Assembly: GCF_024449095.1 (NCBI RefSeq)
Contig: NZ_CP024628.1
Span: forward strand, 186,001 to 250,000
Length of the DNA: 64,000 nt
Source: Vibrio coralliilyticus
GTDB taxonomy: Bacteria > Pseudomonadota > Gammaproteobacteria > Enterobacterales > Vibrionaceae
Direction: 5' to 3'
Under the pieces are notes generated by a model. It was not told where the DNA came from and did not search any database. It worked only from the letters and a program-made list of their open reading frames with translations. A program made the translations under genes and the position numbers. Shown here one piece after another: positions 1 through 64,000 of this stretch (positions are counted from its first letter, which is position 1; each line of letters starts with the position of its first letter).

Positions 1-172
1 TAAGCACAATACAAAATAATCATTTCCCTATTTTAATAATAAAAGTGAATTTTCGTTTCATTTAAGGCTGTGAATGACTTTATAGGGAAGTGATTAAATA
101 AAAGTTCTCGGTTTTTCTGTTCCTATTATAGAGAAATAATAAGCAGGTCAACACAGGATTAAGAGAGAAAAG

Positions 173-289
173 ATGAATTACAGCAAACAGAAGCCACTAG
201 TCTGTTATTACTATGAGAGATTGGAAAAAGCGGACTCTTGGCTGGAACGTTCCGCTATTTTGGCTTTAATACATCTTTGCCATTGGTAA
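173..289 (+). CDS. possible 38-aa small ORF (doubtful)
   Basis: An ATG-initiated frame of 38 codons starts MNYSKQKPLVCYYYERLEK and ends just before a strong rightward terminator-like hairpin. There is only a weak purine-rich stretch (AAGAGAGAAAAG) before the ATG. It lies antisense to another small frame at 211-345, and both cannot easily be real. I recognise no family. The main argument for it is the rho-independent terminator downstream, which implies some rightward transcript ends here. Confidence 0.15.
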   Translation: MNYSKQKPLVCYYYERLEKADSWLERSAILALIHLCHW

Positions 290-345
290 GTGGCTAAAGA
301 CAGCAGCACAGCCAAGCAACATGCTCCAAAAACCCCCACGAACAT
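211..345 (-). CDS. possible 44-aa small membrane protein
   Basis: This minus-strand frame lies just downstream of nfsA and is too short for most gene callers. It starts MFVGVFGACCLAVLLSLATY, a convincing single transmembrane segment, and continues with a basic then polar tail (RCIKAKIAERSSQESAF). The residues read before the ATG in the same frame (KRAARPI) raise the alternative that this is the last membrane helix of a decayed transporter. No clear ribosome binding site is visible. It overlaps the 38-aa frame on the other strand and part of an inverted repeat. Confidence 0.25.
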   Translation of the reverse strand: MFVGVFGACCLAVLLSLATYQWQRCIKAKIAERSSQESAFSNLS

Positions 346-368
346 GATTGGCCGTGCTGCTCTTTTTA
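302..368 (+). terminator. rho-independent terminator-like hairpin, rightward
   Basis: The arms AGCAGCAC (302-309) and GTGCTGCT (354-361) pair, extended by GCCAA (311-315) with TTGGC (348-352) across one A/C mismatch. A T tract (TCTTTTTAT) follows on the plus strand only. The loop is long, about 32 nt. It faces nfsA, so it would stop a transcript coming from the left edge of the window. The rest of 1-406 is AT-rich and shows no gene I can support. Confidence 0.55.
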
Positions 369-406
369 TACCTTACGTAAGCGATTACCTCTTGTGATGG
401 ATATAT

Positions 407-1129
407 TTACTTTATCGCTAACCCCTTACCATTGAGGTAAGGCTTGATGTGTGGACGGCATTCTCCGGCCAGCTTCCCCGTCACTTGTTCAGACCATGTG
501 CTCTGTTTCTGGTTGCTGCTTCGAGCGGCATAGTAAGTTTGCATCGTCGTATCGTAGTCTTCAATATCTTGCAGGTTGAGAGGCTGGTATTCATTCTCAT
601 GTACGATTACGTGCGCAGGTAGGCGGGGTTTGATTTCAGGATCCTGATCGGGATGACCTAAGCATAATCCAAATAAAACAGCGCTATTGGCCGGCAAGTT
701 AAGCACGTCATCCACTTCTTGAGCGCAGCTTCTTAGTCCACCGATGTAAACACCCCCTAAGCCCAGAGATTCTGCAGCAAGCAAGCAATTTTGAGCCATA
801 ATGCCGCAATCTACTGCACCAATCAGTGTGAGTTCAGTAAATTCAGGCTTTACCTTCGGGTTTATCTCAAAATGCCTCTGATAGTCAATACAGAATACAA
901 GGAACTCAGCAGCGCTTGCTACGTATGGTTGATCTCCTGCTAAATGCGCTAAAGCTTGACGCTTTTCGTTATCCGTCACACGGATAATAGACACGACTTG
1001 CAACATGCTGGAAGACGAAGCAGCAAGGCCAGATTGAATAATGATATTGAGCTGAGATGAGTCAATGGCCTGATCGGTAAATTTACGGATAGAACGGTGA
1101 GACAAAATGGTGTCTATCGTTGGTGTCAT
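407..1129 (-). CDS. nfsA: oxygen-insensitive NADPH nitroreductase NfsA
   Basis: This is an FMN-dependent cytoplasmic nitroreductase/flavin reductase that reduces nitroaromatics and quinones by two-electron steps using NADPH. The product is 240 aa, the same length as E. coli NfsA. It carries the family landmarks HRSIRKFTD at residues 11-19, the SSSMLQ flavin-contact segment near 40, AESLGLGGVYIGGLR near 118-132, and LFGLCLGHP followed by KPRLPA near 152-170. AAGGACT lies 5-12 bases before the ATG. It is transcribed divergently from the MarC-family gene, with a palindrome in the shared upstream region. Confidence 0.93.
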   Translation of the reverse strand: MTPTIDTILSHRSIRKFTDQAIDSSQLNIIIQSGLAASSSSMLQVVSIIRVTDNEKRQALAHLAGDQPYVASAAEFLVFCIDYQRHFEINPKVKPEFTELTLIGAVDCGIMAQNCLLAAESLGLGGVYIGGLRSCAQEVDDVLNLPANSAVLFGLCLGHPDQDPEIKPRLPAHVIVHENEYQPLNLQDIEDYDTTMQTYYAARSSNQKQSTWSEQVTGKLAGECRPHIKPYLNGKGLAIK

Positions 1130-1155
1130 GGCTGAGTCCTTTGTTCTTTATATAA

Positions 1156-1169
1156 GTTGCATGTGCAAC
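1156..1169. promoter_or_regulatory. palindromic operator-like site upstream of nfsA
   Basis: GTTGCATGTGCAAC is a perfect dyad (GTTGCA, 2-bp spacer, TGCAAC) about 27 bp upstream of the nfsA start, in the 157-bp region between nfsA and the divergent MarC-family gene. Its position and symmetry fit the operator of a small dimeric repressor. I cannot name the regulator, and none is encoded next to it. Confidence 0.45.
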
Positions 1170-1286
1170 ATATCTAGTATCTTATTGAAAGTCGAGTAGA
1201 GATCATGGAGTTGTTACTTTTCTGTTTCACAGCTATTGTTCACATCTGGATGAAGTTTTGAAAATGAATAGAAATAAGAAGGGGTT

Positions 1287-1928
1287 ATGAAAGAGTTAGT
1301 GCTACATACAGTGACTGTATTTATGGGTTTTTTCGCTATCATGAACCCGATTGCTAATATTCCAATTTTCCTTGGGCTGACCAGTGATGAGGATCGCCAG
1401 ACAGTAAAGTCGATAGCCTTACGCTCAGTCTTAATCGCTTTCGGGATAGTTTTTGTCTTTGTGATCTCCGGAAAATTAATTTTCGATTTGTTTGGTATTA
1501 CCTTGTACGCATTGCGTATCACTGGTGGTATCTTGGTTTTCCTTATTGGTTTCAATATGCTGCAAGGAAACTCAACTCATTACAAAACGAAGGAAAAAGC
1601 CTATTCGCCAGAGCAGCAGCAAGCGGCTTTGAGTGTGGCTGTGTCTCCTTTAGCGACCCCGATACTGGCTGGGCCAGGAACGATTGCTACGGCGATGAAC
1701 TTCGCGACAGCTGGTGGCTTTGATCAGACCATTATTACCATTGTAGCCTTTGGTGTATTGTGTGCCATTACTTATGTATTGTTCTTGTTTGGTAATAAAC
1801 TGGTAAAAGCGGTGGGTCCGAGTGCATTGAATGTAGTCACCAAAATGATGGGTTTGATCTTGGCAGTGATTGGTACTCAAACGTTAATAGAAGGTCTAGT
1901 CGAAGCCTACAAAACCGTTTTGGCTTAA
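1287..1928 (+). CDS. MarC/YhgN-family integral membrane protein (UPF0056)
   Basis: A 213-aa inner-membrane protein with about six hydrophobic segments. The N-terminal half holds FFAIMNPIANIPIFLGLTSDE (about 15-35), where the NPI(A/G)N motif is diagnostic of the MarC family. SPLATPILAGPGTIATAM (about 120-137) is the second conserved signature. The family was long annotated as antibiotic-resistance or amino-acid transporters, but no substrate is firmly established. AGAAGGGG precedes the ATG. The gene appears monocistronic, with a terminator straight after it. Confidence 0.9.
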   Translation: MKELVLHTVTVFMGFFAIMNPIANIPIFLGLTSDEDRQTVKSIALRSVLIAFGIVFVFVISGKLIFDLFGITLYALRITGGILVFLIGFNMLQGNSTHYKTKEKAYSPEQQQAALSVAVSPLATPILAGPGTIATAMNFATAGGFDQTIITIVAFGVLCAITYVLFLFGNKLVKAVGPSALNVVTKMMGLILAVIGTQTLIEGLVEAYKTVLA

Positions 1929-1950
1929 GTTGTTTGAGTTATAAAACTAA

Positions 1951-1976
1951 GGCCACCCAGTAAGGGTGGCTTCTTT
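1951..1976 (+). terminator. rho-independent terminator after the MarC-family gene
   Basis: GCCACCC (1952-1958) pairs with GGGTGGC (1964-1970) around a 5-nt loop and is followed by TTCTTTC. It sits 23 bp after the stop codon. Confidence 0.8.
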
Positions 1977-2108
1977 CATTAAGCTCTTTTTCATTGAGCT
2001 CTTACTATATTCCCATTTAAGAGTTAACGCAGCAGCCATCGGGATATAACTCTTTTATGTTTGGTAGGTTGGCTGCATGATAAGCTGAGCCTTGCTGCAG
2101 CTGAATCA

Positions 2109-2630
2109 TTATAAGGCTTGGACGATAGCTAATAACTGTTGGTTGAACGCTTGGTTAGTTACTACGCCTTCCTCAATGTCGAAATTGTCGTAAAAGTTTG
2201 GTAGTGACAGTGCACCTTTTACATCAGCAGCGAAGTAGGGAGCCGAACCTTGAGCTGTGTTCAGAACACTGCTTGCACCGCCAGCACCTGGAGAGGTTGC
2301 TAAGAGAATGACAGGCTTGTTTTGGAATACTTTCATATTGATACGTGAAGTCCAATCAAACAGGTTTTTATACGCTGCGGTGTAAGACCCGTTGTGCTCA
2401 GCAAAGGAAATAACCACGATATCAGCCTCTCCAATGGCTTTAAAAAATAGTTGTGCCTGTTGTGGGGAGCCGAGTTCTTTTTCTCTGTCCTCACTAAAAA
2501 TAGGCATTTCATAGTCGTTGATGTCTATAAGTGAAATGTCTGCGCCTTCTATCTGTTTCGCCGCGTAGAATGCCAATTTTTGGTTAATAGAATGTTTGCT
2601 GCTGCTTGCGCCAAAGGCTAATACTTTCAT
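2109..2630 (-). CDS. NAD(P)H-dependent FMN reductase (flavodoxin-like fold)
   Basis: A 173-aa cytoplasmic flavoprotein of the NADPH-dependent FMN reductase family (SsuE/ChrR/azoreductase-like). The N terminus KVLAFGASSSKHSINQKLA holds the phosphate-binding loop. SFAEHNGSYTAAYKNLFDW (about 78-96) matches the family's (P)xYNGS(Y/F)xxxLKNaiDW motif, and ATSPGAGG (about 111-118) forms the second flavin loop. Two starts are possible 6 bp apart. I prefer the second (2630), because GAGGA then sits at normal distance, while the first ATG is only 2 bases from it. It is divergent from a LysR gene that is its likely regulator. Confidence 0.85.
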   Translation of the reverse strand: MKVLAFGASSSKHSINQKLAFYAAKQIEGADISLIDINDYEMPIFSEDREKELGSPQQAQLFFKAIGEADIVVISFAEHNGSYTAAYKNLFDWTSRINMKVFQNKPVILLATSPGAGGASSVLNTAQGSAPYFAADVKGALSLPNFYDNFDIEEGVVTNQAFNQQLLAIVQAL

Positions 2631-2745
2631 CTTCATGTCCTCACTTACTCTTGGTGTTGAGTTAACTATAGTTTGATTCCTTTAATTGATTAATAGGGTA
2701 AATGTGTAATTATTATTTCCATATGACTTGTAATTAAGGTGTAAA

Positions 2746-3639
2746 ATGAAAACGAATCTGCTGGATGGAATGGTGATCTTTGTTTACGTTGTGGACACAG
2801 GAAGTTTCACTCAGGCTGCTCAGAACACTGGCCATTCGACTTCTTACATCAGTAAAGAAATCTCTAAGTTAGAAGAGCGTCTTGGGGTTAGGTTGATGCA
2901 TCGCACCACCCGTACCCTGAGCCTAACTCCTGAAGGCGAGCTGTATTATGAAAGCTGTAAGCAGTTGGTCGAAAGCGCAGAAGATATAGAAAACGCATTA
3001 GGTGGCAAACAAAGTGAGCCCCAAGGGCATTTAAGAATCAGTTGCCCAGTTAGTTTGGGGGTGGTGGAATTGAGCCCGATGTTAGTCAAATTTATGGCTC
3101 AATACCCGAAAGTGACTTTTGAAGTAAACTTAAGCGATCGCAGAGTTGATCTTGTCGCTGAAGGGATTGATGTTGCGGTGCGTGCCGTACACAGAGCCGA
3201 GGATTCAAGTTTAATCAGTCGACGGATAAAAACCACAGGTTCTGTGACGGTAGCAGCGCCAAGTTACCTTCGAGCCCATGGAACACCAAAGTCTCCTATA
3301 GAGTTGTCCCAACACAAAGCTATTACTTATAGCTACCAAAAGAATCCTAATTTATGGGAGTACATTGACGCTGATGGAGAAGCCATCAAAGTCGAAGTCA
3401 ATAGCGTTTTTTCTGCAAATAGCCCTGATATGGAAATGAGCATGTGCCTCGAAGGTGTTGGTATCACTCGCTTACCAGAAGAACATGCTCGGGATGCAGT
3501 TGCGACAGGCCGATTGGTTGAGCTGTTCAGCGATCTTCCCAAAAATAAAATCGACCTTTGCCTTGTCTATCCGAGCCGTAAGCATATGTCGGCGAAGGTT
3601 AGGACCTTTATTGATTTTATGGCAGAGCATTTCACTTAA
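2746..3639 (+). CDS. LysR-family transcriptional regulator
   Basis: A 297-aa regulator. The N-terminal winged helix-turn-helix spans about residues 5-64 (GSFTQAAQNTGHSTSYISKEISKLEERLGVRL, then RTTRTLSLTPEG). The C-terminal periplasmic-binding-like effector domain starts near 90 (GHLRISCPVSLG). It belongs to the DsdC/AaeR-like subgroup by its short linker and RISCP motif. It is transcribed away from the FMN reductase gene across a 115-bp AT-rich intergenic region, the usual layout for a LysR protein and its target. The effector cannot be told from sequence. Confidence 0.92.
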   Translation: MKTNLLDGMVIFVYVVDTGSFTQAAQNTGHSTSYISKEISKLEERLGVRLMHRTTRTLSLTPEGELYYESCKQLVESAEDIENALGGKQSEPQGHLRISCPVSLGVVELSPMLVKFMAQYPKVTFEVNLSDRRVDLVAEGIDVAVRAVHRAEDSSLISRRIKTTGSVTVAAPSYLRAHGTPKSPIELSQHKAITYSYQKNPNLWEYIDADGEAIKVEVNSVFSANSPDMEMSMCLEGVGITRLPEEHARDAVATGRLVELFSDLPKNKIDLCLVYPSRKHMSAKVRTFIDFMAEHFT

Positions 3640-3657
3640 ATCTAGACAAATGAATGT

Positions 3658-3679
3658 AGGGAGGCCAAGCCTCCCTTGG
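3658..3679. terminator. hairpin between convergent genes
   Basis: AGGGAGGC (3658-3665) pairs with GCCTCCCT (3669-3676) with a CAA loop, between the LysR gene and the lipoprotein gene that converge here. Neither side has a proper T tract, so termination is plausible but not certain. Confidence 0.5.
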
Positions 3680-5731
<2,052 letters not shown>

Positions 5732-5816
5732 GTTTGACCAATAGTTTTGTTAATTAAAAATAATACCTAGCATTTATCCCTGTTATTTAATCACTATGTG
5801 AAATAAAAGATCAAAT

Positions 5817-5835
5817 GATATTGATAATAAATATC
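5817..5835. promoter_or_regulatory. Fur-box-like operator between divergent lipoprotein genes
   Basis: GATATTGATAATAAATATC matches the classical 19-bp Fur box GATAATGATAATCATTATC at 16 of 19 positions. The flanks extend the dyad to AAATGATATT / AATATCATTT around a 7-bp centre. It lies 86 bp upstream of the leftward lipoprotein start and 63 bp upstream of the rightward one, so it could control both. A Zur site is possible but fits less well, since it lacks the expected TGTTATA arms. Confidence 0.7.
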
Positions 5836-5897
5836 ATTTAAATTACTATCGCCGCCGAAATTTAAATTAGACCTACAAATTTAAGGAGTATCCAGCG

Positions 5898-8800
5898 GTG
5901 AAAATGCTGACCAAAAAGCTCAGTGTCGGTGCGATTTCTGTGGCGCTTTTCGGCTGTGGCGGAGGAAATGAATCTGACCCAAAACTGACTTCAAATGAGA
6001 CGCCTGCAACAGGCAACTCTGGCTCAGTATTATCTGGTGTGGTACTCGATGGTTATCTTTACAAAGCGAATGTTTGTCTGGATAAAAACAACAATGCGGT
6101 CTGTGATAGTGGAGATGGTACAACGGTTCAGACGGACAAGTCGGGTCAGTACACATTGCCTTTTGAAGGCAACGTCGAAAATTACAAGTTGCTGGTAGAA
6201 GCCATTGCCAATGTGACGGTTGACATGGATAACCCCAATCAAGCTGTCACTAAAGGTTTCACTCTGGAAACGCTGTCATCACAACCTCACATTATTAGCC
6301 CGATGACATCAATGATTGCTAGCTTATCCTCCAGCTCTGGAGTGGCATTTGATGAGTCTGCTGAAAGCCTTGCTAGCGAGCTAAGTGTTTCTGCCGATGT
6401 GCTTAAGTCTGATTATATCTCAGGCGACTCTCAGGCAAGCCGAGATATACACATGCTGGCGCGTGGGATTACTCGTGTACTTCAGTCCGCACAGGAAAGC
6501 TCTATCAATGATGGTGTGAGTCAGGAAGCGGCAAGAAAAGGATCGATTCAAAGACTCGCAAATTTAGATGTTGCTCAATTAAAGATGCGTACCGATCAAT
6601 TATCTCATGGCGCGAGCAATACGGAAGACGCGTTAGCTCAGATCGGTTCTGATTACTATGAGCATCTTAAAATTAAGCCAGAAGACTTAGATGGCGACAA
6701 AATCCTAACCAGACCGAGAGCACCACGCGGCGGGGTCGTCAATGACGCTGCTGACACGTTTGATTGGCAATTTGTTCCGGGTTTCACAGAGGTTAACGCT
6801 TACGAATTCTCGTTAGATAGAGGCCAAAGCTGGCAACCAGCAACGTCAAAGCCCATTAATGTTGGTGCTGCGGCAAGAAGTGTTGGTGATGTTCAGGTAC
6901 GTATCATGGCAAAGCCAGCGAGATCTTTGGCATCGGGTATGGCGCTTTTATCGACTCAAGCGTTCACTGCGACGCTTGTACCTGCAGCGCCGACATCTTT
7001 GACACTCAATGACGCTGACAATAGCTTTGACTGGAAACACTCGGCAGATTTTCAACTTATCTCTCACTATGAGTACACACTGGATGGTGGCAAAAATTGG
7101 CACGATGTAGTGAGCAAACCACAAAACATCGCTGATATTGCGATTCCAGTCGGAGACTTGAAGCTCAGAGTTAAAGCTGACCCAAATTCAGGCCGTCCTG
7201 CTGGACTGGTGGTGAAATCAGAGACCGCGATGACGGTCACTCCTGATGCACCTGTCGCTCCGGTTTTAATCTCTGCGAATGATGATTCAGATATCCTTGC
7301 TTGGGAAAACGTGTCTGGTTTTGATAACGCGGCTGATTATGAAATCAATCTCGGCAGCGGATGGCAAGATGCGTCAGCGAACCCTTACCAAATTGGCAAT
7401 GTAAACATTCCAGCCAACACCATTCAACTGAGAGTGAAAGCGAATCCGATTAATGGCCGTCCGGCTGGTAAAAGTCTGGTGGTGAGCAGCGCGTTTAACA
7501 AAGTGTTGAACAAGCCTGTTGCACCGACGCTTCCAGTCATCAACGATGCTGACAACCTTCTGAACTGGACGAACGTTGACGGTTATCCGAACGCGGAGCA
7601 ATACGAATACTCACTTGATAGTGGAATCAGCTATAGCCCAGTAACATCAAAGCCTCAGGCTATTCCTGATGAAGCATTAAAAGTGGGACAAGTCTGTGTA
7701 CGTATCAAAGCATCAGACGATGATGCTGTCGGTGAAAACTTGTGTTCAGACAAGGTATTCACTGTCACTCCAAGTACGCCAAGTGCGCCAACGAATGGGC
7801 TGGTTAATGATGCGTTAAATACCTTCAATTGGGATTGGGTCGATGGTTTTAATTCGGATAGTGATTATGAATATCGCGTCGACGGTGCAGCTTGGGCAAC
7901 CGTACAGAGCAAACCTCTTCAACTTGAAGACAAAGTTTATGCCGTTGGTAGTTTAGAGATCCGTGTTAAGTATGATCCCGTCACAGGACGCCTTGCTAGT
8001 CCTGTTTTGTCAAACACCAAGGCTCTGACAAAGCAACCGGATGCGCCAGCAGCGCCAACAGGTGTGGTAGTGGATGACGCCGCTGATACCTTGGACTGGA
8101 CCTTTGTCACTGGATTTACCTCATTGTCCGACTATGAATGGTCAATGAATCAGGGAACTGATTGGGCTCCAGTGCTAGAAAAACCTGTAGCAGTGGGAGA
8201 TGTCGCCAAAAGTATCGGTCAGGTTCAAGTACGCGTTCGTGCTAATGGTGAAAACGGCATGCCAGCGGGCGCACAAGCCAGTAATGATACTGTATTCACA
8301 GAGCTGCCAAAATTACCAGCACTGACAGGTGGAAACATCGTTATAGGTAGTGACCGAGCTAACACCAAACACCCCAACTTAATCTCTTGGAACTTCCTCT
8401 CGACCACCATTGCGGATAAAGCCGTCACCTTTGATAAGCCTGAGTATTATGAATTTACGGTCGACCAAGGTGCTAGCTGGAAACCTGTTACATCGGTTCC
8501 TCAGTTTATCGGTACACAAGCTTATGCGAAGAGTAACGTCGGTCTGCGTGTTAAAAAGAGCGTATTCCCAGGTTTGGAACACCCGGCGAGTGAGATTCTT
8601 TGGGCATCCAGTTTGGAAGGTAAGTTTGTTGCGATTCAGTATCTTCCGATGGTGTCAATGCTGCAAGTACCAAGTTATGCGGATTACAATGGCTGGGTAG
8701 GTAGCAATGTTAAATGTATTGCTGAATATGATACTGAAGGTAAAGGTACACCTATCTTCTGGTCAACTGCTGTTTCTATCTCGACTTCAGATGAAGTAAT

Positions 8801-10769
8801 GAGCGTGATATCTGAACTAAACAACTGCGGTATCAGTCAATGGACTTTGCCTACAGCTGAGGAAGTTGCATTACTGTCGAAGAGAAACAGTGATTCTTTG
8901 CCTTCAACAGTGCGAGGCAACATGATCAGTGATGCTTCTTCGTCCATTTGGGCCAACAAGTCCGGCGTACCCGTGACCTATGCAAAAGGTATAGAAAAAG
9001 AGCCTGGCATGCTTCTCAACTATGCTTATGCGAAATGGGAAACCATATCTAGCGATAGGTTGCTCGCCGACTCAATCATTCAGTTAGCTAGTGCAGAAAA
9101 GCTATTATCTGACCAAAATACCTTAACGACAGAGTCTGAGAATTTTTTATCTAACTGGTTTACTGCACTCAAGAATCAAACCAAAACGTCTCGAATATTA
9201 CTTACTGACGCTTCAGATCAACTGGAGACTGTGAACAAGGCCATCATGCCATCCAGTTCTCAATTAGTGCAATTTGAATCAGTGTTAAAAGATTTTAAAC
9301 AACAGTCCAACTTCCTGCGCTACAACACTGACACGGCGAGCATTAGTTTCCTGGTCAACGTAAAAAGCCTTGAGACTAAGCTTTCTACCATTCGTGAAAA
9401 CATAAATGCTTTAGTCGTAACAAAAGAGCTTCTGCAAGCCGCAAAACAAATAGCGAAAATACATACACTAGATAGTGAGCTTGTTTCTGAAAAAGATCGT
9501 TTATTGGCAGCAAGTCTAGGCAGTGATATTCATTCTTCGTCATTGGCATTGAGCGATTTAGTCGCTCAAACGGAAAGTGAAATCCAATCACTTGCGATTT
9601 TGAAGCAACTATTAGATACGAATTTAGCGGCTCTTCCGGATCGCTTTAAGACACTTGGTTTGTTAATTACCCCTCTTACGGAGGAAGTTGCACACGCTTC
9701 TTCACTTCAGGATATTTCGGCTCTGAAAGTCACAATTGTAGACGGATTAAATCGAGCGCATGACGCTGGGTATGTTGTCAGTCAGGGTGAAGCGACCGTA
9801 TTGGGACGGTTTGCCAAGTTGGACTCACTTGGTCGTTTCTTGCCGGCAAGTGCGACATACGCTCAGGGCTGGCGTTGTGTATTGGATGTGAGTTCTGGTG
9901 ATAAGAAGAGAACATGGACTCTACTCCAAGATGGTCAAATGGGTGGTGTCGACCACGTCTCTTTCAATGCAGCAGGCGCTGACATAAAAACCTTGCTAGG
10001 TGCTGGTGGTTACTTAGAAGCGAGAAACGACCGTTCTTTTTGCGGATTCAGTGACTGGCAAGTACCGAGTTTACCTCAGTTAAAAGGATTAGCGACAGCT
10101 ACCATGCTAGATGGTAAAGAGGCGACTTTAGATCTGGTTGCTTTTCCCCATCATCCTAAGAATCAAGACCAGAAAACGGCCACATTTTACTACTGGTCAG
10201 GTGCTGAAGACAGTGCTGACAAGCAGATGGCTTATCACTATTCCAGTCAAGCGAGCATAGGTAAGACGGAGAGCTTCTCACACAGCCATTACTCTGACCA
10301 AGATGTCACGTTAGCGCGTTTAGTTCGTGAAACGGTTCAACAGGTTAACTGGACCTATCTCGCGCACAATGGCGATGTGGTTCAAAGTAGAGAACAAGCA
10401 TCGTGTGCAAGAAATGAATCTACCGGAGCCGTTTGGCAGATATTTCAAGACGACAACTCCAGTTCCCGCACTGTTAACTATCGAGAGGTAAATGAAGCAC
10501 TTGCTGCACACCGCTCGTCTCATGTGTGCGGGTTGAACAACTGGAGGCTTCCATCGCAAGAGGAGTTACTGGGTTTACTACCAGTCGATGCACAGTTGTT
10601 CAAATACAATGCGGTGAATAACTTTGGCACAACCAGAAGATATCTGACCAACAGGATAACGGATAAGCAGTATGACTTTATTGATACTGGAACGGGTGAA
10701 CATGGCGCTGTCAGAAGATCAAGCGTCCTAGACCAAAGCCTTTACCTATACCGATTTATCTCAAAATAA
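5898..10769 (+). CDS. giant repeat lipoprotein with DUF1566-like domains, first gene of the Tad block
   Basis: A 1623-aa exported lipoprotein with lipobox LFGC (Cys20). A GTG start at 5898 is chosen because AAGGAG is 9 bases upstream. Residues 48-72 hold DGYLYKANVCLDKNNNAVCD, a small domain with a Cys pair seen at the base of many marine surface proteins. ISPMTSM follows at 133-139. Seven repeats of about 90 aa begin near 278, 368, 456, 545, 634, 724 and 814, each with NDA(D/A)(D/N)xxxW...YE(Y/F)S(L/V)D.G..W..V.SKP. A helical, probably coiled-coil stretch spans about 1055-1250. Three DUF1566/Lcl-like motifs occur: CGISQWTLP (977), CGFSDWQVP (1382), CGLNNWRLP (1544). It probably forms a long surface stalk or adhesin working with the pilus encoded downstream. 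Confidence 0.85.
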   Translation: MKMLTKKLSVGAISVALFGCGGGNESDPKLTSNETPATGNSGSVLSGVVLDGYLYKANVCLDKNNNAVCDSGDGTTVQTDKSGQYTLPFEGNVENYKLLVEAIANVTVDMDNPNQAVTKGFTLETLSSQPHIISPMTSMIASLSSSSGVAFDESAESLASELSVSADVLKSDYISGDSQASRDIHMLARGITRVLQSAQESSINDGVSQEAARKGSIQRLANLDVAQLKMRTDQLSHGASNTEDALAQIGSDYYEHLKIKPEDLDGDKILTRPRAPRGGVVNDAADTFDWQFVPGFTEVNAYEFSLDRGQSWQPATSKPINVGAAARSVGDVQVRIMAKPARSLASGMALLSTQAFTATLVPAAPTSLTLNDADNSFDWKHSADFQLISHYEYTLDGGKNWHDVVSKPQNIADIAIPVGDLKLRVKADPNSGRPAGLVVKSETAMTVTPDAPVAPVLISANDDSDILAWENVSGFDNAADYEINLGSGWQDASANPYQIGNVNIPANTIQLRVKANPINGRPAGKSLVVSSAFNKVLNKPVAPTLPVINDADNLLNWTNVDGYPNAEQYEYSLDSGISYSPVTSKPQAIPDEALKVGQVCVRIKASDDDAVGENLCSDKVFTVTPSTPSAPTNGLVNDALNTFNWDWVDGFNSDSDYEYRVDGAAWATVQSKPLQLEDKVYAVGSLEIRVKYDPVTGRLASPVLSNTKALTKQPDAPAAPTGVVVDDAADTLDWTFVTGFTSLSDYEWSMNQGTDWAPVLEKPVAVGDVAKSIGQVQVRVRANGENGMPAGAQASNDTVFTELPKLPALTGGNIVIGSDRANTKHPNLISWNFLSTTIADKAVTFDKPEYYEFTVDQGASWKPVTSVPQFIGTQAYAKSNVGLRVKKSVFPGLEHPASEILWASSLEGKFVAIQYLPMVSMLQVPSYADYNGWVGSNVKCIAEYDTEGKGTPIFWSTAVSISTSDEVMSVISELNNCGISQWTLPTAEEVALLSKRNSDSLPSTVRGNMISDASSSIWANKSGVPVTYAKGIEKEPGMLLNYAYAKWETISSDRLLADSIIQLASAEKLLSDQNTLTTESENFLSNWFTALKNQTKTSRILLTDASDQLETVNKAIMPSSSQLVQFESVLKDFKQQSNFLRYNTDTASISFLVNVKSLETKLSTIRENINALVVTKELLQAAKQIAKIHTLDSELVSEKDRLLAASLGSDIHSSSLALSDLVAQTESEIQSLAILKQLLDTNLAALPDRFKTLGLLITPLTEEVAHASSLQDISALKVTIVDGLNRAHDAGYVVSQGEATVLGRFAKLDSLGRFLPASATYAQGWRCVLDVSSGDKKRTWTLLQDGQMGGVDHVSFNAAGADIKTLLGAGGYLEARNDRSFCGFSDWQVPSLPQLKGLATATMLDGKEATLDLVAFPHHPKNQDQKTATFYYWSGAEDSADKQMAYHYSSQASIGKTESFSHSHYSDQDVTLARLVRETVQQVNWTYLAHNGDVVQSREQASCARNESTGAVWQIFQDDNSSSRTVNYREVNEALAAHRSSHVCGLNNWRLPSQEELLGLLPVDAQLFKYNAVNNFGTTRRYLTNRITDKQYDFIDTGTGEHGAVRRSSVLDQSLYLYRFISK
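6729..8600 (+). repeat. seven about 270-bp protein-coding repeats
   Basis: Seven diverged copies of a unit of about 90 codons lie in tandem inside the giant lipoprotein. The copies keep the skeleton NDAxxxxxW...GF....YE.SxD.G..W..V.SKP....... V R(V/I)KA but differ widely elsewhere. They look like Ig/fibronectin-type beta domains in an extracellular stalk. The seventh copy is the most divergent. Confidence 0.85.
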
Positions 10770-10777
10770 TAATAACT

Positions 10778-10814
10778 TTCAGCCCTTTTATTGGGGCTGA
10801 ACCTTCTCTTTTTC
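10778..10814 (+). terminator. hairpin with T-rich tail between lipoprotein and flp
   Basis: TTCAGCCC (10778-10785) pairs with GGGCTGAA (10794-10801) around an 8-nt loop and is followed by CCTTCTCTTTTTC. It is a moderate rho-independent terminator in the only gap of the block, 57 bp before flp. It could be leaky, or it could serve as a 5' stabilising hairpin for the pilin message. Confidence 0.5.
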
Positions 10815-10826
10815 AGGAGTCTATTC

Positions 10827-11009
10827 ATGTTAAATAAAAATAAGCAACGTGGCGCAGCTGCGATTGAATACGCGATTTTGGCAGCGGCAATGTCTGTTGT
10901 TCTTCTTTCATTTGTTGGGGGTAGTGATGGCAAGTTAACCAAAGCCATTGTGGGTGCCTACGAGACAGTGATCGAATCACTGGAGCAAACTCAGGATTCT
11001 GGTAACTAA
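10827..11009 (+). CDS. flp: Flp-type class IVb pilin
   Basis: A 60-aa prepilin forming the fibre of the Tad pilus. The short basic leader MLNKNKQRG ends in the prepilin-peptidase site G|AAAIEYAILAA; mature residues Glu5 and Tyr6 are the Flp hallmark, followed by a hydrophobic helix. I chose this start because CAGGAG lies 8 bases before it; an upstream in-frame ATG at 10791 has no such site and would destroy the leader. The C terminus is polar. It is the first gene of the tad cluster, 24 bp ahead of cpaB. Confidence 0.93.
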   Translation: MLNKNKQRGAAAIEYAILAAAMSVVLLSFVGGSDGKLTKAIVGAYETVIESLEQTQDSGN

Positions 11010-11033
11010 ACCGACAAGGCTGAAGGAATAATC

Positions 11034-11873
11034 ATGACGGCTAAGCGATTGATGATGTTGTCTATCTTATTGTCTAGTGTAGGCATAGGGTTGCTGCTGC
11101 TTGGGCAAGATAACTCAGAACATCAGACGAAAGAGCAACCTGAACAAGTGTTCCAGCGAGTGCTGGTTTCGGGTCAGGATATCGGTGTCGGCGATGTCTA
11201 CACGCCCAATATGTTTCGTTGGCAATCTCTGAGTGAGGAGCAGCTTTCTGATTACGTCGACTACGTGACGGAAGATGAGATCACTTCCATTAACCTAGCG
11301 AGTGGTATTGCACATATTGCAATTAAACAAGGGCAAGTTATCGCTGTTGCTGACTTGATACCACCACAGGGTGGGGCTTCATTGGCCTTGAAAGTCAGAG
11401 CTGGGTATAGAGCAGTATCGGTGCCTGTTGATCAGGTGACTGCCAATTCTGGCTTTGTTCAACCGGGTGATAAAGTCGATATTTTGCTGCTGGGTTCTAA
11501 GGTCAGCGAGTTGAAGAAGTACGATAATGTGGTTGAAGGCCTTTACGTCAGCACTATTGCAACCAACGTTCGTATTCTTGCTTTCAATAATCTCTCATCA
11601 TCTGAAGGGTTCCAGGAAAAGCGTCATGACTACGGGGCGAAAATACCGGATAACAGCTCTGTATCACTTGAAGTGACGCCAGAGCAGGCAACACAAATTG
11701 TGCTTGCTAACCAGTTAGGCCGCTTGACTCTTTCATTGCGTGGTTCGGGTGAAACAGACTTTTCATTACCGCAAAGCCATACCATCACAACGACTCAGCT
11801 GAATCCGGAAAGCAAATTGATTGCTCCGGACGTAGACCTGATTCAGTTACGACCAAACAGCGACAAAAACTAA
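11034..11873 (+). CDS. cpaB: Tad pilus assembly protein CpaB/RcpC
   Basis: A 279-aa periplasmic protein anchored by an N-terminal membrane segment (about 5-24). An SAF-type domain (RVLVSGQDIGVGDVYTPNMFRW, about 44-66) is followed by the RcpC/CpaB region with GYRAVSVPVDQVTANSGFVQPGDKVDILL (about 124-152), the family's most conserved segment. It associates with the outer-membrane secretin and is needed for Flp secretion. AAGGAA precedes the start. The secretin gene follows after 18 bp. Confidence 0.92.
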   Translation: MTAKRLMMLSILLSSVGIGLLLLGQDNSEHQTKEQPEQVFQRVLVSGQDIGVGDVYTPNMFRWQSLSEEQLSDYVDYVTEDEITSINLASGIAHIAIKQGQVIAVADLIPPQGGASLALKVRAGYRAVSVPVDQVTANSGFVQPGDKVDILLLGSKVSELKKYDNVVEGLYVSTIATNVRILAFNNLSSSEGFQEKRHDYGAKIPDNSSVSLEVTPEQATQIVLANQLGRLTLSLRGSGETDFSLPQSHTITTTQLNPESKLIAPDVDLIQLRPNSDKN

Positions 11874-11891
11874 CAACTTCAGGACGAAACA

Positions 11892-13301
11892 ATGAACACA
11901 TTACTGCGCTGGTGGAGCTTGTTGCTGCTTCCCGGTTGGCTTTTTGCGCTTCCAACATGGGCAAATGCCCTCGAAGTAAACATAAATGAAGCAAAAATGA
12001 TTCGCCTGTCAGAAAAGGCAAAGTCGATTTTTATTTCCAATACACACATCGCGGACTACCAACCTATGACCAATACCAAAATCATGGTGTTTGGTATGCA
12101 GGCTGGCACTGCCACGATCACTGTTCTTAATGAGCAGGAACGAGTGATTTACAGCAACAAAATTCGTGTAGTCCACGATACACAAGAGTTGGATGAACTA
12201 ATCAAAGCTCAGTTCCCTGATGCTTCTGTGAATTCTGAGTCACTCGGTGGCAAGCTGTGGCTTAAAGGGTCTGTACCGACTCCGGCAATGGCGCACAGTA
12301 TCGTTAATGTGGCGAAAGGGTATTTGTCTCCAATCGTCGCTCCGCAAGAGAGCAATAACAATGACTCTTCAAAAAGCAGTAATTCATCGGAGAGTAACTT
12401 TGAAAACCAGCAAAACTCGAATGGCGACGAGCTGATTAACCAGTTGGTCGTGACGATGCCAACGCAAGTTAACATCCGTATTCGAATTGCAGAAGTCTCA
12501 CGCAATGTATCGAATAAACTCGGCATTAAGTGGGGCTCTCTGGTCACCAATGGCAGCACCGTTGAGAATACGGTCGGTAGCTTTCTTTACAATAAACCTT
12601 GGGATGTAAGCAGTTGGGGCAAACCTAACCTAAGTGCGCTGGTTGATGCGCTGGCTTCTACTGGTGATATGTCGATTCTGGCAGAGCCAAACCTGACCGC
12701 AATGTCTGGTGAAGAAGCCAATTTCCTAGTCGGTGGTGAAGTGCCAATTCCTCTGATTCAAGGAGACACTGCGACGGTTGAGTACAAGCCATTTGGTGTC
12801 AATCTAAACTTCAAACCTGTTGTGCTTGGCCCAGATAGAATCAGCTTAAAAGTTGAGCCTGAGGTGAGCAGTGTCTCTGTTGATAATCAAGCGGTTTTAA
12901 ATGGCAATGTGCTGCCTTCCTTCACGTCACGTAGAGCGTCAACAACGATTGAACTGGCTAGCGGGCAGAGCTTTGCACTTGGCGGTTTGCTGCAAAGCAG
13001 CGAAATTGAGCAACTGCAAAAACTGCCGGGTATGGGGGATATTCCAATTCTAGGTGGCCTTTTCCGTTCTAACGAGTATCAACGCCGTGAAACAGAACTG
13101 ATCATTATCGCGACCGCTTACCTTGTCGAGCCAACACGAAGCGATAACTTGCCGATTCCTACCGATGCTCTGATTCCACAAAGCGATCTGGAGAGACTGT
13201 TGGCGCTGCCTGACGAGGATTTCGTCGGAACCAGTGGCAAAGCAACTTACACCGACAACCGCAAGCCTCGTTTACTGGGCGACAACGGATTTTACTACTG
13301 A
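11892..13301 (+). CDS. cpaC: Tad outer-membrane secretin CpaC/RcpA
   Basis: A 469-aa secretin that makes the outer-membrane channel for the Flp pilus. A signal peptide ends near ALPTWANA (about 26). The N-terminal pilus-secretin domain (EVNINEAKMIRLSEKAKSI) is followed by a BON-like segment with LGGKLWLKGSV (about 117-127). A Ser/Asn-rich insert occupies about 154-181. The secretin core carries VGGEVPIP (about 282), VNLNFKP and the C-terminal LASGQSFALGGLLQ...PGMGDIPILGGLF (about 355-393). Length is typical. Confidence 0.94.
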   Translation: MNTLLRWWSLLLLPGWLFALPTWANALEVNINEAKMIRLSEKAKSIFISNTHIADYQPMTNTKIMVFGMQAGTATITVLNEQERVIYSNKIRVVHDTQELDELIKAQFPDASVNSESLGGKLWLKGSVPTPAMAHSIVNVAKGYLSPIVAPQESNNNDSSKSSNSSESNFENQQNSNGDELINQLVVTMPTQVNIRIRIAEVSRNVSNKLGIKWGSLVTNGSTVENTVGSFLYNKPWDVSSWGKPNLSALVDALASTGDMSILAEPNLTAMSGEEANFLVGGEVPIPLIQGDTATVEYKPFGVNLNFKPVVLGPDRISLKVEPEVSSVSVDNQAVLNGNVLPSFTSRRASTTIELASGQSFALGGLLQSSEIEQLQKLPGMGDIPILGGLFRSNEYQRRETELIIIATAYLVEPTRSDNLPIPTDALIPQSDLERLLALPDEDFVGTSGKATYTDNRKPRLLGDNGFYY

Positions 13302-13308
13302 GGTGCGC

Positions 13309-13935
13309 ATGAAATTACAATCGTTACTTTTGCCTGTTTTGCTCGTCCTGAGTGGCTGTGCTTCTGATCAAATAGCGCGTCAACCTGCCATTGATGTGGT
13401 CTCCGTAACCAATAAGCTTACTCTTGCGGTCGAAAAGAAATCGCTCACTCCGCAGCAGCAACAGGATATCCGATCCTTCATCGTTCAGCGTGGAAACCCC
13501 TATAGCCTAAGAGTGAAATTGGTGAGCTATTCGCCTAAAGGACAGTCTCAGGTTAAGCCTATTTCAAACCTGTTGCTCGGACAGGGGCTTGCAAAGCACC
13601 AGATTATGACGGAACGTGCGACCGGAACTCAATCTGGTGATGTGCAGGTCATCGTTGAGTCGTTTCGTGCCAAAGTGCCTGGGTGTGGTACCGATAAATC
13701 ACAGCCGGTCATCTTCAACCAATATAAAACCCATCAGGCATACGGCTGCAGTAATGCTGCGGCCTTAGCGCAAATGGTCGCTAACCCGAAGGATTTGGTT
13801 GTGGGTGAAAAGCTCGGTCCAACGAATGGGGCAAAAGCCGTCGCGGCCATTGATGCTTATGTTGCTCCAGCAAGCACCAATGAAAATAGTCAGGATAACG
13901 GCTCGGTGATTTCGATTAATACGGGGGGCAACTAA
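13309..13935 (+). CDS. cpaD: CpaD-family pilus assembly lipoprotein
   Basis: A 208-aa lipoprotein (signal peptide ending LSGC, Cys17) in the cpaD/rcpB position between secretin and TadZ. The segment FIVQRGNPYSLRVKLVSYSPKGQSQ and the Cys pair CG....YGCSNAAALAQMVANPKDL (about 125-155) are family landmarks; the NxAxMVANPxDL motif is typical of CpaD. The start at 13309 gives a proper lipoprotein signal with GAGGTG upstream; an in-frame codon at 13234 lies inside cpaC. It probably helps the secretin assemble. Confidence 0.85.
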   Translation: MKLQSLLLPVLLVLSGCASDQIARQPAIDVVSVTNKLTLAVEKKSLTPQQQQDIRSFIVQRGNPYSLRVKLVSYSPKGQSQVKPISNLLLGQGLAKHQIMTERATGTQSGDVQVIVESFRAKVPGCGTDKSQPVIFNQYKTHQAYGCSNAAALAQMVANPKDLVVGEKLGPTNGAKAVAAIDAYVAPASTNENSQDNGSVISINTGGN

Positions 13936-13937
13936 TA

Positions 13938-15101
13938 ATGAAAAATCAGAACCTTTCAGTATTGGTGGCAAGTTCTCCGGTGCTGGACAGCTACCATCTA
14001 AGCCTTGCATTTGCAGAGCAAGGGATCACTCAGCTTACCCAGGTTTCTTTAGAGCGTGAGCAGATCATTAAGCAGGCATTGATCCATAACCACAGCGTTA
14101 TTGCGCTAGATGTGATTGGTTTGTCAATCGAAGAGGCTCAAAGTCTTGTGAGTAACCTTGTTCATCGTACAGGCTGCAAGGTCATCGCAATTGGTGATGA
14201 TGAGAAAATCACTTATTACCGCAGTTTGCTATCGGCCGGAGCCCTCGAATATCTGGTGAACCCTATTGCACCGGATGCGTTCGCGTCTTTCGATTTTGGT
14301 CACCATCACAATGGAAACCAAAATGGGAAACGTATCTCTGTGGTGGGTACTAAAGGTGGCGTTGGCACTTCCACTGTCGTTGCGAATCTCGCACGAATGA
14401 TGAACAGTCGTGGCCAGTCGACGGCAGTGGCTGACCTTGATTTTGCCTCAGGGGATCTGGATTTACACTTCGATGTTCAAGGCAATACCGCTTTGGTTGA
14501 AATGTTGCAGTACCCAGAGCGCCTAGAGCCAGTAGTCTTTGAACGAAGTGGCATTGCGGTTCAGCCAGACTTAACCTTGTTCACGGGCTATTTACCTCTG
14601 GATACGGACCCGTTTTGGCCGGACAAAAACGCGTTAGAGCATTTCAGTAAATACTGCCTGGAGCACGCTGATAACCTTATCTTCGATATTCCCTCGTTCT
14701 CTCTGAGAGATCAGGTTGGTATGAGCGTGCTAAAAAGTGCAGATGTGCGCGTTATCGTCGTTGAACCAACTTTGTCGTCAATTCGCAATGCTGGGCAAAT
14801 CTTTAGCTTCCTTTCTGCTGGGGCAGAAGCTGGCCTCGCTAAAGAAAACCTTTTAGTCGTCAATCACACAAAATCGAACAAAGCCTCCTTGATTGCATTG
14901 AATGACGTTCACCGTGCACTGGGTGTTGATATTGATGTTTCAGTGCCTTTTGCACCGAATCACTTCTTAGCTAAAGAGTCATTGGGGCAGTCTGCCATCA
15001 AAGGGAATCGCAAGGTCAGCCAAGCGTTTTCTGACCTAGCGGATAAAGTTGAAGGCACACAGCAATCACGCTCATTCAGATTCTGGAAGCGAGGGGCGTA
15101 A
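13938..15101 (+). CDS. tadZ: TadZ/CpaE pilus localisation ATPase
   Basis: A 387-aa MinD/ParA-superfamily protein that places the Tad machinery in the cell. Residues 1-120 form an atypical receiver-like domain. A deviant Walker A, GTKGGVGTSTV, starts at Gly137 and includes the signature lysine; the switch region DLDFASGDLDLHFD (about 167-180) follows. It starts 2 bp after cpaD and its last base overlaps the tadA start codon, so it is translationally coupled. Confidence 0.92.
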   Translation: MKNQNLSVLVASSPVLDSYHLSLAFAEQGITQLTQVSLEREQIIKQALIHNHSVIALDVIGLSIEEAQSLVSNLVHRTGCKVIAIGDDEKITYYRSLLSAGALEYLVNPIAPDAFASFDFGHHHNGNQNGKRISVVGTKGGVGTSTVVANLARMMNSRGQSTAVADLDFASGDLDLHFDVQGNTALVEMLQYPERLEPVVFERSGIAVQPDLTLFTGYLPLDTDPFWPDKNALEHFSKYCLEHADNLIFDIPSFSLRDQVGMSVLKSADVRVIVVEPTLSSIRNAGQIFSFLSAGAEAGLAKENLLVVNHTKSNKASLIALNDVHRALGVDIDVSVPFAPNHFLAKESLGQSAIKGNRKVSQAFSDLADKVEGTQQSRSFRFWKRGA

Positions 15102-16438
15102 TGTTTAAGTCGACAAGAGCGAAAGAGCCATTAGCGGTAAGTCACGCACACAGTGCCGTAGCAGCGCAATCGGATCCTATTCGTGAACATTATCACCTGA
15201 TCCACTCTCAGGTGGTGAACGCGATTGAAGCCAGTGTTGTCATCAAGCTGAGTCCTCAGGAATTAGAAGCGAGGATTTTACTGCTGGTGACAGACGTGGT
15301 TTCGACTCATCAGCTACCGCTGGGCAATCGTGAAGTCGCGTTAGTGGTCAAACAGCTGGTAGATGAGCTATTAGGTTTGGGGCCGCTGCAACCCTTGATC
15401 GATGATCCCATGGTAAGTGACATCATGGTGAATGGCCCCAATGAGGTTTACATCGAGAAGTTGGGTAAATTGCAAAAGACGTCGGTCGAGTTTCGCAGTG
15501 AAGAGCAGTTGCTCAACTTAGCCCGTCGAATCGTCAGCAAAGTAGGCCGTCGAATTGATGAAAGCTCTCCACTGGTTGATGCGCGTTTAGAAGATGGCAG
15601 CAGGGTCAATGTCATGATTCCTCCGCTTGCATTGGATGGCACGTGTATTTCAATTCGTAAATTCAATCAGGAAAAACTGTCTCTCAATCAGATGGCGCAA
15701 AATGGCGCCATGTCAGACAGTATGGTGCGCTTACTGGACATCATTGTTCGTTGTCGGTTGAACGTCTTGATTGCGGGTGGAACCGGTGCAGGTAAAACGA
15801 CGCTGCTCAATGCGATGTCATTCAGTATTTCGCCTCATGAGCGGATTATCACCATTGAAGATGCCGCAGAGCTTCAGCTTCAACAGCCGCACGTGGTTCG
15901 GGCTGAAACCAGACCTGCAAACGCAGAAGGGCTCGCTGCTGTCAGTCAGCGAGAGCTGGTTAAGAACGCATTAAGGATGCGCCCTGATCGCATAATCCTT
16001 GGAGAGGTGCGTGGTGACGAAGCCTTTGAAATGATGCAGGCCATGAACACTGGCCACGAAGGTTCTTTGTCGACCTTACACGCGAACTCTTCGTTAGATG
16101 CATTGGTTCGAATTGAAAACATGCTGATGATGGCGCAATCCACCTTGCCATTGTTTGCATTGCGTCGACAAGTGGCTGATACGATTGATGTGGTGGTTCA
16201 GGTAGAGAGAATGCGTGATGGCAAGCGTCGTGTCGTCGCTATCACAGAGGTTATCGGCTTGGAAGGCGAGCAGTATGTCACCAACGACCTCTACCGCTTT
16301 GAGGTTCAGGGCGAAGATCATCAGGGTCAACTGCTGGGCAAGTACATGAGTGCCAGAAGCTTGCCTGCTTTTGCATCCAAAGCGCAATATTACCAACTTG
16401 ATAGCCAATTACGTTCGGCCATGGAGCTCGACTTATGA
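15101..16438 (+). CDS. tadA: Tad secretion ATPase TadA/CpaF
   Basis: A 445-aa hexameric ATPase that powers Flp pilus extension and probably retraction. MVSDIMVNGPNEVYIEK (about 104-120) and DESSPLVDARLEDGSRVNV (about 152-170) are the N-terminal landmarks. The Walker A GGTGAGKTT is at 226-234, the Asp-box ERIITIEDAAELQL near 248, Walker B MRPDRIILGEVRG near 294, and the His-box GHEGSLSTLHAN near 318. It overlaps tadZ by one base and tadB by four. Confidence 0.96.
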   Translation: MFKSTRAKEPLAVSHAHSAVAAQSDPIREHYHLIHSQVVNAIEASVVIKLSPQELEARILLLVTDVVSTHQLPLGNREVALVVKQLVDELLGLGPLQPLIDDPMVSDIMVNGPNEVYIEKLGKLQKTSVEFRSEEQLLNLARRIVSKVGRRIDESSPLVDARLEDGSRVNVMIPPLALDGTCISIRKFNQEKLSLNQMAQNGAMSDSMVRLLDIIVRCRLNVLIAGGTGAGKTTLLNAMSFSISPHERIITIEDAAELQLQQPHVVRAETRPANAEGLAAVSQRELVKNALRMRPDRIILGEVRGDEAFEMMQAMNTGHEGSLSTLHANSSLDALVRIENMLMMAQSTLPLFALRRQVADTIDVVVQVERMRDGKRRVVAITEVIGLEGEQYVTNDLYRFEVQGEDHQGQLLGKYMSARSLPAFASKAQYYQLDSQLRSAMELDL

Positions 16439-17340
16439 TCCTTGCTCTGGTCGTGATTTGGTGCCTGACCGTAGCGTTTTCCCTTCATTACTACAGCCAG
16501 CGTCGTAATGTAAAGCGACGCTTATCGAAGTACATCCCTGAGGCGGGTACGAGTCATTTGAGCTCGATTGTTAAATCGCGCCAGTCTGGCGGGAGAGTGC
16601 GCGAGTTCTTGTATCGTACTGACGCCTTGTTGCCACGTCAGGACAAACTACTGCTTGCTTTGTCAGCATTCGCTTTACCGCTTGGCACGATATTCTGGTT
16701 GCAAGCGCTGGCATGGTATTGGCAAACCGCTGTTGTTTTAGTGTGTTTTGGTGTCTTGTTCTGCACGCTGTTTGTTGTGCGTCGTAAAAAGCAAATTGAA
16801 GAGTTTGATACCAATATCGTTCAGGTGTTGGGGCTTGTTAGTCGTGCGGTGTCCGCCGGACTTTCTGTTCCTCAAGCCATCGAGCAAGTGGCGAACTCTC
16901 AAACAGGGTTATTAGGGCGGGAATTTGCGCTTATTACAGACAATTTGGCGTTAGGTATTTCACTGCGTCAAACACTTGATGAAGCCTGTACTCGCCTTCC
17001 TTACCGTACTTTTCGTTATTTTTCTGTCGCTCTGATTCTTAATCAGAGTAACGGTGGCCAGTTGAGGGAAATCCTCCACAATCTGAGCCGCACCATGCAT
17101 GACAATCGAGCCATGCTCAAGAAGGTAAAAAGTATGACCGCGGAACCGAGAATGACGGCAAAATTTCTTTCATTGCTGCCTTTGTTACTGGTGGCCGTTG
17201 TTGCATGGATCGATGTGTCATTGTTCGAGTTACTGGTCTACACCGAAAGCGGTCAGTCGATTTTGATTTATTGTGCAGCCAGTATTGCTTTTGGCGGCTT
17301 CACGCTCCATTCGCTGACTAAAAATAGGAAGTTCTCATGA
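16435..17340 (+). CDS. tadB: Tad inner-membrane platform protein TadB
   Basis: A 301-aa polytopic protein of the T2SS GspF/TadB superfamily. Two hydrophobic segments (about 77-113) precede a cytoplasmic domain with VQVLGLVSRAVSAGLSVPQAIEQVA and GGQLREILHNLS, and two more membrane segments close the protein. It pairs with TadC to form the platform on which TadA works. ATGA overlap with tadA. Confidence 0.92.
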   Translation: MILALVVIWCLTVAFSLHYYSQRRNVKRRLSKYIPEAGTSHLSSIVKSRQSGGRVREFLYRTDALLPRQDKLLLALSAFALPLGTIFWLQALAWYWQTAVVLVCFGVLFCTLFVVRRKKQIEEFDTNIVQVLGLVSRAVSAGLSVPQAIEQVANSQTGLLGREFALITDNLALGISLRQTLDEACTRLPYRTFRYFSVALILNQSNGGQLREILHNLSRTMHDNRAMLKKVKSMTAEPRMTAKFLSLLPLLLVAVVAWIDVSLFELLVYTESGQSILIYCAASIAFGGFTLHSLTKNRKFS

Positions 17341-18191
17341 TATCTATGATTGCGACCTTGCTGATTGTGGTGGGCGTCATTAGCTCCGTGGTTTGCTTTC
17401 AGCTTGCACGTCAGCAGGACGTCATCCATCGCCGCTTGAAACAGGTCAGTATTTCGACACTGCACACTCGCTCACTAGGCGAAAAATGGCGATGGAAGTC
17501 GAACCCTGCTCGTCAAAAACAATTGGCATTAATTGGCTTTAGCCAAAATCATGCAGAAACCCAGTTTGTGTTGATTCGCTTTGTCTTGATGCTTTGCGGC
17601 GCTGGCTTGTGGCATTTTAGCCGCTCTTTAGGTTGGTCAGCGGTGGATATTGCTCAGGATATAGCGGTGGCAATCGCATGCGGTATTGCGGTTGATCGAC
17701 TGCTCGAATGGCGTGTTAACCAGGTTCGTCAGGAAATCTCCAAAGTGGCACCCGATGCACTCGATCTTATGGTGGTCTGCGTCGCTTCTGGGCTGACACT
17801 GGAAAATACTTTTCGTGTTGTCGGTGAAGAAATGACGTCAGTTTCTCCGGCTTTAGCCCGAGAATGGGCACTGACCGCAACGGAAATGTCAGTGTTGGAT
17901 TCTCCGCAGCAAGCTTTGCTGAATCTGGATCAGAGATTGGAATTGCCAGATATCAACAACATGGTTGTGACCATGTCTCAAGCGCTTCAGTTTGGTACGC
18001 CTCTCTCGCAGGCATTGAGCCTGATTGCGTCTGATAGTCGTCAATACCAGTTGCTCGCTCTCGAAGAATGGGTAGGAAAAATTCCAGCCAAAATGTCTTT
18101 CCCACTTGTGGTGTTCATCATGCTTCCAGTCGTGGTCATGATTGTCGCCCCTGTTGTTCTCAGTCTGTTTAATACCTTGGACACACTATGA
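17337..18191 (+). CDS. tadC: Tad inner-membrane platform protein TadC
   Basis: A 284-aa partner of TadB from the same superfamily. An N-terminal membrane segment (about 2-22), a pair near 80-120, and a C-terminal pair with FPLVVFIMLPVVVMIVAPVV frame a cytoplasmic domain holding APDALDLMVVCVASGLTLENTFRVV. The domain repeats the GspF-type helical fold. Coupled to tadB and tadD by four-base overlaps. Confidence 0.92.
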   Translation: MISMIATLLIVVGVISSVVCFQLARQQDVIHRRLKQVSISTLHTRSLGEKWRWKSNPARQKQLALIGFSQNHAETQFVLIRFVLMLCGAGLWHFSRSLGWSAVDIAQDIAVAIACGIAVDRLLEWRVNQVRQEISKVAPDALDLMVVCVASGLTLENTFRVVGEEMTSVSPALAREWALTATEMSVLDSPQQALLNLDQRLELPDINNMVVTMSQALQFGTPLSQALSLIASDSRQYQLLALEEWVGKIPAKMSFPLVVFIMLPVVVMIVAPVVLSLFNTLDTL

Positions 18192-18922
18192 TTAAACCAT
18201 TCATTTCTGCCTGTTTTTGTCTATTGGTTCTTGGTTGCCAGTCTACGGACAATCAGGTTGAGCAATCCGATTTTCAACTAGCTGAAACCGCACTGACAAA
18301 CGGTCATGCGGATAATGCGCTTAACATCTATAAGCAGAAACTGGAGATGACTCCAGATGATCCCCAGCTTTTGTTTCTGGCGGGCAGTGCCAGTAATCAA
18401 GCCGCTCGTTACGATGAAGCGCTGCATTATCTCAAAAAGGGCAGTGCACTTAAGCCCTCCCCACAGTTTGATCGTGAATTAGGTCGCGCGCACTTAGCAT
18501 TAGGAAATGTTCGTTTAGCGACGGAATCACTGCGCAGAGCGGTGGAAGGAAACGAGAAAGACGAAGTGGCGCTAAACAGTCTTGGTGTGAGTTACTCACT
18601 GCAAAAAAACTATACGGATGCTCGTGATGCATTTCAGCAGGCGATTAACATTAGGCCGGACAGTTTAGAGTACCGAAACAACCTCGCGTTGAGCTGGATG
18701 CTAGATGGTCAGCCAGGTCAAAGTATTCGGATTCTTTACCCAATTTACCAACGCGGAGAAGCGACAACTAAGCTGCGGCTTAATCTAGCATTATCTTATG
18801 CGTTGCAAGGTGAGGTCGATGCTGCACGAACGATCGCGATGGGCGATCTGACCAAAGCGGAGTTAGAGAACAACTTAGCGTATTACCAGCATCTTGCTGA
18901 GCTGGGAGCTAGCGCATGGTGA
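18188..18922 (+). CDS. tadD: Tad TPR lipoprotein TadD
   Basis: A 244-aa lipoprotein (LVLGC, Cys17) with tetratricopeptide repeats from about 30 to 200, for example DEVALNSLGVSYSLQKNYTDARDAFQQAINIRPDS. TadD proteins resemble PilF/PilW pilotins and probably assist secretin insertion or stability in the outer membrane. It is coupled by overlaps with tadC and tadE. Confidence 0.9.
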   Translation: MIKPFISACFCLLVLGCQSTDNQVEQSDFQLAETALTNGHADNALNIYKQKLEMTPDDPQLLFLAGSASNQAARYDEALHYLKKGSALKPSPQFDRELGRAHLALGNVRLATESLRRAVEGNEKDEVALNSLGVSYSLQKNYTDARDAFQQAINIRPDSLEYRNNLALSWMLDGQPGQSIRILYPIYQRGEATTKLRLNLALSYALQGEVDAARTIAMGDLTKAELENNLAYYQHLAELGASAW

Positions 18923-19350
18923 TGAAGCGTCATTCTGGGAGCCAGACGATAGAGTTTGCAATGGTAATTGTTCCCCTGATGATTGTGCTACTGGCGGCAT
19001 TTGAATTTGCTCGCCTGATGTGGGTCACCATGATCTTTGAATCTGCCGTCAATGCTGCGGTTAGGGATGTAAGAACACTGCCACCTTCCACGACTTTGGA
19101 CAGTCAAATCCGCGATCGCATCGCCTCGTTTCCATTGCTCGATCTAGAGAAGATCGACATTGACCCTCCACGTTATAGCGATAGCGTTCAGTCTTTAGCA
19201 TTGGGGAGAACGACCACGTCTCTAACTGCGGTGATGGCCGAGTACCACATTCGATATCGCTTTACCTTTTTATTGGTGCCAGCCCTGTCTGAAACGTTTC
19301 CTTCAGTGGCGTCTTTAAGCCGAACCGTATTGGTGAGTCATGATGCGTAG
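18916..19350 (+). CDS. tadE: TadE-like minor pseudopilin
   Basis: A 144-aa pseudopilin with a prepilin-like N terminus: MVMKRHSG|SQTIEFAMVIVPLMIVLLA. The site after Gly8 puts Glu at mature position 5, so it should be processed by a prepilin peptidase. The C-terminal part is a small periplasmic domain. ATG codons at 18916 and 18922 both work; both overlap the tadD stop. Overlaps tadF by 11 bp. Confidence 0.88.
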   Translation: MVMKRHSGSQTIEFAMVIVPLMIVLLAAFEFARLMWVTMIFESAVNAAVRDVRTLPPSTTLDSQIRDRIASFPLLDLEKIDIDPPRYSDSVQSLALGRTTTSLTAVMAEYHIRYRFTFLLVPALSETFPSVASLSRTVLVSHDA

Positions 19351-19909
19351 TGTGTCAAAGCAAAATGGCGCAACCGTGATCGAGTTTCCGTTTGTTGTGC
19401 TCGGAATTCTAACCATCGTTTTGGGGCTGTTCGCAGTGTACAAGCTGCTCTACCTTCAAAGTCGTGTCGATAGTACGGCGTATTCGATGGCGAGTGCTGC
19501 TGCTAGAGCGTTAGTGCCACAAGGTAGCGCCAAAGCCTATGACGATGCGAGCGCTAATCAACTGTTGAGTGTTGCACAGCGTTCTTTACCCTCAGGCTTT
19601 GAAGCAGAACGTATCGGACTGGTGCTTGAAATTCGAACTGTGACTGCTGGACTCACAGAGCTCGTCACCCAAAAAGCAGGCAGTGACTGCGAGGTAGAAC
19701 AAACGATAGATGCTCTTTCTACACTCGCCCCAGTCAGCCGAAGTTCGATCGCCTCGTTAAGTGGTAAAACTGCGAGCCTGTATCAGGTAACGCTATGTGT
19801 CTCCGAGCCGTTGGAGTCGGATAGTGCCATTTTCAATTGGCTGCCGTTACCGCTTCCAACATCCATGCGCAGCCAAGCTGCCATGATAGGGAGGCGCTAC
19901 AGTGCTTAA
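19340..19909 (+). CDS. tadF: TadF-like minor pseudopilin
   Basis: A 189-aa pseudopilin beginning MMRSVSKQNG|ATVIEFPFVVLGIL, again with Glu at mature position 5 after a prepilin-peptidase site. Two cysteines (SDCEVEQ and VTLCVSE) could form a disulfide in the periplasmic domain. Together with TadE it probably primes pilus assembly. Its last bases overlap the start of tadG. Confidence 0.85.
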   Translation: MMRSVSKQNGATVIEFPFVVLGILTIVLGLFAVYKLLYLQSRVDSTAYSMASAAARALVPQGSAKAYDDASANQLLSVAQRSLPSGFEAERIGLVLEIRTVTAGLTELVTQKAGSDCEVEQTIDALSTLAPVSRSSIASLSGKTASLYQVTLCVSEPLESDSAIFNWLPLPLPTSMRSQAAMIGRRYSA

Positions 19910-21095
19910 GCAACACACAGGCTCCGTCTCCTTATCCTTCTTAGCTCTGCTGATTCCTTTGGTGGTGCTGTCTGCTGCGACCATCATGATTGGTTTTCAG
20001 ATACAACTGAGCAGCCGTGCGATGCAAGCCGTAGACGCGGCTTCCTTGGCGTGTGCATTTGCCGACTACTCCGATCCTAGCGTTAATCAGGTTTATTTGG
20101 AGTATTACCAGCCCAACGTAAAACTGGTGAAAAGCGAGATATACAGTGCTTCAGGCTGCGAGCTGAACATGGGGTATCAACTGACAGGGCTATTCTCATC
20201 ATTGAAATTTGCACAGGCCTCGTATTCAGCACAATCAGGTTCCGTGGAGCAAGCGCACGTCAATCAGTCGGCCAGTGTGACACCAACGGAAATGACTCTA
20301 GTGTTGGACATTTCCAGCTCCATGACAGGGTCAATCGACACATTAAAGAGCATCCTTACCCGAGCAATAGAGCGCATTGAACAAGACAATGTACAAATCG
20401 ATGGAAGGCGAGCAATTAGCATCTCTATCGTGCCTTTTTCTGATGGGGTATCTGCCCGCAATGCCGATTGGTTAGATGACAAAGGCGTCTTTTGTATCGA
20501 TGGGCTGACCAAAGAATCTGGCGGCTCTGTATTGGTGAATGAAACCGTTCAAAACCTAGACCGAATCCATTCCGAGAAGGCGGTTAATCATCGTGCACCG
20601 GACGAGTTTCTCGCAGATTGCAGTGCCTCTGCCACCCTTGTCCCGCTTACCGACAATATGAGCGAAGTGAAAACAGCAATTAATGCCCTGACGACGACAG
20701 GTGGCACTCGCTCGTATCAAGGGGTTATCTGGGGAGCTCGTCAACTGATTCCCAGATGGCGCCATGAATGGGGATACAACCCTTATTCGCTCTCACCTAA
20801 GCAAAAGCTGGTTCTGATGACTGACGGGGCTGACAGCGGTTATGTGTTGGATGATCTGATTGATGCTGGCCTTTGTGACCGTTTAGCCAATGAATTTGCT
20901 ATTGAGCTCAATTTTATTGGTTTCAATGTCCAAGACAGCCGCCTAGCTCAGTTTCAGAGCTGCATCAACGCCGCAAATACAGACGGAATCAAGGGGCAGG
21001 TTTTCTCTGCAACCAACACCGAGAAACTCGATGAATACTTTTCAAAGATATTGGAAGTTCAGTATGACACCACGCTTAACTTCGGACAGAAATAA
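19902..21095 (+). CDS. tadG: TadG-like protein with von Willebrand A domain
   Basis: A 397-aa protein with an N-terminal membrane segment (about 10-30; GSVSLSFLALLIPLVVL) and a von Willebrand A domain. MTLVLDISSSMTGS (about 131-144) is a complete DxSxS MIDAS metal site, with KLVLMTDGADSGY near 302. The N terminus looks pilin-like but lacks Glu5, so processing is doubtful. GTG start. TadG proteins are thought to anchor the pilus or act at its tip. It is the last recognisable Tad gene. Confidence 0.88.
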   Translation: MLKQHTGSVSLSFLALLIPLVVLSAATIMIGFQIQLSSRAMQAVDAASLACAFADYSDPSVNQVYLEYYQPNVKLVKSEIYSASGCELNMGYQLTGLFSSLKFAQASYSAQSGSVEQAHVNQSASVTPTEMTLVLDISSSMTGSIDTLKSILTRAIERIEQDNVQIDGRRAISISIVPFSDGVSARNADWLDDKGVFCIDGLTKESGGSVLVNETVQNLDRIHSEKAVNHRAPDEFLADCSASATLVPLTDNMSEVKTAINALTTTGGTRSYQGVIWGARQLIPRWRHEWGYNPYSLSPKQKLVLMTDGADSGYVLDDLIDAGLCDRLANEFAIELNFIGFNVQDSRLAQFQSCINAANTDGIKGQVFSATNTEKLDEYFSKILEVQYDTTLNFGQK

Positions 21096-21119
21096 AACAA
21101 CAAAATTATGGAGAAAATA

Positions 21120-21584
21120 ATGATTAAACAATTGGTTGTGCTATTCGCCTTATGTGCTTCCTTCTCAGCATCTGCGTTTAAAGAAGGAGACACCATCACA
21201 GATTCAGCGTCAACGGGACTCAAGCTGGATCAAAGCCAGCTAACGATAGTGGATTTCTTTGCGGAGTGGTGTGTTTCATGTCGCCATGAACTGCCTTTGG
21301 TTAATCAGCTCTACCGTGAGCTGGAAGGGACAGGCGTGACGGTTGTCGGCGTGGATGTCGATGAAGAGGTCGAAGTTGGCCTTGAGTTTCAAAAATCGTT
21401 AGGTTTGACCTTTCCTGTCGTCAACGATCCAAAGCAACAGTTGATCGCCGAGTTCAAGCCGATTGGTATGCCAGCGCTCTATTACATCTATCAGGGCCAA
21501 GTACTCAAAGTTCGGTTTGGCGCCATCAACGATATCCGTAACGTTATTCTCACTGATCTGGCTGATATGGGAGTGCAGCTATGA
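21120..21584 (+). CDS. periplasmic TlpA-like thioredoxin
   Basis: A 154-aa exported thiol-disulfide protein. The signal peptide is cleaved near ASA|F. The thioredoxin fold carries VDFFAEWCVSCRHELP with the catalytic pair Cys51/Cys54, and a cis-proline in GMPALYYI. The CVSC active site is the same as in the gamma domain of the DsbD encoded at the end of this block. I place the start at 21120 because GGAG lies 6 bases before it; an in-frame ATG at 21108 would precede the signal peptide. It starts 24 bp after tadG and overlaps the next gene by 4 bp. Confidence 0.85.
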   Translation: MIKQLVVLFALCASFSASAFKEGDTITDSASTGLKLDQSQLTIVDFFAEWCVSCRHELPLVNQLYRELEGTGVTVVGVDVDEEVEVGLEFQKSLGLTFPVVNDPKQQLIAEFKPIGMPALYYIYQGQVLKVRFGAINDIRNVILTDLADMGVQL

Positions 21585-22045
21585 AGCCAGTCGTTCTTGT
21601 ATTTGCTCTCTGCTTTCCGGCGCTGAGCGTTGCTGCACCCAAAGTGGATTTAAGTCAGTTAGGGAAAAAAACTTCCCAAGCTACGGAAACATCTGTCAGT
21701 GGTTCCAGCATTGAAGAAGAGGTGATTTCTGGTCAGGTCTACACCAGTGGCAGTTCTGAAATCGGTGCTCGTCGCAACGTTGAATTAGTCAAACCTCAGG
21801 CTAAGGATTTAACGCTGAATAAGCCAAAAGCCGTCGCAAATGAAAAGTCAGCACTCGCTTTTGTCGACGAAGCATTGGGTATCGAACCCGTTAAGCCGTG
21901 GGAAAAAGGCACGCTGGCTAAGAAAGAGATGAAACCCGGAGGGCCGGTGCCTGAGTTCGACTTATTTTCGGAGAAAGTCTTCTCATACAAGCAAGGTTCA
22001 GTGGGTGGCAGTGGCGTCGGTGGCGGCGGCTGTGGTTGTAACTAA
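21581..22045 (+). CDS. DUF4266-type secreted protein with C-terminal CxC tail
   Basis: A 154-aa exported protein with a signal peptide cleaved near SVAA. The middle is polar and probably disordered. The last 50 residues carry KPWEKGTLAKKEM and the tail GGSGVGGGGCGCN, which I recognise as DUF4266: a P-W-x-(K/R)-x-x-L-A motif and a C-terminal GGGCGCN. The two cysteines (151 and 153) are the only ones in the mature protein. Usual members are about 70-90 aa, so this one has a long N-terminal extension. The function is unknown; neighbouring TlpA, DUF3570, ApbE and DsbD genes suggest a redox or cofactor role. Confidence 0.75.
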   Translation: MKPVVLVFALCFPALSVAAPKVDLSQLGKKTSQATETSVSGSSIEEEVISGQVYTSGSSEIGARRNVELVKPQAKDLTLNKPKAVANEKSALAFVDEALGIEPVKPWEKGTLAKKEMKPGGPVPEFDLFSEKVFSYKQGSVGGSGVGGGGCGCN

Positions 22046-22064
22046 ATACTAAAAATAAATCAGA

Positions 22065-23288
22065 ATGAAAAAACTACCTTTAACGCTGCTGAGCGCAGCG
22101 GCAGTGGCGAATAGTGCGCTAGCAGAAGACCATATCTCTGTTCACTATCTAAATTACGAAGAGTACGACGATAAAGTGGAAGCAGGCGACAGCGTTGTTT
22201 CTATCGAAAAGAGTTTTGGTCTCGATTGGACCATCAATCTTGAATTGGGCTACGACACGGTTTCTGGTGCGTCACCGTCTTGGGGGCCAACTACGCCAAT
22301 TGGCAGTGCAGCGGATGCGGTCAACCGTGCGACGAAAACTCAACAGGCTCAAAATATGACGGATCAGGTGATCCGTGCTGGCTACGATCCCCACAGCAGT
22401 GGCTACAAAATTCAGAAATATGAGCTGGAAGATACCCGTAAATCGATCAATGGCAGCGCGACTTACCGAGACGAGTTGCGTAACGAGTGGACTTTCGGCG
22501 CTAACTTTTCCAAAGAAGAGGATTACCGCAGTATTGGCTTAAATGGTAAAGGGCTAATTTACGCCGACGCACAGAAAAACCGCTCATACAGTTTAGGGTT
22601 TTCTACCCTGTTTGATGAAACGATGACGTTTGGCAAATATCAAACTTCGACCAATCCACAATCTTGGGAAGACATCTTTACAGGGAATGTTGAGGCTGGG
22701 CTTTCACAAACCTTCTCGCCAAATTACTACATGGTCTTCACCGGCTATGCGGGTTATCGTTCTGGCTATCTTAGCAATCACTATTTGACGGTGTTGCGTG
22801 AGGTGGATATTGATGGCGATGGTTCGATCGGTACTGACGAAGTCTTTCTTGGTCAGGACTCACGCCCGGATACTCGTTTGTCAGGTGGCGTGAATATTCA
22901 GGCGTTCTGGTCAATGTCCGAAAATCTAGTGGTTCGTCCTCGTTACAAATGGTTTCAGGATGACTGGGGAGTGGCCTCTCATCAGCTTGGAGGTAAACTT
23001 TCTTGGACGGTCAATAACTGGTTAACTTTAGCGCCGGGTTATTTTTGGTATACCCAAAGTTCAGCTGATTTCTACCGTGACCCTAATGGCAGCGATCCTA
23101 CGTTTGCTTCATCGGGCTATGCGACCTCTGATTTACGTCTTGGTGATTTTACGGCCAATGCCTATGAATTAGGCGCAAGCTTTAAAGTACACAAGAAACT
23201 GCGCTTCAATCTGCTTGGTGCTTATTACGAGCAGTCCAATGGTTTTGAAGCGCAGTGGTGGGCAGTAGGGGCAACCTATGAGTTTTAA
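22065..23288 (+). CDS. DUF3570-type outer-membrane beta-barrel, candidate flavinylation target
   Basis: A 407-aa exported protein with signal peptide (cleavage near ALA|ED) and alternating hydrophobic/polar strands ending in Phe (GATYEF), as in outer-membrane barrels. I recognise DUF3570 from the N-terminal block YDTVSGASPSWGP. That block (Asp64, Ser67, Gly68, Ala69, Ser70) fits the D-x-x-[ST]-G-A-[ST] motif that ApbE enzymes modify with FMN. A perfect EF-hand-type loop, DIDGDGSIGTDE, lies at 248-259, probably in a surface loop binding calcium. It overlaps apbE by 11 bp. Flavinylation is inference. Confidence 0.8.
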   Translation: MKKLPLTLLSAAAVANSALAEDHISVHYLNYEEYDDKVEAGDSVVSIEKSFGLDWTINLELGYDTVSGASPSWGPTTPIGSAADAVNRATKTQQAQNMTDQVIRAGYDPHSSGYKIQKYELEDTRKSINGSATYRDELRNEWTFGANFSKEEDYRSIGLNGKGLIYADAQKNRSYSLGFSTLFDETMTFGKYQTSTNPQSWEDIFTGNVEAGLSQTFSPNYYMVFTGYAGYRSGYLSNHYLTVLREVDIDGDGSIGTDEVFLGQDSRPDTRLSGGVNIQAFWSMSENLVVRPRYKWFQDDWGVASHQLGGKLSWTVNNWLTLAPGYFWYTQSSADFYRDPNGSDPTFASSGYATSDLRLGDFTANAYELGASFKVHKKLRFNLLGAYYEQSNGFEAQWWAVGATYEF

Positions 23289-24159
23289 TCCGCCGTTTGT
23301 TCACCGACTTCAGGCGATGACGGTTCCTTGTGAAGTTCAGTTGTATCACTCAGAGAAAGCCGCAGATATCGCGGCTTTGATTGAGTCTAATACTCTGAGA
23401 TTAGAGCAGAAATTTAACTTTTATGATTCTCAATCTTGGCTCAATCAGCAAGTGAATCAACGTCAGTCATCATCTGTGGTTTTGGATGATGAAAGCTACG
23501 CTGTATTTGAAGTGTTGAAGCGTTTGGTTGACGGTACGAAAGGTGTTTTTGACCCAACGGTCGGTACTGTGAAGTCAATGATGGCCAGCACGCCTCAATT
23601 GGACAGAAATGCGGCTTATGAAGGTGCTAAAGCGTTTATGGGCGTTGATGCTTGGTCTCTATCAGATAAAACGCTCTCTATCCCTCACGCAGAGACTCAA
23701 TTTGACTTGGGTGGAGTGATTAAAGAGTTTGCGGTCGATCAGGCGGTGATGATCGCAGAGACATTTGGTGTTTCTTCTGCGCTGGTGAATTTTGGTGGAG
23801 ACATTCGAGCGCTTGGCACTAAGCCAGATGGTTCACCTTTCAATGTGGCGGTGCTTAATCCGAAGAATAAGCATGAGCCATTTTTTTCATTGCCACTGGC
23901 TGATGCCGCTTTGACGACATCCGCTCATTACGAGCGAAGCTTCCAATTTGGCGATGAGGAAAGCTCACACATATTGTCGCAACGTGGGACACATCCCCAA
24001 GTGCTCTCTGTCAGCGTCTTAGCTCCAACAACACTGGAAGCCGGCGCCCTCAGTACGGCATTGACATTAGAGCCGACTTTACCAGTCCCTGAACAAGTCG
24101 GCGTTGTATTTATCGATGATCAATTAGCTATTCATCAAGATACGGAGTTTGTAGCGTGA
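23278..24159 (+). CDS. apbE: ApbE-like FAD:protein FMN transferase, divergent
   Basis: A 293-aa member of the ApbE family, which transfers FMN from FAD to Ser/Thr of target proteins. Landmarks are FDPTVG (about 97), FDLGGVIKEFAVDQA (about 141-155), LVNFGGDIRALG (about 168-179) and TTSAHYERSF (about 220). Oddities: there is no signal peptide or lipobox, although most ApbE proteins work in the periplasm. The usual H-(I/L)-x-D-P-x-T-G segment reads HILSQRGTHP. The metal-binding A-D-x-x-x-T motif reads AGALST, with Gly for Asp. Its activity is therefore uncertain. It overlaps both neighbours. Confidence 0.82.
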   Translation: MSFNPPFVHRLQAMTVPCEVQLYHSEKAADIAALIESNTLRLEQKFNFYDSQSWLNQQVNQRQSSSVVLDDESYAVFEVLKRLVDGTKGVFDPTVGTVKSMMASTPQLDRNAAYEGAKAFMGVDAWSLSDKTLSIPHAETQFDLGGVIKEFAVDQAVMIAETFGVSSALVNFGGDIRALGTKPDGSPFNVAVLNPKNKHEPFFSLPLADAALTTSAHYERSFQFGDEESSHILSQRGTHPQVLSVSVLAPTTLEAGALSTALTLEPTLPVPEQVGVVFIDDQLAIHQDTEFVA

Positions 24160-25898
24160 TCAGAATTTTCATCCTGCCATTACTACTGTTTATCTCTGCC
24201 TTTACGTCTGCGCAGGAGCCTGACTTTTTGCCCGTCGAAGAGGCATTTCCTTATCAATGGTCGGTCAGTGAACAAGGTGTGCAGATCCATTTCGCGACTC
24301 AGCCTGAATATTATCTCTATAAAGGCCGATTTAAGTTTTCAGCAGATAGCGGCGTTGAATTGACTGACCCTCAATTTTCTTCACCGGGAAAACAGAAACA
24401 AGACAAGTACTTTGGCGAAGTCGTCGTTTTCGATAAGCCAGTAACTGTGCTGGTACCTTATGATGGCGAAGGTCAACTGAAGGTTCGTTATCAAGGCTGC
24501 TCAGAAAAAGGTCTGTGCTACTTACCTCAGACGATCAAACTCGACTTGCCCGCCAATACACTTAATGACAGCAGCTCCTCAATTTGGGATAAAGTTGGCG
24601 GTTTGGCGGAAGACACGGCGGGCCTGTCTGAGCTCTTAGGCAGTGCGTCCAAAACTCAGGCTCTCCTCATCTTTTTCCTACTTGGGTTAGGGCTGTCACT
24701 GACACCCTGTGTGTTGCCTATGGTGCCTATTTTGTCGAGCATCATTGGTGGTGACGCAAAAATGACAGGCCGGAAAGGTCTAGTTTTGTCGACGTCCTAT
24801 GTATTGGGTATGGCTTCCAGTTATGCGCTAACGGGGATCTTAGTCACAACCCTGGCTAAAGGCGTTAACCTGCAAGCGGCGATGCAGCAGCCTTGGCTGC
24901 TATCGATATTTGCGGTGGTGTTTGTCTTGCTTGCTTTAGCGATGTTTGGCTTCTACGAGCTGCAATTGCCGGCATCTATTCAACAGAAACTAAATGCAAG
25001 CTCAGACAAACTGGGCGGCGGTAAAGTGGCGAGTGTGTTGGTGATGGGCGCTGTGTCGGCGTTGGTGGTGTCACCTTGTGTGAGTGCGCCATTGGCTGGG
25101 GCGTTACTCTATGTTTCCACCACGCAAGATTGGGTCTTGGGCGGCGTCACTCTGTTTGTGATGGCTCTGGGTATGGGTGTGCCACTGATTCTGATTGGTA
25201 TGAGTGGCGGTAAATTGCTCCCCCAAAGCGGCCCTTGGATGATTGTTGTGAAACAACTGTTCGGTGTGTTGCTGCTGGCGGTCGCGATTGTGTTGTTGAG
25301 CCGTTTTATTCCAAGTTGGCTGACGATGCTCTTGTGGGCGGTACTTGCCATTGGAAGCGGTATTCATTTTGGCGCGCTGGATTCAGCGCAACCAGGTTGG
25401 GCGAGGACCCATAAACTGGCCGCATTTATGTCTTTGTTCTACGGATTGATCTTATTTGTCGGCATGTTGACAGGCTCAAACGATCCTCTTAAGCCACTTA
25501 ATGTTGCGCAGGTTTCATCAGACAAACTATCCACAGTTTTACCATTTGAGAAAGTCAGCTCTGTTGAAGTCTTGGATCAACAATTAGTACTCGCGAAGCA
25601 GCAAGGTAAACCGGTACTGATTGACCTTTATGCCGACTGGTGTGTCTCGTGTAAGGTCATTGAGAAAGAAGTGTTTGGTCATGAATCTGTACAAAAGCAG
25701 TTTGCTGACTGGAATACGATTAAGTTTGATGTCACAGAGAGTACCCCTGAGCAGATGGCGTGGCTGGCAGAGCGCAATGTGTTTGGTCCACCGGCGGTAT
25801 TTTTCTTTGATACCAAAGGAGCGGAAATTGCTCAGCAGAGAATTGTTGGGGCCACAGGGCTTGAGCATTTTCAATCTGTGATGACCCAATTGCAGTAA
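24156..25898 (+). CDS. dsbD: thiol:disulfide interchange protein DsbD
   Basis: A 580-aa inner-membrane electron carrier that passes reducing power from cytoplasmic thioredoxin to periplasmic thiol proteins. After the signal peptide, the alpha domain holds Cys115 and Cys121 (GCSEKGLCYLP). The eight-helix beta domain holds Cys185 (SLTPCVLPMVPIL) and Cys308 (VVSPCVSAPLAGALLY). The C-terminal thioredoxin domain holds WCVSC (Cys496/Cys499). All six redox cysteines are present. GTG start overlapping the apbE stop. Its place at the end of the TlpA-DUF4266-DUF3570-ApbE set suggests a dedicated electron supply. Confidence 0.94.
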   Translation: MIRIFILPLLLFISAFTSAQEPDFLPVEEAFPYQWSVSEQGVQIHFATQPEYYLYKGRFKFSADSGVELTDPQFSSPGKQKQDKYFGEVVVFDKPVTVLVPYDGEGQLKVRYQGCSEKGLCYLPQTIKLDLPANTLNDSSSSIWDKVGGLAEDTAGLSELLGSASKTQALLIFFLLGLGLSLTPCVLPMVPILSSIIGGDAKMTGRKGLVLSTSYVLGMASSYALTGILVTTLAKGVNLQAAMQQPWLLSIFAVVFVLLALAMFGFYELQLPASIQQKLNASSDKLGGGKVASVLVMGAVSALVVSPCVSAPLAGALLYVSTTQDWVLGGVTLFVMALGMGVPLILIGMSGGKLLPQSGPWMIVVKQLFGVLLLAVAIVLLSRFIPSWLTMLLWAVLAIGSGIHFGALDSAQPGWARTHKLAAFMSLFYGLILFVGMLTGSNDPLKPLNVAQVSSDKLSTVLPFEKVSSVEVLDQQLVLAKQQGKPVLIDLYADWCVSCKVIEKEVFGHESVQKQFADWNTIKFDVTESTPEQMAWLAERNVFGPPAVFFFDTKGAEIAQQRIVGATGLEHFQSVMTQLQ

Positions 25899-25905
25899 TT
25901 AACAG

Positions 25906-25930
25906 AAGGCGGCATTTATGTCGCCTTTAT
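25906..25930 (+). terminator. rho-independent terminator after dsbD
   Basis: AAGGCG (25906-25911) pairs with CGCCTT (25922-25927), followed by TATCTTAT. It is a short hairpin placed 7 bp after the dsbD stop and marks the end of the long co-directional block. Confidence 0.6.
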
Positions 25931-26026
25931 CTTATGCACGTTATGGGCGTGCAAGCCAAGACATTGCTGTCGAATCTGGCTACTATACTTATGGGCAAAG
26001 AATAACCAATCAGGCAATGATGGCAC

Positions 26027-27463
26027 ATGGAAGGCGTCGTAGATCTTAATCGTTGGCAAAAAGAACACATCAGAACGCAGCAAGAGTTACTTCATCTCTA
26101 TGCTGAAGTCCGGGCTTTTTATTTAAGTGAGCCATTTTCTGGCTACAACGTTCGGATAAAACGGCTAAAGATCCTCAAGCAAGCTTTACTTGAACACAAG
26201 GAAGAGTTGGTTGAGGCTCTGCAAAAGGACTATGGTGCGCGTAGCCGTTTCGACAGCATGATTTGCGACATTCTACCCGCGGTCTCTCACATCAATTACA
26301 CCATCAAGCATCTAAAAAAATGGATGAAACCAAGTCGACGTAAAGCGGGCTTATTGCTGTCTCCCTCTTCAATCACAGTCGAGTATCAACCACTCGGTGT
26401 GGTCGGAGTTATTGTCCCTTGGAATTTTCCAATCGTGCTGAGCATTGCACCTATCGTGACGGCGATTGCGGCGGGAAACCGAGTCATGGTTAAGTTGAGT
26501 GAGCATACCCATCATACCAATCAGGTACTCAGCCAGATCTTGTCTCGCTTAGACCGACACATTTACCCCATTGAGGGTGAAGCGGATATCGCCAGCTATT
26601 TTTCTCAACTCCCCTTTGATCACCTTATCTTTACGGGGTCGACGCCAGTCGGGAAGCTCGTCGCTCAGGCGGCGGCGAAAAACCTTACCCCTGTGACGTT
26701 GGAGCTCGGTGGTAAGTCGCCTGTCGTGATTGATAATGACATTGATCTTCGAGCAGCGGTTGATGCCGTGTTACTTGGCAAGTCAGTCAATGCCGGGCAA
26801 ATTTGTGTTGCACCAGACTATGTTCTGCTGCCTCAAGGAAAAGAGCTGCTATTCATCAACCTGTATCTGAAACGTTATAAGGCGCTGTATATAGATGGCG
26901 ATAAAGCACCAACGGTAACCCACATCATCAATGAACGGCAGTATGACCGTCTTCACGCGATGTTAGAGGACGCAAAAGACCATGGTGCCTGCATTTACAC
27001 CATAGAGGATGTGACGTTGGATGAGCGTCAGATGCTGCCGCATTTGATTACAGGGGTTACAGAAAACATGCAGGTGATGCAGGAAGAGATATTCGGTCCA
27101 CTGCTACCCGTGATTGGCTATCGCCATCTGAATGAGGCGCTCAATTACATTAACGTTAAACCAAGACCGCTGGCTTTGTATCTGATGTCGACAGATCGCC
27201 TCCTTCAGCGGCAAATTATCGAGCAGACCCACAGCGGCGGTGTTGCGATTAACGATACTCTGTTACATGTGGCGGCGGAAGATGCACCGTTTGGCGGGAT
27301 AGGGGAATCTGGTATTGGTCACTACCATGGCTTCGAAGGTTTTCAAACATTTTCTAAAGCGAAAACGGTTTTGCGTTCACCTGCTTGGTTGCCGAGAAGT
27401 CGCCTTCTGCTGCGTTTCAGGAAAGTGGCTGAGAAAGGCTTGAGTCGCTTATTTATCCGCTAG
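26027..27463 (+). CDS. aldehyde dehydrogenase (coniferyl-aldehyde dehydrogenase-like)
   Basis: A 478-aa NAD(P)+-dependent aldehyde dehydrogenase. PLGVVGVIVPWNFPIVLSIAPI (about 126-147) is the cofactor site; FTGSTPVGKLV and VTLELGGKSPVVI (catalytic Glu, about 229) follow. NAGQICVAPDYV holds the catalytic Cys near 263. EEIFGPLLPVIGY is the late family motif. The shortened length and the RxxxxxLxxxlleh N terminus place it with the coniferyl-aldehyde dehydrogenase (CalB) subgroup; the true substrate is unknown. No good ribosome binding site precedes the ATG. Confidence 0.88.
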   Translation: MEGVVDLNRWQKEHIRTQQELLHLYAEVRAFYLSEPFSGYNVRIKRLKILKQALLEHKEELVEALQKDYGARSRFDSMICDILPAVSHINYTIKHLKKWMKPSRRKAGLLLSPSSITVEYQPLGVVGVIVPWNFPIVLSIAPIVTAIAAGNRVMVKLSEHTHHTNQVLSQILSRLDRHIYPIEGEADIASYFSQLPFDHLIFTGSTPVGKLVAQAAAKNLTPVTLELGGKSPVVIDNDIDLRAAVDAVLLGKSVNAGQICVAPDYVLLPQGKELLFINLYLKRYKALYIDGDKAPTVTHIINERQYDRLHAMLEDAKDHGACIYTIEDVTLDERQMLPHLITGVTENMQVMQEEIFGPLLPVIGYRHLNEALNYINVKPRPLALYLMSTDRLLQRQIIEQTHSGGVAINDTLLHVAAEDAPFGGIGESGIGHYHGFEGFQTFSKAKTVLRSPAWLPRSRLLLRFRKVAEKGLSRLFIR

Positions 27464-27517
27464 CCGCAGACCGAGTGCTTACACTACTTAATCTGAGTTG
27501 CTTAGGAGTTGGTAATG

Positions 27518-27545
27518 CCAGAGGCCAGATTTTTCTGGCCTCTGG
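27518..27545. terminator. perfect 12-bp hairpin between convergent genes
   Basis: CCAGAGGCCAGA (27518-27529) and TCTGGCCTCTGG (27534-27545) form a perfect stem with a TTTT loop, between the aldehyde dehydrogenase and the convergent chemoreceptor gene. Neither strand has a T tract after it, so it may end transcripts weakly or protect 3' ends. Confidence 0.55.
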
Positions 27546-27577
27546 ATAATGTGACCACATGGTCGATATTGGCTTGT

Positions 27578-29221
27578 CTAGACTTTGAAAAAGCCCAGCT
27601 GCTGTTTTTGTTTTTCCGCTAGAGTAGACAATTCATGACTTGCGGCAGCTGCTTGGGTAATTCCAGTCACGTTCTGGCTCACCAGTTCATAGATATTACT
27701 GAGGTTGCTGTTGACGTCGGAAGTTACTTGTCCTTGCTCCTCAGAGGCGACTGCAACTTGCGCATTAATGCTGGTCAATTCTGAAATGGAAGTGCTGATG
27801 TGGCCAAGCGCTTCGCTTACCTTTGCGGCTTGAAGCTGGTTATGGCTAATCATCTCTAGACTAGAGTTCATGCTATCATTAGCGACACCTGATTGGCGTT
27901 GTAACTCTTCAATGATCACTTGGATCTCTTTTGTCGACTCCTGAGTTCTAGCTGCAAGCATTCTCACTTCATCGGCGACAACCGCGAATCCACGGCCGCT
28001 TTCTCCCGCTCGTGCCGCTTCAATGGCCGCGTTAAGCGCCAGTAGGTTGGTTTGTTCTGAAATGCTCTCAATCACTTCGATCACTTTACCAATTTGTTCT
28101 GACTGCTCTTTCAGAGAATTGACCACGCCAGCCGCCTGGGACAACTGATGCGCCATTTTCTCACTGGCTCGCGTATTTTGTTCGAATGTTTCTAAACTTT
28201 CTCGAGCGAGCTTATCTGCGTTAATAGATGCAGAGTCCGCGTTGTTGGCATTTTGGGTTACTTCCGTGGCAGTACTTTCCATTTGGTTGATGGCGGATGC
28301 AACTTGCTCAACTTCATTTTTTTCCTGATCTGAGTTGGCGCTTGATTGTGTCATGACTGCGGCAAGTTCAGTAGAAGCTGAGGCGACGTCCACACTGATT
28401 CTGACTAGGGAATCAACTGTGCTTTTCAACTGGCTTACAGTGCTGTTGAAATCACGAGATAGAGCGGTGACTTCATTGTTCCCTTCTTCTTTTACCGAGA
28501 CTAACAGGTTGCCTTGTGCGAGCTCTTTCATCGCGAGTTGCAGTTTCTTAATCGGTGTCACTATGATGCCAGCGAGCATCCAGCTAATCGTGAGTGCTGC
28601 CGCTAATATCAACAAGAGTCCAACAATACTGCTGTTCATTACTTTCGAGTGGGTGCTGTCGTTTGCCTGCACTTCATCAAGAGCCAGTGTATTTAACTTC
28701 TTCGAAAGTCTATCGATTGCCTCAACCATTTGGTTGCCTGCGGTTCGGTAGTCACTTGCCGCACGATCATACTTGGTTTGAAAATTAGAAGGGGGAAGGT
28801 CGTTACTGTGACGAATATTAAGCAATGGGACCATGACGTTAATTGAGTAGTTCACATAATGATCAATGGCGTGGTTCATGTCCGTGATTTCTTGCTCGAG
28901 ACCTTTGACAGTGGCGAGTGAATGCAGAAGTTGGCGGTTTTCTTGCTGTTTGTTCCGCAAATGTGTTGCTAGCTGTTTAACATCTTCAGCACGAAACAGG
29001 CTATAGATGGCTTTAATTCGCATACCATAGGTGTTATCAATGATCTGAGAGAGCGAGTCTTTATGATTAATGACATTCTCTGTTGAGACGGTAACGTGAT
29101 GAAAAGCATTTTTAAGATTGGTTGTACTGTAAATAATCCCGACTACGAGTAGTAGTAAAGTGAATATGACAGGAACCACTACTTGGAGCTTAATGGAAAG
29201 CCCGCTGAGTAATTGGCGCAT
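27578..29221 (-). CDS. methyl-accepting chemotaxis protein
   Basis: A 547-aa membrane chemoreceptor. TM1 lies at about 13-32. The periplasmic part (about 33-190) is rich in helices and fits a four-helix-bundle sensor. TM2 ([19 protein letters not shown]) is followed by a HAMP domain (about 213-265) and a long cytoplasmic coiled coil. The hairpin tip [36 protein letters not shown] is intact, so it should couple to CheW/CheA. There is no C-terminal CheR-tethering pentapeptide. Ligand unknown. AGAGGACA precedes the start. Confidence 0.95.
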
Positions 29222-29484
29222 CGATTGTCCTCTTCTATATTGTGATGAATTGTCTGTTATTGTTTTTATAATTAAGAGGAATGATTCTAAGTTTTCCTAG
29301 GTATAATTCAATCCAGAAAATGATAATTTTATAAAATAACCACTAAAAGTGGCTTAATTATTTTCCTTTTAAGTCATAGTGTTATTGTTCTAGTTTGTTA
29401 TCTGTTCGTTTGGTTTTCACAGTTTGTTACATCGCTGTTGGACTTATCAGTAAAACGTCATCAAAAATTCCTAGCAAATCTCAC

Positions 29485-29535
29485 CTGTCATATAGGCTTC
29501 AACGAAGTGAAACACAATTGTCATAATTGAGTCCT
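29485..29535 (+). promoter_or_regulatory. Pho-box-like sites and -10 element upstream of pstS
   Basis: CTGTCATATAGGCTTCAA (29485-29502) and TTGTCATAATTGAGTCCT (29518-29535) each match the Pho-box half site CTGTCAT well at the left half and poorly at the right. CATAAT at 29522-29527 is a good -10 element at the spacing expected when PhoB replaces the -35 contact. The sites are 59-109 bp before the pstS start, so PhoB control is likely. The remainder of the 372-bp gap (29222-29593) holds only AT-rich sequence and the promoter of the leftward chemoreceptor gene. Confidence 0.6.
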
Positions 29536-29593
29536 AAAGTGAGCACCGTTCAAGTGAAATATAACGGCAATGTTGCCAACTAAGGAAATTGTG

Positions 29594-30415
29594 ATGAAAA
29601 AGACAGTTATCGGTGCAATCGCACTTCTAGGCGCAATGGCAGTGACTTCAGTTTCTGCTAAAGAAACTATCTCTGCAGTGGGCTCTAGCAGCGTAACTCC
29701 ACTGATGGAAGTTTTCTCTGAAACATACATGAAGACTAACTCGAACGTATTTATCGAAGTTCAGGGTCCTGGTTCTTCTGCTGGTGTAAAAGCAGCGAAA
29801 AACGGTTCTGCTGACTTAGGTATGTCTTCTCGTAACTTGAAAGATTCTGAAAAAGAACCTGCTCTTAAAGAGCTAACGGTTGCACTAGACGGTATCGCTG
29901 TTGTTGTTAACCCTAAGAACGACCTTAAAGCACTGACTGCAGAGCAAGTAACTGCAATCTACAAAGGTGAAATCACAAACTGGAAAGAAGTTGGTGGTGC
30001 AGATAAGCCAATCGTTGCGATCACTCGCGATACTGCTTCTGGTACTCGTGGTGCATTTGAAGACATCATGAAGCTGAAGCAAAAAATCTCTGGCAAGAAA
30101 GTATCGGCTATCTCTCAACGTGCACAAGTGGCAAACGGTAACGGTGCTCTGAAAACTATGGTTGCGTCTAACCCATACGCAATTGGTTATATTTCTCTAG
30201 GTACAGTAGATAACTCTGTAAACGCTCTACCAATTGATGGCGTTGAAGCAAACGTAGACAACGTGAAGAACGGTTCTTACAAAGTTGCTCGTCCATTCCT
30301 TGTTCTATACAAAGAAGGTAAGCCTTCTGCAGAAACTCAGAAGTTCCTAGACTGGATGGTTTCTGATGAAGCACAAGGTCTAGTTGACAGCAACGGCTAC
30401 ATCTCAGTTAACTAA
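29594..30415 (+). CDS. pstS: phosphate ABC transporter substrate-binding protein PstS
   Basis: A 273-aa periplasmic protein that captures inorganic phosphate for PstCAB. The signal peptide is cleaved near VSA|KE. AVGSSSVTPLMEVF is the first phosphate-contacting loop; GPGSSAG and the segment TRDTASGTRGAFE are the others. I use the second possible start (29594), where AAGGA lies 7 bases upstream; the in-frame ATG at 29570 would add residues before the signal peptide. A hairpin separates it from pstC, which would keep PstS in excess over the membrane parts. Confidence 0.95.
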   Translation: MKKTVIGAIALLGAMAVTSVSAKETISAVGSSSVTPLMEVFSETYMKTNSNVFIEVQGPGSSAGVKAAKNGSADLGMSSRNLKDSEKEPALKELTVALDGIAVVVNPKNDLKALTAEQVTAIYKGEITNWKEVGGADKPIVAITRDTASGTRGAFEDIMKLKQKISGKKVSAISQRAQVANGNGALKTMVASNPYAIGYISLGTVDNSVNALPIDGVEANVDNVKNGSYKVARPFLVLYKEGKPSAETQKFLDWMVSDEAQGLVDSNGYISVN

Positions 30416-30437
30416 TATCTAGTAAAACTCCTTAATT

Positions 30438-30468
30438 GCTCAGCCCACTTTGGGCTGAGCCTTTTCTT
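30438..30468 (+). terminator. intra-operon hairpin between pstS and pstC
   Basis: GCTCAGCCCA (30438-30447) pairs perfectly with TGGGCTGAGC (30451-30460) with a 3-nt loop, followed by CTTTTCTT. It would act as a partial terminator or as a 3' stabiliser that raises pstS expression relative to pstCAB. Confidence 0.8.
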
Positions 30469-30509
30469 GACTTCAAACGAACCAAGTTCGTGAGAACGGT
30501 AAGAATTTT

Positions 30510-31442
30510 ATGACCATCGCAACAAATAGTGACGAGCTTATGAATACTGAAGCGACTCAAGTTTCTAAGCCTAGCCTACGCGCGAGCAAGCGTGTTGACT
30601 GGAAAGAGCGTATTTTCCATGGCTTATTCCTTACCAGTGCAGTTATTGGCATTGTGTCTCTGGCGGTCATCGCCTATTTCATCGTTAAAGAATCTATCCC
30701 TGCGTTTCAAGAAGCGGGTGTTTCTGGCATCGTATTAGGCCAAGACTGGCTACCTCCTGCACTTTACGGTGTTGCAACCATGATTGTTGCTTCCATCGTA
30801 TCGACATTTGGTGCGGTTATCGTTGGGGTACCAGTGGGTGTTTTAACGGCGATTTTCATTGCTGAAATCGCACCTAAGCGCCTCGCAGACATCATCCGTC
30901 CTGCCGTTGAATTGCTAGCAGGTATACCTTCGGTTGTATACGGCTTCTTTGGATTAGTTATCATTGTTCCCCTGATTCAGGATATTTTCGCAGTCCCAGC
31001 AGGTAATACAATTCTGGCCGGTATTATTGTTTTGGGTGTGATGATTCTGCCTACCGTGATCACGGTATCAGAAACCTCGATTCGCGCTGTGCCTCGAACG
31101 TACAAAGAAGGTTCACTGGCTTTGGGCGCATCAAAGATTTTCACTATCTTTAAGCTGCTGGTTCCGGCAGCACGCTCGGGCATCATGACCGGTGTGATTC
31201 TGGGTATTGGTCGCGCTCTAGGAGAAACCATGGCGATCATCATGGTGATGGGTAACGCCCCTGCAATGCCTCAGGGCATCCTAGATTCAGCCCGTACGCT
31301 AACTGCGAACATTGCTATTGAAATGTCTTACGCAAGCGGCGTGCATGCTAATGCTCTCTACGCTACAGGTGTTGTTCTGCTGGTGTTTATCATGATGCTT
31401 AACGCAGCCCTGCTTTATCTCAACCGCGAAAAAGCGAAGTAA
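30510..31442 (+). CDS. pstC: phosphate ABC transporter permease PstC
   Basis: A 310-aa inner-membrane permease with six membrane segments after a polar N-terminal tail of about 30 residues. The cytoplasmic EAA loop TYKEGSLALGASKIFTIFKLLVPAARSGIMTGVILGIGRALGETMAI (about 197-243) contacts PstB, and its GRALGETMA motif is typical of PstC. Lies in the pstS-pstC-pstA-pstB operon. Confidence 0.95.
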   Translation: MTIATNSDELMNTEATQVSKPSLRASKRVDWKERIFHGLFLTSAVIGIVSLAVIAYFIVKESIPAFQEAGVSGIVLGQDWLPPALYGVATMIVASIVSTFGAVIVGVPVGVLTAIFIAEIAPKRLADIIRPAVELLAGIPSVVYGFFGLVIIVPLIQDIFAVPAGNTILAGIIVLGVMILPTVITVSETSIRAVPRTYKEGSLALGASKIFTIFKLLVPAARSGIMTGVILGIGRALGETMAIIMVMGNAPAMPQGILDSARTLTANIAIEMSYASGVHANALYATGVVLLVFIMMLNAALLYLNREKAK

Positions 31443-31463
31443 AGTGGTTTAAAGGTGATGACT

Positions 31464-32327
31464 ATGGATCGCGCAAAATTAAAAAAAGCACGCCAGTTTA
31501 AAGACAATATCTTTAACGGCTTTATCTGGGCTGCAGCAGCACTGACGGTCGGTTTTTTGTTCTGGATTATCTGGTACATCTTGTCGAACGGTTTGCAGCA
31601 CGTAGACTGGAATTTCATTACTGATAATTACACCCGTACTGGCGAAGAACACGGTATCTTCCCGATGATTGTAGCCACTATTTATATGGTAATCGCGTCC
31701 ATCGCCGTGGCGGCACCGCTTGGCATTATGACGGCGATTTATCTGACTGAATACGCTAAAGTGGGCAGTAGACTGGTTAAGGTTATCCGCTTCTGTACTG
31801 AATCGTTGGCGGGGATCCCGTCAATCATATTCGGTCTATTTGGTATGACTTTCTTCGTCGCAATCTTAGGCTTGGGATTCTCGATTCTTTCAGGCGCGTT
31901 GACTCTCAGTATTCTAATACTGCCAGTGATCATCCGTACCACGGAAGAAGCTCTGATGGCAGTACCGCAAACTTATCGTGAAGGCTCATATGGTTTGGGC
32001 GCTTCAAAAATCTACACTATCTGGCGTTTGATCTTGCCTAGCGCAATGCCAGGTATCTTAACCTCGGTCATTCTAAGTATTGGTCGTGTAATTGGTGAAT
32101 CGGCTCCTGTCTTCCTGACAGCGGGCATGGTGGCACGTATTCCTGATTCGTTACTGGATTCAGGACGTACGCTGACAGTTCACCTTTATAAGCTGACTAC
32201 TGAGCTGTTCACTATTGAAGAGTGGAACCAAGCTTATGGTACAGCTACCGTGCTGATTGTCGTTGTTCTCTTGATCAACATGATCACCAAACTCATCGCA
32301 AGTCGCTTCAATACTGCGAATTATTAA
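31464..32327 (+). CDS. pstA: phosphate ABC transporter permease PstA
   Basis: A 287-aa permease partner of PstC. It has six membrane segments and the EAA loop TYREGSYGLGASKIYTIWRLILPSAMPGILTSVILSIGRVIGESAPV. The start is ambiguous: GTG 31455, ATG 31458 and ATG 31464 are in frame. I prefer 31464, since AAGGTGA then lies 5 bases before it. The gap to pstC is about 20 bp. Confidence 0.94.
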   Translation: MDRAKLKKARQFKDNIFNGFIWAAAALTVGFLFWIIWYILSNGLQHVDWNFITDNYTRTGEEHGIFPMIVATIYMVIASIAVAAPLGIMTAIYLTEYAKVGSRLVKVIRFCTESLAGIPSIIFGLFGMTFFVAILGLGFSILSGALTLSILILPVIIRTTEEALMAVPQTYREGSYGLGASKIYTIWRLILPSAMPGILTSVILSIGRVIGESAPVFLTAGMVARIPDSLLDSGRTLTVHLYKLTTELFTIEEWNQAYGTATVLIVVVLLINMITKLIASRFNTANY

Positions 32328-32383
32328 CCTGCGACTTTAATTGAAAGCACAGACACGAATTTTAGATTTAAGAGATTGAGACA

Positions 32384-33133
32384 ATGAACAAATTTGATAT
32401 TGAAAACCTAGATCTGTTTTATGGTGAAAACCAAGCATTGAAAGCGATTAACCTTCCTATTCCAGTACGTCAAGTCACGGCATTGATTGGTCCTTCTGGC
32501 TGTGGTAAATCAACGTTACTGCGTTGTCTGAATCGTATGAACGATTTGATTGAAGGTGTAAAGATTACAGGTAAGCTGGACATGGATGGCACGGACATCT
32601 ATGGCAACATTGATGTCGCAGACTTGCGTATCAAGGTTGGGATGGTATTCCAGAAGCCTAACCCCTTCCCAATGAGCATTTATGAAAACGTGGCTTATGG
32701 CTTACGTGCTCAGGGCATCAAAGACAAGAAACACATTGATGAAGTTGTGGAACGTTCACTGCGTGGCGCAGCTCTATGGGATGAAGTAAAAGATCGTTTG
32801 AAGTCCCATGCGTTTGGGCTATCAGGTGGTCAGCAGCAGCGTTTATGTATTGCCCGTACCATTGCGATGGAACCGGATGTCATCTTGATGGATGAGCCTA
32901 CGTCGGCGCTTGATCCAATTGCGACGCACAAAATTGAAGAGTTAATGGAAGAATTAAAGAAAAACTACACCATTGTTATCGTGACTCACTCTATGCAGCA
33001 AGCACGCCGAATTTCGGACCGTACGGCCTTCTTCCTAATGGGAGAGTTGGTTGAGCATGATGACACTCAAGTTATCTTTAATGATCCCAAAGATGATCGT
33101 ACAAAAGGATACGTAAATGGTGATTTTGGTTAA
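32384..33133 (+). CDS. pstB: phosphate ABC transporter ATP-binding protein PstB
   Basis: A 249-aa ATPase that drives the Pst importer. Walker A is GPSGCGKST (about 32-40), the Q-loop [14 protein letters not shown], the signature [13 protein letters not shown], Walker [14 protein letters not shown] and the H-loop [10 protein letters not shown]. Length is normal. It ends the operon: a strong terminator follows and no phoU is present in the window. Confidence 0.97.
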
Positions 33134-33186
33134 TCACTGAGTCGTTTTACTGGCATTATCACTATAACAATAAGCGATGGTACTTT

Positions 33187-33214
33187 GCCCCTCTTCATGA
33201 GGGGCTTTTTTCTT
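33187..33214 (+). terminator. rho-independent terminator of the pst operon
   Basis: GCCCCTC (33187-33193) and GAGGGGC (33199-33205) with a 5-nt loop, followed by TTTTTTCTT. Confidence 0.92.
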
Positions 33215-33236
33215 GATGCCGAATTGTTATCTTGGT

Positions 33237-34367
33237 TTATCGTTTTTTTAAGTTGAAGACGTTACCTTCATCGGATTTAGTTGAGAATTTTTCGTTATAC
33301 ATGTTCTGGTCAGCCATGGAAATCAACTGATTGAGACTAGTCGTATCATAAGGATAGCTGGCGACCCCTATGCTAGCAGAAAGCTGAACTGTCTGGTTTT
33401 GCAAAGTGATACTCTTATCAAAGCAGCGATTAATTGTTTGGATAAGAGCGTCTATTTCTTGTTTGTCAGTTTGCGTGGTTAAGACCGAGAATTCATCTCC
33501 GCCAATTCTATAAATAGAGAGTTGGTATTGGCTCATTAGCTCAATTAAGCGGGCTGAAACGATTCGCAGGGCTAAATCACCGGCTTGATGCCCATGTGAG
33601 TCATTGATCTTTTTAAACCCATCGAGATCAAGCAATATCAAAGAGAAACTGGTCTTCTCTTCAATGTATTCTGTTAATTGATACATAAAAGAGAGGCGAT
33701 TGGGTATGCCTGTGAGTGAGTCGGTGACAGAGGCTTGCTTATGGAACACGGCTTCTTTATGAATGATATAACTGACGATACCAACACACGCAAACAGTAA
33801 TATCATTAATACAAACTGAGCATGTGTCAGTGCCTGAGCCAGCTGCATTTGAGATTGGTAAAGTGGGCTTTTAACACGAAAGTTGGTATTAATGTAGTGA
33901 ATCATCAGCATGTACTGATGTTCAAAATCCTGACTCAGGTTCAACGCAGGATCGCCACTCTCTTGGAATTGTTTTAATTTGGGCTCTAAAGTTTGAAATT
34001 GATGAAAAAGTGATTCAAAAAATGACTCGGCCCCGGGTAATGAGATCAGCGATTCACTTTCACGGTTGTTGAGCAGTAGATCAAAGCGGCTCCAGGTTAG
34101 TTCATATTTTAACAATACCTTATCTATGTAATTGTGATCTTTTTCAGCCAATAGGGTTGTGGACTTTAGCTCAGAAAACTCTTTAGTTAGTTGAAAAAGA
34201 TACCAAGTGGCTTGGTTTTGTTGCTCGTTGTAGGAACGAGCTAAGTCGCGAGTTGCCGAGAGAAGGTATAAGTTTGCCACAATCAGTATTGCAGAGAGAA
34301 AGATCAGCAGTACTTTCGCTCTTGATAAAACTTGATTAAATCCACGTACTCTAGTCAGTATTCTCAT
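33237..34367 (-). CDS. membrane-bound diguanylate cyclase (GGDEF)
   Basis: A 376-aa enzyme that makes c-di-GMP from two GTP. TM1 is at about 15-36 and TM2 at about 182-200; the periplasmic domain between them is mostly helical. The catalytic domain (about 215-370) starts with DSLTGIPNRLSF and carries the active site RIGGDEFSVL. The product-inhibition site RxxD is missing (the aligned residues are QYQL), so feedback control is probably absent. It overlaps the upstream periplasmic gene by 17 bp, and the two are surely co-expressed, suggesting a sensor pair. Confidence 0.93.
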   Translation of the reverse strand: MRILTRVRGFNQVLSRAKVLLIFLSAILIVANLYLLSATRDLARSYNEQQNQATWYLFQLTKEFSELKSTTLLAEKDHNYIDKVLLKYELTWSRFDLLLNNRESESLISLPGAESFFESLFHQFQTLEPKLKQFQESGDPALNLSQDFEHQYMLMIHYINTNFRVKSPLYQSQMQLAQALTHAQFVLMILLFACVGIVSYIIHKEAVFHKQASVTDSLTGIPNRLSFMYQLTEYIEEKTSFSLILLDLDGFKKINDSHGHQAGDLALRIVSARLIELMSQYQLSIYRIGGDEFSVLTTQTDKQEIDALIQTINRCFDKSITLQNQTVQLSASIGVASYPYDTTSLNQLISMADQNMYNEKFSTKSDEGNVFNLKKR

Positions 34368-34833
34368 TGTTTTTTTGATGAATCATGATCTCGTCAATTT
34401 GCCACACCATTTGAGAATGAAAAGCAGCATTATCAATCTCAGGGTATTTGTCTAGATTAAAGACCAACCAATATGGCCCTTTATTTCGCACTTTCATTTT
34501 TTTACCATTCATTTTGTAGGCGATAATCGGATCGTATTTAATAATGTTTTCTATCGTTGTACTGGCTGCGTAGTCATTAAGGGCAATGAAAGATACGGCC
34601 ATTGTTTCCTCTTCTACTAAGTTCGCTAACATGTCTGAGACTCTAAAGCCTGTGAATTTATTGGCATCCGGATACCATGGAAGCTTGGTTTTAAAGGAGG
34701 TTGGAGGGTATTGCGAAATCAATTGTTCATAAGCCAAAGTCTTTGGTTGGCTGTTTTCAAAACGGACGACTAAGTCAGCACCAAGAGTGGGCAGACTTAC
34801 CAGAAGTAAAAAGGCGAGAACAACACCTCTCAT
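34351..34833 (-). CDS. periplasmic molybdopterin-oxidoreductase-fold-like protein
   Basis: A 160-aa exported protein (signal peptide cleaved near LGA|D). Its C-terminal half, with PIIAYKMNGKKMKVRNKGPYWLVFNLDKY and MVWQIDEIMI, matches the oxidoreductase molybdopterin-binding (sulfite-oxidase-type) fold, where A-Y-x-x-N-G-x-x-L and G-P-x-x-L-V are landmarks. There is no cysteine in the whole protein, so the molybdenum-ligating Cys is absent and it is unlikely to be an enzyme. Because it overlaps the cyclase gene, it may be the ligand-binding subunit that controls the cyclase. That role is inference. Confidence 0.7.
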   Translation of the reverse strand: MRGVVLAFLLLVSLPTLGADLVVRFENSQPKTLAYEQLISQYPPTSFKTKLPWYPDANKFTGFRVSDMLANLVEEETMAVSFIALNDYAASTTIENIIKYDPIIAYKMNGKKMKVRNKGPYWLVFNLDKYPEIDNAAFHSQMVWQIDEIMIHQKNNENTD

Positions 34834-35002
34834 AAAACTTCCTTAATGATGATTCGCTAATGACTGTTATGTTATTAAGTATATGTGCAGATATCCATCA
34901 TGGAAATTAATTTGCCAATTAAGTTGGTTTGGTTTGACGTCACTGTTTGGGTGACAAAGGGAAATGCTTGGTCTGCATACAGGCGATTGCTATATGAGAC
35001 TT

Positions 35003-35033
35003 CAATAAAAAAGCCCGGCTAATTTAGCCGGGC
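35003..35033 (-). terminator. rho-independent terminator of sstT
   Basis: On the minus strand GCCCGGCT pairs with AGCCGGGC (35013-35033) and TTTTTTATTG follows. It lies 36 bp after the sstT stop codon. Confidence 0.9.
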
Positions 35034-35068
35034 CTCTGTCAAATATTTTTAATTTAAATATCTGATGG

Positions 35069-36286
35069 TTACATGTCTTGTTTTTGCTTTGCTTTACAAA
35101 CCGCGGCAGTAAACACGACGTCAGTCGAGCTGTTCAGTGCGGTTTCGGCAGAATCTTGTACAACACCAATAATGAAGCCAACCGCGACAACTTGCATTGC
35201 GATTTCATTTGGAATACCAAATAGGCCACAAGCCAGTGGAATCAGCAGCAGTGAACCGCCAGCAACACCAGAAGCACCACAGGCAGAGACAGCTGCTACC
35301 ACGCTTAAGAGCAATGCAGTCATGAGGTCGACCTCAATGCCCATAGTGTGGACTGCTGCTAGCGTCAGTGTCGTAATGGTAATTGCTGCGCCAGCCATGT
35401 TGATGGTTGCGCCAAGCGGAATAGATACTGAGTATGTATCTTCATCAAGCTTAAGCTTTTCACAAAGTGCCATGTTTACTGGAATATTTGCTGCGCTTGA
35501 GCGTGTAAAGAAGGCAGTAACACCACTTTCACGTAGGCATTGGAATACCAACGGGTATGGGTTCTCACCTGTCTTAACAAGGACAATGATTGGATTCACA
35601 ACAAGCGCAATAAACAACATCGAACTTAATAAAACGCCCAGAAGTTGAGCGTAGCCAGCCAGAGCATCGAAACCAGTGGTTGCTAATGTAGAGGACACCA
35701 GACCAAAAATACCAAATGGTGCTAGGCGGATAATAAAGCGAACAATTTGAGATACGCCGTGGCTGAGATCTTCAAATACCGCTTTTGTTGTTCCAGAGGC
35801 ATGATGCAGTGCTAAACCAAGGCCAATAGCCCACGCCAGAATACCAATGTAGTTAGCATTCATCAGCGCACTAACTGGGTTATCAACAATCTTGAACAGT
35901 AGGGTGTTCATGACTTCACCAATGCCCTGAGGCGGTGTTGCCCCTTCAGCACCGGAAACCAGTGTTAATGTGGTTGGGAACATGAAACTAAGCACTACTG
36001 CCGTCAAAGCTGCAGTTAAGGTGCCGAAAAGATACAGAACCACAATAGGACGCATGTAGGTGTGTTGGTTTTTCTTCTGGTTGGCAATAGATGCAGCGAC
36101 CAGAATAAAAACAAGAATAGGGGCGACGGCCTTTAGTGCGCCGACAAATAAGCTTCCAAGTAAGCCGACACTTTGTGCATACTCCGGTGATACAGTGGCT
36201 AAACCGACACCGAGAACGATACCGGCTAGGATCTGTAATACCAGATTTCCGCGCGCAAAGCGGGCAAAAATAGAGTTGTGTTGCAT
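35069..36286 (-). CDS. sstT: serine/threonine:Na+ symporter SstT
   Basis: A 405-aa inner-membrane transporter of the DAACS family. It follows E. coli SstT (414 aa) closely along the chain: [62 protein letters not shown] and [22 protein letters not shown]. The serine-rich TRSSAAN loop and the [11 protein letters not shown] segment form the substrate and sodium sites. It stands alone with its own terminator. Confidence 0.97.
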
Positions 36287-36462
36287 AGTTATCCCTGCAA
36301 TGAATTATTTTATGAACTTCTAGTAATTTCAGTTATTGGTAACTGAGTGGGACAATACTAGCGTGTTGAAATAATGTGTCTAGAATTAATTGATTTTTAG
36401 CATGAACATTTATTAGAAATGTTAAAATGTGAATATTGTGTTATATATGTTGTCGTTGTTGT

Positions 36463-36486
36463 ACTAAAAAAGGGGCGAGTAGCCCC
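36463..36486 (-). terminator. rho-independent terminator of rsgA
   Basis: On the minus strand GGGGC (36482-36486) pairs with GCCCC (36472-36476) around a 5-nt loop, followed by TTTTTTAGTAC. It lies 9 bp after the rsgA stop. Confidence 0.85.
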
Positions 36487-36494
36487 TTGTTGCT

Positions 36495-37550
36495 TTACGA
36501 AGTTTGTTTTCGGCTCCGGCTGGCCGTTTGTATGTTCTTATACATCTTTGTCTGCTGTTTGTAGGCAGCACGACGCTCAGCGAGCGTCGCTCCGTTACGC
36601 TGTTGCTCCCGCATTAACTTGAGATAGTTATTCAGCCGACGATGCTCAAGTTGACCAGTTTTAATCGCATGAGTAACGGCACATCCAGGCTCGCTTTCGT
36701 GATGGCAATCAGAGAATCGACATTGGGTGGCTAATGCCTCGATGTCTGCAAAGGTTTCAGAAACCCCTTCGGCACAGTCAAACAGCTGTAATTCTCTCAT
36801 TCCCGGCGTGTCGATTAATACCCCGCCTGTGGGAAGAAAGTGCATCGAACGGCCTGTAGTGGTATGCCGCCCTTTGCTGTCACTCTCACGAATACCGCCA
36901 GTTAGCTGGACAGATGCGCCAAGTAGCCCATTGACTAGCGTTGATTTTCCAACACCCGATGATCCTATGAATGCAATAGTGGAGCCTGTTTTACACCAAT
37001 GCGTAAGCGGTGTGTATTGGTTAGCATCAAGTGCGTTGATCATCTCTACTATAAGTAAAGGGTCGAGCTGCTGAACTTGTTGACGTTTAGCTTCAGCATC
37101 AGCAACTAAATCCGCTTTTGTTAAGACAATCACTGGCTCGACTCCAGACTCGTTTGCAGTGGCAAGATAGCGTTCAATACGGCTCAAGTTAAAGTCATCA
37201 TTCAGTGCACAAACGATAAATACGGTTGAAACATTGGCCGCAATTAACTGCTCTGCTACTTTACTGCCTGCTGCTTTTCGAGCAAATAAAGATTGGCGCT
37301 CTAACAGGCGCTCGAAGCCATGCTCTTGGTTCAGTAACAACCAGTCACCGACAGTCATCATGGGTAGTGATTTACGGATCGGTAAAGTTATTTCACCTTG
37401 ATCGCTGACCAGTTTGTAGCCACTACGGTGATGCTCTGTGACACGTGTAATAAGGCTATGTTCCAGTTCTTCAAGTGTAAGTTGTTGTTGAAATAAGTTG
37501 TTCCAGCCGAGTTGAGGCAAGCTCAATAGCTGTTTGGGATTGATATTCAT
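36495..37550 (-). CDS. rsgA: RsgA-family circularly permuted GTPase (second-type)
   Basis: A 351-aa GTPase that should act in 30S ribosomal subunit maturation. An N-terminal OB-like domain (about 30-85) is followed by the permuted G motifs: TKAD (G4, about 143), [16 protein letters not shown] (G1, about 197), T in GRHTTTGR (G2) and DTPGM (G3, about 248). The zinc site [14 protein letters not shown] is near 275. It lacks the long basic N-terminal extension of canonical E. coli RsgA, which in vibrios I recall being encoded next to orn on chromosome I, so this is probably a paralogue. A short leader ORF and hairpins precede it. Confidence 0.88.
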
Positions 37551-37566
37551 TGTGTACCCCAGACTT

Positions 37567-37631
37567 GCAGAAAGACTTCTGCATTTGTAAAGTCAGCTAG
37601 GGTCTTGAGACCCCGGTTTTAATACACCGGG
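37567..37631 (-). promoter_or_regulatory. overlapping hairpins in the rsgA leader
   Basis: Read on the minus strand, three hairpins lie between the leader ORF and rsgA. They are CCCGG/CCGGG (37612-37631), GGGTC/GACCC with a 4-nt loop (37600-37613), and GCAGAA/TTCTGC with a 4-nt loop (37567-37582). The first two share bases 37612-37613 and cannot both form fully. The third is just ahead of the rsgA start. No run of T follows any of them, so control would be at translation rather than by rho-independent termination. Confidence 0.5.
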
Positions 37632-37659
37632 CAAAGAGAAGGGAAGGGGTAACGGATGA

Positions 37660-37710
37660 TTACCTAGGCTTCTTCACTAATTCTGCCGGGTGGGTTCTTG
37701 CTACAATCAT
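37660..37710 (-). CDS. 16-aa leader ORF upstream of rsgA
   Basis: Reads MIVARTHPAELVKKPR then TAA. AGGAGG ends 5 bases before this ATG, one of the best ribosome binding sites in the window; another ATG directly precedes it. The stop codon lies 109 bp before the rsgA start. Its end overlaps a GGTAA/TTACC inverted repeat. The size, strong ribosome binding site and following hairpins look like a translated leader that controls rsgA, but that is inference. The rest of 37551-37915 is AT-rich and probably holds the divergent promoters. Confidence 0.5.
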   Translation of the reverse strand: MIVARTHPAELVKKPR

Positions 37711-37915
37711 CATATCCTCCTAAAAGTGCTTGTTTACCTTGGTTACAAAGCGATCATACTCAGCCTGATTGATTATCGTCAATACTTTTCTACTAGGCTA
37801 TTTTTTTGAACTTTATATCAATAGTTGTCAATCAGACAGTAACTTTTCTTGCCGATACCGAGTGGTTGTTTATAAACTGTTTATGTGAGTTGGTTTATAT
37901 GGATATCACTGCGTA

Positions 37916-38695
37916 ATGACTGAAGCGACCCAAAGTGAGACTGCGGAAGCGATAGAACTCTCTTCTGTTGAGCCGGAACAAAAAAAACAGCCCTCTAAGC
38001 CGTTGCCCGATAACATTAAGTATGGTGAAGATGCATTTTATGACGTCAAACCATTAAGTGAGGTTGCCTTTCTGATCACTACCCCAACGGGTAAAAATCT
38101 TAAAGGAAAAACCAAGTATATTGGCCTTCATTCGAATAATCTCATGCTGCTAGAGGTACCCAAAGCATCACCTAAAGAAATGGCGGTGTTTTTTCAACGA
38201 GGCTATGCGATTAAAGCATGTGTCATTTCGGAGTCAGGAGAAGGGGCGAGGATATATTTCAAGAGTAAGCTTGAGTATGTGATTGATGCTGGTGGTAATA
38301 GCTTGTTCTTAATCACCTTGCCAGCGGCAACTCAGGTCGCTGCCGGATTGAGAGAAAGTGCTCGCTTGGAGCTGGCTTTGGACGGTGTGCTTTCGCCCCA
38401 GTCCCAAAATGTTCAGTGCCAGATCCGAGATATTTCGAGTACTGGCTGCTTGATCGTGGTTGAGCGCCACCTGACTAACCATAAAGTAGGCGATTTAATT
38501 TCCCTCAATATTTTAGAAACCGAAAGCGATAAAGTGATTGAGCCACAGATACTCGAAGCTGTAGTGAGAAATATCAAGATGACTAGCCGCTACGGTAAGC
38601 TTGGTGTGCAATTTGAGAAGGACAGTATTGATTCTGTTGCCAGTTTGATCGAGCGTTTGCACTTTTGCCAAATGAGTCAGAAATTTACTATTTAG
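37916..38695 (+). CDS. plzD: PilZ-domain c-di-GMP receptor (PlzD/VCA0042-like)
   Basis: A 259-aa two-domain protein: an N-terminal YcgR-like domain (about 50-135) and a C-terminal PilZ domain (about 140-250). Both c-di-GMP motifs are intact: RESAR (RxxxR, about 146-150) at the interdomain linker and DISSTGC ([D/N]xSxxG, about 172-178). The arrangement matches VCA0042 (PlzD) of V. cholerae. It likely couples c-di-GMP level to motility or surface behaviour. The first 40 residues are polar and probably disordered. Confidence 0.88.
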   Translation: MTEATQSETAEAIELSSVEPEQKKQPSKPLPDNIKYGEDAFYDVKPLSEVAFLITTPTGKNLKGKTKYIGLHSNNLMLLEVPKASPKEMAVFFQRGYAIKACVISESGEGARIYFKSKLEYVIDAGGNSLFLITLPAATQVAAGLRESARLELALDGVLSPQSQNVQCQIRDISSTGCLIVVERHLTNHKVGDLISLNILETESDKVIEPQILEAVVRNIKMTSRYGKLGVQFEKDSIDSVASLIERLHFCQMSQKFTI

Positions 38696-38704
38696 CTTCA
38701 TAGG

Positions 38705-38733
38705 AAGGCCTAGCCGGTAGACTAGGCCTTTTT
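38705..38733 (+). terminator. rho-independent terminator between plzD and nagB
   Basis: AAGGCCTAG (38705-38713) pairs with CTAGGCCTT (38722-38730), with TTTTT running into the 3' side on the plus strand. It separates the convergent plzD and nagB genes. Confidence 0.88.
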
Positions 38734-38756
38734 GAGTTGTTATCCGAATAAATGGC

Positions 38757-39557
38757 CTAGAAGCCTTTGATGTTCTCTGCTTCCAGTTCAGTAAAATACT
38801 TGACTGTCTTAACTTTCAACTCTTGAGTGGAAGGTGCATCACATACGATGACAGATTTAGGATGAAGCTGAAGCGCAGATACTGTCCACAAATGGTTCAC
38901 ACTCCCTTCAACAGCCGCTTCAAGTGCAAGAGCTTTATTATGACCAGTGACCAGAATCATTATTTCTTCAGAATCAAGCAATGTACCTACGCCGATAGTG
39001 AGTGCATACTTAGGTACTTGACTGATGTCACCATCAAAGAAGCGTGAGTTGGCGATACGAGTGTCTTCGGTCAGGGTTTTGATACGCGTACGAGAAGATA
39101 AAGAAGAGGCGGGTTCGTTGAATGCAATGTGCCCATCATTACCTACACCGCCCATAAACAAGTTAATGCGGCCGTATGATTTAATTTTGTCTTCGTAACG
39201 CTGGCACTCGGCTTCGTGATCCACCGCATTGCCATCTAACAAGTTGATGTTCTCTTCCTGAATATCGATGTGGTTGAAAAAGTTGTTATACATGAAAGAG
39301 CGGTATGACTCGGGGTGGTCGGCTGGAATGCCAATGTACTCATCCATATTAAATGTCACTACGTGTTTAAAGCTGACTTCACCTGCCTGATAAAGCTCTA
39401 TCAGCGCTTTATAAGTGGCTAGAGGAGTCCCACCTGTTGGCAAACCTAATACAAAAGGACGTTCAGCCGTTGGTTGGAAGTTATTAATGCGTTTAGCGAT
39501 ATGTGCTGCAGCCCATTTACCGACCTGCGCTGCTTTGTTTAACGGGATTAGTCTCAT
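38757..39557 (-). CDS. nagB: glucosamine-6-phosphate deaminase NagB
   Basis: A 266-aa cytoplasmic enzyme converting glucosamine 6-phosphate to fructose 6-phosphate and ammonia, the entry of chitin-derived amino sugars into glycolysis. It has the same length as E. coli Nag[21 protein letters not shown] (about 38-57), FNMDEYIG (catalytic Asp72), [23 protein letters not shown] (Asp141, His143, Glu148) and the Arg172-containing segment are all present. No nagA or nagC is adjacent. Confidence 0.97.
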
Positions 39558-39908
39558 TGGTTGCCCCTAATGTTGGAATTGTGATGCTCTGAAACATTAA
39601 TTTGCATTATAAAATAAGTTTGTGGTGGCGGCTATTGTTTTCGGTCAATTTTTGCCTTTTCTTTGCCAAACTGCTTTATATCATCTCAAGCCAAGTGATC
39701 ATCTCGTGATTTTTAACGAAAAAATTCATCATGAAAATTAAGGCCACAAATATATGCTCCTGTGGCATATTTTGTATTTTATTCATCAACTAATCGTGGG
39801 AGTGAGGTACACTTAAACAAAAGGAGGCATAACTCCTTAACTTTTGTTGTGACTGGCCGACAAGCATTTTAGATGGCAACGCCAGTTGAAGGTGAAGAAA
39901 AGATATAG
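39558..39908. promoter_or_regulatory. intergenic region with nagB promoter and a T-flanked inverted repeat
   Basis: This 351-bp gap between divergent nagB and the Sel1-repeat gene holds no ORF I support. TATAAT on the minus strand (39606-39611) is a likely nagB -10, with a poor -35, as expected of an activated promoter. GCCACA (39743-39748) and TGTGGC (39761-39766) form an inverted repeat followed by ATATTTTGTATTTT, either an operator or the end of an unannotated rightward transcript. Confidence 0.45.
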
Positions 39909-41060
39909 ATGAATGTTATAGGGATCGCCATTGGCGCGACTGGTTTACTGCTGCTTTGTTTGTTCATGTGGATGCTTGCATTGCAGCTTCGTAAGAAGCG
40001 ACTGGAACAAGAGCGTAAAGAGCGTGAAGTTGCTTACCGGAAAGCAATGGAAAAAAATCGCAAGCAAGAGCAGGAAGAGCGAGTTTATAAAGCTGAAAAT
40101 GGCCATGTTCCGACCATCCTTTTTTTGGCTAAAGAGGCAGAACGTTCAAGGCCTAAAGAAGCTCTGTATTGGTACAACAAAGCGGCAAGACTGGATAATG
40201 TCAATGGTATGTACGGTGTTGTACGTATCAGTAATAAAATGAATCAGGACCTAGTTTTGAGAGAAGAAGCCAAATTTTGGCAGACCTGTATTCCTGCAAT
40301 GGAAGGCAGCATTCCTCATAAATTCGAAATGGCATTGGCCTTATTTTATGGTCGAGGTACTGAGCAAAATATTGGCAAAGCAATTCAAGTCATGAAGCAG
40401 GCGGCGGAACAAAACTACCTTGATGCACTGATATTCTTGGGTGACTGGTTTGCATCGCCTCACAACCCTGAGCCTAACCCACGCTTGTCTACGGAGTATT
40501 ACCAGCAAGCGGCATCTCAGAGAAGTAATGAGGGTCGTATGAAGCTTGGGCTTAATTACATCCGTGGAATTGGCGTGACTGCGAATTTTTCACGAGGCTG
40601 TTATTGGTTAGAGCGAGCAGCTGAGAAAGGGTATACCGATGCAATGTATAGCGCAGGCGAAGCTTGGATGGATCAACGGCCTAATGGCAATTCCATTGCG
40701 TATATATGGCTATTTCTAGCGGGGCAACTAGGGCATGAGCAGGCTCGCATATTGCGAGATCAGGTTGCACTTAGTATTGGAGTCGATACCGTTGTTGGCC
40801 TGCAGTCATTGTCGAAACCGATTTTGAAAAAAATTCGCGATAACAAGGTAAGTAAGCATGCGGTTATCAAGGCGCTCAATAAGTTATACAAGCGTAATAT
40901 CCCGCTTCAAGAACAGGATGTGTTAGGTGAGGAGGAGATCGAGTTAGATTTAGTGAGTGAAGTGCCGCCTATTGTAGAAGAATCGGTTGAAGCCGTACCC
41001 AGCGAATCGGAAGTGAAAGAAAAGTTGGATTTCTCGCAATCCAATATCGATAAAGCCTAA
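39909..41060 (+). CDS. membrane-anchored Sel1-repeat protein
   Basis: A 383-aa protein with one N-terminal membrane helix (about 4-26), a highly charged coiled-coil stretch (RKKRLEQERKEREVAYRKAMEKNRK, split over 28-52), then Sel1/TPR-like helical repeats to about 290. Examples are AEQNYLDALIFLGDWF, YIRGIGVTANFSRGCYWLERAAEKGYTDAMY and IAYIWLFLAGQLGHEQAR. The last 50 residues are acidic and disordered. Sel1 proteins are adaptors for protein assembly. Its partner is unknown. Confidence 0.85.
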   Translation: MNVIGIAIGATGLLLLCLFMWMLALQLRKKRLEQERKEREVAYRKAMEKNRKQEQEERVYKAENGHVPTILFLAKEAERSRPKEALYWYNKAARLDNVNGMYGVVRISNKMNQDLVLREEAKFWQTCIPAMEGSIPHKFEMALALFYGRGTEQNIGKAIQVMKQAAEQNYLDALIFLGDWFASPHNPEPNPRLSTEYYQQAASQRSNEGRMKLGLNYIRGIGVTANFSRGCYWLERAAEKGYTDAMYSAGEAWMDQRPNGNSIAYIWLFLAGQLGHEQARILRDQVALSIGVDTVVGLQSLSKPILKKIRDNKVSKHAVIKALNKLYKRNIPLQEQDVLGEEEIELDLVSEVPPIVEESVEAVPSESEVKEKLDFSQSNIDKA

Positions 41061-41063
41061 ACT

Positions 41064-41090
41064 AAGCCCCTTGATTTCAGGGGCTTCTTG
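41064..41090 (+). terminator. rho-independent terminator after the Sel1-repeat gene
   Basis: AAGCCCCT (41064-41071) and AGGGGCTT (41079-41086), followed by CTTGTT. It starts 3 bp after the stop codon. Confidence 0.8.
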
Positions 41091-41097
41091 TTACTTG

Positions 41098-41454
41098 CTA
41101 CGCTAAATTTACCTGCAGTTGTTCATCTGTCATGTATTTATGTTTATTACTGATATTTCTTAAATGCATGAACATGAATTCGGGGAAAGCTGGGGCAAGG
41201 ATATCGTTTGGTTGCCAGACAATACCTCCTACAAAAATATAGCGTCCTTGTATTTCCTCATGGTGGAGAGGGTTGTTCATAGGCGTTGACAATTCAGCTC
41301 TCACCCCTTCAATGACACAGACAACCTGCCCCTTAGCAACCCCAATAATACGTTGGACTAGGTTGGCTTTCACACCACAGCGCCATGCTTGCCTTGTGGC
41401 CATTTCAAACCCATATTCTCTAACATGCCGATTAATATTGACGATTAAGTTCAT
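41098..41454 (-). CDS. conserved-looking 118-aa protein, unknown function
   Basis: I do not recognise this protein. It has no signal peptide or membrane helix. Features are RQAWRCGVKANLVQRIIGVAKGQVVCVIEGVRAEL, split between about 24 and 58, and GRYIFVGGIVWQPNDILAPAFPEF, suggesting a small soluble alpha/beta or beta-barrel domain. I start at the ATG at 41454; a TTG four codons upstream is less likely. No strong ribosome binding site is seen. Composition fits its neighbours, so it is probably a real vibrio gene. Confidence 0.55.
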   Translation of the reverse strand: MNLIVNINRHVREYGFEMATRQAWRCGVKANLVQRIIGVAKGQVVCVIEGVRAELSTPMNNPLHHEEIQGRYIFVGGIVWQPNDILAPAFPEFMFMHLRNISNKHKYMTDEQLQVNLA

Positions 41455-41673
41455 ACTAGATTTCAATCAGAGAGAAAGGAATTAAGTTAAGGGCAACTTA
41501 TCTAATAAGCGAGCGGATCAATGTGATGACTTCTCAGTAGATGAGGAAAGTGTCATATCTGTGTGTTTAGTTCTCTATTTTTATTCGCCACTTTCGGAAA
41601 TGTAACTCATTTTATGATTGATTCTAGTTAACAATTGATTCACATTAGGCGCAAACAATAAGAGGGATAATTC

Positions 41674-42576
41674 ATGTCTACTGCCAGCTTTTTACGTCTA
41701 ATCTGTCTTGCGGCTATCTGGGGCGGGTCGTTTCTATTTATGAAAATAGCGGCCAATACTTTTGGACCGGCATATTTGATTGAGTTTCGAGTAGGATTTG
41801 CTGCGCTGAGTTTGTTTCTTATCTCTCTTTATCTACGTAAGAAATTGGCGTTTAGACAGCATTTCCAGCATTTTATGATAATCGGGTTATTTAATACCGC
41901 TCTACCATTTTTGTTATTTGCGTATGCTGCGCAAACTTTGAACGCATCAACATTATCGGTGCTCAATTCAACCTCTGTGATCTGGGGAGCTTTGATTGGT
42001 GCTGTCTGGCATAAGTCAATTCTGACAAGAAAAGCCGTGTTTGGTATGTTGCTTGGTGTCACAGGTGTTGGGATCTTAGTGGGGTGGGATGCGGTTAACA
42101 TTGGTATCAGTGCGGCGCTACCTATCGTGGCAAGTGTGATGGCAGCATGCTGTTATGGTATTGCCACTAACTACACCAAAACCGCACCCAAAGTGGCATC
42201 ATTTGAAAATGCACACGGCAATATGTGGGCGGCTGTTTTGTGGATTCTCCCCCTGTTACCATTTGTTCCGATGCAGGGAGAGCCGAGTAGCTATGAAATG
42301 CTATCGGTTGTAGCACTAGGCGTACTTTGTACTGGTATTGCATATTTACTCTATTTCCGTTTAGTTGCGGATGAAGGTGCGGCGTCTGCGCTTTCTGTGA
42401 CGTTTTTGATCCCAGTATTTGGAATTCTATGGGGAGCTTTGATTCTTGATGAGCCTATTGGCCTAAATACCTTTGCTGGCACAGTGCTCGTATTAGTTGG
42501 CACCATGCTCGTCACTGGTTTCTCTCCTGCCCGACTGTTGAAACGGTCTCGGCTTGCCGAGCAGGTTTCTAGCTAA
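41674..42576 (+). CDS. EamA/DMT-family transporter
   Basis: A 300-aa inner-membrane protein with ten hydrophobic segments in two EamA repeats. AAIWGGSFLFMKIAANTFGPAYLIEFR (about 12-38) is the classic first-repeat signature and FLIPVFGILWGALILDEPIGLN (about 246-267) the second. Members export amino acids or other metabolites; the substrate is unknown. AGAGGGATAA precedes the ATG. Its stop overlaps that of the convergent GNAT gene by four bases. Confidence 0.9.
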   Translation: MSTASFLRLICLAAIWGGSFLFMKIAANTFGPAYLIEFRVGFAALSLFLISLYLRKKLAFRQHFQHFMIIGLFNTALPFLLFAYAAQTLNASTLSVLNSTSVIWGALIGAVWHKSILTRKAVFGMLLGVTGVGILVGWDAVNIGISAALPIVASVMAACCYGIATNYTKTAPKVASFENAHGNMWAAVLWILPLLPFVPMQGEPSSYEMLSVVALGVLCTGIAYLLYFRLVADEGAASALSVTFLIPVFGILWGALILDEPIGLNTFAGTVLVLVGTMLVTGFSPARLLKRSRLAEQVSS

Positions 42577-43037
42577 ACTTTACTTAACTCTAAGGTCATG
42601 AAGCGACTATTGGGATCTGGCTGATAGTCTGCAAAAGGGGAGCAATACTCAAAGCCGAATTTCGTATACAGCTCCCTGGCAGGTTTGAAGAAAGACATAG
42701 AACCGGTTTCAAGGCTGATGCGTTGATAACCCCTAAGCTTTGCTTGATCGATGGCAAATGACAGTAAACTTGAAGCAATGCCCTGATTGCGAGCCGCTGG
42801 TGTGGTACGCATTGATTTCAACTCCGCATGTGTTGCGGAAAGCGCTTTGATGGCTGCGCAACCTAGCAGTTGCTCATCTTTCCAGCAGGTCCAAAATGTG
42901 ACATTCGTTGCTTTCAGTGCCGAAGTGTCCAAAGCGTGGACACTTTCTGGTGGTGAGGTTGCATTCATGTCTGCGAGGTGTTCCTTGAGTAGTTTGATCA
43001 CTTCAGGATGATCAAGTTGATCGGTTTTAATATCCAT
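42573..43037 (-). CDS. GNAT-family N-acetyltransferase
   Basis: A 154-aa GCN5-related acetyltransferase. The acetyl-CoA loop is in ELKSMRTTPAARNQGIASSLLSFAIDQAK (R-x-x-G-I/A pattern RNQGIA), and LETGSMSFFKPARELYTKFGFEYC is the C-terminal motif B. The pattern matches the PA4866/YsnE-like subgroup. I choose ATG 43037, 4 bases after GGAGG, over the adjacent GTG. Substrate unknown. Confidence 0.85.
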   Translation of the reverse strand: MDIKTDQLDHPEVIKLLKEHLADMNATSPPESVHALDTSALKATNVTFWTCWKDEQLLGCAAIKALSATHAELKSMRTTPAARNQGIASSLLSFAIDQAKLRGYQRISLETGSMSFFKPARELYTKFGFEYCSPFADYQPDPNSRFMTLELSKV

Positions 43038-43313
43038 CACTCCTCCTTGTCGATGGGTTTAAAATAATCTAATTCTGTAGGGTGGTTTTTTCAATCGCAA
43101 TTCATCCATGAGTTGCTCAAAAATTGTGGATGTAACGATTTGTTGCGGGACGTTGGCCTATATAAGTGGGTTTTGGATCTCATAAATGACATTTCATTAG
43201 TATTACATTTCATTGTTACTTGATTCGTGTCTCATAAATTACTCTTATAGGCCGATAATTTTATATAGCCAACACCCAGGCATGGAGCCATTGTTAGAGG
43301 AGGCAGAGTTAAC

Positions 43314-44744
43314 ATGAAAGAAGTAGAGTTCAGAACGATAGACAAGCTTTTTATTAAGATGTCTATTAATGACAAAATGTGGGTGATTTTTGCCTTGTTT
43401 CTTGTCGCTGTAGGCAGCATAGCAGGCGGAAACTATTACTCTAAAATAAAATACATTGAAAGTTCGGCGATCTCAGCTGCGGTTCATCGACTTGACGGTG
43501 TGATGAGTGCAGGTACTGAAGCATCGATAGTGGGCCAAGCTAATATTAGCAAAGTGTCTAGTGTCGATGAACCGACGTATAACAATGGGATTGTGACGGT
43601 TTCTCAAACGGGTAAAGATGGCAATGTTTACCAACTGACCATGAACAATCAGGCACAAGATCAGCAAGCACGCTCTCAGGCTTTATCCACTTTTTTCTTT
43701 AGCTTTGTCTGGGCTGTTCCGTTTGCGGTGTTTTGTTACTGGGTCGCTACCTTTATTGGTGGGGCTCTTTGGGTGTTGTATACCACGACTCAGAAAATTG
43801 GTGAGGGTGATCTGACGTCTCGCCTTGGCTTCCACCCAGGTCGAGATGAGTTTGGCACTATTGGGTGTGCGCTTGATAAAGCAATGGATACCTTGACCGA
43901 TTTGGTCAACAACGTAAAAGAGAATGCGAAGACAATGAGTGAAACGTCTGCGTCTTTTGAACAAGAAATGCGATTGAGTGAATCTCAGATCACCAACCAG
44001 TACACCTCTTTAGATTCGGTTGCGACCGCGATGGAAGAAATGACAGCTTCAGCGAAAGAGGTGTCGAATATTTCTCAGCAGGCGACAGATCAAGCAGAGC
44101 AAGATTCTCAGCATATCGATGGTAGTTACAAGCGTGTTCAGTCCGCGATCAACGAGATTGAAAAACTGTCTAGTTACATTGAGCAGGCGTCTAGCTCAGT
44201 TTCGACTCTGAATGACAATACCACTCAGATTAATGAAGTGATAACCACAATCAATGCTATCTCTGAGCAAACTAACTTGTTGGCGCTGAACGCAGCGATT
44301 GAGGCAGCGCGTGCCGGTGAGCAAGGTCGAGGTTTTGCCGTTGTGGCAGATGAAGTACGTACTCTAGCCAGCCGTACTCAGGCGGCGACGGTGGAGATCC
44401 AGTCTATGATCGAAAAACTGCAGTCGGAGAGCCAGAACATCGCCTCCATTACTCAACAAACGGTTGAGCAAGCACAAACCAGTAGTGAGCTAATTGAAGA
44501 CATTGGGAAGGATGTAAACTCAATTTCGGAGTCTGCGCGAGGTATCATGGATATGAGTATCCAGATCTCCACCTCTGCAGAAGAGCAAAGTGCTGTTGCG
44601 AACGATATCGCTTCAGAACTGAGTGATATACGTACCCAGTCTAATACTATCCGTAGTGTGGCGGAGAAGTCGTCTCAAGGCGTAGCAAATCTGACCAAAG
44701 CATCGATTTCTCTCGCTGATATTCTTAAACAGTATCGTACTTAA
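43314..44744 (+). CDS. methyl-accepting chemotaxis protein with small sensor domain
   Basis: A 476-aa chemoreceptor. TM1 (about 23-40) and TM2 (about 123-148, [20 protein letters not shown]) enclose a periplasmic part of only about 80 residues, too small for a four-helix-bundle or Cache sensor. HAMP and the signalling domain follow, with tip [44 protein letters not shown] lies about 11 bases before the ATG. It could sense through the membrane or through a partner protein. Confidence 0.94.
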
Positions 44745-44760
44745 AATGTGATTGGATAAT

Positions 44761-44790
44761 AAAAAGGCTTGGTGAGAACCAAGCCTTTTT
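44761..44790. terminator. bidirectional 13-bp terminator hairpin
   Basis: AAAAAGGCTTGGT (44761-44773) and ACCAAGCCTTTTT (44778-44790) with a GAGA loop. It gives a T tract on both strands and separates the convergent chemoreceptor and PilZ genes. Confidence 0.93.
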
Positions 44791-44811
44791 ATATTCGAAG
44801 GTTGATGCGTG

Positions 44812-45549
44812 TTATCGTAGTGTCAGTTTGGTGCCGTCAAACTTGAGATTCGCTAGCAGTTGCTTGGCGTTTTCTGTGCCATTTTCATCAAACTGAACGC
44901 CATAGCGAGCATAGTGTAGAGAGCTTTGTAGGTTACAGATCTTTCCAAATAGAGGTTCGAATTGGTTAGATTTCTTTATGCTAGGACGGATTTCCAATGC
45001 AATCTCATCGCCAATCTGAAAAGCACGACTCAGTGGAGCGGTAACAAAGCGACAACCACTTTTGGATAAATCACGAATTTGACAATCGAGTTTATGAGTT
45101 GTCGCTTTAACACTGGCAGGAAGGTTTACGTCATATCTCGGCTCTTTACGTAACTGGGTCACTTGCATTGCATTAGGTATGGCTAACGCTACCATAGGGA
45201 TCGGCTCGGTTAAAACGTGCTCTAGTTGGCTTCTGAAGTGAACGATGGCACCTTCTCCACGGTGAGAGATAGCTCGTATAGTGGTCCAAAAACCTGGTTG
45301 GAAAAAGAAGTCTAAATCATTGTCAGAAATCTTAGGTAACTCAGCTAAAACGAAGTTTTTAGAGTGAGCACCTATAAAAGTTGATTTACAACGGAATGTG
45401 GTCCCTACGGGAGTCGTAATGCCCATGGTGAGTTCACCACCATGCTCAAGCATTGCCAAAGCATCAGTACTGTTGAGTGTTGAAACACTTTTCTCCCTTG
45501 AAGCAGCAGGTGCAGATTTATCTTGGTTGGCAACCGCTTGGTTATTCAT
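44812..45549 (-). CDS. second PilZ-domain protein (YcgR-like)
   Basis: A 245-aa relative of the PlzD-like protein at 37916. A YcgR-like N-terminal domain (about 32-125) precedes a PilZ domain. RKEPR (about 136-140) and DLSKSGC (about 160-166) complete the RxxxR and [D/N]xSxxG c-di-GMP motifs. CTAG separates GGAGG from the ATG. The 5' region holds a CCGAGAA/TTCTCGG inverted repeat (45601-45625). Confidence 0.88.
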   Translation of the reverse strand: MNNQAVANQDKSAPAASREKSVSTLNSTDALAMLEHGGELTMGITTPVGTTFRCKSTFIGAHSKNFVLAELPKISDNDLDFFFQPGFWTTIRAISHRGEGAIVHFRSQLEHVLTEPIPMVALAIPNAMQVTQLRKEPRYDVNLPASVKATTHKLDCQIRDLSKSGCRFVTAPLSRAFQIGDEIALEIRPSIKKSNQFEPLFGKICNLQSSLHYARYGVQFDENGTENAKQLLANLKFDGTKLTLR

Positions 45550-45714
45550 CTAGCCTCCATTACTCCTGCCATGTTATGTTGAGTAGCAGGTTAATTCTTT
45601 CCGAGAAGTGGGTCTTATTTCTCGGGTAGTTAAAATTCTATGTGCGATTTATTGTCTATTTAAATATCAAAATAGCAAATAATTCCGGCACATGTATCAC
45701 TTTTAGAAGGCAAT

Positions 45715-46002
45715 ATGTCAAATAAACTCACATTTGATAGGGCTAACTCACTTTTTCGTGTTCACCTCGAGGGTGAACATGACGCCATCATGAAGTTTGA
45801 TGTGCAAGGTAGTGTTTATGTCATTACTTCAACTAAAGTGCCAGAAGAGTTACAAGGAAAAGGGTACGGTAAGGTGATGATGGAAGCTATTTTGCCTGAG
45901 ATTGAGCGACAAGGAGTGAAAATCAACCCTATATGTACGTATGTTGTCCATTACTTGTCACGTCACCCAGAGTGGTCTCACTTGCTTGCTGAGCCGTCAT
46001 GA
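45715..46002 (+). CDS. small GNAT-like acetyltransferase (YjdJ-type)
   Basis: A 95-aa protein of the short acetyltransferase group that consists almost only of the acetyl-CoA site. VYVITSTKVPEELQGKGYGKVMMEAIL holds the pattern P-x-x-x-x-G-x-G-x-G/A, and the tail CTYVVHYLSRHPEW matches the conserved C-x-x-v-x-x-Y-l-x-x-(H/K)-P. AGAAGG precedes the ATG. It overlaps the downstream kinase-like gene by 4 bp. Confidence 0.85.
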   Translation: MSNKLTFDRANSLFRVHLEGEHDAIMKFDVQGSVYVITSTKVPEELQGKGYGKVMMEAILPEIERQGVKINPICTYVVHYLSRHPEWSHLLAEPS

Positions 46003-46976
46003 AGCAAATCTATGATTATCAAGCGTTATGTCAGCGCTTGGGATACAGAAAATTAGAACATAGAGAGATTTTACAACCTTTGTGGGGTGGCTACGGTGAG
46101 TTGGTTAGGTTGTATGTCGATCAAACCAGTATCGTGATAAAACATGTTCAATTGCCTAAGCCTGATCAACATCCCAGAGGCTGGAATACAGCACTTTCAC
46201 ATCAGCGGAAACTTAAGTCTTATGATGTCGAGTTACACTGGTATCGACATTTTGCGGCACGTGCGCATGTTCATTGTCCGCAGCCACAACCCATTATTGT
46301 GGATCAAAAAGGAATGGAGCACCTTTTGGTGATGGAAGACTTACATCAGCTTGGTTATGACGAGATGTGCCACAAGGCTGAAAAAGTACATTTGGAAGCG
46401 GTGCTCAAGTGGCTAGCATGGTTTCATGCTTCACATATCGGAGAGAAAGGGGAAGGATTGTGGGAAACAGGCACCTATTGGCACCTTGATACTCGTCCTG
46501 ATGAACTGGCGGCGCTCGATGATATGTCACTCAAACAAGCTGCGAAAGATATTGATAAGGTGCTTGGTAATGCACCTTATCAAACCTTAGTTCATGGTGA
46601 CGCGAAGTTAGCGAATTTCTGTTTTACTTCTGATGGCCAAAAGGCCGCGGCTGTCGATTTCCAGTATGTGGGTAGAGGTTGCGCGATGAAGGATGTCGTT
46701 CTCTTTATGAGTAGTGCTGTCCAGCCTGAAGATTGCAATGATATGGAGGAGTGGATTTTGGATACTTATTTTACTCACCTGAAAATAGCGATAAGTGATT
46801 TAATGCCTGAAACCGATGCGTTTGACGTAGAGCAAACTTGGCGACCGTTATTTGCTATTGCTTGGGCTGATTTCCATCGTTTTGTTAAAGGATGGAGCCC
46901 GGATCATTGGAAAATCAATGCTTATACGGAAGCTTTGGCTCATCGGGCTATTGATATGTTAAAGGCTTACCTATAA
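45999..46976 (+). CDS. aminoglycoside-phosphotransferase/ecdysteroid-kinase-like protein
   Basis: A 325-aa protein of the APH/choline-kinase fold. WGGYGELVRLYV is the nucleotide loop, SIVIKHV carries the ATP-binding Lys, and LVHGDAKLANFCF (about 196-208) is the catalytic HxDxxxxN loop, followed by VDFQYVGRG with the metal-binding Asp. The long N-lobe and Q in DFQ are typical of the ecdysteroid-kinase/DUF1679-like branch rather than antibiotic-resistance enzymes. Substrate unknown. The last codons lie inside a terminator hairpin. Confidence 0.82.
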   Translation: MKQIYDYQALCQRLGYRKLEHREILQPLWGGYGELVRLYVDQTSIVIKHVQLPKPDQHPRGWNTALSHQRKLKSYDVELHWYRHFAARAHVHCPQPQPIIVDQKGMEHLLVMEDLHQLGYDEMCHKAEKVHLEAVLKWLAWFHASHIGEKGEGLWETGTYWHLDTRPDELAALDDMSLKQAAKDIDKVLGNAPYQTLVHGDAKLANFCFTSDGQKAAAVDFQYVGRGCAMKDVVLFMSSAVQPEDCNDMEEWILDTYFTHLKIAISDLMPETDAFDVEQTWRPLFAIAWADFHRFVKGWSPDHWKINAYTEALAHRAIDMLKAYL

Positions 46977-46989
46977 GTAAGCCTTTAAC
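46958..46989 (+). terminator. hairpin spanning the kinase-like gene's stop codon
   Basis: GTTAAAGGCTTAC (46958-46970) pairs with GTAAGCCTTTAAC (46977-46989). The TAA stop (46974-46976) is in the loop. It separates the kinase-like gene from the convergent acetyltransferase gene; the T-rich arms could serve both strands. Confidence 0.7.
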
Positions 46990-47006
46990 ATAATGTCGTT
47001 ACACGG

Positions 47007-47498
47007 CTATGGTTTGAGCCTTGCCATGTAATAAGTGTTTTGGTATTTGCCTTCTCTGAAAACCGAATTTTTCGCTTCGCCTTCAATTTCAAAGCCAAAT
47101 TTTTTATAGCACGCGATCGCCGCTTCGTTATCCGTATTGACCTCGAGATGAACGCGCTTTATTTGCAGCCAGTTGTCTGCTAAATCAAGTACAGTTTCAA
47201 TCAGCTTACTAGCTATACCCATACCATGATAGTCATCATGAACACCTAGACCGAAAGTCGCACTGTGAGCGGTACGAGGCCGCTGAGAATGCTCAAAACC
47301 TATGTTTCCGACCACTTTGCCATCTAATTCCGCGACAAAGCTATAAATACCGGTAGGCATGTTTTCCAGTCTTTGTGTCCACATTGCCACAGAGGGTTTG
47401 GGCAATTGGAGAGTTTCGCGTTGTGCTTTAGGTTGAGAGTAGATCTCACACATTGCGGCGGCATCACTGACTTGAGTCGGACGAATTGTTATTTCCAT
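47007..47498 (-). CDS. GNAT acetyltransferase, YhhY/AaaT-like
   Basis: A 163-aa acetyltransferase. YHGMGIASKLIETVLDLADNWLQIKRVHLEVNTDNEAAIACYKKFGFEIEG runs through the acetyl-CoA loop and motif B and follows E. coli YhhY closely, as does the start ITIRPTQVSDAAAMCEIYSQP. YhhY-type enzymes acetylate amino acids. I start at 47498, where GAAGG is 7 bases upstream; an upstream ATG would add 16 residues not seen in the family. Confidence 0.87.
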   Translation of the reverse strand: MEITIRPTQVSDAAAMCEIYSQPKAQRETLQLPKPSVAMWTQRLENMPTGIYSFVAELDGKVVGNIGFEHSQRPRTAHSATFGLGVHDDYHGMGIASKLIETVLDLADNWLQIKRVHLEVNTDNEAAIACYKKFGFEIEGEAKNSVFREGKYQNTYYMARLKP

Positions 47499-47711
47499 AT
47501 TATTACCTTCTCGACTGGTTAAACATAGCTCAACAATAACGAGCAAGGACTTAAAGATAAAGTATTGTTTTAACTTATTTTAATTAAGTGAAACTTTACT
47601 CTGATGCACGTTGAACGCTATGAGTACTACGGACGTTTAATTTGTAAATAAGTTTGTCTATTCACTAGTGAAGAATTAAGGTGTCTCTGAGCGAATAAAA
47701 GGAATAACAAA

Positions 47712-48890
47712 ATGGAACAGTCGGCTAGCTGGAAAACCCCTCAAAACTTCTTAATCATCATCTCTATCGTCGTTCCCATTGCATTTTCCAGTTGGATGGC
47801 ACTACTCAATAACTTTGTGATTGAAAAGGCACAGTTTGATGGCGCAGATATTGGGCTTTTGCAGAGTGTACGTGAAATTCCCGGCTTTTTAGCCTTTACC
47901 GCAGTGTTTGTTTTAATGTTTATTCGTGAACAACGGTTTATGTTGCTGGCATTGGGGGCTCTCACTCTGGGCACCGCTATGACAGGTTTTTTCCCTTCAC
48001 TTTTTGGATTGTTAATGACGACCTTATTGATGTCTACAGGGTTCCACTATTTTGAGACTCTTAAACAATCTCTTTCACTACAATGGCTTTCGAAAGATGA
48101 AGCACCGGAAATGTTGGGTAAGTTTATTTCCGTCGGTGCGTTAGCATCACTGGTGACTTATGGCGCATTGTGGGTCTGTCTGGAAATGCTGAAAATGGAT
48201 TTCCAGTGGGTCTATCTTACTTTTGGTGGCATTGGTTTTCTATTAGTGGTTTGGATGGCTTTTTCATTTCCGCAGTTCCAAACTCAAGTCCAACAAAATA
48301 AAAAACTGGTCTTACGCAAGCGTTATTGGTTGTATTATGCACTGACCTTCATGAGTGGCGCTCGTCGACAAATCTTTACCGTTTTTGCTGGCTTCCTGAT
48401 GGTGGAAAAGTTTGGTTATTCAGCAGCTGATATCACGATGCTGTTTCTGATCAACTATTTATTTAATTTCTTGTTTGCTAAAAAAATAGGCAAATTCATT
48501 GGTAAAGTCGGCGAGCGTAAGGCGCTGTTGTTCGAGTACACTGGGCTGGTACTTATCTTCGTAGGCTATGGTTTAGTACAAAGCGCTGAATGGGCTGCGG
48601 CGTTGTACGTCATCGATCATCTATTTTTTGCGCTAGCCTTGGCAATCAAAACCTACCTCCAGAAAATAGCGGATCCTGCAGATATGGCTTCAACTGCTGG
48701 TGTGTCATTTACGATTAACCACATCGCAGCGGTATTCATTCCTGTTTCTTTTGGTTTGATCTGGTTAATCTCGCCTTCAGTGGTTTTCTATATTGGCGCA
48801 GCGATGGCAGGGGTATCATTTCTTCTATCGCTTAATATTCCGGCCAAACCTGAAGAAGGTAATGAAGTGCGTATCCTCCGTTGGAGTTAG
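47712..48890 (+). CDS. MFS transporter
   Basis: A 392-aa inner-membrane protein with about twelve hydrophobic segments in the two-halves layout of the major facilitator superfamily. FDGADIGLLQSVREIPGFLAF and the basic loop FIREQRF sit between the early helices. FGYSAADITMLFLINYLFNFLFAKKIGKFIGKVGERKAL opens the second half with the typical G-x-x-x-D/G-R/K-x-G-x-R pattern. Substrate unknown. AAAAGGAA precedes the ATG. Confidence 0.85.
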   Translation: MEQSASWKTPQNFLIIISIVVPIAFSSWMALLNNFVIEKAQFDGADIGLLQSVREIPGFLAFTAVFVLMFIREQRFMLLALGALTLGTAMTGFFPSLFGLLMTTLLMSTGFHYFETLKQSLSLQWLSKDEAPEMLGKFISVGALASLVTYGALWVCLEMLKMDFQWVYLTFGGIGFLLVVWMAFSFPQFQTQVQQNKKLVLRKRYWLYYALTFMSGARRQIFTVFAGFLMVEKFGYSAADITMLFLINYLFNFLFAKKIGKFIGKVGERKALLFEYTGLVLIFVGYGLVQSAEWAAALYVIDHLFFALALAIKTYLQKIADPADMASTAGVSFTINHIAAVFIPVSFGLIWLISPSVVFYIGAAMAGVSFLLSLNIPAKPEEGNEVRILRWS

Positions 48891-48970
48891 GCAAAAGCCA
48901 AGGGTAGAGCCTTCGTTTTTCCGTGAAGAGATGTTTAGCGACAGCCCTTTAGCTATGTGGCGCTTTACTC

Positions 48971-48976
48971 TATAAT
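48971..48976 (+). promoter_or_regulatory. -10 element (TATAAT) before the rRNA/tRNA methyltransferase gene
   Basis: A perfect TATAAT 49 bp before the chosen start, with only a weak -35 (TTTAGC) at 17-bp spacing. Confidence 0.45.
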
Positions 48977-49024
48977 TGCCGCGCTTTAGTGTGGGGTATC
49001 ACCCTCTTTCACCTTGGATACATT

Positions 49025-49762
49025 ATGATTTCGAAAAACCAACTTAAATTACTTCGTGCCTTAGGCCAAAAGAAACAACGTAAGGCGCATGGTCTATTTT
49101 TGGTCCAAGGTGAGAAGAATGTACTTGAGTTGGCAAAGAGTTCACTAACGGTACAGCAGATCTTCGCTACGTCGGAGTTTCTGGCAGAGCATCATTCAAC
49201 ATTAAGCGATTTTGAATGTATCGAAGCGCCATTAGATGAATTAACGAAGGCAAGTACGTTGGTGAGCAATAACGCGGCGATTGCGGTAGTGAACACCCCT
49301 TGTGTTGACGAACCCAAAGCTCAGGGCTTGATGATTGCTTTAGATGGTGTCTCGGATCCTGGCAATTTGGGGACGATCATTCGTGTTGCAGATTGGTATG
49401 GTATTAAGCATATCGTTGCCAGTAATGATTGTGCTGACCCGTATAACCCGAAAACCATTAGTGCCACTATGGGCAGTTTTGGTCGTGTCACAGTCAGCCA
49501 ATTAGACCTACCTAGCTATTTAGAGCAAGCTAACTTACCGGTTTATGGGGCATTTCTTGAAGGTGAGAGTGTACATAACGTCGAGTTTGCAGCCGAAGGT
49601 ATTTTGCTGATGGGCAGTGAATCTCACGGTATTCGTGAGCAAGCCGCTCAGTTTGTCACAGACAAGATCACCATACCTGCTTTTGGTGGTGCTGAGTCAC
49701 TTAACGTGGCGATGGCAACGGGGATCATTTTAGATAACTTACGTCGCCAGCATGGTGAATAA
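49025..49762 (+). CDS. TrmH/SpoU-family RNA 2'-O-methyltransferase
   Basis: A 245-aa SPOUT methyltransferase. The N-terminal substrate-binding domain includes KKQRKAHGLFLVQGEKNVLEL. The knotted SAM domain carries motif 1 (DPGNLGTIIRVADWYGI), motif 2 (LLMGSESHGI) and motif 3 (IPAFGGAESLNVAMATGIIL). The start is set at 49025, because an upstream ATG at 48989 lies near the promoter. It probably methylates ribose in rRNA or tRNA; the site cannot be read from sequence. Confidence 0.9.
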   Translation: MISKNQLKLLRALGQKKQRKAHGLFLVQGEKNVLELAKSSLTVQQIFATSEFLAEHHSTLSDFECIEAPLDELTKASTLVSNNAAIAVVNTPCVDEPKAQGLMIALDGVSDPGNLGTIIRVADWYGIKHIVASNDCADPYNPKTISATMGSFGRVTVSQLDLPSYLEQANLPVYGAFLEGESVHNVEFAAEGILLMGSESHGIREQAAQFVTDKITIPAFGGAESLNVAMATGIILDNLRRQHGE

Positions 49763-49780
49763 AAAGTCCTGAATGCAGAA

Positions 49781-49808
49781 AAGCGCAGTGATCCACTGCG
49801 CTTTCTTG
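49781..49808. terminator. terminator hairpin between methyltransferase and ferredoxin
   Basis: AAGCGCAGTG (49781-49790) and CACTGCGCTT (49794-49803) with a 3-nt loop, then TCTTGT. It lies between convergent genes. Confidence 0.85.
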
Positions 49809-49826
49809 TATCTGAATATAGAGAAT

Positions 49827-50150
49827 CTACTTCTCTAACATCCCTAATTTATCCGGTACGCCATTCCACTTCTCAGCGCCATCCATAGCTGGTTTTACTT
49901 CGGTTTGCACTGGCCATAATTCGGCGAGTTCTGCATTCAATTCAATGTAAACGGTTTGATCTTCCGGTACTTCATCTTCCTGAAAAATCGCATTAGCGTC
50001 GCATTCATCAACACATAAACCACAGTCGATGCATTCGATGGGATTGATCACCATAAAGTTTGGCCCTTCGTGGAAAGCATCTGCAGGGCATACAGCGACA
50101 CAGTCTGTGTATTTACATTGAATGCAGTTATCTGTTACGACGAACGCCAT
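49827..50150 (-). CDS. fdxA: seven-iron ferredoxin FdxA
   Basis: A 107-aa ferredoxin with one [3Fe-4S] and one [4Fe-4S] cluster. [14 protein letters not shown] (Cys9, 12, 17, 21) and [11 protein letters not shown] (Cys40, 43, 46, 50) match the Azotobacter ferredoxin I spacing; Cys9, 17 and 50 would hold the 3Fe cluster and Cys21, 40, 43 and 46 the 4Fe cluster. The C-terminal 50 residues form the usual cap. It is divergent from the FAD oxidoreductase gene, a possible redox partner. Confidence 0.94.
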
Positions 50151-50359
50151 GGTGATCCGCTCTTTTAGTTAGTCAAAATCGAAGAATGGGGATGATACTC
50201 ATCCCAAGCTAAAATTCAATATCCAGCACGGTGATTGTTACTAATGCTGTCTGATTTAGTATGACAGACAATTTAATTTCTCGTAAAATGCGCGCCATTG
50301 TGAGCTGACCGTTTGTCAGACGGTTTTGGCTAAGACACCTATCTATACGAGACATCAAC

Positions 50360-51976
50360 ATGATACGTTTAACTGAAATTAAACTTCCTCTCGATCATGA
50401 GGAAGAGGCGCTGACTGCTGCCATTACCAAGAAGCTTGGCATCTCTGAAGACCAAGTCATCTCTTTCAATGTGTTCAGACGTGGCTATGATGCTCGTAAA
50501 AAAGCCAACATCCTACTTATCTACACGCTAGACGTTATCGTTGAAAACGAAGCTGCGCTTCTTGAGCAGTTCGTTAGCGACCCGCACGTAAAAGAGACTC
50601 CAGACATGGAGTACAAGTTCGTAGCGAAAGCACCAGAGAACCTAACAGAGCGTCCAGTAGTTATCGGTTTTGGCCCATGTGGTCTATTTGCCGCGCTGAT
50701 TCTTGCACAAGCGGGCTTTAAACCTATCGTTGTTGAACGTGGTAAAGAGGTCCGTGAGCGTACAAAAGATACCTTCGGTTTCTGGCGTAAGCGCACTCTA
50801 AACACGGAATCAAACGTACAGTTTGGTGAAGGTGGTGCAGGTACGTTCTCTGACGGTAAGCTTTACAGCCAAGTAAAAGATCCAAATTTCTATGGTCGAA
50901 AAGTCATTACGGAGTTTGTGGAAGCTGGTGCGCCAGAAGAGATCATGTACGTCAGTAAGCCACATATTGGTACGTTTAAGCTGGTCACCATGATCGAGAA
51001 GATGCGTGCGAAAATTATCGAACTGGGTGGCGAGATTCGCTTTAGTACGCGCGTCGATGATATCCACATGGATGGCGAGCAAATCACAGGTTTAACACTA
51101 TCAAACGGCGAAGAGATTAAATCTCGCTACGTTGTTCTAGCCGTCGGCCACAGTGCGCGTGATACCTTTGAAATGCTGCACGATCGCGGCGTGTACATGG
51201 AAGCGAAGCCGTTCTCGGTTGGTTTCCGTATTGAGCACAAGCAGTCAATGATCGATGAAGCGCGCTTTGGTCCTAACGCGGGCAACCCAATTCTTGGCGC
51301 CGCCGACTACAAGCTGGTGCATCATTGTAAGAATGGTCGTACCGTGTACAGCTTCTGTATGTGTCCGGGTGGTACTGTCGTTGCCGCTACGTCTGAAGAA
51401 GGCCGCGTGGTCACAAATGGCATGAGTCAGTACTCGCGCTCAGAGCGCAACGCGAACAGTGCTATTGTCGTTGGCATCGATCCAGAACGTGATTATCCAG
51501 GTGACCCACTGGCAGGCATCCGCTTCCAGCGTGAGCTTGAATCGGGTGCTTACGTTCTGGGTGGTGAAAACTACGATGCACCAGCACAGAAGATAGGTGA
51601 TTTTCTAAAAGGTCGCGATCCAAGTGAGCTCGGTGATGTTCAACCATCATTTACGCCGGGAATTCACCTTACGGATATTTCTAAAGCGCTGCCTGATTTC
51701 GCTATAGAAGCGATCCGAGAAGCAATTCCGGCGTTTGATAAGAAGATTAAGGGTTTTGCATCTGAGGATGGTTTGCTCACAGGGGTGGAAACTCGTACTT
51801 CTTCACCAGTGTGTATCAAGCGTGGCAAAGACTTCCAGAGTGTAAACCTCAAAGGCTTCTATCCTGCGGGTGAAGGCGCAGGTTACGCTGGAGGGATCCT
51901 TTCTGCGGGTATAGATGGCATCAAAGTAGCTGAAGCCCTATCCAAGGCTATGGTGTCCGATCTAGAAAAGGCATAA
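50360..51976 (+). CDS. FAD-dependent dehydrogenase, COG2509 type
   Basis: A 538-aa flavoprotein. An N-terminal domain of about 90 residues precedes the Rossmann motif VVIGFGPCGLFAALILAQAGFKPIVVERG (about 99-127). NVQFGEGGAGTFSDGKLYSQ (about 153-172), VLAVGHSARDTFEML and the C-terminal FAD motif GFYPAGEGAGYAGGILSAGIDGIKVAEAL are the landmarks of the uncharacterised COG2509 family. The substrate is not known. Codon use is richer in preferred codons than in most neighbours, suggesting good expression. Confidence 0.88.
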   Translation: MIRLTEIKLPLDHEEEALTAAITKKLGISEDQVISFNVFRRGYDARKKANILLIYTLDVIVENEAALLEQFVSDPHVKETPDMEYKFVAKAPENLTERPVVIGFGPCGLFAALILAQAGFKPIVVERGKEVRERTKDTFGFWRKRTLNTESNVQFGEGGAGTFSDGKLYSQVKDPNFYGRKVITEFVEAGAPEEIMYVSKPHIGTFKLVTMIEKMRAKIIELGGEIRFSTRVDDIHMDGEQITGLTLSNGEEIKSRYVVLAVGHSARDTFEMLHDRGVYMEAKPFSVGFRIEHKQSMIDEARFGPNAGNPILGAADYKLVHHCKNGRTVYSFCMCPGGTVVAATSEEGRVVTNGMSQYSRSERNANSAIVVGIDPERDYPGDPLAGIRFQRELESGAYVLGGENYDAPAQKIGDFLKGRDPSELGDVQPSFTPGIHLTDISKALPDFAIEAIREAIPAFDKKIKGFASEDGLLTGVETRTSSPVCIKRGKDFQSVNLKGFYPAGEGAGYAGGILSAGIDGIKVAEALSKAMVSDLEKA

Positions 51977-51995
51977 TTCACATCAGCAAATTACT

Positions 51996-52026
51996 AAGCT
52001 CTTCTGTAATAACAGAAGAGCTTTTC
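51996..52026 (+). terminator. rho-independent terminator after the FAD dehydrogenase gene
   Basis: AAGCTCTTCTGT (51996-52007) and ACAGAAGAGCTT (52012-52023) with a 4-nt loop, followed by TTCCCC. 20 bp after the stop. Confidence 0.85.
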
Positions 52027-52086
52027 CCCTTAGAAAAAAGGTTGATATTCTGAAAGCCTGAGCCTGTTGCTATCCTTTGGTATTGG

Positions 52087-52440
52087 TTAATCTATTTCCC
52101 ATTTTACTCCCACACTAAAATCCCCTTGTTCCGTTGATTGAATATGGGTTTCGATCCCTCTATCTGGAAACTCACTGATATAGCATTCACTAGAGTTGCC
52201 GTTTTGCTTTGACGTTTCTCGATTTAATTGTGTCTGCGTTTTATTGGTACATTCGCTACCTGAATAGTGTGATTGTATTGGTGCAGCGTCTTCCGTGTAT
52301 GGAGATGATTGCCACTGGTTGACACTTTCGGTGGGGAGAACATCAGTTATCTCATCAAGGAAAGTTCCTGCATTTACAAAGCTCGTTGAAAAGGCCAGCA
52401 AAATGGCCAGCAAAATGGCCATGCATAAAAATTTGATCAC
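52087..52440 (-). CDS. small secreted protein of unknown function
   Basis: A 117-aa exported protein with a GTG start. The signal peptide MIKFLCMAILLAILLAFSTS is cleaved near VNA|G. The mature part of about 90 residues is polar, rich in Thr, Ser, Glu and Gln, with a Cys pair (SECTNK and SECYIS) that could form one disulfide. I recognise no family. The signal-peptide core is encoded by a 12-bp tandem repeat. The frame is clean and the signal peptide convincing, but no strong ribosome binding site is visible. Confidence 0.5.
   Translation of the reverse strand: MIKFLCMAILLAILLAFSTSFVNAGTFLDEITDVLPTESVNQWQSSPYTEDAAPIQSHYSGSECTNKTQTQLNRETSKQNGNSSECYISEFPDRGIETHIQSTEQGDFSVGVKWEID
52393..52421. 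repeat. 12-bp tandem repeat in a signal-peptide coding region
   Basis: Two perfect copies of GGCCAGCAAAAT plus GGCCA of a third. On the minus strand each codes Ile-Leu-Leu-Ala in the hydrophobic core of the signal peptide. Copy-number change would lengthen or shorten the core by four residues. Confidence 0.8.
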
Positions 52441-52601
52441 AGTTGTGCCTGTTTAAAAGGGTTTGAGAGATTGTGTTTTATAAAATAGAGGCAAAAACAA
52501 TGCAGGACAATAAAAAATTATCGTAAAACGATGGTTTTTTATTGATAATTGATTTTTGTTACTTTAAGGTGAACTCAAATTAATGCTACCTAGGATGTTT
52601 T

Positions 52602-53129
52602 ATGACACAACAATCGATAAGCACATTCAGCCGAAAATTATTAGTACTATTTTGGTTCTCTCTGATTTTTACTGCTGTGTTGAATACTGTATTTTGGTTT
52701 TCTGCAACTCTATGGAATGTGGAGTGGTTCGAGGCGAGCTTTCCAGTAGAGGTCGAGTTGCCTTTGAGTTTTACGCGGTCATTGATTGGTTTTCTACCAA
52801 GTATGCTGACAACATTTCTGACAATGGCTCTATTGTGGCAATTAATAGTTCTATTCCGCTTATATGAAAGAGGGCAGGTCTTTGAGCGTCAAAACACGCT
52901 ATGTTACAAAAAGATCAGCTACTTGCTGATGGCAACACCTTTCGTTCAATTTATCATGGGTATACTTCTCAGCTTTGCATTGTCGTACAATGACGGAAAC
53001 TGGAGCATGTCCTTTAACGTCAATGACGCTGATATCACAATGTTTGTTATTGGTTTGATTGTTCGCGTCATTGCAGTGGTAATGGAAAGAGCGGCAGAGC
53101 TTCAAAAAGAAAGTGAGCTGACAATTTAA
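52602..53129 (+). CDS. DUF2975-type membrane protein
   Basis: A 175-aa inner-membrane protein with four hydrophobic segments (about 14-34, 60-84, 104-126 and 145-162). LYERGQVFERQNTLCYKKISYLLMATPF between the second and third helices fits the DUF2975 family (yerGkvFs.en...l). Such proteins are usually encoded with a small XRE regulator, as here 10 bp downstream. Function unknown. Confidence 0.8.
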   Translation: MTQQSISTFSRKLLVLFWFSLIFTAVLNTVFWFSATLWNVEWFEASFPVEVELPLSFTRSLIGFLPSMLTTFLTMALLWQLIVLFRLYERGQVFERQNTLCYKKISYLLMATPFVQFIMGILLSFALSYNDGNWSMSFNVNDADITMFVIGLIVRVIAVVMERAAELQKESELTI

Positions 53130-53139
53130 GTGAAAAATT

Positions 53140-53358
53140 ATGGCAATTGTAATTAACCTTGACGTCATGTTAGCTAAGCGAAAAATGCGCTCCAATGAGT
53201 TAGCAAAATTAGTTGGTATTACTGAACAAAACCTATCAGTGCTTAAAAATGGTCGGGCGAAAGCGGTCAAGTTAGCGACTTTAGAAGCTATCTGTAAGCA
53301 TCTTGATTGCCAACCCGGAGATATTCTGGAGTATTCCCCGACTGATAATGAGTGCTAA
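53140..53358 (+). CDS. small XRE-family HTH regulator (YozG-type)
   Basis: A 72-aa protein that is almost entirely a helix-turn-helix: MLAKRKMRSNELAKLVGITEQNLSVLKNGRAKAVKLATLEAICKHLDCQPGDILEY. This is the short Cro/CI group regularly paired with DUF2975 membrane proteins. It probably regulates its own operon. The start has only a weak ribosome binding site, suggesting coupling to the gene before it. Confidence 0.88.
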   Translation: MAIVINLDVMLAKRKMRSNELAKLVGITEQNLSVLKNGRAKAVKLATLEAICKHLDCQPGDILEYSPTDNEC

Positions 53359-53382
53359 TGCTTGAAAATCGAGCAACAGAAC

Positions 53383-53410
53383 AAAGCCAGAGCTTGCCTC
53401 TGGCTTTTAA
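53383..53410. terminator. terminator hairpin between HTH gene and LysR gene
   Basis: AAAGCCAGAG (53383-53392) and CTCTGGCTTT (53398-53407) with a 5-nt loop; T-rich on both strands. It separates convergent genes. Confidence 0.85.
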
Positions 53411-53415
53411 TTGGC

Positions 53416-54327
53416 TTATTCATTAAAACAATCTTGCAGATACTCAATGAAAGTTTTGATTTGACTGGGAATGTACTTAGATTGTGCATATTGGGCGATG
53501 ATTTTTCCTTGATAGTTTCCTCCCACGTGCCAGTCAGGTAATACTTCAATCACTTGCCCAGAATCAATATAGGACTGAATTGCAAACTCAGGGAAAACCG
53601 ATATTCCCACACCGCGCAATACTGCTTCGCGTCGAATTTCACTATGGTTGACCGCGAATGAACCACCGACGTTCATTGATAGCTTTTTGTTGTTGTTAGT
53701 GAACTCCCACACCCTATCCTTGGGATTTTCTCCTAAGCACAAGCAGTTGTGATTGGAAATGTCTTCGGGGTGAGTGGGGATACCACACCTCTCAAAGTAA
53801 GCAGGGCTGGCACACATGACCAAGCGACATTGACTGAGCTGCTTTGCAATTAAACCTTCAGTCGGCTTATCCGTAATGTGAATGATGACATCTACTTCAT
53901 CACCAATAGGGTCGATATAGTGATCAGCGACTTTCAGTTGCAATGAAATGTTGGGAAAACGGTCAATAAAACTGAGGATCATTGGCATGAGAACCTGCCG
54001 GGAAAGGGCTTTAGGTGCAGCGACACGCAGCACGCCTGATACATCAGTTTTATCTACTTGGGCAGCAGAGATAGCCATTTTTGCCGAGTTCATCATATCA
54101 CTGCACAAGCTGTAGACCTCCTGTCCTGTGGTGCTCAGACGCATCTGTCTCGTCGTTCTTTCCAACAGCTTTTCTTGCAATGCACTTTCCAGCCGAGTGA
54201 TAGAACGACTGACTGATGAAGGTGACACACCAAGCCTCTGAGCGGTTTTCGAAAAGCTCCCAGATTCGACCACATTTACGAAAATTGCCATCTCAGATAA
54301 GAGAGGAATTAATTTATTTGTGTCCAC
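53416..54327 (-). CDS. LysR-family regulator of the ArgG-like operon
   Basis: A 303-aa LysR regulator with a GTG start preceded by AAGGA. The helix-turn-helix lies in GSFSKTAQRLGVSPSSVSRSITRLESALQEKL (about 22-53), the effector domain in VSGVLRVAAPKALSRQVLMPMI onwards (about 87-295). It is transcribed away from the ArgG-like/dioxygenase/exporter operon across a 105-bp gap, so it very likely controls that operon. Confidence 0.92.
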   Translation of the reverse strand: MDTNKLIPLLSEMAIFVNVVESGSFSKTAQRLGVSPSSVSRSITRLESALQEKLLERTTRQMRLSTTGQEVYSLCSDMMNSAKMAISAAQVDKTDVSGVLRVAAPKALSRQVLMPMILSFIDRFPNISLQLKVADHYIDPIGDEVDVIIHITDKPTEGLIAKQLSQCRLVMCASPAYFERCGIPTHPEDISNHNCLCLGENPKDRVWEFTNNNKKLSMNVGGSFAVNHSEIRREAVLRGVGISVFPEFAIQSYIDSGQVIEVLPDWHVGGNYQGKIIAQYAQSKYIPSQIKTFIEYLQDCFNE

Positions 54328-54432
54328 AGTGCAATTATCCTTTGCATTTCAGCTATATTGTTTCGTTCAAGTTACTTATGGATACTAATTAAGTCAATTG
54401 ACAGTATCCCAGAATATCCAAGGACGTGACGC

Positions 54433-55647
54433 GTGAAAAAAATAAGAAGCGTCGGTGATGTTAAGGCCGTCGCGAAAGTTGCTAATCATATTTTGACCTT
54501 ATTTAGCGGTGGCTTAGACAGCTCCTATGTGCTGGAGCTATTAAAAAGCAGTGATGTAAAAGTCACTGCAGTCGCGGTTAACCTCGGCGATGGGATAGAA
54601 GAATCGAAACTCAAGTTAATTACGGATCATTATGGTTTTGATCTCAAGATTATCGACGCAAGGCAGGAATTTGTTGAACACAGTTTAGTCTCGGCAATAC
54701 AGGCGCAAGCAATGTACCTCAATGACTATCCGGTCAGTTCCTCTTTATCACGGCCTATCATAGTGAAAAAGGCGGTCGAGTTGGCGGGGAGCTTAGATTG
54801 TGATGCAATCATTCATACAGCAAACCAGTCCCAAAATAGCTTGCGTCGTATTAATGGTGCGATAGAAGCATCAGGTTTTGATGGTTATTACGGTTCCCCC
54901 TATGAGTACTCAGCACTGTCTCGTGAAGATAAGGCACAGGCTTTGTTTCATTCAGGCTTAGTGGGATTTAAGACCCGAAACGTCAGCGGGGATTCAAATC
55001 TATGGTGCCGTGAATTCGAGTCTGGGGTTTTAGATGACCCTGAAAATTTTGTAGTTTCAGATTCGTTGTTTACCTGGTCAAAGTGGCAGCCAGAAAAACA
55101 TTTAGACAATGATCAAATTACGATCGGCTTCAGAAAGGGCTATCCTGTCACACTGAATGATAAGCCGATTAATTTACTAGAGTTAATTGCCTTCATTAAC
55201 AACTACGTTGGCGCGTATGAGATTGGTCGTTTTGTAGGGTTCGATCATCTCGATCAGGATGAAAAGGTACTAGAGGTGCGAGAAGCGCCCGCCGCCTTAG
55301 TTCTGATAAAGGCTTATAAGTTACTGGAGACAGCAACTTTACCTACAGATGTTCTCAAAGCGAAGGCATTGCATAACGATATGTGGACTCAGGAGGCTGT
55401 TGAAGGCCGTTGGGGAAGTATGTTGCAGTGTGCAAGCTATGCGTTCATCGCTCACACTGCCGAGTCCATCTCTGGCAGTGTCTCTTTCAACTTATCCAGA
55501 GGAAGCTTTATCCCCTCTGGGATAGTGGCTGATGAGCCGAAGTATCTACGTGATAGGGACGAGTGGGAAATTGAGATTGCTCAGCAAAGGTCACAACGAG
55601 CGCTCAAGTTCAATAGTCAATCTAGACCAAATCGTCAGTGGGTATAG
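54433..55647 (+). CDS. argininosuccinate-synthase-like ligase with altered substrate pocket
   Basis: A 404-aa member of the ArgG fold. The N-type ATP pyrophosphatase loop FSGGLDSS is at 24-31; YPVSSSLSRPIIVKKAVELA (about 99-118), SNLWCREFESGVLDDPE (about 183-199) and the C-terminal EIGRFVGF...EVREAPAALVLIKAYKLLE segment align with ArgG throughout. But the aspartate/citrulline segment HGxTGKGNDQVRFE of true ArgG reads HTANQSQNSLRRIN (128-141): the Thr and Asp that bind aspartate are replaced. It probably activates a different carboxylate or ureido-like substrate with ATP. GTG start; 12 bp ahead of the dioxygenase gene. Confidence 0.85.
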   Translation: MKKIRSVGDVKAVAKVANHILTLFSGGLDSSYVLELLKSSDVKVTAVAVNLGDGIEESKLKLITDHYGFDLKIIDARQEFVEHSLVSAIQAQAMYLNDYPVSSSLSRPIIVKKAVELAGSLDCDAIIHTANQSQNSLRRINGAIEASGFDGYYGSPYEYSALSREDKAQALFHSGLVGFKTRNVSGDSNLWCREFESGVLDDPENFVVSDSLFTWSKWQPEKHLDNDQITIGFRKGYPVTLNDKPINLLELIAFINNYVGAYEIGRFVGFDHLDQDEKVLEVREAPAALVLIKAYKLLETATLPTDVLKAKALHNDMWTQEAVEGRWGSMLQCASYAFIAHTAESISGSVSFNLSRGSFIPSGIVADEPKYLRDRDEWEIEIAQQRSQRALKFNSQSRPNRQWV

Positions 55648-55659
55648 GAACTACCGCCG

Positions 55660-56403
55660 ATGACTTCTATTCAGGACGCAGCCACCAAGACTCTGGCAGA
55701 CATCAGCCACACACTTATCAAAGAAGACTATGTCTTTGTGTCGGGGCGAAAAATGACCGCTCTGCTGGATACCAATGTCGATGAAGTGATCCGTTTTAAG
55801 CAGTGTTGGAGCTCACTTGAACGAGACAATTATATGGCGGATGGCGGGACCTATCGGTACCGGCGCTATGGTCAATTCACTAAGCTGGCTGCTCAGCGTG
55901 AAATAACCCTGTTACCGCATGAGCCTTATGTTCAGCCGGCTTTCATTAATACATTGAACGGTGATGTTGAACGTCATTTTTCCCCACTGAGCGATAAGTT
56001 TGTCACATCAGATTTGCTAGCAAAGTTGCTATTTATGATGAGTGACATCTACGACGATGCCCTGGGGACCCCTGTGAATTGGAATATACGGCTGCACCCG
56101 TATCGGATCATCGCGAATAGCTCGCAGCAGGGGCAACCCACACCGGAAGGGCTTCATCGTGATGGTGTGACTTTCATTGCGTCTTTGATGATCAATCGAG
56201 TCAACATCGCTGGTGGTGTAACCAGTATTACTGACGCTAAAGGGGGTTTTCGTGAACAGATCATGTTGGATAAAACCTTTGATTTAGTTATGGCGGACGA
56301 TGAGCAGACAATGCACGAAGTTACGCCGATTACACCAGTTTGCTCGGAAAAATGCGCGTACAGGGACGTACTCGTCATAGCGTTTACACGGATGGAGGAT
56401 TGA
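55660..56403 (+). CDS. 2-oxoglutarate/Fe(II) dioxygenase (free amino-acid hydroxylase type)
   Basis: A 247-aa cupin-fold enzyme of the family that includes L-isoleucine dioxygenase. TYRYRRYGQF (about 64-73) is the family's N-terminal signature. The iron ligands are His166 and Asp168 in GLHRDGVTFI and His219 in MHEVTPI; Arg235 would bind 2-oxoglutarate. It lies between an ArgG-like ligase and an exporter and probably hydroxylates a free amino acid or the product of the ligase. Substrate unknown. Confidence 0.88.
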   Translation: MTSIQDAATKTLADISHTLIKEDYVFVSGRKMTALLDTNVDEVIRFKQCWSSLERDNYMADGGTYRYRRYGQFTKLAAQREITLLPHEPYVQPAFINTLNGDVERHFSPLSDKFVTSDLLAKLLFMMSDIYDDALGTPVNWNIRLHPYRIIANSSQQGQPTPEGLHRDGVTFIASLMINRVNIAGGVTSITDAKGGFREQIMLDKTFDLVMADDEQTMHEVTPITPVCSEKCAYRDVLVIAFTRMED

Positions 56404-56404
56404 A

Positions 56405-57310
56405 ATGACAACGGCTGCTGATTCGTTAAAGAAAGGAAATATAAGGTTTCCTATTACGGAATCGCTGCTACTACTGGTAGCGATTTTTTGGGGGACAAGT
56501 TATGGCCTGACCAAAAGTGCGTTGGCTTATACCAGTGTTTTGCTTTTTATTTCCATAAGATTTTCGATCACCTTTTTATGCATGCTACCTGTGGTGATTC
56601 GAGACTTTCGCCGAGGATTGAATAAGGATTGGAAAATAGCGATTCCCACCGGTTTTATTCTATCGGCGATTTTTTTCTGTGAGGTGTTTGGTGTATCCCA
56701 AACCTCTGCATCCAATGCTGCGTTTCTGATCAGTTTATCGGTCATTTTTACCGCTTTTGCCGAATTATTCATCAATAAGAAAAAGGTCAGCAACACGTTG
56801 TGGATATTGACGGTTTGTAGTGTTGTTGGAGTGTTATTATTGACCAGCAACAAAGGCTTTGAGCTTTCACTTAACAGTGGTGACTATTTTATCCTCATCG
56901 CTGCAGTTTTGAGGGCCCTAATGGTCACTATGACCAAGAGGTTTACGGAAGGCAAAGAAATCACTACATCGACCTTAACTTCTCTCCAGTCTTTAGTTGT
57001 AGCTTTGATCGGGATTATATTTGCAGTTGCCTATCTTCCCGCTGCGGAGTTTTCGATTCCCACTTCGATGGAGTTTTGGTTAACGGTCAGTTATCTGGTT
57101 CTGTTTTGTACACTATTTGCGTTTTATGTTCAGAATTATGCCGTGCGTCGAACGTCGCCAACACGGGTTTCTTTGCTGATGGGTAGCGAGCCATTATTTG
57201 GTGCTATATTTGCCATGGCTTGGTTACAGGAATCATTAACCCCAGTACAAGTTATAGGTGGGGCGCTAATTTTGTTTAGTGTGGTAGTGACATCTACCCG
57301 AGAGTCTTAG
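56405..57310 (+). CDS. EamA/DMT-family exporter
   Basis: A 301-aa inner-membrane protein with ten helices in two EamA repeats (LLLLVAIFWGTSYGLTKSAL near 19-38; SLLMGSEPLFGAIFAMAWLQESLT near 253-276). The start lies 1 bp after the dioxygenase stop, so it is co-translated. RhtA-like members export amino acids; here it probably exports the product of the two upstream enzymes or clears a toxic intermediate. Confidence 0.9.
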   Translation: MTTAADSLKKGNIRFPITESLLLLVAIFWGTSYGLTKSALAYTSVLLFISIRFSITFLCMLPVVIRDFRRGLNKDWKIAIPTGFILSAIFFCEVFGVSQTSASNAAFLISLSVIFTAFAELFINKKKVSNTLWILTVCSVVGVLLLTSNKGFELSLNSGDYFILIAAVLRALMVTMTKRFTEGKEITTSTLTSLQSLVVALIGIIFAVAYLPAAEFSIPTSMEFWLTVSYLVLFCTLFAFYVQNYAVRRTSPTRVSLLMGSEPLFGAIFAMAWLQESLTPVQVIGGALILFSVVVTSTRES

Positions 57311-57315
57311 AAGAG

Positions 57316-57341
57316 AGCGGACTTATCAGTCCGCTTTTTTG
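57316..57341 (+). terminator. rho-independent terminator of the ArgG-like operon
   Basis: AGCGGACT (57316-57323) and AGTCCGCT (57328-57335) with a 4-nt loop, running into TTTTTT. Confidence 0.93.
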
Positions 57342-57342
57342 A

Positions 57343-57471
57343 TTATCGGTTAAGGCTAATTTTGTGACCTAAATGCTGGATATCTATGGTGGCATAGCCA
57401 AGTGTGACTGCCTCAAACTGGTAACTGAGCTCACGAGCATGCTGAGCATCTTTGCTCAAAGAGTAAAAGGG
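57343..57471 (-). pseudogene. possible 3' remnant of a lost gene
   Basis: On the minus strand a 42-codon open stretch ends in TAA and reads PFYSLSKDAQHARELSYQFE then AVTLGYATIDIQHLGHKISL. The composition is protein-like, but there is no start codon near its 5' end and an in-frame stop precedes it. It may be the tail of a decayed gene. I cannot name the family. The rest of 57342-57699 shows only a CCCTAT/ATAGGG hairpin (57488-57502) and an AT-rich promoter region. Confidence 0.25.
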
Positions 57472-57699
57472 CTAAACGTTACCTCCCCCCTATGCGATAG
57501 GGATTATCTTCAATGGTCTTAAGCTTCGAGTTTTACTAGTGCTAGTTATGGCAACATCGGTTACCATCTTCAACGTAATAGTGAATGATTAACCCCAAGC
57601 CTTTGATACATAATTAAGAAGCATGCGCTAACGTAACGAGACGAGAAATCATTCGTTTGTTATAAAAGATGGTCGCTGCTATTTAAGGAAAGAAGATCA

Positions 57700-58698
57700 A
57701 TGACGAAGCCGTTGAATGAGTGCATTGTGCCTATGTATCCGACTATACAAGCGTTGGATGTGGATACACTTGAACAGGGAGAACATAAGTTTTGGTTTGC
57801 GGTTGCGACGGACGCGATTGGTCACCCTCAAACGCTTCCCGTACGAGTATTTAAAGGTGCAAAGCCAGGGAAGCGTATTATGATCACTGCGGGTGTTCAT
57901 GGTGACGAGCAAAATGGTATTCTAACTGCGCAAATGTTGGCTCGAGAGCTGGAAGGCAAAGCCATTTCAGGTTGTATTACTATCGTACCAGCGGTCAATT
58001 TATCAGGTATTGTAAGACATAGTCGAGACTTTCATTCTGCGGCTCCTGATAGTTCATCGACAAACCTTAATCGCGTATTTCCCGGTAATCCGAATGGAGA
58101 TGACGCCAGTCGCTACGCCAACAGCCTGTGGGAAAACTTACTCAAACCAAATGCCGATCTCGCGGTTGACCTTCACTCTCAAACCAGTGGTTCAGTATAC
58201 CCTCTTTATGCATTTGCTGACTATCGACTGGATGATTCCATTCGAATGGCAAGACTGATCAATCCAGATGTTATCCTCAACGATCCGGGAGATCCGGGTA
58301 TTTTGGAAACGGTCTATAACCGTGCTGGTATTCCCTCTATCACAATTGAAGTAGGGGTAGGTCGCTATACGGACTTAGACATGGTGCAACGCGCCGTTAC
58401 TGGGGTATTGAATATTTTCAAAGATTATCGGTTCATTGTAGGTGAAGTAGTAAAGGTGGCTCATCCTTGTGTTGAAGGAGAGCGGATTACCAGTGTTCGT
58501 GCTGAGCAGGGAGGGTTTGTCATTTGTCACGTTGAATTGATGGAACTTGTCAACAAGGGCCAGATCTTAGCGACTCAGTACAACAGTTTCGGAGATCAAA
58601 TTCAAACCTACTACTCCCCAGTCAAAGCTACAGTGATTAGTCATAATGTTGAGTCGGTACGAGCGCCTGGATCATTGGTTGTCCGGTTGATTGATTAG
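57700..58698 (+). CDS. zinc deacylase, succinylglutamate desuccinylase/aspartoacylase family (copy 1)
   Basis: A 332-aa M14-like hydrolase. GVHGDEQNG (about 65-73) holds the zinc ligands His and Glu, DLHSQTSG (about 157-164) the third ligand, and NLNRVFPG is a substrate-binding loop. The C-terminal 80 residues form the usual beta domain (EQGGFV...VNKGQILA). Such enzymes hydrolyse N-acyl amino acids or related amides. It has a near paralogue 251 bp downstream. AAGGAAAGAAG precedes the ATG. Confidence 0.87.
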   Translation: MTKPLNECIVPMYPTIQALDVDTLEQGEHKFWFAVATDAIGHPQTLPVRVFKGAKPGKRIMITAGVHGDEQNGILTAQMLARELEGKAISGCITIVPAVNLSGIVRHSRDFHSAAPDSSSTNLNRVFPGNPNGDDASRYANSLWENLLKPNADLAVDLHSQTSGSVYPLYAFADYRLDDSIRMARLINPDVILNDPGDPGILETVYNRAGIPSITIEVGVGRYTDLDMVQRAVTGVLNIFKDYRFIVGEVVKVAHPCVEGERITSVRAEQGGFVICHVELMELVNKGQILATQYNSFGDQIQTYYSPVKATVISHNVESVRAPGSLVVRLID

Positions 58699-58949
58699 TT
58701 ATAATTTTCGGTTAGGAATAGATTATATCTTTTGGTTGACCAGAAGCGGAACAGTATTTAAACCTAATATTAAATAGTAACTTACTTTTATTTTTGTAAT
58801 CTCTTCGTGACCTATTTCTCTGGTCAGGTAGCGCTACTTACCTAACAAAAATCCACCTTGTTACTATCCATGGTTGCTAACAAAGATTAGAGTGAGCTGT
58901 TTTTCAAGGCGAGCAGGTACTCGCTTCTGTTGTATAAGGAATTCTGAGT

Positions 58950-59939
58950 ATGTCTGAAATTGCCTCTCTTATGGAACACTGCCCCACTATTCATTCACTT
59001 GACGTTGACACTTTAGCTGCTGGAGAACATTCATTCCTTTTTTCGGTTGCCACGGATGCATTAGGGCTTTGGCAGAAAATGCCTGTACGAGTTTTTAAAG
59101 GTGATAGGCCGGGTCGTAAAATCATGATCACTGCTGGTGTTCACGGTGATGAGCAAAACGGTATTGTGACGGCGTTGAAAGTGGCAAAAGCTTTGGCCGG
59201 CAAACCTTTGATAGGGTGCGTCACTATCGTTCCTGCGATAAATCTGAGTGGTATTCTTCATCACAGCCGTGACTTTCAGGCAGTGGATCCGGATGTCTCT
59301 TCTTCTAACCTTAACCGTTTTTTCCCCGGTGACAAAGCTGGGAATGAAGCCGCACGTTACCTTGATAACTTATGGCAAAACTTACTAAAGCCAAACGCAG
59401 AGGTGGCGATAGATCTACACACCCAGACTACAGGAACCAGTTACCCTCTCTATGTATTTGCTGACTATCGGGTTGACCAAGCGATGAAGCTAGCAAAGCT
59501 CATGAATCCTGATGTGATTCTCAATGATCCCGGTGAGTCTGGTGTGCTGGAAACGACATGGAACGAACATGAAGTGCCAAGTATTACGGTCGAAGTGGGT
59601 TCAGGTCGATATCATGATGCAGACATGGTCGAACGAGCAGTTGAAGGAGTGCTGAACATATTGCGTTACTACGAAGTGCTGTCTGGGAAAGTCGTTGAAG
59701 CAACACCTTGCATTGAAGGCTGCCAGACCATCAGCATTCGGACTGAGCAAGGCGGTTTTGTTGAGCCGCAGGTATCTTTACTGCAACAAGTTGAGAAAGG
59801 TCAGCTTCTGGCGGTTCAGTACAATAGTTTGGGTTTCGACGTCGCACATTATCACGCCCCAGAATCAGGCACGGTTCTTAGCTATAACCTTGAAGCTTTG
59901 CGCGCTCCGGGATCATTGATTGTGCGGATGATTAAATAA
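58950..59939 (+). CDS. zinc deacylase, succinylglutamate desuccinylase/aspartoacylase family (copy 2)
   Basis: A 329-aa tandem paralogue of the previous gene with the same motifs: GVHGDEQNG, NLNRFFPG, DLHTQTTG and EQGGFV...VEKGQLLA. The two proteins look about two-thirds identical by eye. The catalytic residues are kept in both, so both are probably active; their substrates may differ. The 251-bp gap between them holds a GTAGCGCTAC palindrome near 58829 and no gene. Confidence 0.87.
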   Translation: MSEIASLMEHCPTIHSLDVDTLAAGEHSFLFSVATDALGLWQKMPVRVFKGDRPGRKIMITAGVHGDEQNGIVTALKVAKALAGKPLIGCVTIVPAINLSGILHHSRDFQAVDPDVSSSNLNRFFPGDKAGNEAARYLDNLWQNLLKPNAEVAIDLHTQTTGTSYPLYVFADYRVDQAMKLAKLMNPDVILNDPGESGVLETTWNEHEVPSITVEVGSGRYHDADMVERAVEGVLNILRYYEVLSGKVVEATPCIEGCQTISIRTEQGGFVEPQVSLLQQVEKGQLLAVQYNSLGFDVAHYHAPESGTVLSYNLEALRAPGSLIVRMIK

Positions 59940-60034
59940 AACAAAAAAGCTTGCTGCCCAAAACAGCAATCTGGGACACTTTTTCTGGTTAATAATTGGT
60001 AATACTGGCGCCACATTCATTTGTGGGGTCAATA

Positions 60035-60922
60035 ATGCTGTTCAATCAACCCATCACACTTCGGTCCGTTATCCGGCTGAGTCCCATTAAAGTCATGTTT
60101 ACTTGGCTGATGGTTCTGGCTGAGAACGTATTTATGATTTTGCTGCCGCTGTTTATCGGTTTTGCGATTGATGGTGTGCTTAAGCAAAATTTGCAGCCGT
60201 TGCTTATGTTCGCAGCGATCTTGTTTGTACTGGTGGTCATCAGTGTCGCTCGTCGTTTTTACGATACTCGCGTTTATGGCGGGATCCGAGTGCGGTTGTC
60301 CAATTTGGTTGAGCGTAATTTACGCGGCCAATCGGTGTCGGTCAAAGATGCCAGACTGTCCATGTCCCGCGAGCTGGTAGATTTTCTAGAGGACGATTTA
60401 CCATCTCTTATCACGGCCGTTGTGCAGTTGGTTGCTACCGTTGTCATTCTCGCCACTTTTCATATCAAACTTGCATTATGCGTATTGGTCGCGGGGCTGA
60501 TCATGCTGCTGATTTGTGGTCTGTTCCATCAAACCTTTACGCGACTTAACAGCGCGTTAAACGATCAGTTAGAGCAACAGGTTCGCGTACTCAGCGGCCA
60601 GCCTTTCGCGGCGCTTAGAACACACTTTGAACGCTTGAAACGCTGTGAAATCAAGCTGTCCGACACTGAAGCGCTGATGTATGGGCTGATCTTTATTGTC
60701 TTATTTGCCGCAGTCCTAACCAATCTTTGGATGGTGAGCATTCTTACTGATCCTACTGTGGGTCAGGTTTTTTCCATCGTAACTTACTCACTGGAATTCG
60801 TGGAAACGGCAGTGATGTTGCCTATCACACTGCAAACCTTGTCGCGCCTGATGGAGATCAGTCAACGATTAAATCAAACCCCCGCTCAATTGGCTGTAGA
60901 GGAGAAGCCCTATGAAATTTAA
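60035..60922 (+). CDS. ABC-type six-transmembrane domain protein lacking an ATPase domain
   Basis: A 295-aa inner-membrane protein that resembles only the membrane half of an exporter-type ABC transporter: six helices with the intracellular loop RRFYDTRVYGGIRVRLSNLVERNLRGQ, as in exporters where this loop contacts the ATPase. No Walker A, signature or Walker B motif is present in it or in the neighbouring genes. I start at 60035, where GGGG lies 6 bases upstream. It overlaps the RND adaptor gene by 11 bp, so it belongs to that operon. Confidence 0.8.
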   Translation: MLFNQPITLRSVIRLSPIKVMFTWLMVLAENVFMILLPLFIGFAIDGVLKQNLQPLLMFAAILFVLVVISVARRFYDTRVYGGIRVRLSNLVERNLRGQSVSVKDARLSMSRELVDFLEDDLPSLITAVVQLVATVVILATFHIKLALCVLVAGLIMLLICGLFHQTFTRLNSALNDQLEQQVRVLSGQPFAALRTHFERLKRCEIKLSDTEALMYGLIFIVLFAAVLTNLWMVSILTDPTVGQVFSIVTYSLEFVETAVMLPITLQTLSRLMEISQRLNQTPAQLAVEEKPYEI

Positions 60923-62054
60923 AAAGACGCTTGCAATATTAGCTGGCTGCGGGGCAATTTTCGCGGCATTGGTGATTGTGGATGTTTTAGAGCCTCAGCC
61001 AGTTGTGATTGAGCAAAAAGCGCCGATCAAAGTCCCTGTTTCAGTACTGCAAGTGACGCCGGAAGATCACGATTCCAGTTTGACTTTGCTGGCAACCACG
61101 ACTGCGCGTTGGCCGATTCAACTTAAGGCTTCAAGCAGCGCTCAGTTAGCGTGGTTCAACCCCGATATCGAACCGGGTGTACTGGTGAAAAAAGGGACCT
61201 TGTTGGCGAAGCTCAACACCAGCGCTTTAGAGTCTAATCTGGCTCAGGCGAACAGCAGCGTTAGGCAGGCAGAGCTAAACCTTAAACAGGCACAGCACGA
61301 ACAAACGGTCGCGTTAAAAATGTTATCACCGACCAAAAGCTCACCGTTTGCTCGCCGTGAGCCACAGGTGTTGGCAGCCAAGGCAGAGCTGGCGCAGGCC
61401 AAACAGGCTTACACCAGTGCAGCAAAGTTGCTTGAGGAAGCAAGTATTGCAGCGCCGTTTGATGCTGTGATCATGCGTCGTAACATCAGCCCCGGTGAAT
61501 GGTTGGAAGCTGGGCAGGTGACTTTTGAACTTGCCGCCAGCGACTCACTGGATGTCGAGCTGCCTGTTTCGGAACTTCACTGGCAACAGGTGCAATCCGC
61601 GTTGAATCAACCTGAGATTAAAATTGTGAATCGAGATGGCAGCGAGTGGCAGGCACAGGTTCGATATGTCTCGCCGCAGGCTGATCCAACCACACGTCAG
61701 CGACAAGTGGTTTTGTCTGTTCGCGAACCTTATCAAGGAATGACTCGTTTACTGCCTAATCAACAGGTGAAAGTCATCGTTAGTCTCGGCTTACGGCCTG
61801 AAATTGTGACCTTGCCACTCAGTGCGATCACACGAGATGGATACGTCTGGACAATTGATGAGCAGACCCGATTGCAGAAAGAGTGGATTACGCAAATAGG
61901 ACAAGCGCGTAATCAGGTTTATGCCCGCTTTGATCAGGACAGCGCTAAGGCTCGTAAGGTGGTGGTATACCCACTGCTGTCGATGCTACCGGGGAAGAAA
62001 GTCGCCCCTCAAGCTGCGCAGATATTAGTCGCGAAGCAGGAGGGTAATCAATGA
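60912..62054 (+). CDS. RND efflux periplasmic adaptor (membrane fusion protein)
   Basis: A 380-aa adaptor with an N-terminal membrane anchor (about 7-25). The barrel-sandwich domain WFNPDIEPGVLVKKGTLLAKLNTSALESNLAQANSSVRQAELNL leads into a helical hairpin of about 60 residues; ASIAAPFDAVIMRRNISPGEWLEAGQ closes the sandwich. A beta-barrel domain follows. It links the RND pump to an outer-membrane channel. ATGA overlap with the pump gene. Confidence 0.92.
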   Translation: MKFKKTLAILAGCGAIFAALVIVDVLEPQPVVIEQKAPIKVPVSVLQVTPEDHDSSLTLLATTTARWPIQLKASSSAQLAWFNPDIEPGVLVKKGTLLAKLNTSALESNLAQANSSVRQAELNLKQAQHEQTVALKMLSPTKSSPFARREPQVLAAKAELAQAKQAYTSAAKLLEEASIAAPFDAVIMRRNISPGEWLEAGQVTFELAASDSLDVELPVSELHWQQVQSALNQPEIKIVNRDGSEWQAQVRYVSPQADPTTRQRQVVLSVREPYQGMTRLLPNQQVKVIVSLGLRPEIVTLPLSAITRDGYVWTIDEQTRLQKEWITQIGQARNQVYARFDQDSAKARKVVVYPLLSMLPGKKVAPQAAQILVAKQEGNQ

Positions 62055-64000
62055 GCTGGCTGACTAAGTGGTTTATCAACAACCCGGTAGGGACGAATCT
62101 GTTGATGCTCGCGATCATCGCCAGTGGTGTTATGGCGTTTGGTCAACTCCGTGTGGAGTCCTTTCCGCAAATTGCGCCGTCATCAATTGTGATCAATGTT
62201 GCCTACCCAGGAGGTACAGCTAAACAGATTGATGAGAGTGTTACACAGCGAATTGAAGAGTCGATCAGTGGCATTTCTGGTATTAAACAGGTGACCAGCC
62301 AGTCTAGCGCTGGTATGTCGAGCGTTGTTGTACGCAAAACCAGCAGCGCCGACCTCAATAAGCTGCTGGATGATGTACGTAATCGAGTGAATGCGATCAA
62401 TGGTTTTCCTGCTCAAGCTGAAAAGCCGCAGGTGGTTAGAAATGAATTTACTAACTTGGCCGCCTTTGTTGTCGTTTCGGGGCCACGCAGCGATGAGCAG
62501 CTTCAACCCATCGCAAGACAGGTCGAGCAAGCGCTAAAAAGTAATCCCAAGATTTCTAAAGTATCCAACTGGGGAAGTCGCAAGCCACAACTTATCATTG
62601 AGCCAGATCCAGCGCAGCTCAAGAAACTGGGTTTGAGTCTGGAAGATTTAGCCAACACCATCGGACAGATGTCGCTCGAGTCTCGCACCGGTGAGCTGAT
62701 TAGTGATAAGGGCCGAATGGTCATCCGTGGTGATGGCTACGCCGATGACGTACAAAAGCTGCGTCGTCTGGCGATCGTCTCTCGTCCATCCGGTACCATC
62801 TATTTAGGTGACATCGCTAAGCTGAGTCGTGGCTATGAGCGTAGTGGCTCAATCGTCCGTAATAATGGCATCAACGCAATCGCTCTACTGATCAGCACCA
62901 GCCAGACCGACAACCTGCTCAAAGTGAGCGATGCAATTAAGGATACCTTGACGGAGCAACGCAAAATCCTGCCTTCAGACATTGAGCTGAGCACTATGGC
63001 AGATATGGCGCCCTATATTGAAGAGCAACTGTTCAGGCTCGGTGATAATGCGTGGCAAGGCCTTTTGATTGTGGTGGTGTTACTGGGCATTTTTCTTGAG
63101 CTGAAACTGGCATTCTGGGTGGCTATAGGTATACCGGTCGCCATCGCGGGTACCTTAGGGGCGATGCAACTGGCTAACTACAGCCTCAATGACATCACGT
63201 TGTTTGGCTTTATTCTGGTATTGGGGATCCTAGTCGACGATGCCGTGGTCGTAGGCGAGGCCATTCACGAGCAGCGAGGCAAACATTCGAGCGGGCGCAA
63301 AGCGGCATGGCACGGCGTGCACTCGGTTTCCGTTGCAACGGTATTTGGTGTTTTGACCACTATTGCGGCATTTTCGCCAATGCTTTGGATTAACAACGAT
63401 TTTGCCAAGATTCTGGCTGGGTTCTCAGCTGTGGTGATATTTGCGCTGATCTTCTCTCTGATTGAAAGTAAGTTCATTCTGCCATCGCACCTAGCGCAGT
63501 TGTCCGTGAGTAAAAAATCTAATGGCATTTTCTCTCGCATTCAGTCTGTCGCTCAAGGCGGTTTGGAGTGGTTCAATTTCAGAGTGTACAAGCCCACCTT
63601 GGAAAAGGTGTTGGATTACAAACTGGCATCACTGCTAGGCTTTGTCGCCGCGATCGTACTGGCGTATGGCATGTGGTCGACTGGGACGATTCGAAGTGCC
63701 ATTTTCCCTGAAATCCCCGGTCGATACATTACCGCGAAAGTCGAGCTAGAAGACGGTGCCCCTTTGCCGTTACAAAAGAAAGCCTTAGATCAAATCGAAC
63801 AGGCGATGATCAACGTCGAAGACGAGCTGATGCAAGACTACCCGTTGAGCCTGCCACCCGTGGTAAACCTGCTTGCGTGGTCGGATGGTTATGGAGAGGT
63901 GGAAGTGACCGCCGAGCTAACCAGTGAAGCCCTGAGCCTCTTGCCGGGTAATTTACTGACCGATAGTTGGCGTACTCATACTGGGAGCATTGAAGGAGCG
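62051..64000 (+). CDS. RND-family efflux pump permease (partial, cut by window end)
   Basis: The first 650 codons of an AcrB/MexB-family pump; the frame is open to the last base of the window. WFINNPVGTNLLMLAIIASG is TM1. The porter domain follows with NVAYPGG and the usual RND landmarks. GILVDDAVVVGEAIHE in TM4 holds the proton-relay Asp pair. About 380 more residues are expected beyond the window. No outer-membrane factor gene is seen on this side. Confidence 0.93.
   Translation, partial: MSWLTKWFINNPVGTNLLMLAIIASGVMAFGQLRVESFPQIAPSSIVINVAYPGGTAKQIDESVTQRIEESISGISGIKQVTSQSSAGMSSVVVRKTSSADLNKLLDDVRNRVNAINGFPAQAEKPQVVRNEFTNLAAFVVVSGPRSDEQLQPIARQVEQALKSNPKISKVSNWGSRKPQLIIEPDPAQLKKLGLSLEDLANTIGQMSLESRTGELISDKGRMVIRGDGYADDVQKLRRLAIVSRPSGTIYLGDIAKLSRGYERSGSIVRNNGINAIALLISTSQTDNLLKVSDAIKDTLTEQRKILPSDIELSTMADMAPYIEEQLFRLGDNAWQGLLIVVVLLGIFLELKLAFWVAIGIPVAIAGTLGAMQLANYSLNDITLFGFILVLGILVDDAVVVGEAIHEQRGKHSSGRKAAWHGVHSVSVATVFGVLTTIAAFSPMLWINNDFAKILAGFSAVVIFALIFSLIESKFILPSHLAQLSVSKKSNGIFSRIQSVAQGGLEWFNFRVYKPTLEKVLDYKLASLLGFVAAIVLAYGMWSTGTIRSAIFPEIPGRYITAKVELEDGAPLPLQKKALDQIEQAMINVEDELMQDYPLSLPPVVNLLAWSDGYGEVEVTAELTSEALSLLPGNLLTDSWRTHTGSIEGA

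Follow-up and report, generated by a model that had tools for sequence, protein, structure and literature searches.

MtrCAB is a porin-cytochrome conduit in which a barrel, together with multihaem cytochromes, carries electrons across the outer membrane. The locus described here shares with MtrCAB-type conduits a barrel that could carry electrons, but lies outside the porin-cytochrome class, as none of its five proteins contains a CxxCH haem motif. Its closest described counterparts are the gene clusters of Meheust et al. 2021 (PMC8238504), for which that article reports that a DUF3570 protein receives its flavin from the cognate ApbE and proposes DsbD as electron source. The core idea of a flavinylated DUF3570 clustered with ApbE is already in print, and the gene set is known, if little studied.

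We analyzed one such cassette in Vibrio coralliilyticus, within a 64,000-nucleotide stretch of contig NZ_CP024628.1 (the window, to which all positions refer; Table 1). Five tightly packed genes on the forward strand (21108/21120 to 25898; open reading frames and Pfam) encode thioredoxin-like, DUF4266, DUF3570, ApbE and DsbD proteins, i.e., all five families of the PMC8238504 DsbD/DUF3570 cluster type, with [ST]GA[ST] in DUF3570. The five packed genes 3′ of tadG proposed in the initial annotation are all present as ORFs, each matching its named Pfam family above cut-off: DUF4266 at 67.7 bits, DUF3570 at 267.7 and ApbE at 154.7, the thioredoxin gene as AhpC-TSA/Thioredoxin (its NCBIfam matches fall below cut-offs), and the last gene as DsbD_N, DsbD_TM and a thioredoxin domain. 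That this last gene encodes a complete DsbD, as the annotation had stated, is borne out by the NCBIfam DsbD model (585.5 bits, cut-off 330) and six cysteines in DsbD motifs, and its readings of CVSC, the GGGGCGCN tail and DTVSGAS at residues 64-70 all recur in the translations. Taking the thioredoxin start as 21120 (an alternative in-frame ATG lies 12 bp earlier), intergenic gaps from tadG to DsbD are 24, -4, 19, -11 and -4 bp; an aldehyde dehydrogenase and a chemoreceptor gene lie downstream. Compared with the available text of PMC8238504, this cassette differs in its Tad linkage, a long unlipidated DUF4266, an ApbE without DPRTGxP, and an EF-hand-like loop.

Table 1 Features of the cassette and its upstream neighborhood, in window positions
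Feature	Position	Strand	Basis
Giant probable lipoprotein with Lcl_C domains, 1623 aa, just 5′ of flp	5898..10769	+	Pfam, lipobox-like LFGC
flp, rcpC, secretin, CpaD-like, tadZ-like, tadA, tadB, tadC, tadD-like, tadE, tadF, tadG	10791..21095	+	Pfam; gaps ≤24 bp
TlpA/ResA-like periplasmic thioredoxin, WCVSC	21108..21584 (start 21108 or 21120)	+	Pfam, NCBIfam, hydrophobic N-terminus
DUF4266, 154 aa	21581..22045	+	Pfam; comparison among 98 DUF4266 ORFs
DUF3570, predicted 16-strand outer-membrane barrel, signal peptide about 1-20	22065..23288	+	
Putative flavinylation motif D64-T-V-S-G-A-S70	22254..22274	+	Translation, alignments, structure model
EF-hand-like loop DIDGDGSIGTDE, residues 248-259	22806..22841	+	Pattern count
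ApbE-family FMN transferase, without signal peptide, Glu150/Gly256 signature	23278..24159	+	
DsbD, alpha, transmembrane and gamma domains, six Cys	24156..25898	+	Translation, Pfam, NCBIfam

We evaluated the flavin site through its conservation. D64, A69 and S70 are invariant across 41 aligned sequences (query included), and in a set of 101 sequences conservation stands at 90% for G68 and at 96% for each of A69 and S70. Since loci L004-L070 had been found via a VSGASP-containing pattern and were unfit for a motif test, this was restricted to the 31 loci found by a Pfam search blind to the motif (L100-L130). The initial annotation had looked to SGAS being conserved in DUF3570 proteins beside apbE, and this is the case: when any part of the barrel ORF counts, [ST]GA[ST] is present at 20 of 21 ApbE-linked loci vs. 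4 of 10 unlinked ones, and at the aligned site alone at 16 of 21 vs. 3 of 10. The aligned site differs despite a linked ApbE in L104, L115, L120, L121 and L124, four of which carry [ST]GA[ST] elsewhere in the ORF. Judged by these alignments, the DxxSGAS motif is not a chance occurrence. The barrel studied here has a single copy (residues 67-70), whereas PMC8238504, in its available text, describes two conserved motifs in DUF3570.

The structure model gives the DUF3570 protein 16 strands, an even number as in outer-membrane beta-barrels, along with a C-terminal Phe407 and a hydrophobic N-terminus (1.96). The flavin motif is placed where strand 3 passes into outer loop 2, so that the flavin is predicted to sit at the outer mouth of the barrel, with orientation taken from strand parity and “outer” presuming that both barrel ends are periplasmic. 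Overall, the barrel is a well-supported candidate for a covalent flavoprotein, given the published homologue (PMC8238504, available text), the kept motif and the predicted 16-strand fold. The initial annotation thus holds in its covalent flavoprotein barrel but not in its statement that DUF3570 lacks an established function, which the flavinylation published in PMC8238504, absent from that annotation, had made outdated.

The enzyme expected to attach this flavin is unusual. Its Pfam score above cut-off and its ApbE fold place it in PF02424, and the catalytic His is kept (His231, aligned with V. cholerae His257), but the signal peptide or lipobox typical of canonical periplasmic ApbEs is absent. 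Hydrophobic N-termini were found in 0 of 81 DUF3570-linked ApbEs vs. 36 of 42 others, with N-termini shorter than 12 residues scored as not hydrophobic in both groups (the 42 remain from 47 after removal of 3 that repeated linked enzymes and 2 duplicate copies). The pairing of Glu150 and Gly256 is likewise found in 81/81 linked enzymes and 0/42 others, two of which have Glu instead of Asp at the metal position. Gly256 replaces the canonical Asp metal ligand (AD...T) in all 81, and aligns with the Asp of T. pallidum Ftp. Because a Thr follows that Asp at a distance of four residues, we infer it to be the counterpart of E. coli D280, which binds metal at site 1 (PMC4767422, Table 3). The additional Glu150 lies one residue past the place of the site-2 ligand E169 in E. 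coli. The altered metal-site residues and missing signal peptide had gone unmentioned in the initial annotation, which was silent on where ApbE acts; the present evidence points to the cytoplasm. Since the enzyme has neither signal peptide nor hydrophobic N-terminus, the barrel probably receives its flavin while still in the cytoplasm, ahead of export, through the action of an ApbE with a rearranged metal site. The available text of PMC12052999 describes a Klebsiella cytoplasmic ApbE, also without a signal peptide, that modifies fumarate reductase; that target is soluble, whereas the target here is an exported barrel.

The usual DPRTGxP segment has also disappeared from ApbEs of the Tad-linked clade, whose activity could be low or absent. 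It is nevertheless very unlikely that a degenerate ApbE leaves the barrel of this clade unflavinylated: this loss and the replaced Asp ligand would fit such decay, but the Asp-to-Gly change with Glu occurs in 81/81 linked enzymes, including Chlorobi relatives of the working C. luteolum pair (the C. luteolum enzyme itself being outside the set), and both the catalytic His and the DxxSGAS target are fixed in the clade, albeit at loci found by a motif-holding pattern.

DUF4266 here consists of a signal peptide, an extension of about 85 residues, the DUF4266 core and the tail, with no lipobox, and is twice the usual length, a feature the initial annotation did not report. A lipobox pattern, crude enough to miss some true lipoproteins, matched 51 of 67 non-Tad DUF4266 proteins vs. 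0 of 31 Tad-linked ones, and the EF-hand-like pattern, in the outer loop after strand 9, occurs in 30/32 rows of the Tad-type set and 0/67 others. On these comparisons, DUF4266 of the Tad-linked clade stands out as long and unlipidated, and the barrel as having an EF-hand-like loop. An electron route from DsbD through thioredoxin and the CxC tail to the flavin is plausible and was proposed in part in PMC8238504 (available text). Because the genome carries two further DsbD_N genes, the cassette DsbD need not be the sole donor. Nine DUF3570 loci retain thioredoxin and DUF4266 with a mostly decayed motif and no ApbE in the fetched stretch; the thiol part may therefore have a flavin-independent job. 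In Shewanella, DsbD and extracellular disulfide reduction are ascribed to cytochrome maturation, unlinked to this cassette (PMC10986466, available text).

The cassette continues a complete Tad locus (flp, secretin, ATPase, two TadB/C-like membrane proteins and TadE/F/G), of which the initial annotation had noted only that the genes follow tadG; the Tad locus is probably part of the cassette's story. The prepilin sequence makes an ATG at about 10827 the more likely flp start. Of 80 TadF-matching Vibrionaceae genomes (150 searched), 10 were shown to have the cassette beside the match. In marine Vibrio and relatives, a Tad pilus locus can thus end in the cassette, as it does here. Nine of these 10 genomes carry an Lcl_C gene about 11.5 kb upstream, this one included (Pfam E 4e-18, 66.2 bits for the whole protein, two stretches), with three of the nine matches above the family cut-off, one (G501) in a shorter frame of 896 codons, and several control genomes in many contigs. 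Across DUF3570 loci, TadE/TadG were found upstream of 31 of 99 and not detected in the other 68 fetched stretches, to which this absence is limited: L034 (Vibrio) ends before the upstream genes, other contigs end near the cassette, and non-Tad locus L126 has one weak TPR/TadD-like match. Tad-linked barrels form one clade in a tree of 85 of the 99 (the other 14 being near-duplicates, fragments or fused ORFs), and Tad linkage is common ancestry of this clade rather than repeated gain. Within the set of loci, L111 duplicates L018, and L114 is closely related to L011.

This position directly 3′ of tadG, with 6 Cys in TadG and 11 in the Lcl_C protein, would also suit periplasmic thiol repair, with DsbD and thioredoxin correcting disulfides of TadF, TadG or the giant lipoprotein and the flavin barrel incidental. 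We consider this unlikely: the gene set, often including DsbD, is found without detected Tad genes in other lineages, and ApbE and the kept motif would go unexplained. Enrichment of Cys in cassette-linked Tad proteins was rejected, as the median for TadG, the only clean comparison, is 6 in both linked and unlinked loci, and the TadE/TadF set, merged because profiles do not separate the two, has no Cys excess in linked loci. TadG with <6 Cys is rarer in linked (3/29) than unlinked loci (11/26), a weak difference confounded by linked loci forming one clade.

We instead favor, at a probability of about 0.6, a flavin-porin redox cassette of the Meheust et al. 2021 type in a Tad-pilus-linked variant, working as follows. 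The derived cytoplasmic ApbE would move FMN from FAD onto Ser70 of the unfolded DUF3570 precursor, a location argued from the missing signal peptide for a transfer published in a homologue. The flavinylated precursor would leave the cytoplasm through Sec and enter the outer membrane as a 16-strand barrel with the flavin predicted at its outer mouth. DsbD would draw electrons from thioredoxin in the cytoplasm and hand them to the CVSC thioredoxin on the periplasmic side. The latter would reduce the CGC tail of DUF4266; this tail would reach the barrel and give electrons to, or take them from, the flavin, a flow suggested by gene order, cysteines and the near-invariant tail. Encoded with a dedicated Tad pilus and the giant Lcl_C lipoprotein, the module would set up a redox face at the site of surface attachment; the genes are co-located, and cassette and pilus may function jointly. 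Such a surface flavin might alternatively reduce ferric iron for uptake, and a VIT1 ferrous iron transporter occurs in 25 clusters of PMC8238504 (available text), but classified neighbors at this locus (Tad upstream, aldehyde dehydrogenase and chemoreceptor downstream) include no iron transporter, and iron assimilation appears improbable here.

As far as searched, the Tad linkage, the cytoplasmic-type ApbE signature, the 16-strand outer-mouth prediction and the Tad-clade DUF4266 and EF-hand features are new. The main text of PMC8238504 contains none of the terms pilus, pili, tight adherence, TadG or barrel. No paper joining Tad with ApbE or DUF3570 was found in the searched literature, beyond which lie subscription papers and outside preprints; “tight adherence” and ApbE co-occur in no paper among the matches listed, and the available texts of PMC12545173 (Tad pili and extracellular electron transfer) and PMC7374056 (coralliilyticus and Tad) name Tad in the reference list and in a reference only, respectively.

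A more far-reaching, tentative and rather doubtful possibility is that pilus attachment and surface redox form one machine, i.e., that the Tad locus has its own haem-free electron outlet, in which periplasmic thiols pass electrons to a flavin bound covalently where a 16-strand porin opens to the outside. The porin would have been flavinylated in the cytoplasm, by an ApbE that has exchanged its metal-binding Asp for a Glu at another point of the site. The Glu150/Gly256 signature marks ApbEs that target DUF3570 and is useful in annotation. If the favored reading is true, flavinylation would be possible before export, and an unfolded chain would take a large cofactor through both Sec and the machinery that inserts barrels. 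Periplasmic thiols could then supply the surface of the cell with no need for haem, and a redox surface would accompany some Tad pili.

Five genes, those for a thioredoxin-like protein, DUF4266, the DUF3570 barrel, ApbE and DsbD, had been claimed in the initial annotation as a run following tadG. The five genes were borne out, with neighbors overlapping or almost touching, and the cassette indeed adjoins tadG, but the run does not start there: it reaches back to flp, with every gap ≤24 bp between flp (10791; its true start is probably near 10827) and DsbD. The terminator-like hairpin ahead of this run is weak, as the window contains 17 such sites versus 16.2 expected by chance. The window belongs to C2, one of the three contigs of its genome. 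Vibrio sp. RE88 has an identical barrel, and the V. coralliilyticus barrel matches it at 99% identity.

Coordinates of features in the window (unprefixed) and elsewhere
Feature	Location	Remarks
Giant Lcl_C gene	5898-10769	immediately before flp
Terminator-like hairpin	10778-10801	between Lcl_C gene and flp
Complete Tad locus		ahead of cassette: Flp, RcpC, secretin, CpaD-like, ParA-like TadZ, TadA, TadB, TadC, TPR TadD, TadE, TadF, VWA-bearing TadG
DsbD gene	end 25898	end of run
EF-hand-like calcium loop	22806-22841	outer loop of Tad-clade barrel
Third DsbD_N gene of genome	G000:C2:1138396-1138716	723-codon frame
DUF3570 match	L110:4890-7628	within 912-codon open frame, twice usual length

Across 99 DUF3570 loci, TadE and TadG were found upstream in 31 (the 28 loci L004-L031, L111, L114 and the window), while neither was detected within the fetched stretch of the other 68. 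Pfam confirmed the Tad genes of the three most distant Tad-linked loci (L029-L031), and no Tad family matched among ten upstream proteins tested in six non-Tad loci. Tad-linked barrels (25 rows) formed a single group in an 85-barrel tree (SH-aLRT 99; one change). Among 150 Vibrionaceae genomes, DUF3570 was present in 12 and TadF in 80, and TadF lay 2.2–2.6 kb from the barrel in 10 of the 12; G417 carries a different DUF3570 type with TadF not close by, and G534 is too fragmented for proximity to be judged. By a crude pattern, a DUF4266 lipobox occurs in 0/31 Tad-linked loci versus 51/67 elsewhere, and the DUF4266 core starts at residue 105–436 versus mostly 20–40; L013 and L015 gave no match to the core pattern. 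The cassette may work jointly with the pilus.

Lcl_C, a domain named for a glycosaminoglycan-binding Legionella adhesin, is frequent in these genomes anyway (23/31), and therefore position rather than presence counts as evidence. Matches lie ~11.5 kb upstream in 9 of the 10 Vibrionaceae with TadF near the barrel (none seen in G525), whereas none of 10 control genomes that have Tad and lack DUF3570 shows one within 20 kb of TadF (p = 1e-4). Three of the nine exceed the family cut-off, and all of the nine except one sit in 1632–1910-codon frames. Three sister genomes in which no Tad genes were detected have Lcl_C ORFs directly ahead of the thioredoxin gene.

Conservation of the barrel motif [ST]GA[ST] beside apbE, on which the proposed flavinylation of the window barrel depended, held up: in 31 loci found by Pfam profile only, the motif occurs anywhere in the barrel ORF in 20/21 with a linked ApbE versus 4/10 without (Fisher p = 0.0017), and at the aligned site only in 16/21 and 3/10, respectively. 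Nine of the ten ApbE-less loci form a single clade whose aligned site reads DxxS[SGN]AS or similar; six genomes of this clade have, 6–18 kb off, an ApbE that lacks the linked signature, in four of them with a hydrophobic N-terminus. L118, L119, L123 and L125-L130 represent a clade of DUF3570 loci that have thioredoxin and DUF4266 but a mostly decayed motif and no ApbE within the stretch fetched; in L160 and L174, two loci followed over a longer stretch, a large HZS_alpha-like protein bearing two CxxCH motifs is nearby. In the L120, L121 and L124 barrels, the first motif is now SGGT and a second, SGAS, follows a few residues on; a shift of the flavin site is possible.

In all 81 DUF3570-linked ApbEs, Glu follows the Lys of GGxxK and Gly replaces the Asp of the ADxxxT segment (Glu150 and Gly256 in the window enzyme), versus Gly at the Glu position combined with Asp (40) or Glu (2) at the metal position in 42 other ApbEs from 29 DUF3570-bearing genomes. 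The lost Asp aligns with an Asp of T. pallidum Ftp and, from its spacing to the Thr four residues on, would be equivalent to E. coli D280, which joins T284 and the T166 main-chain oxygen as ligands of metal site 1 (PMC4767422). Glu150 falls four residues past the T166 position and one past that of E169, an E. coli metal 2 ligand matched to T. pallidum K165 in the same paper. Because of this equivalence and proximity, a metal-ligand swap (Asp lost, Glu150 gained) seems a reasonable reading of the alignment. A hydrophobic N-terminus was found in 0/81 linked ApbEs versus 36/42 others, and many linked enzymes have just 9–20 residues ahead of the domain, counted from the earliest possible start. 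Another short ApbE type (L170, L171, L172, L173; 264–280 aa) also lacks a signal peptide, and its two signature positions hold the usual residues, Gly and Asp.

We infer that flavinylation is cytoplasmic. Since a published DUF3570 barrel acquired its flavin in E. coli and was purified in denatured form (PMC8238504), the simplest reading is that the unfolded precursor is modified before Sec, which the seven-residue minimal ApbE target (review PMC12052999) fits. Flavin transfer has been shown in print for that homologous barrel, and modeling predicts the DUF3570 barrel structure and an outer flavin position.

The core of the finding is already known, because Meheust et al. 2021 (PMC8238504) describe Chlorobium DUF3570 flavinylated at two sites and 285 clusters with DsbD (DUF3570 in 227, DUF4266 in 221, a thioredoxin-like protein in 183), for which they propose a hybrid thioredoxin/flavin system. 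In the window system, electrons may pass from thiols to flavin, or the other way. The words pilus, pili, tight adherence, TadG and barrel never appear in the main text of the 2021 paper, and the consulted passages of a 2024 paper from the same group (PMC11334425) and of its preprint (PMC10979944) mention neither DUF3570 nor barrels. The gene set, the motif, the class of ApbE, the Tad context and the clade are direct observations of the present analysis, and the Tad link and the class of enzyme deserve to be pursued.
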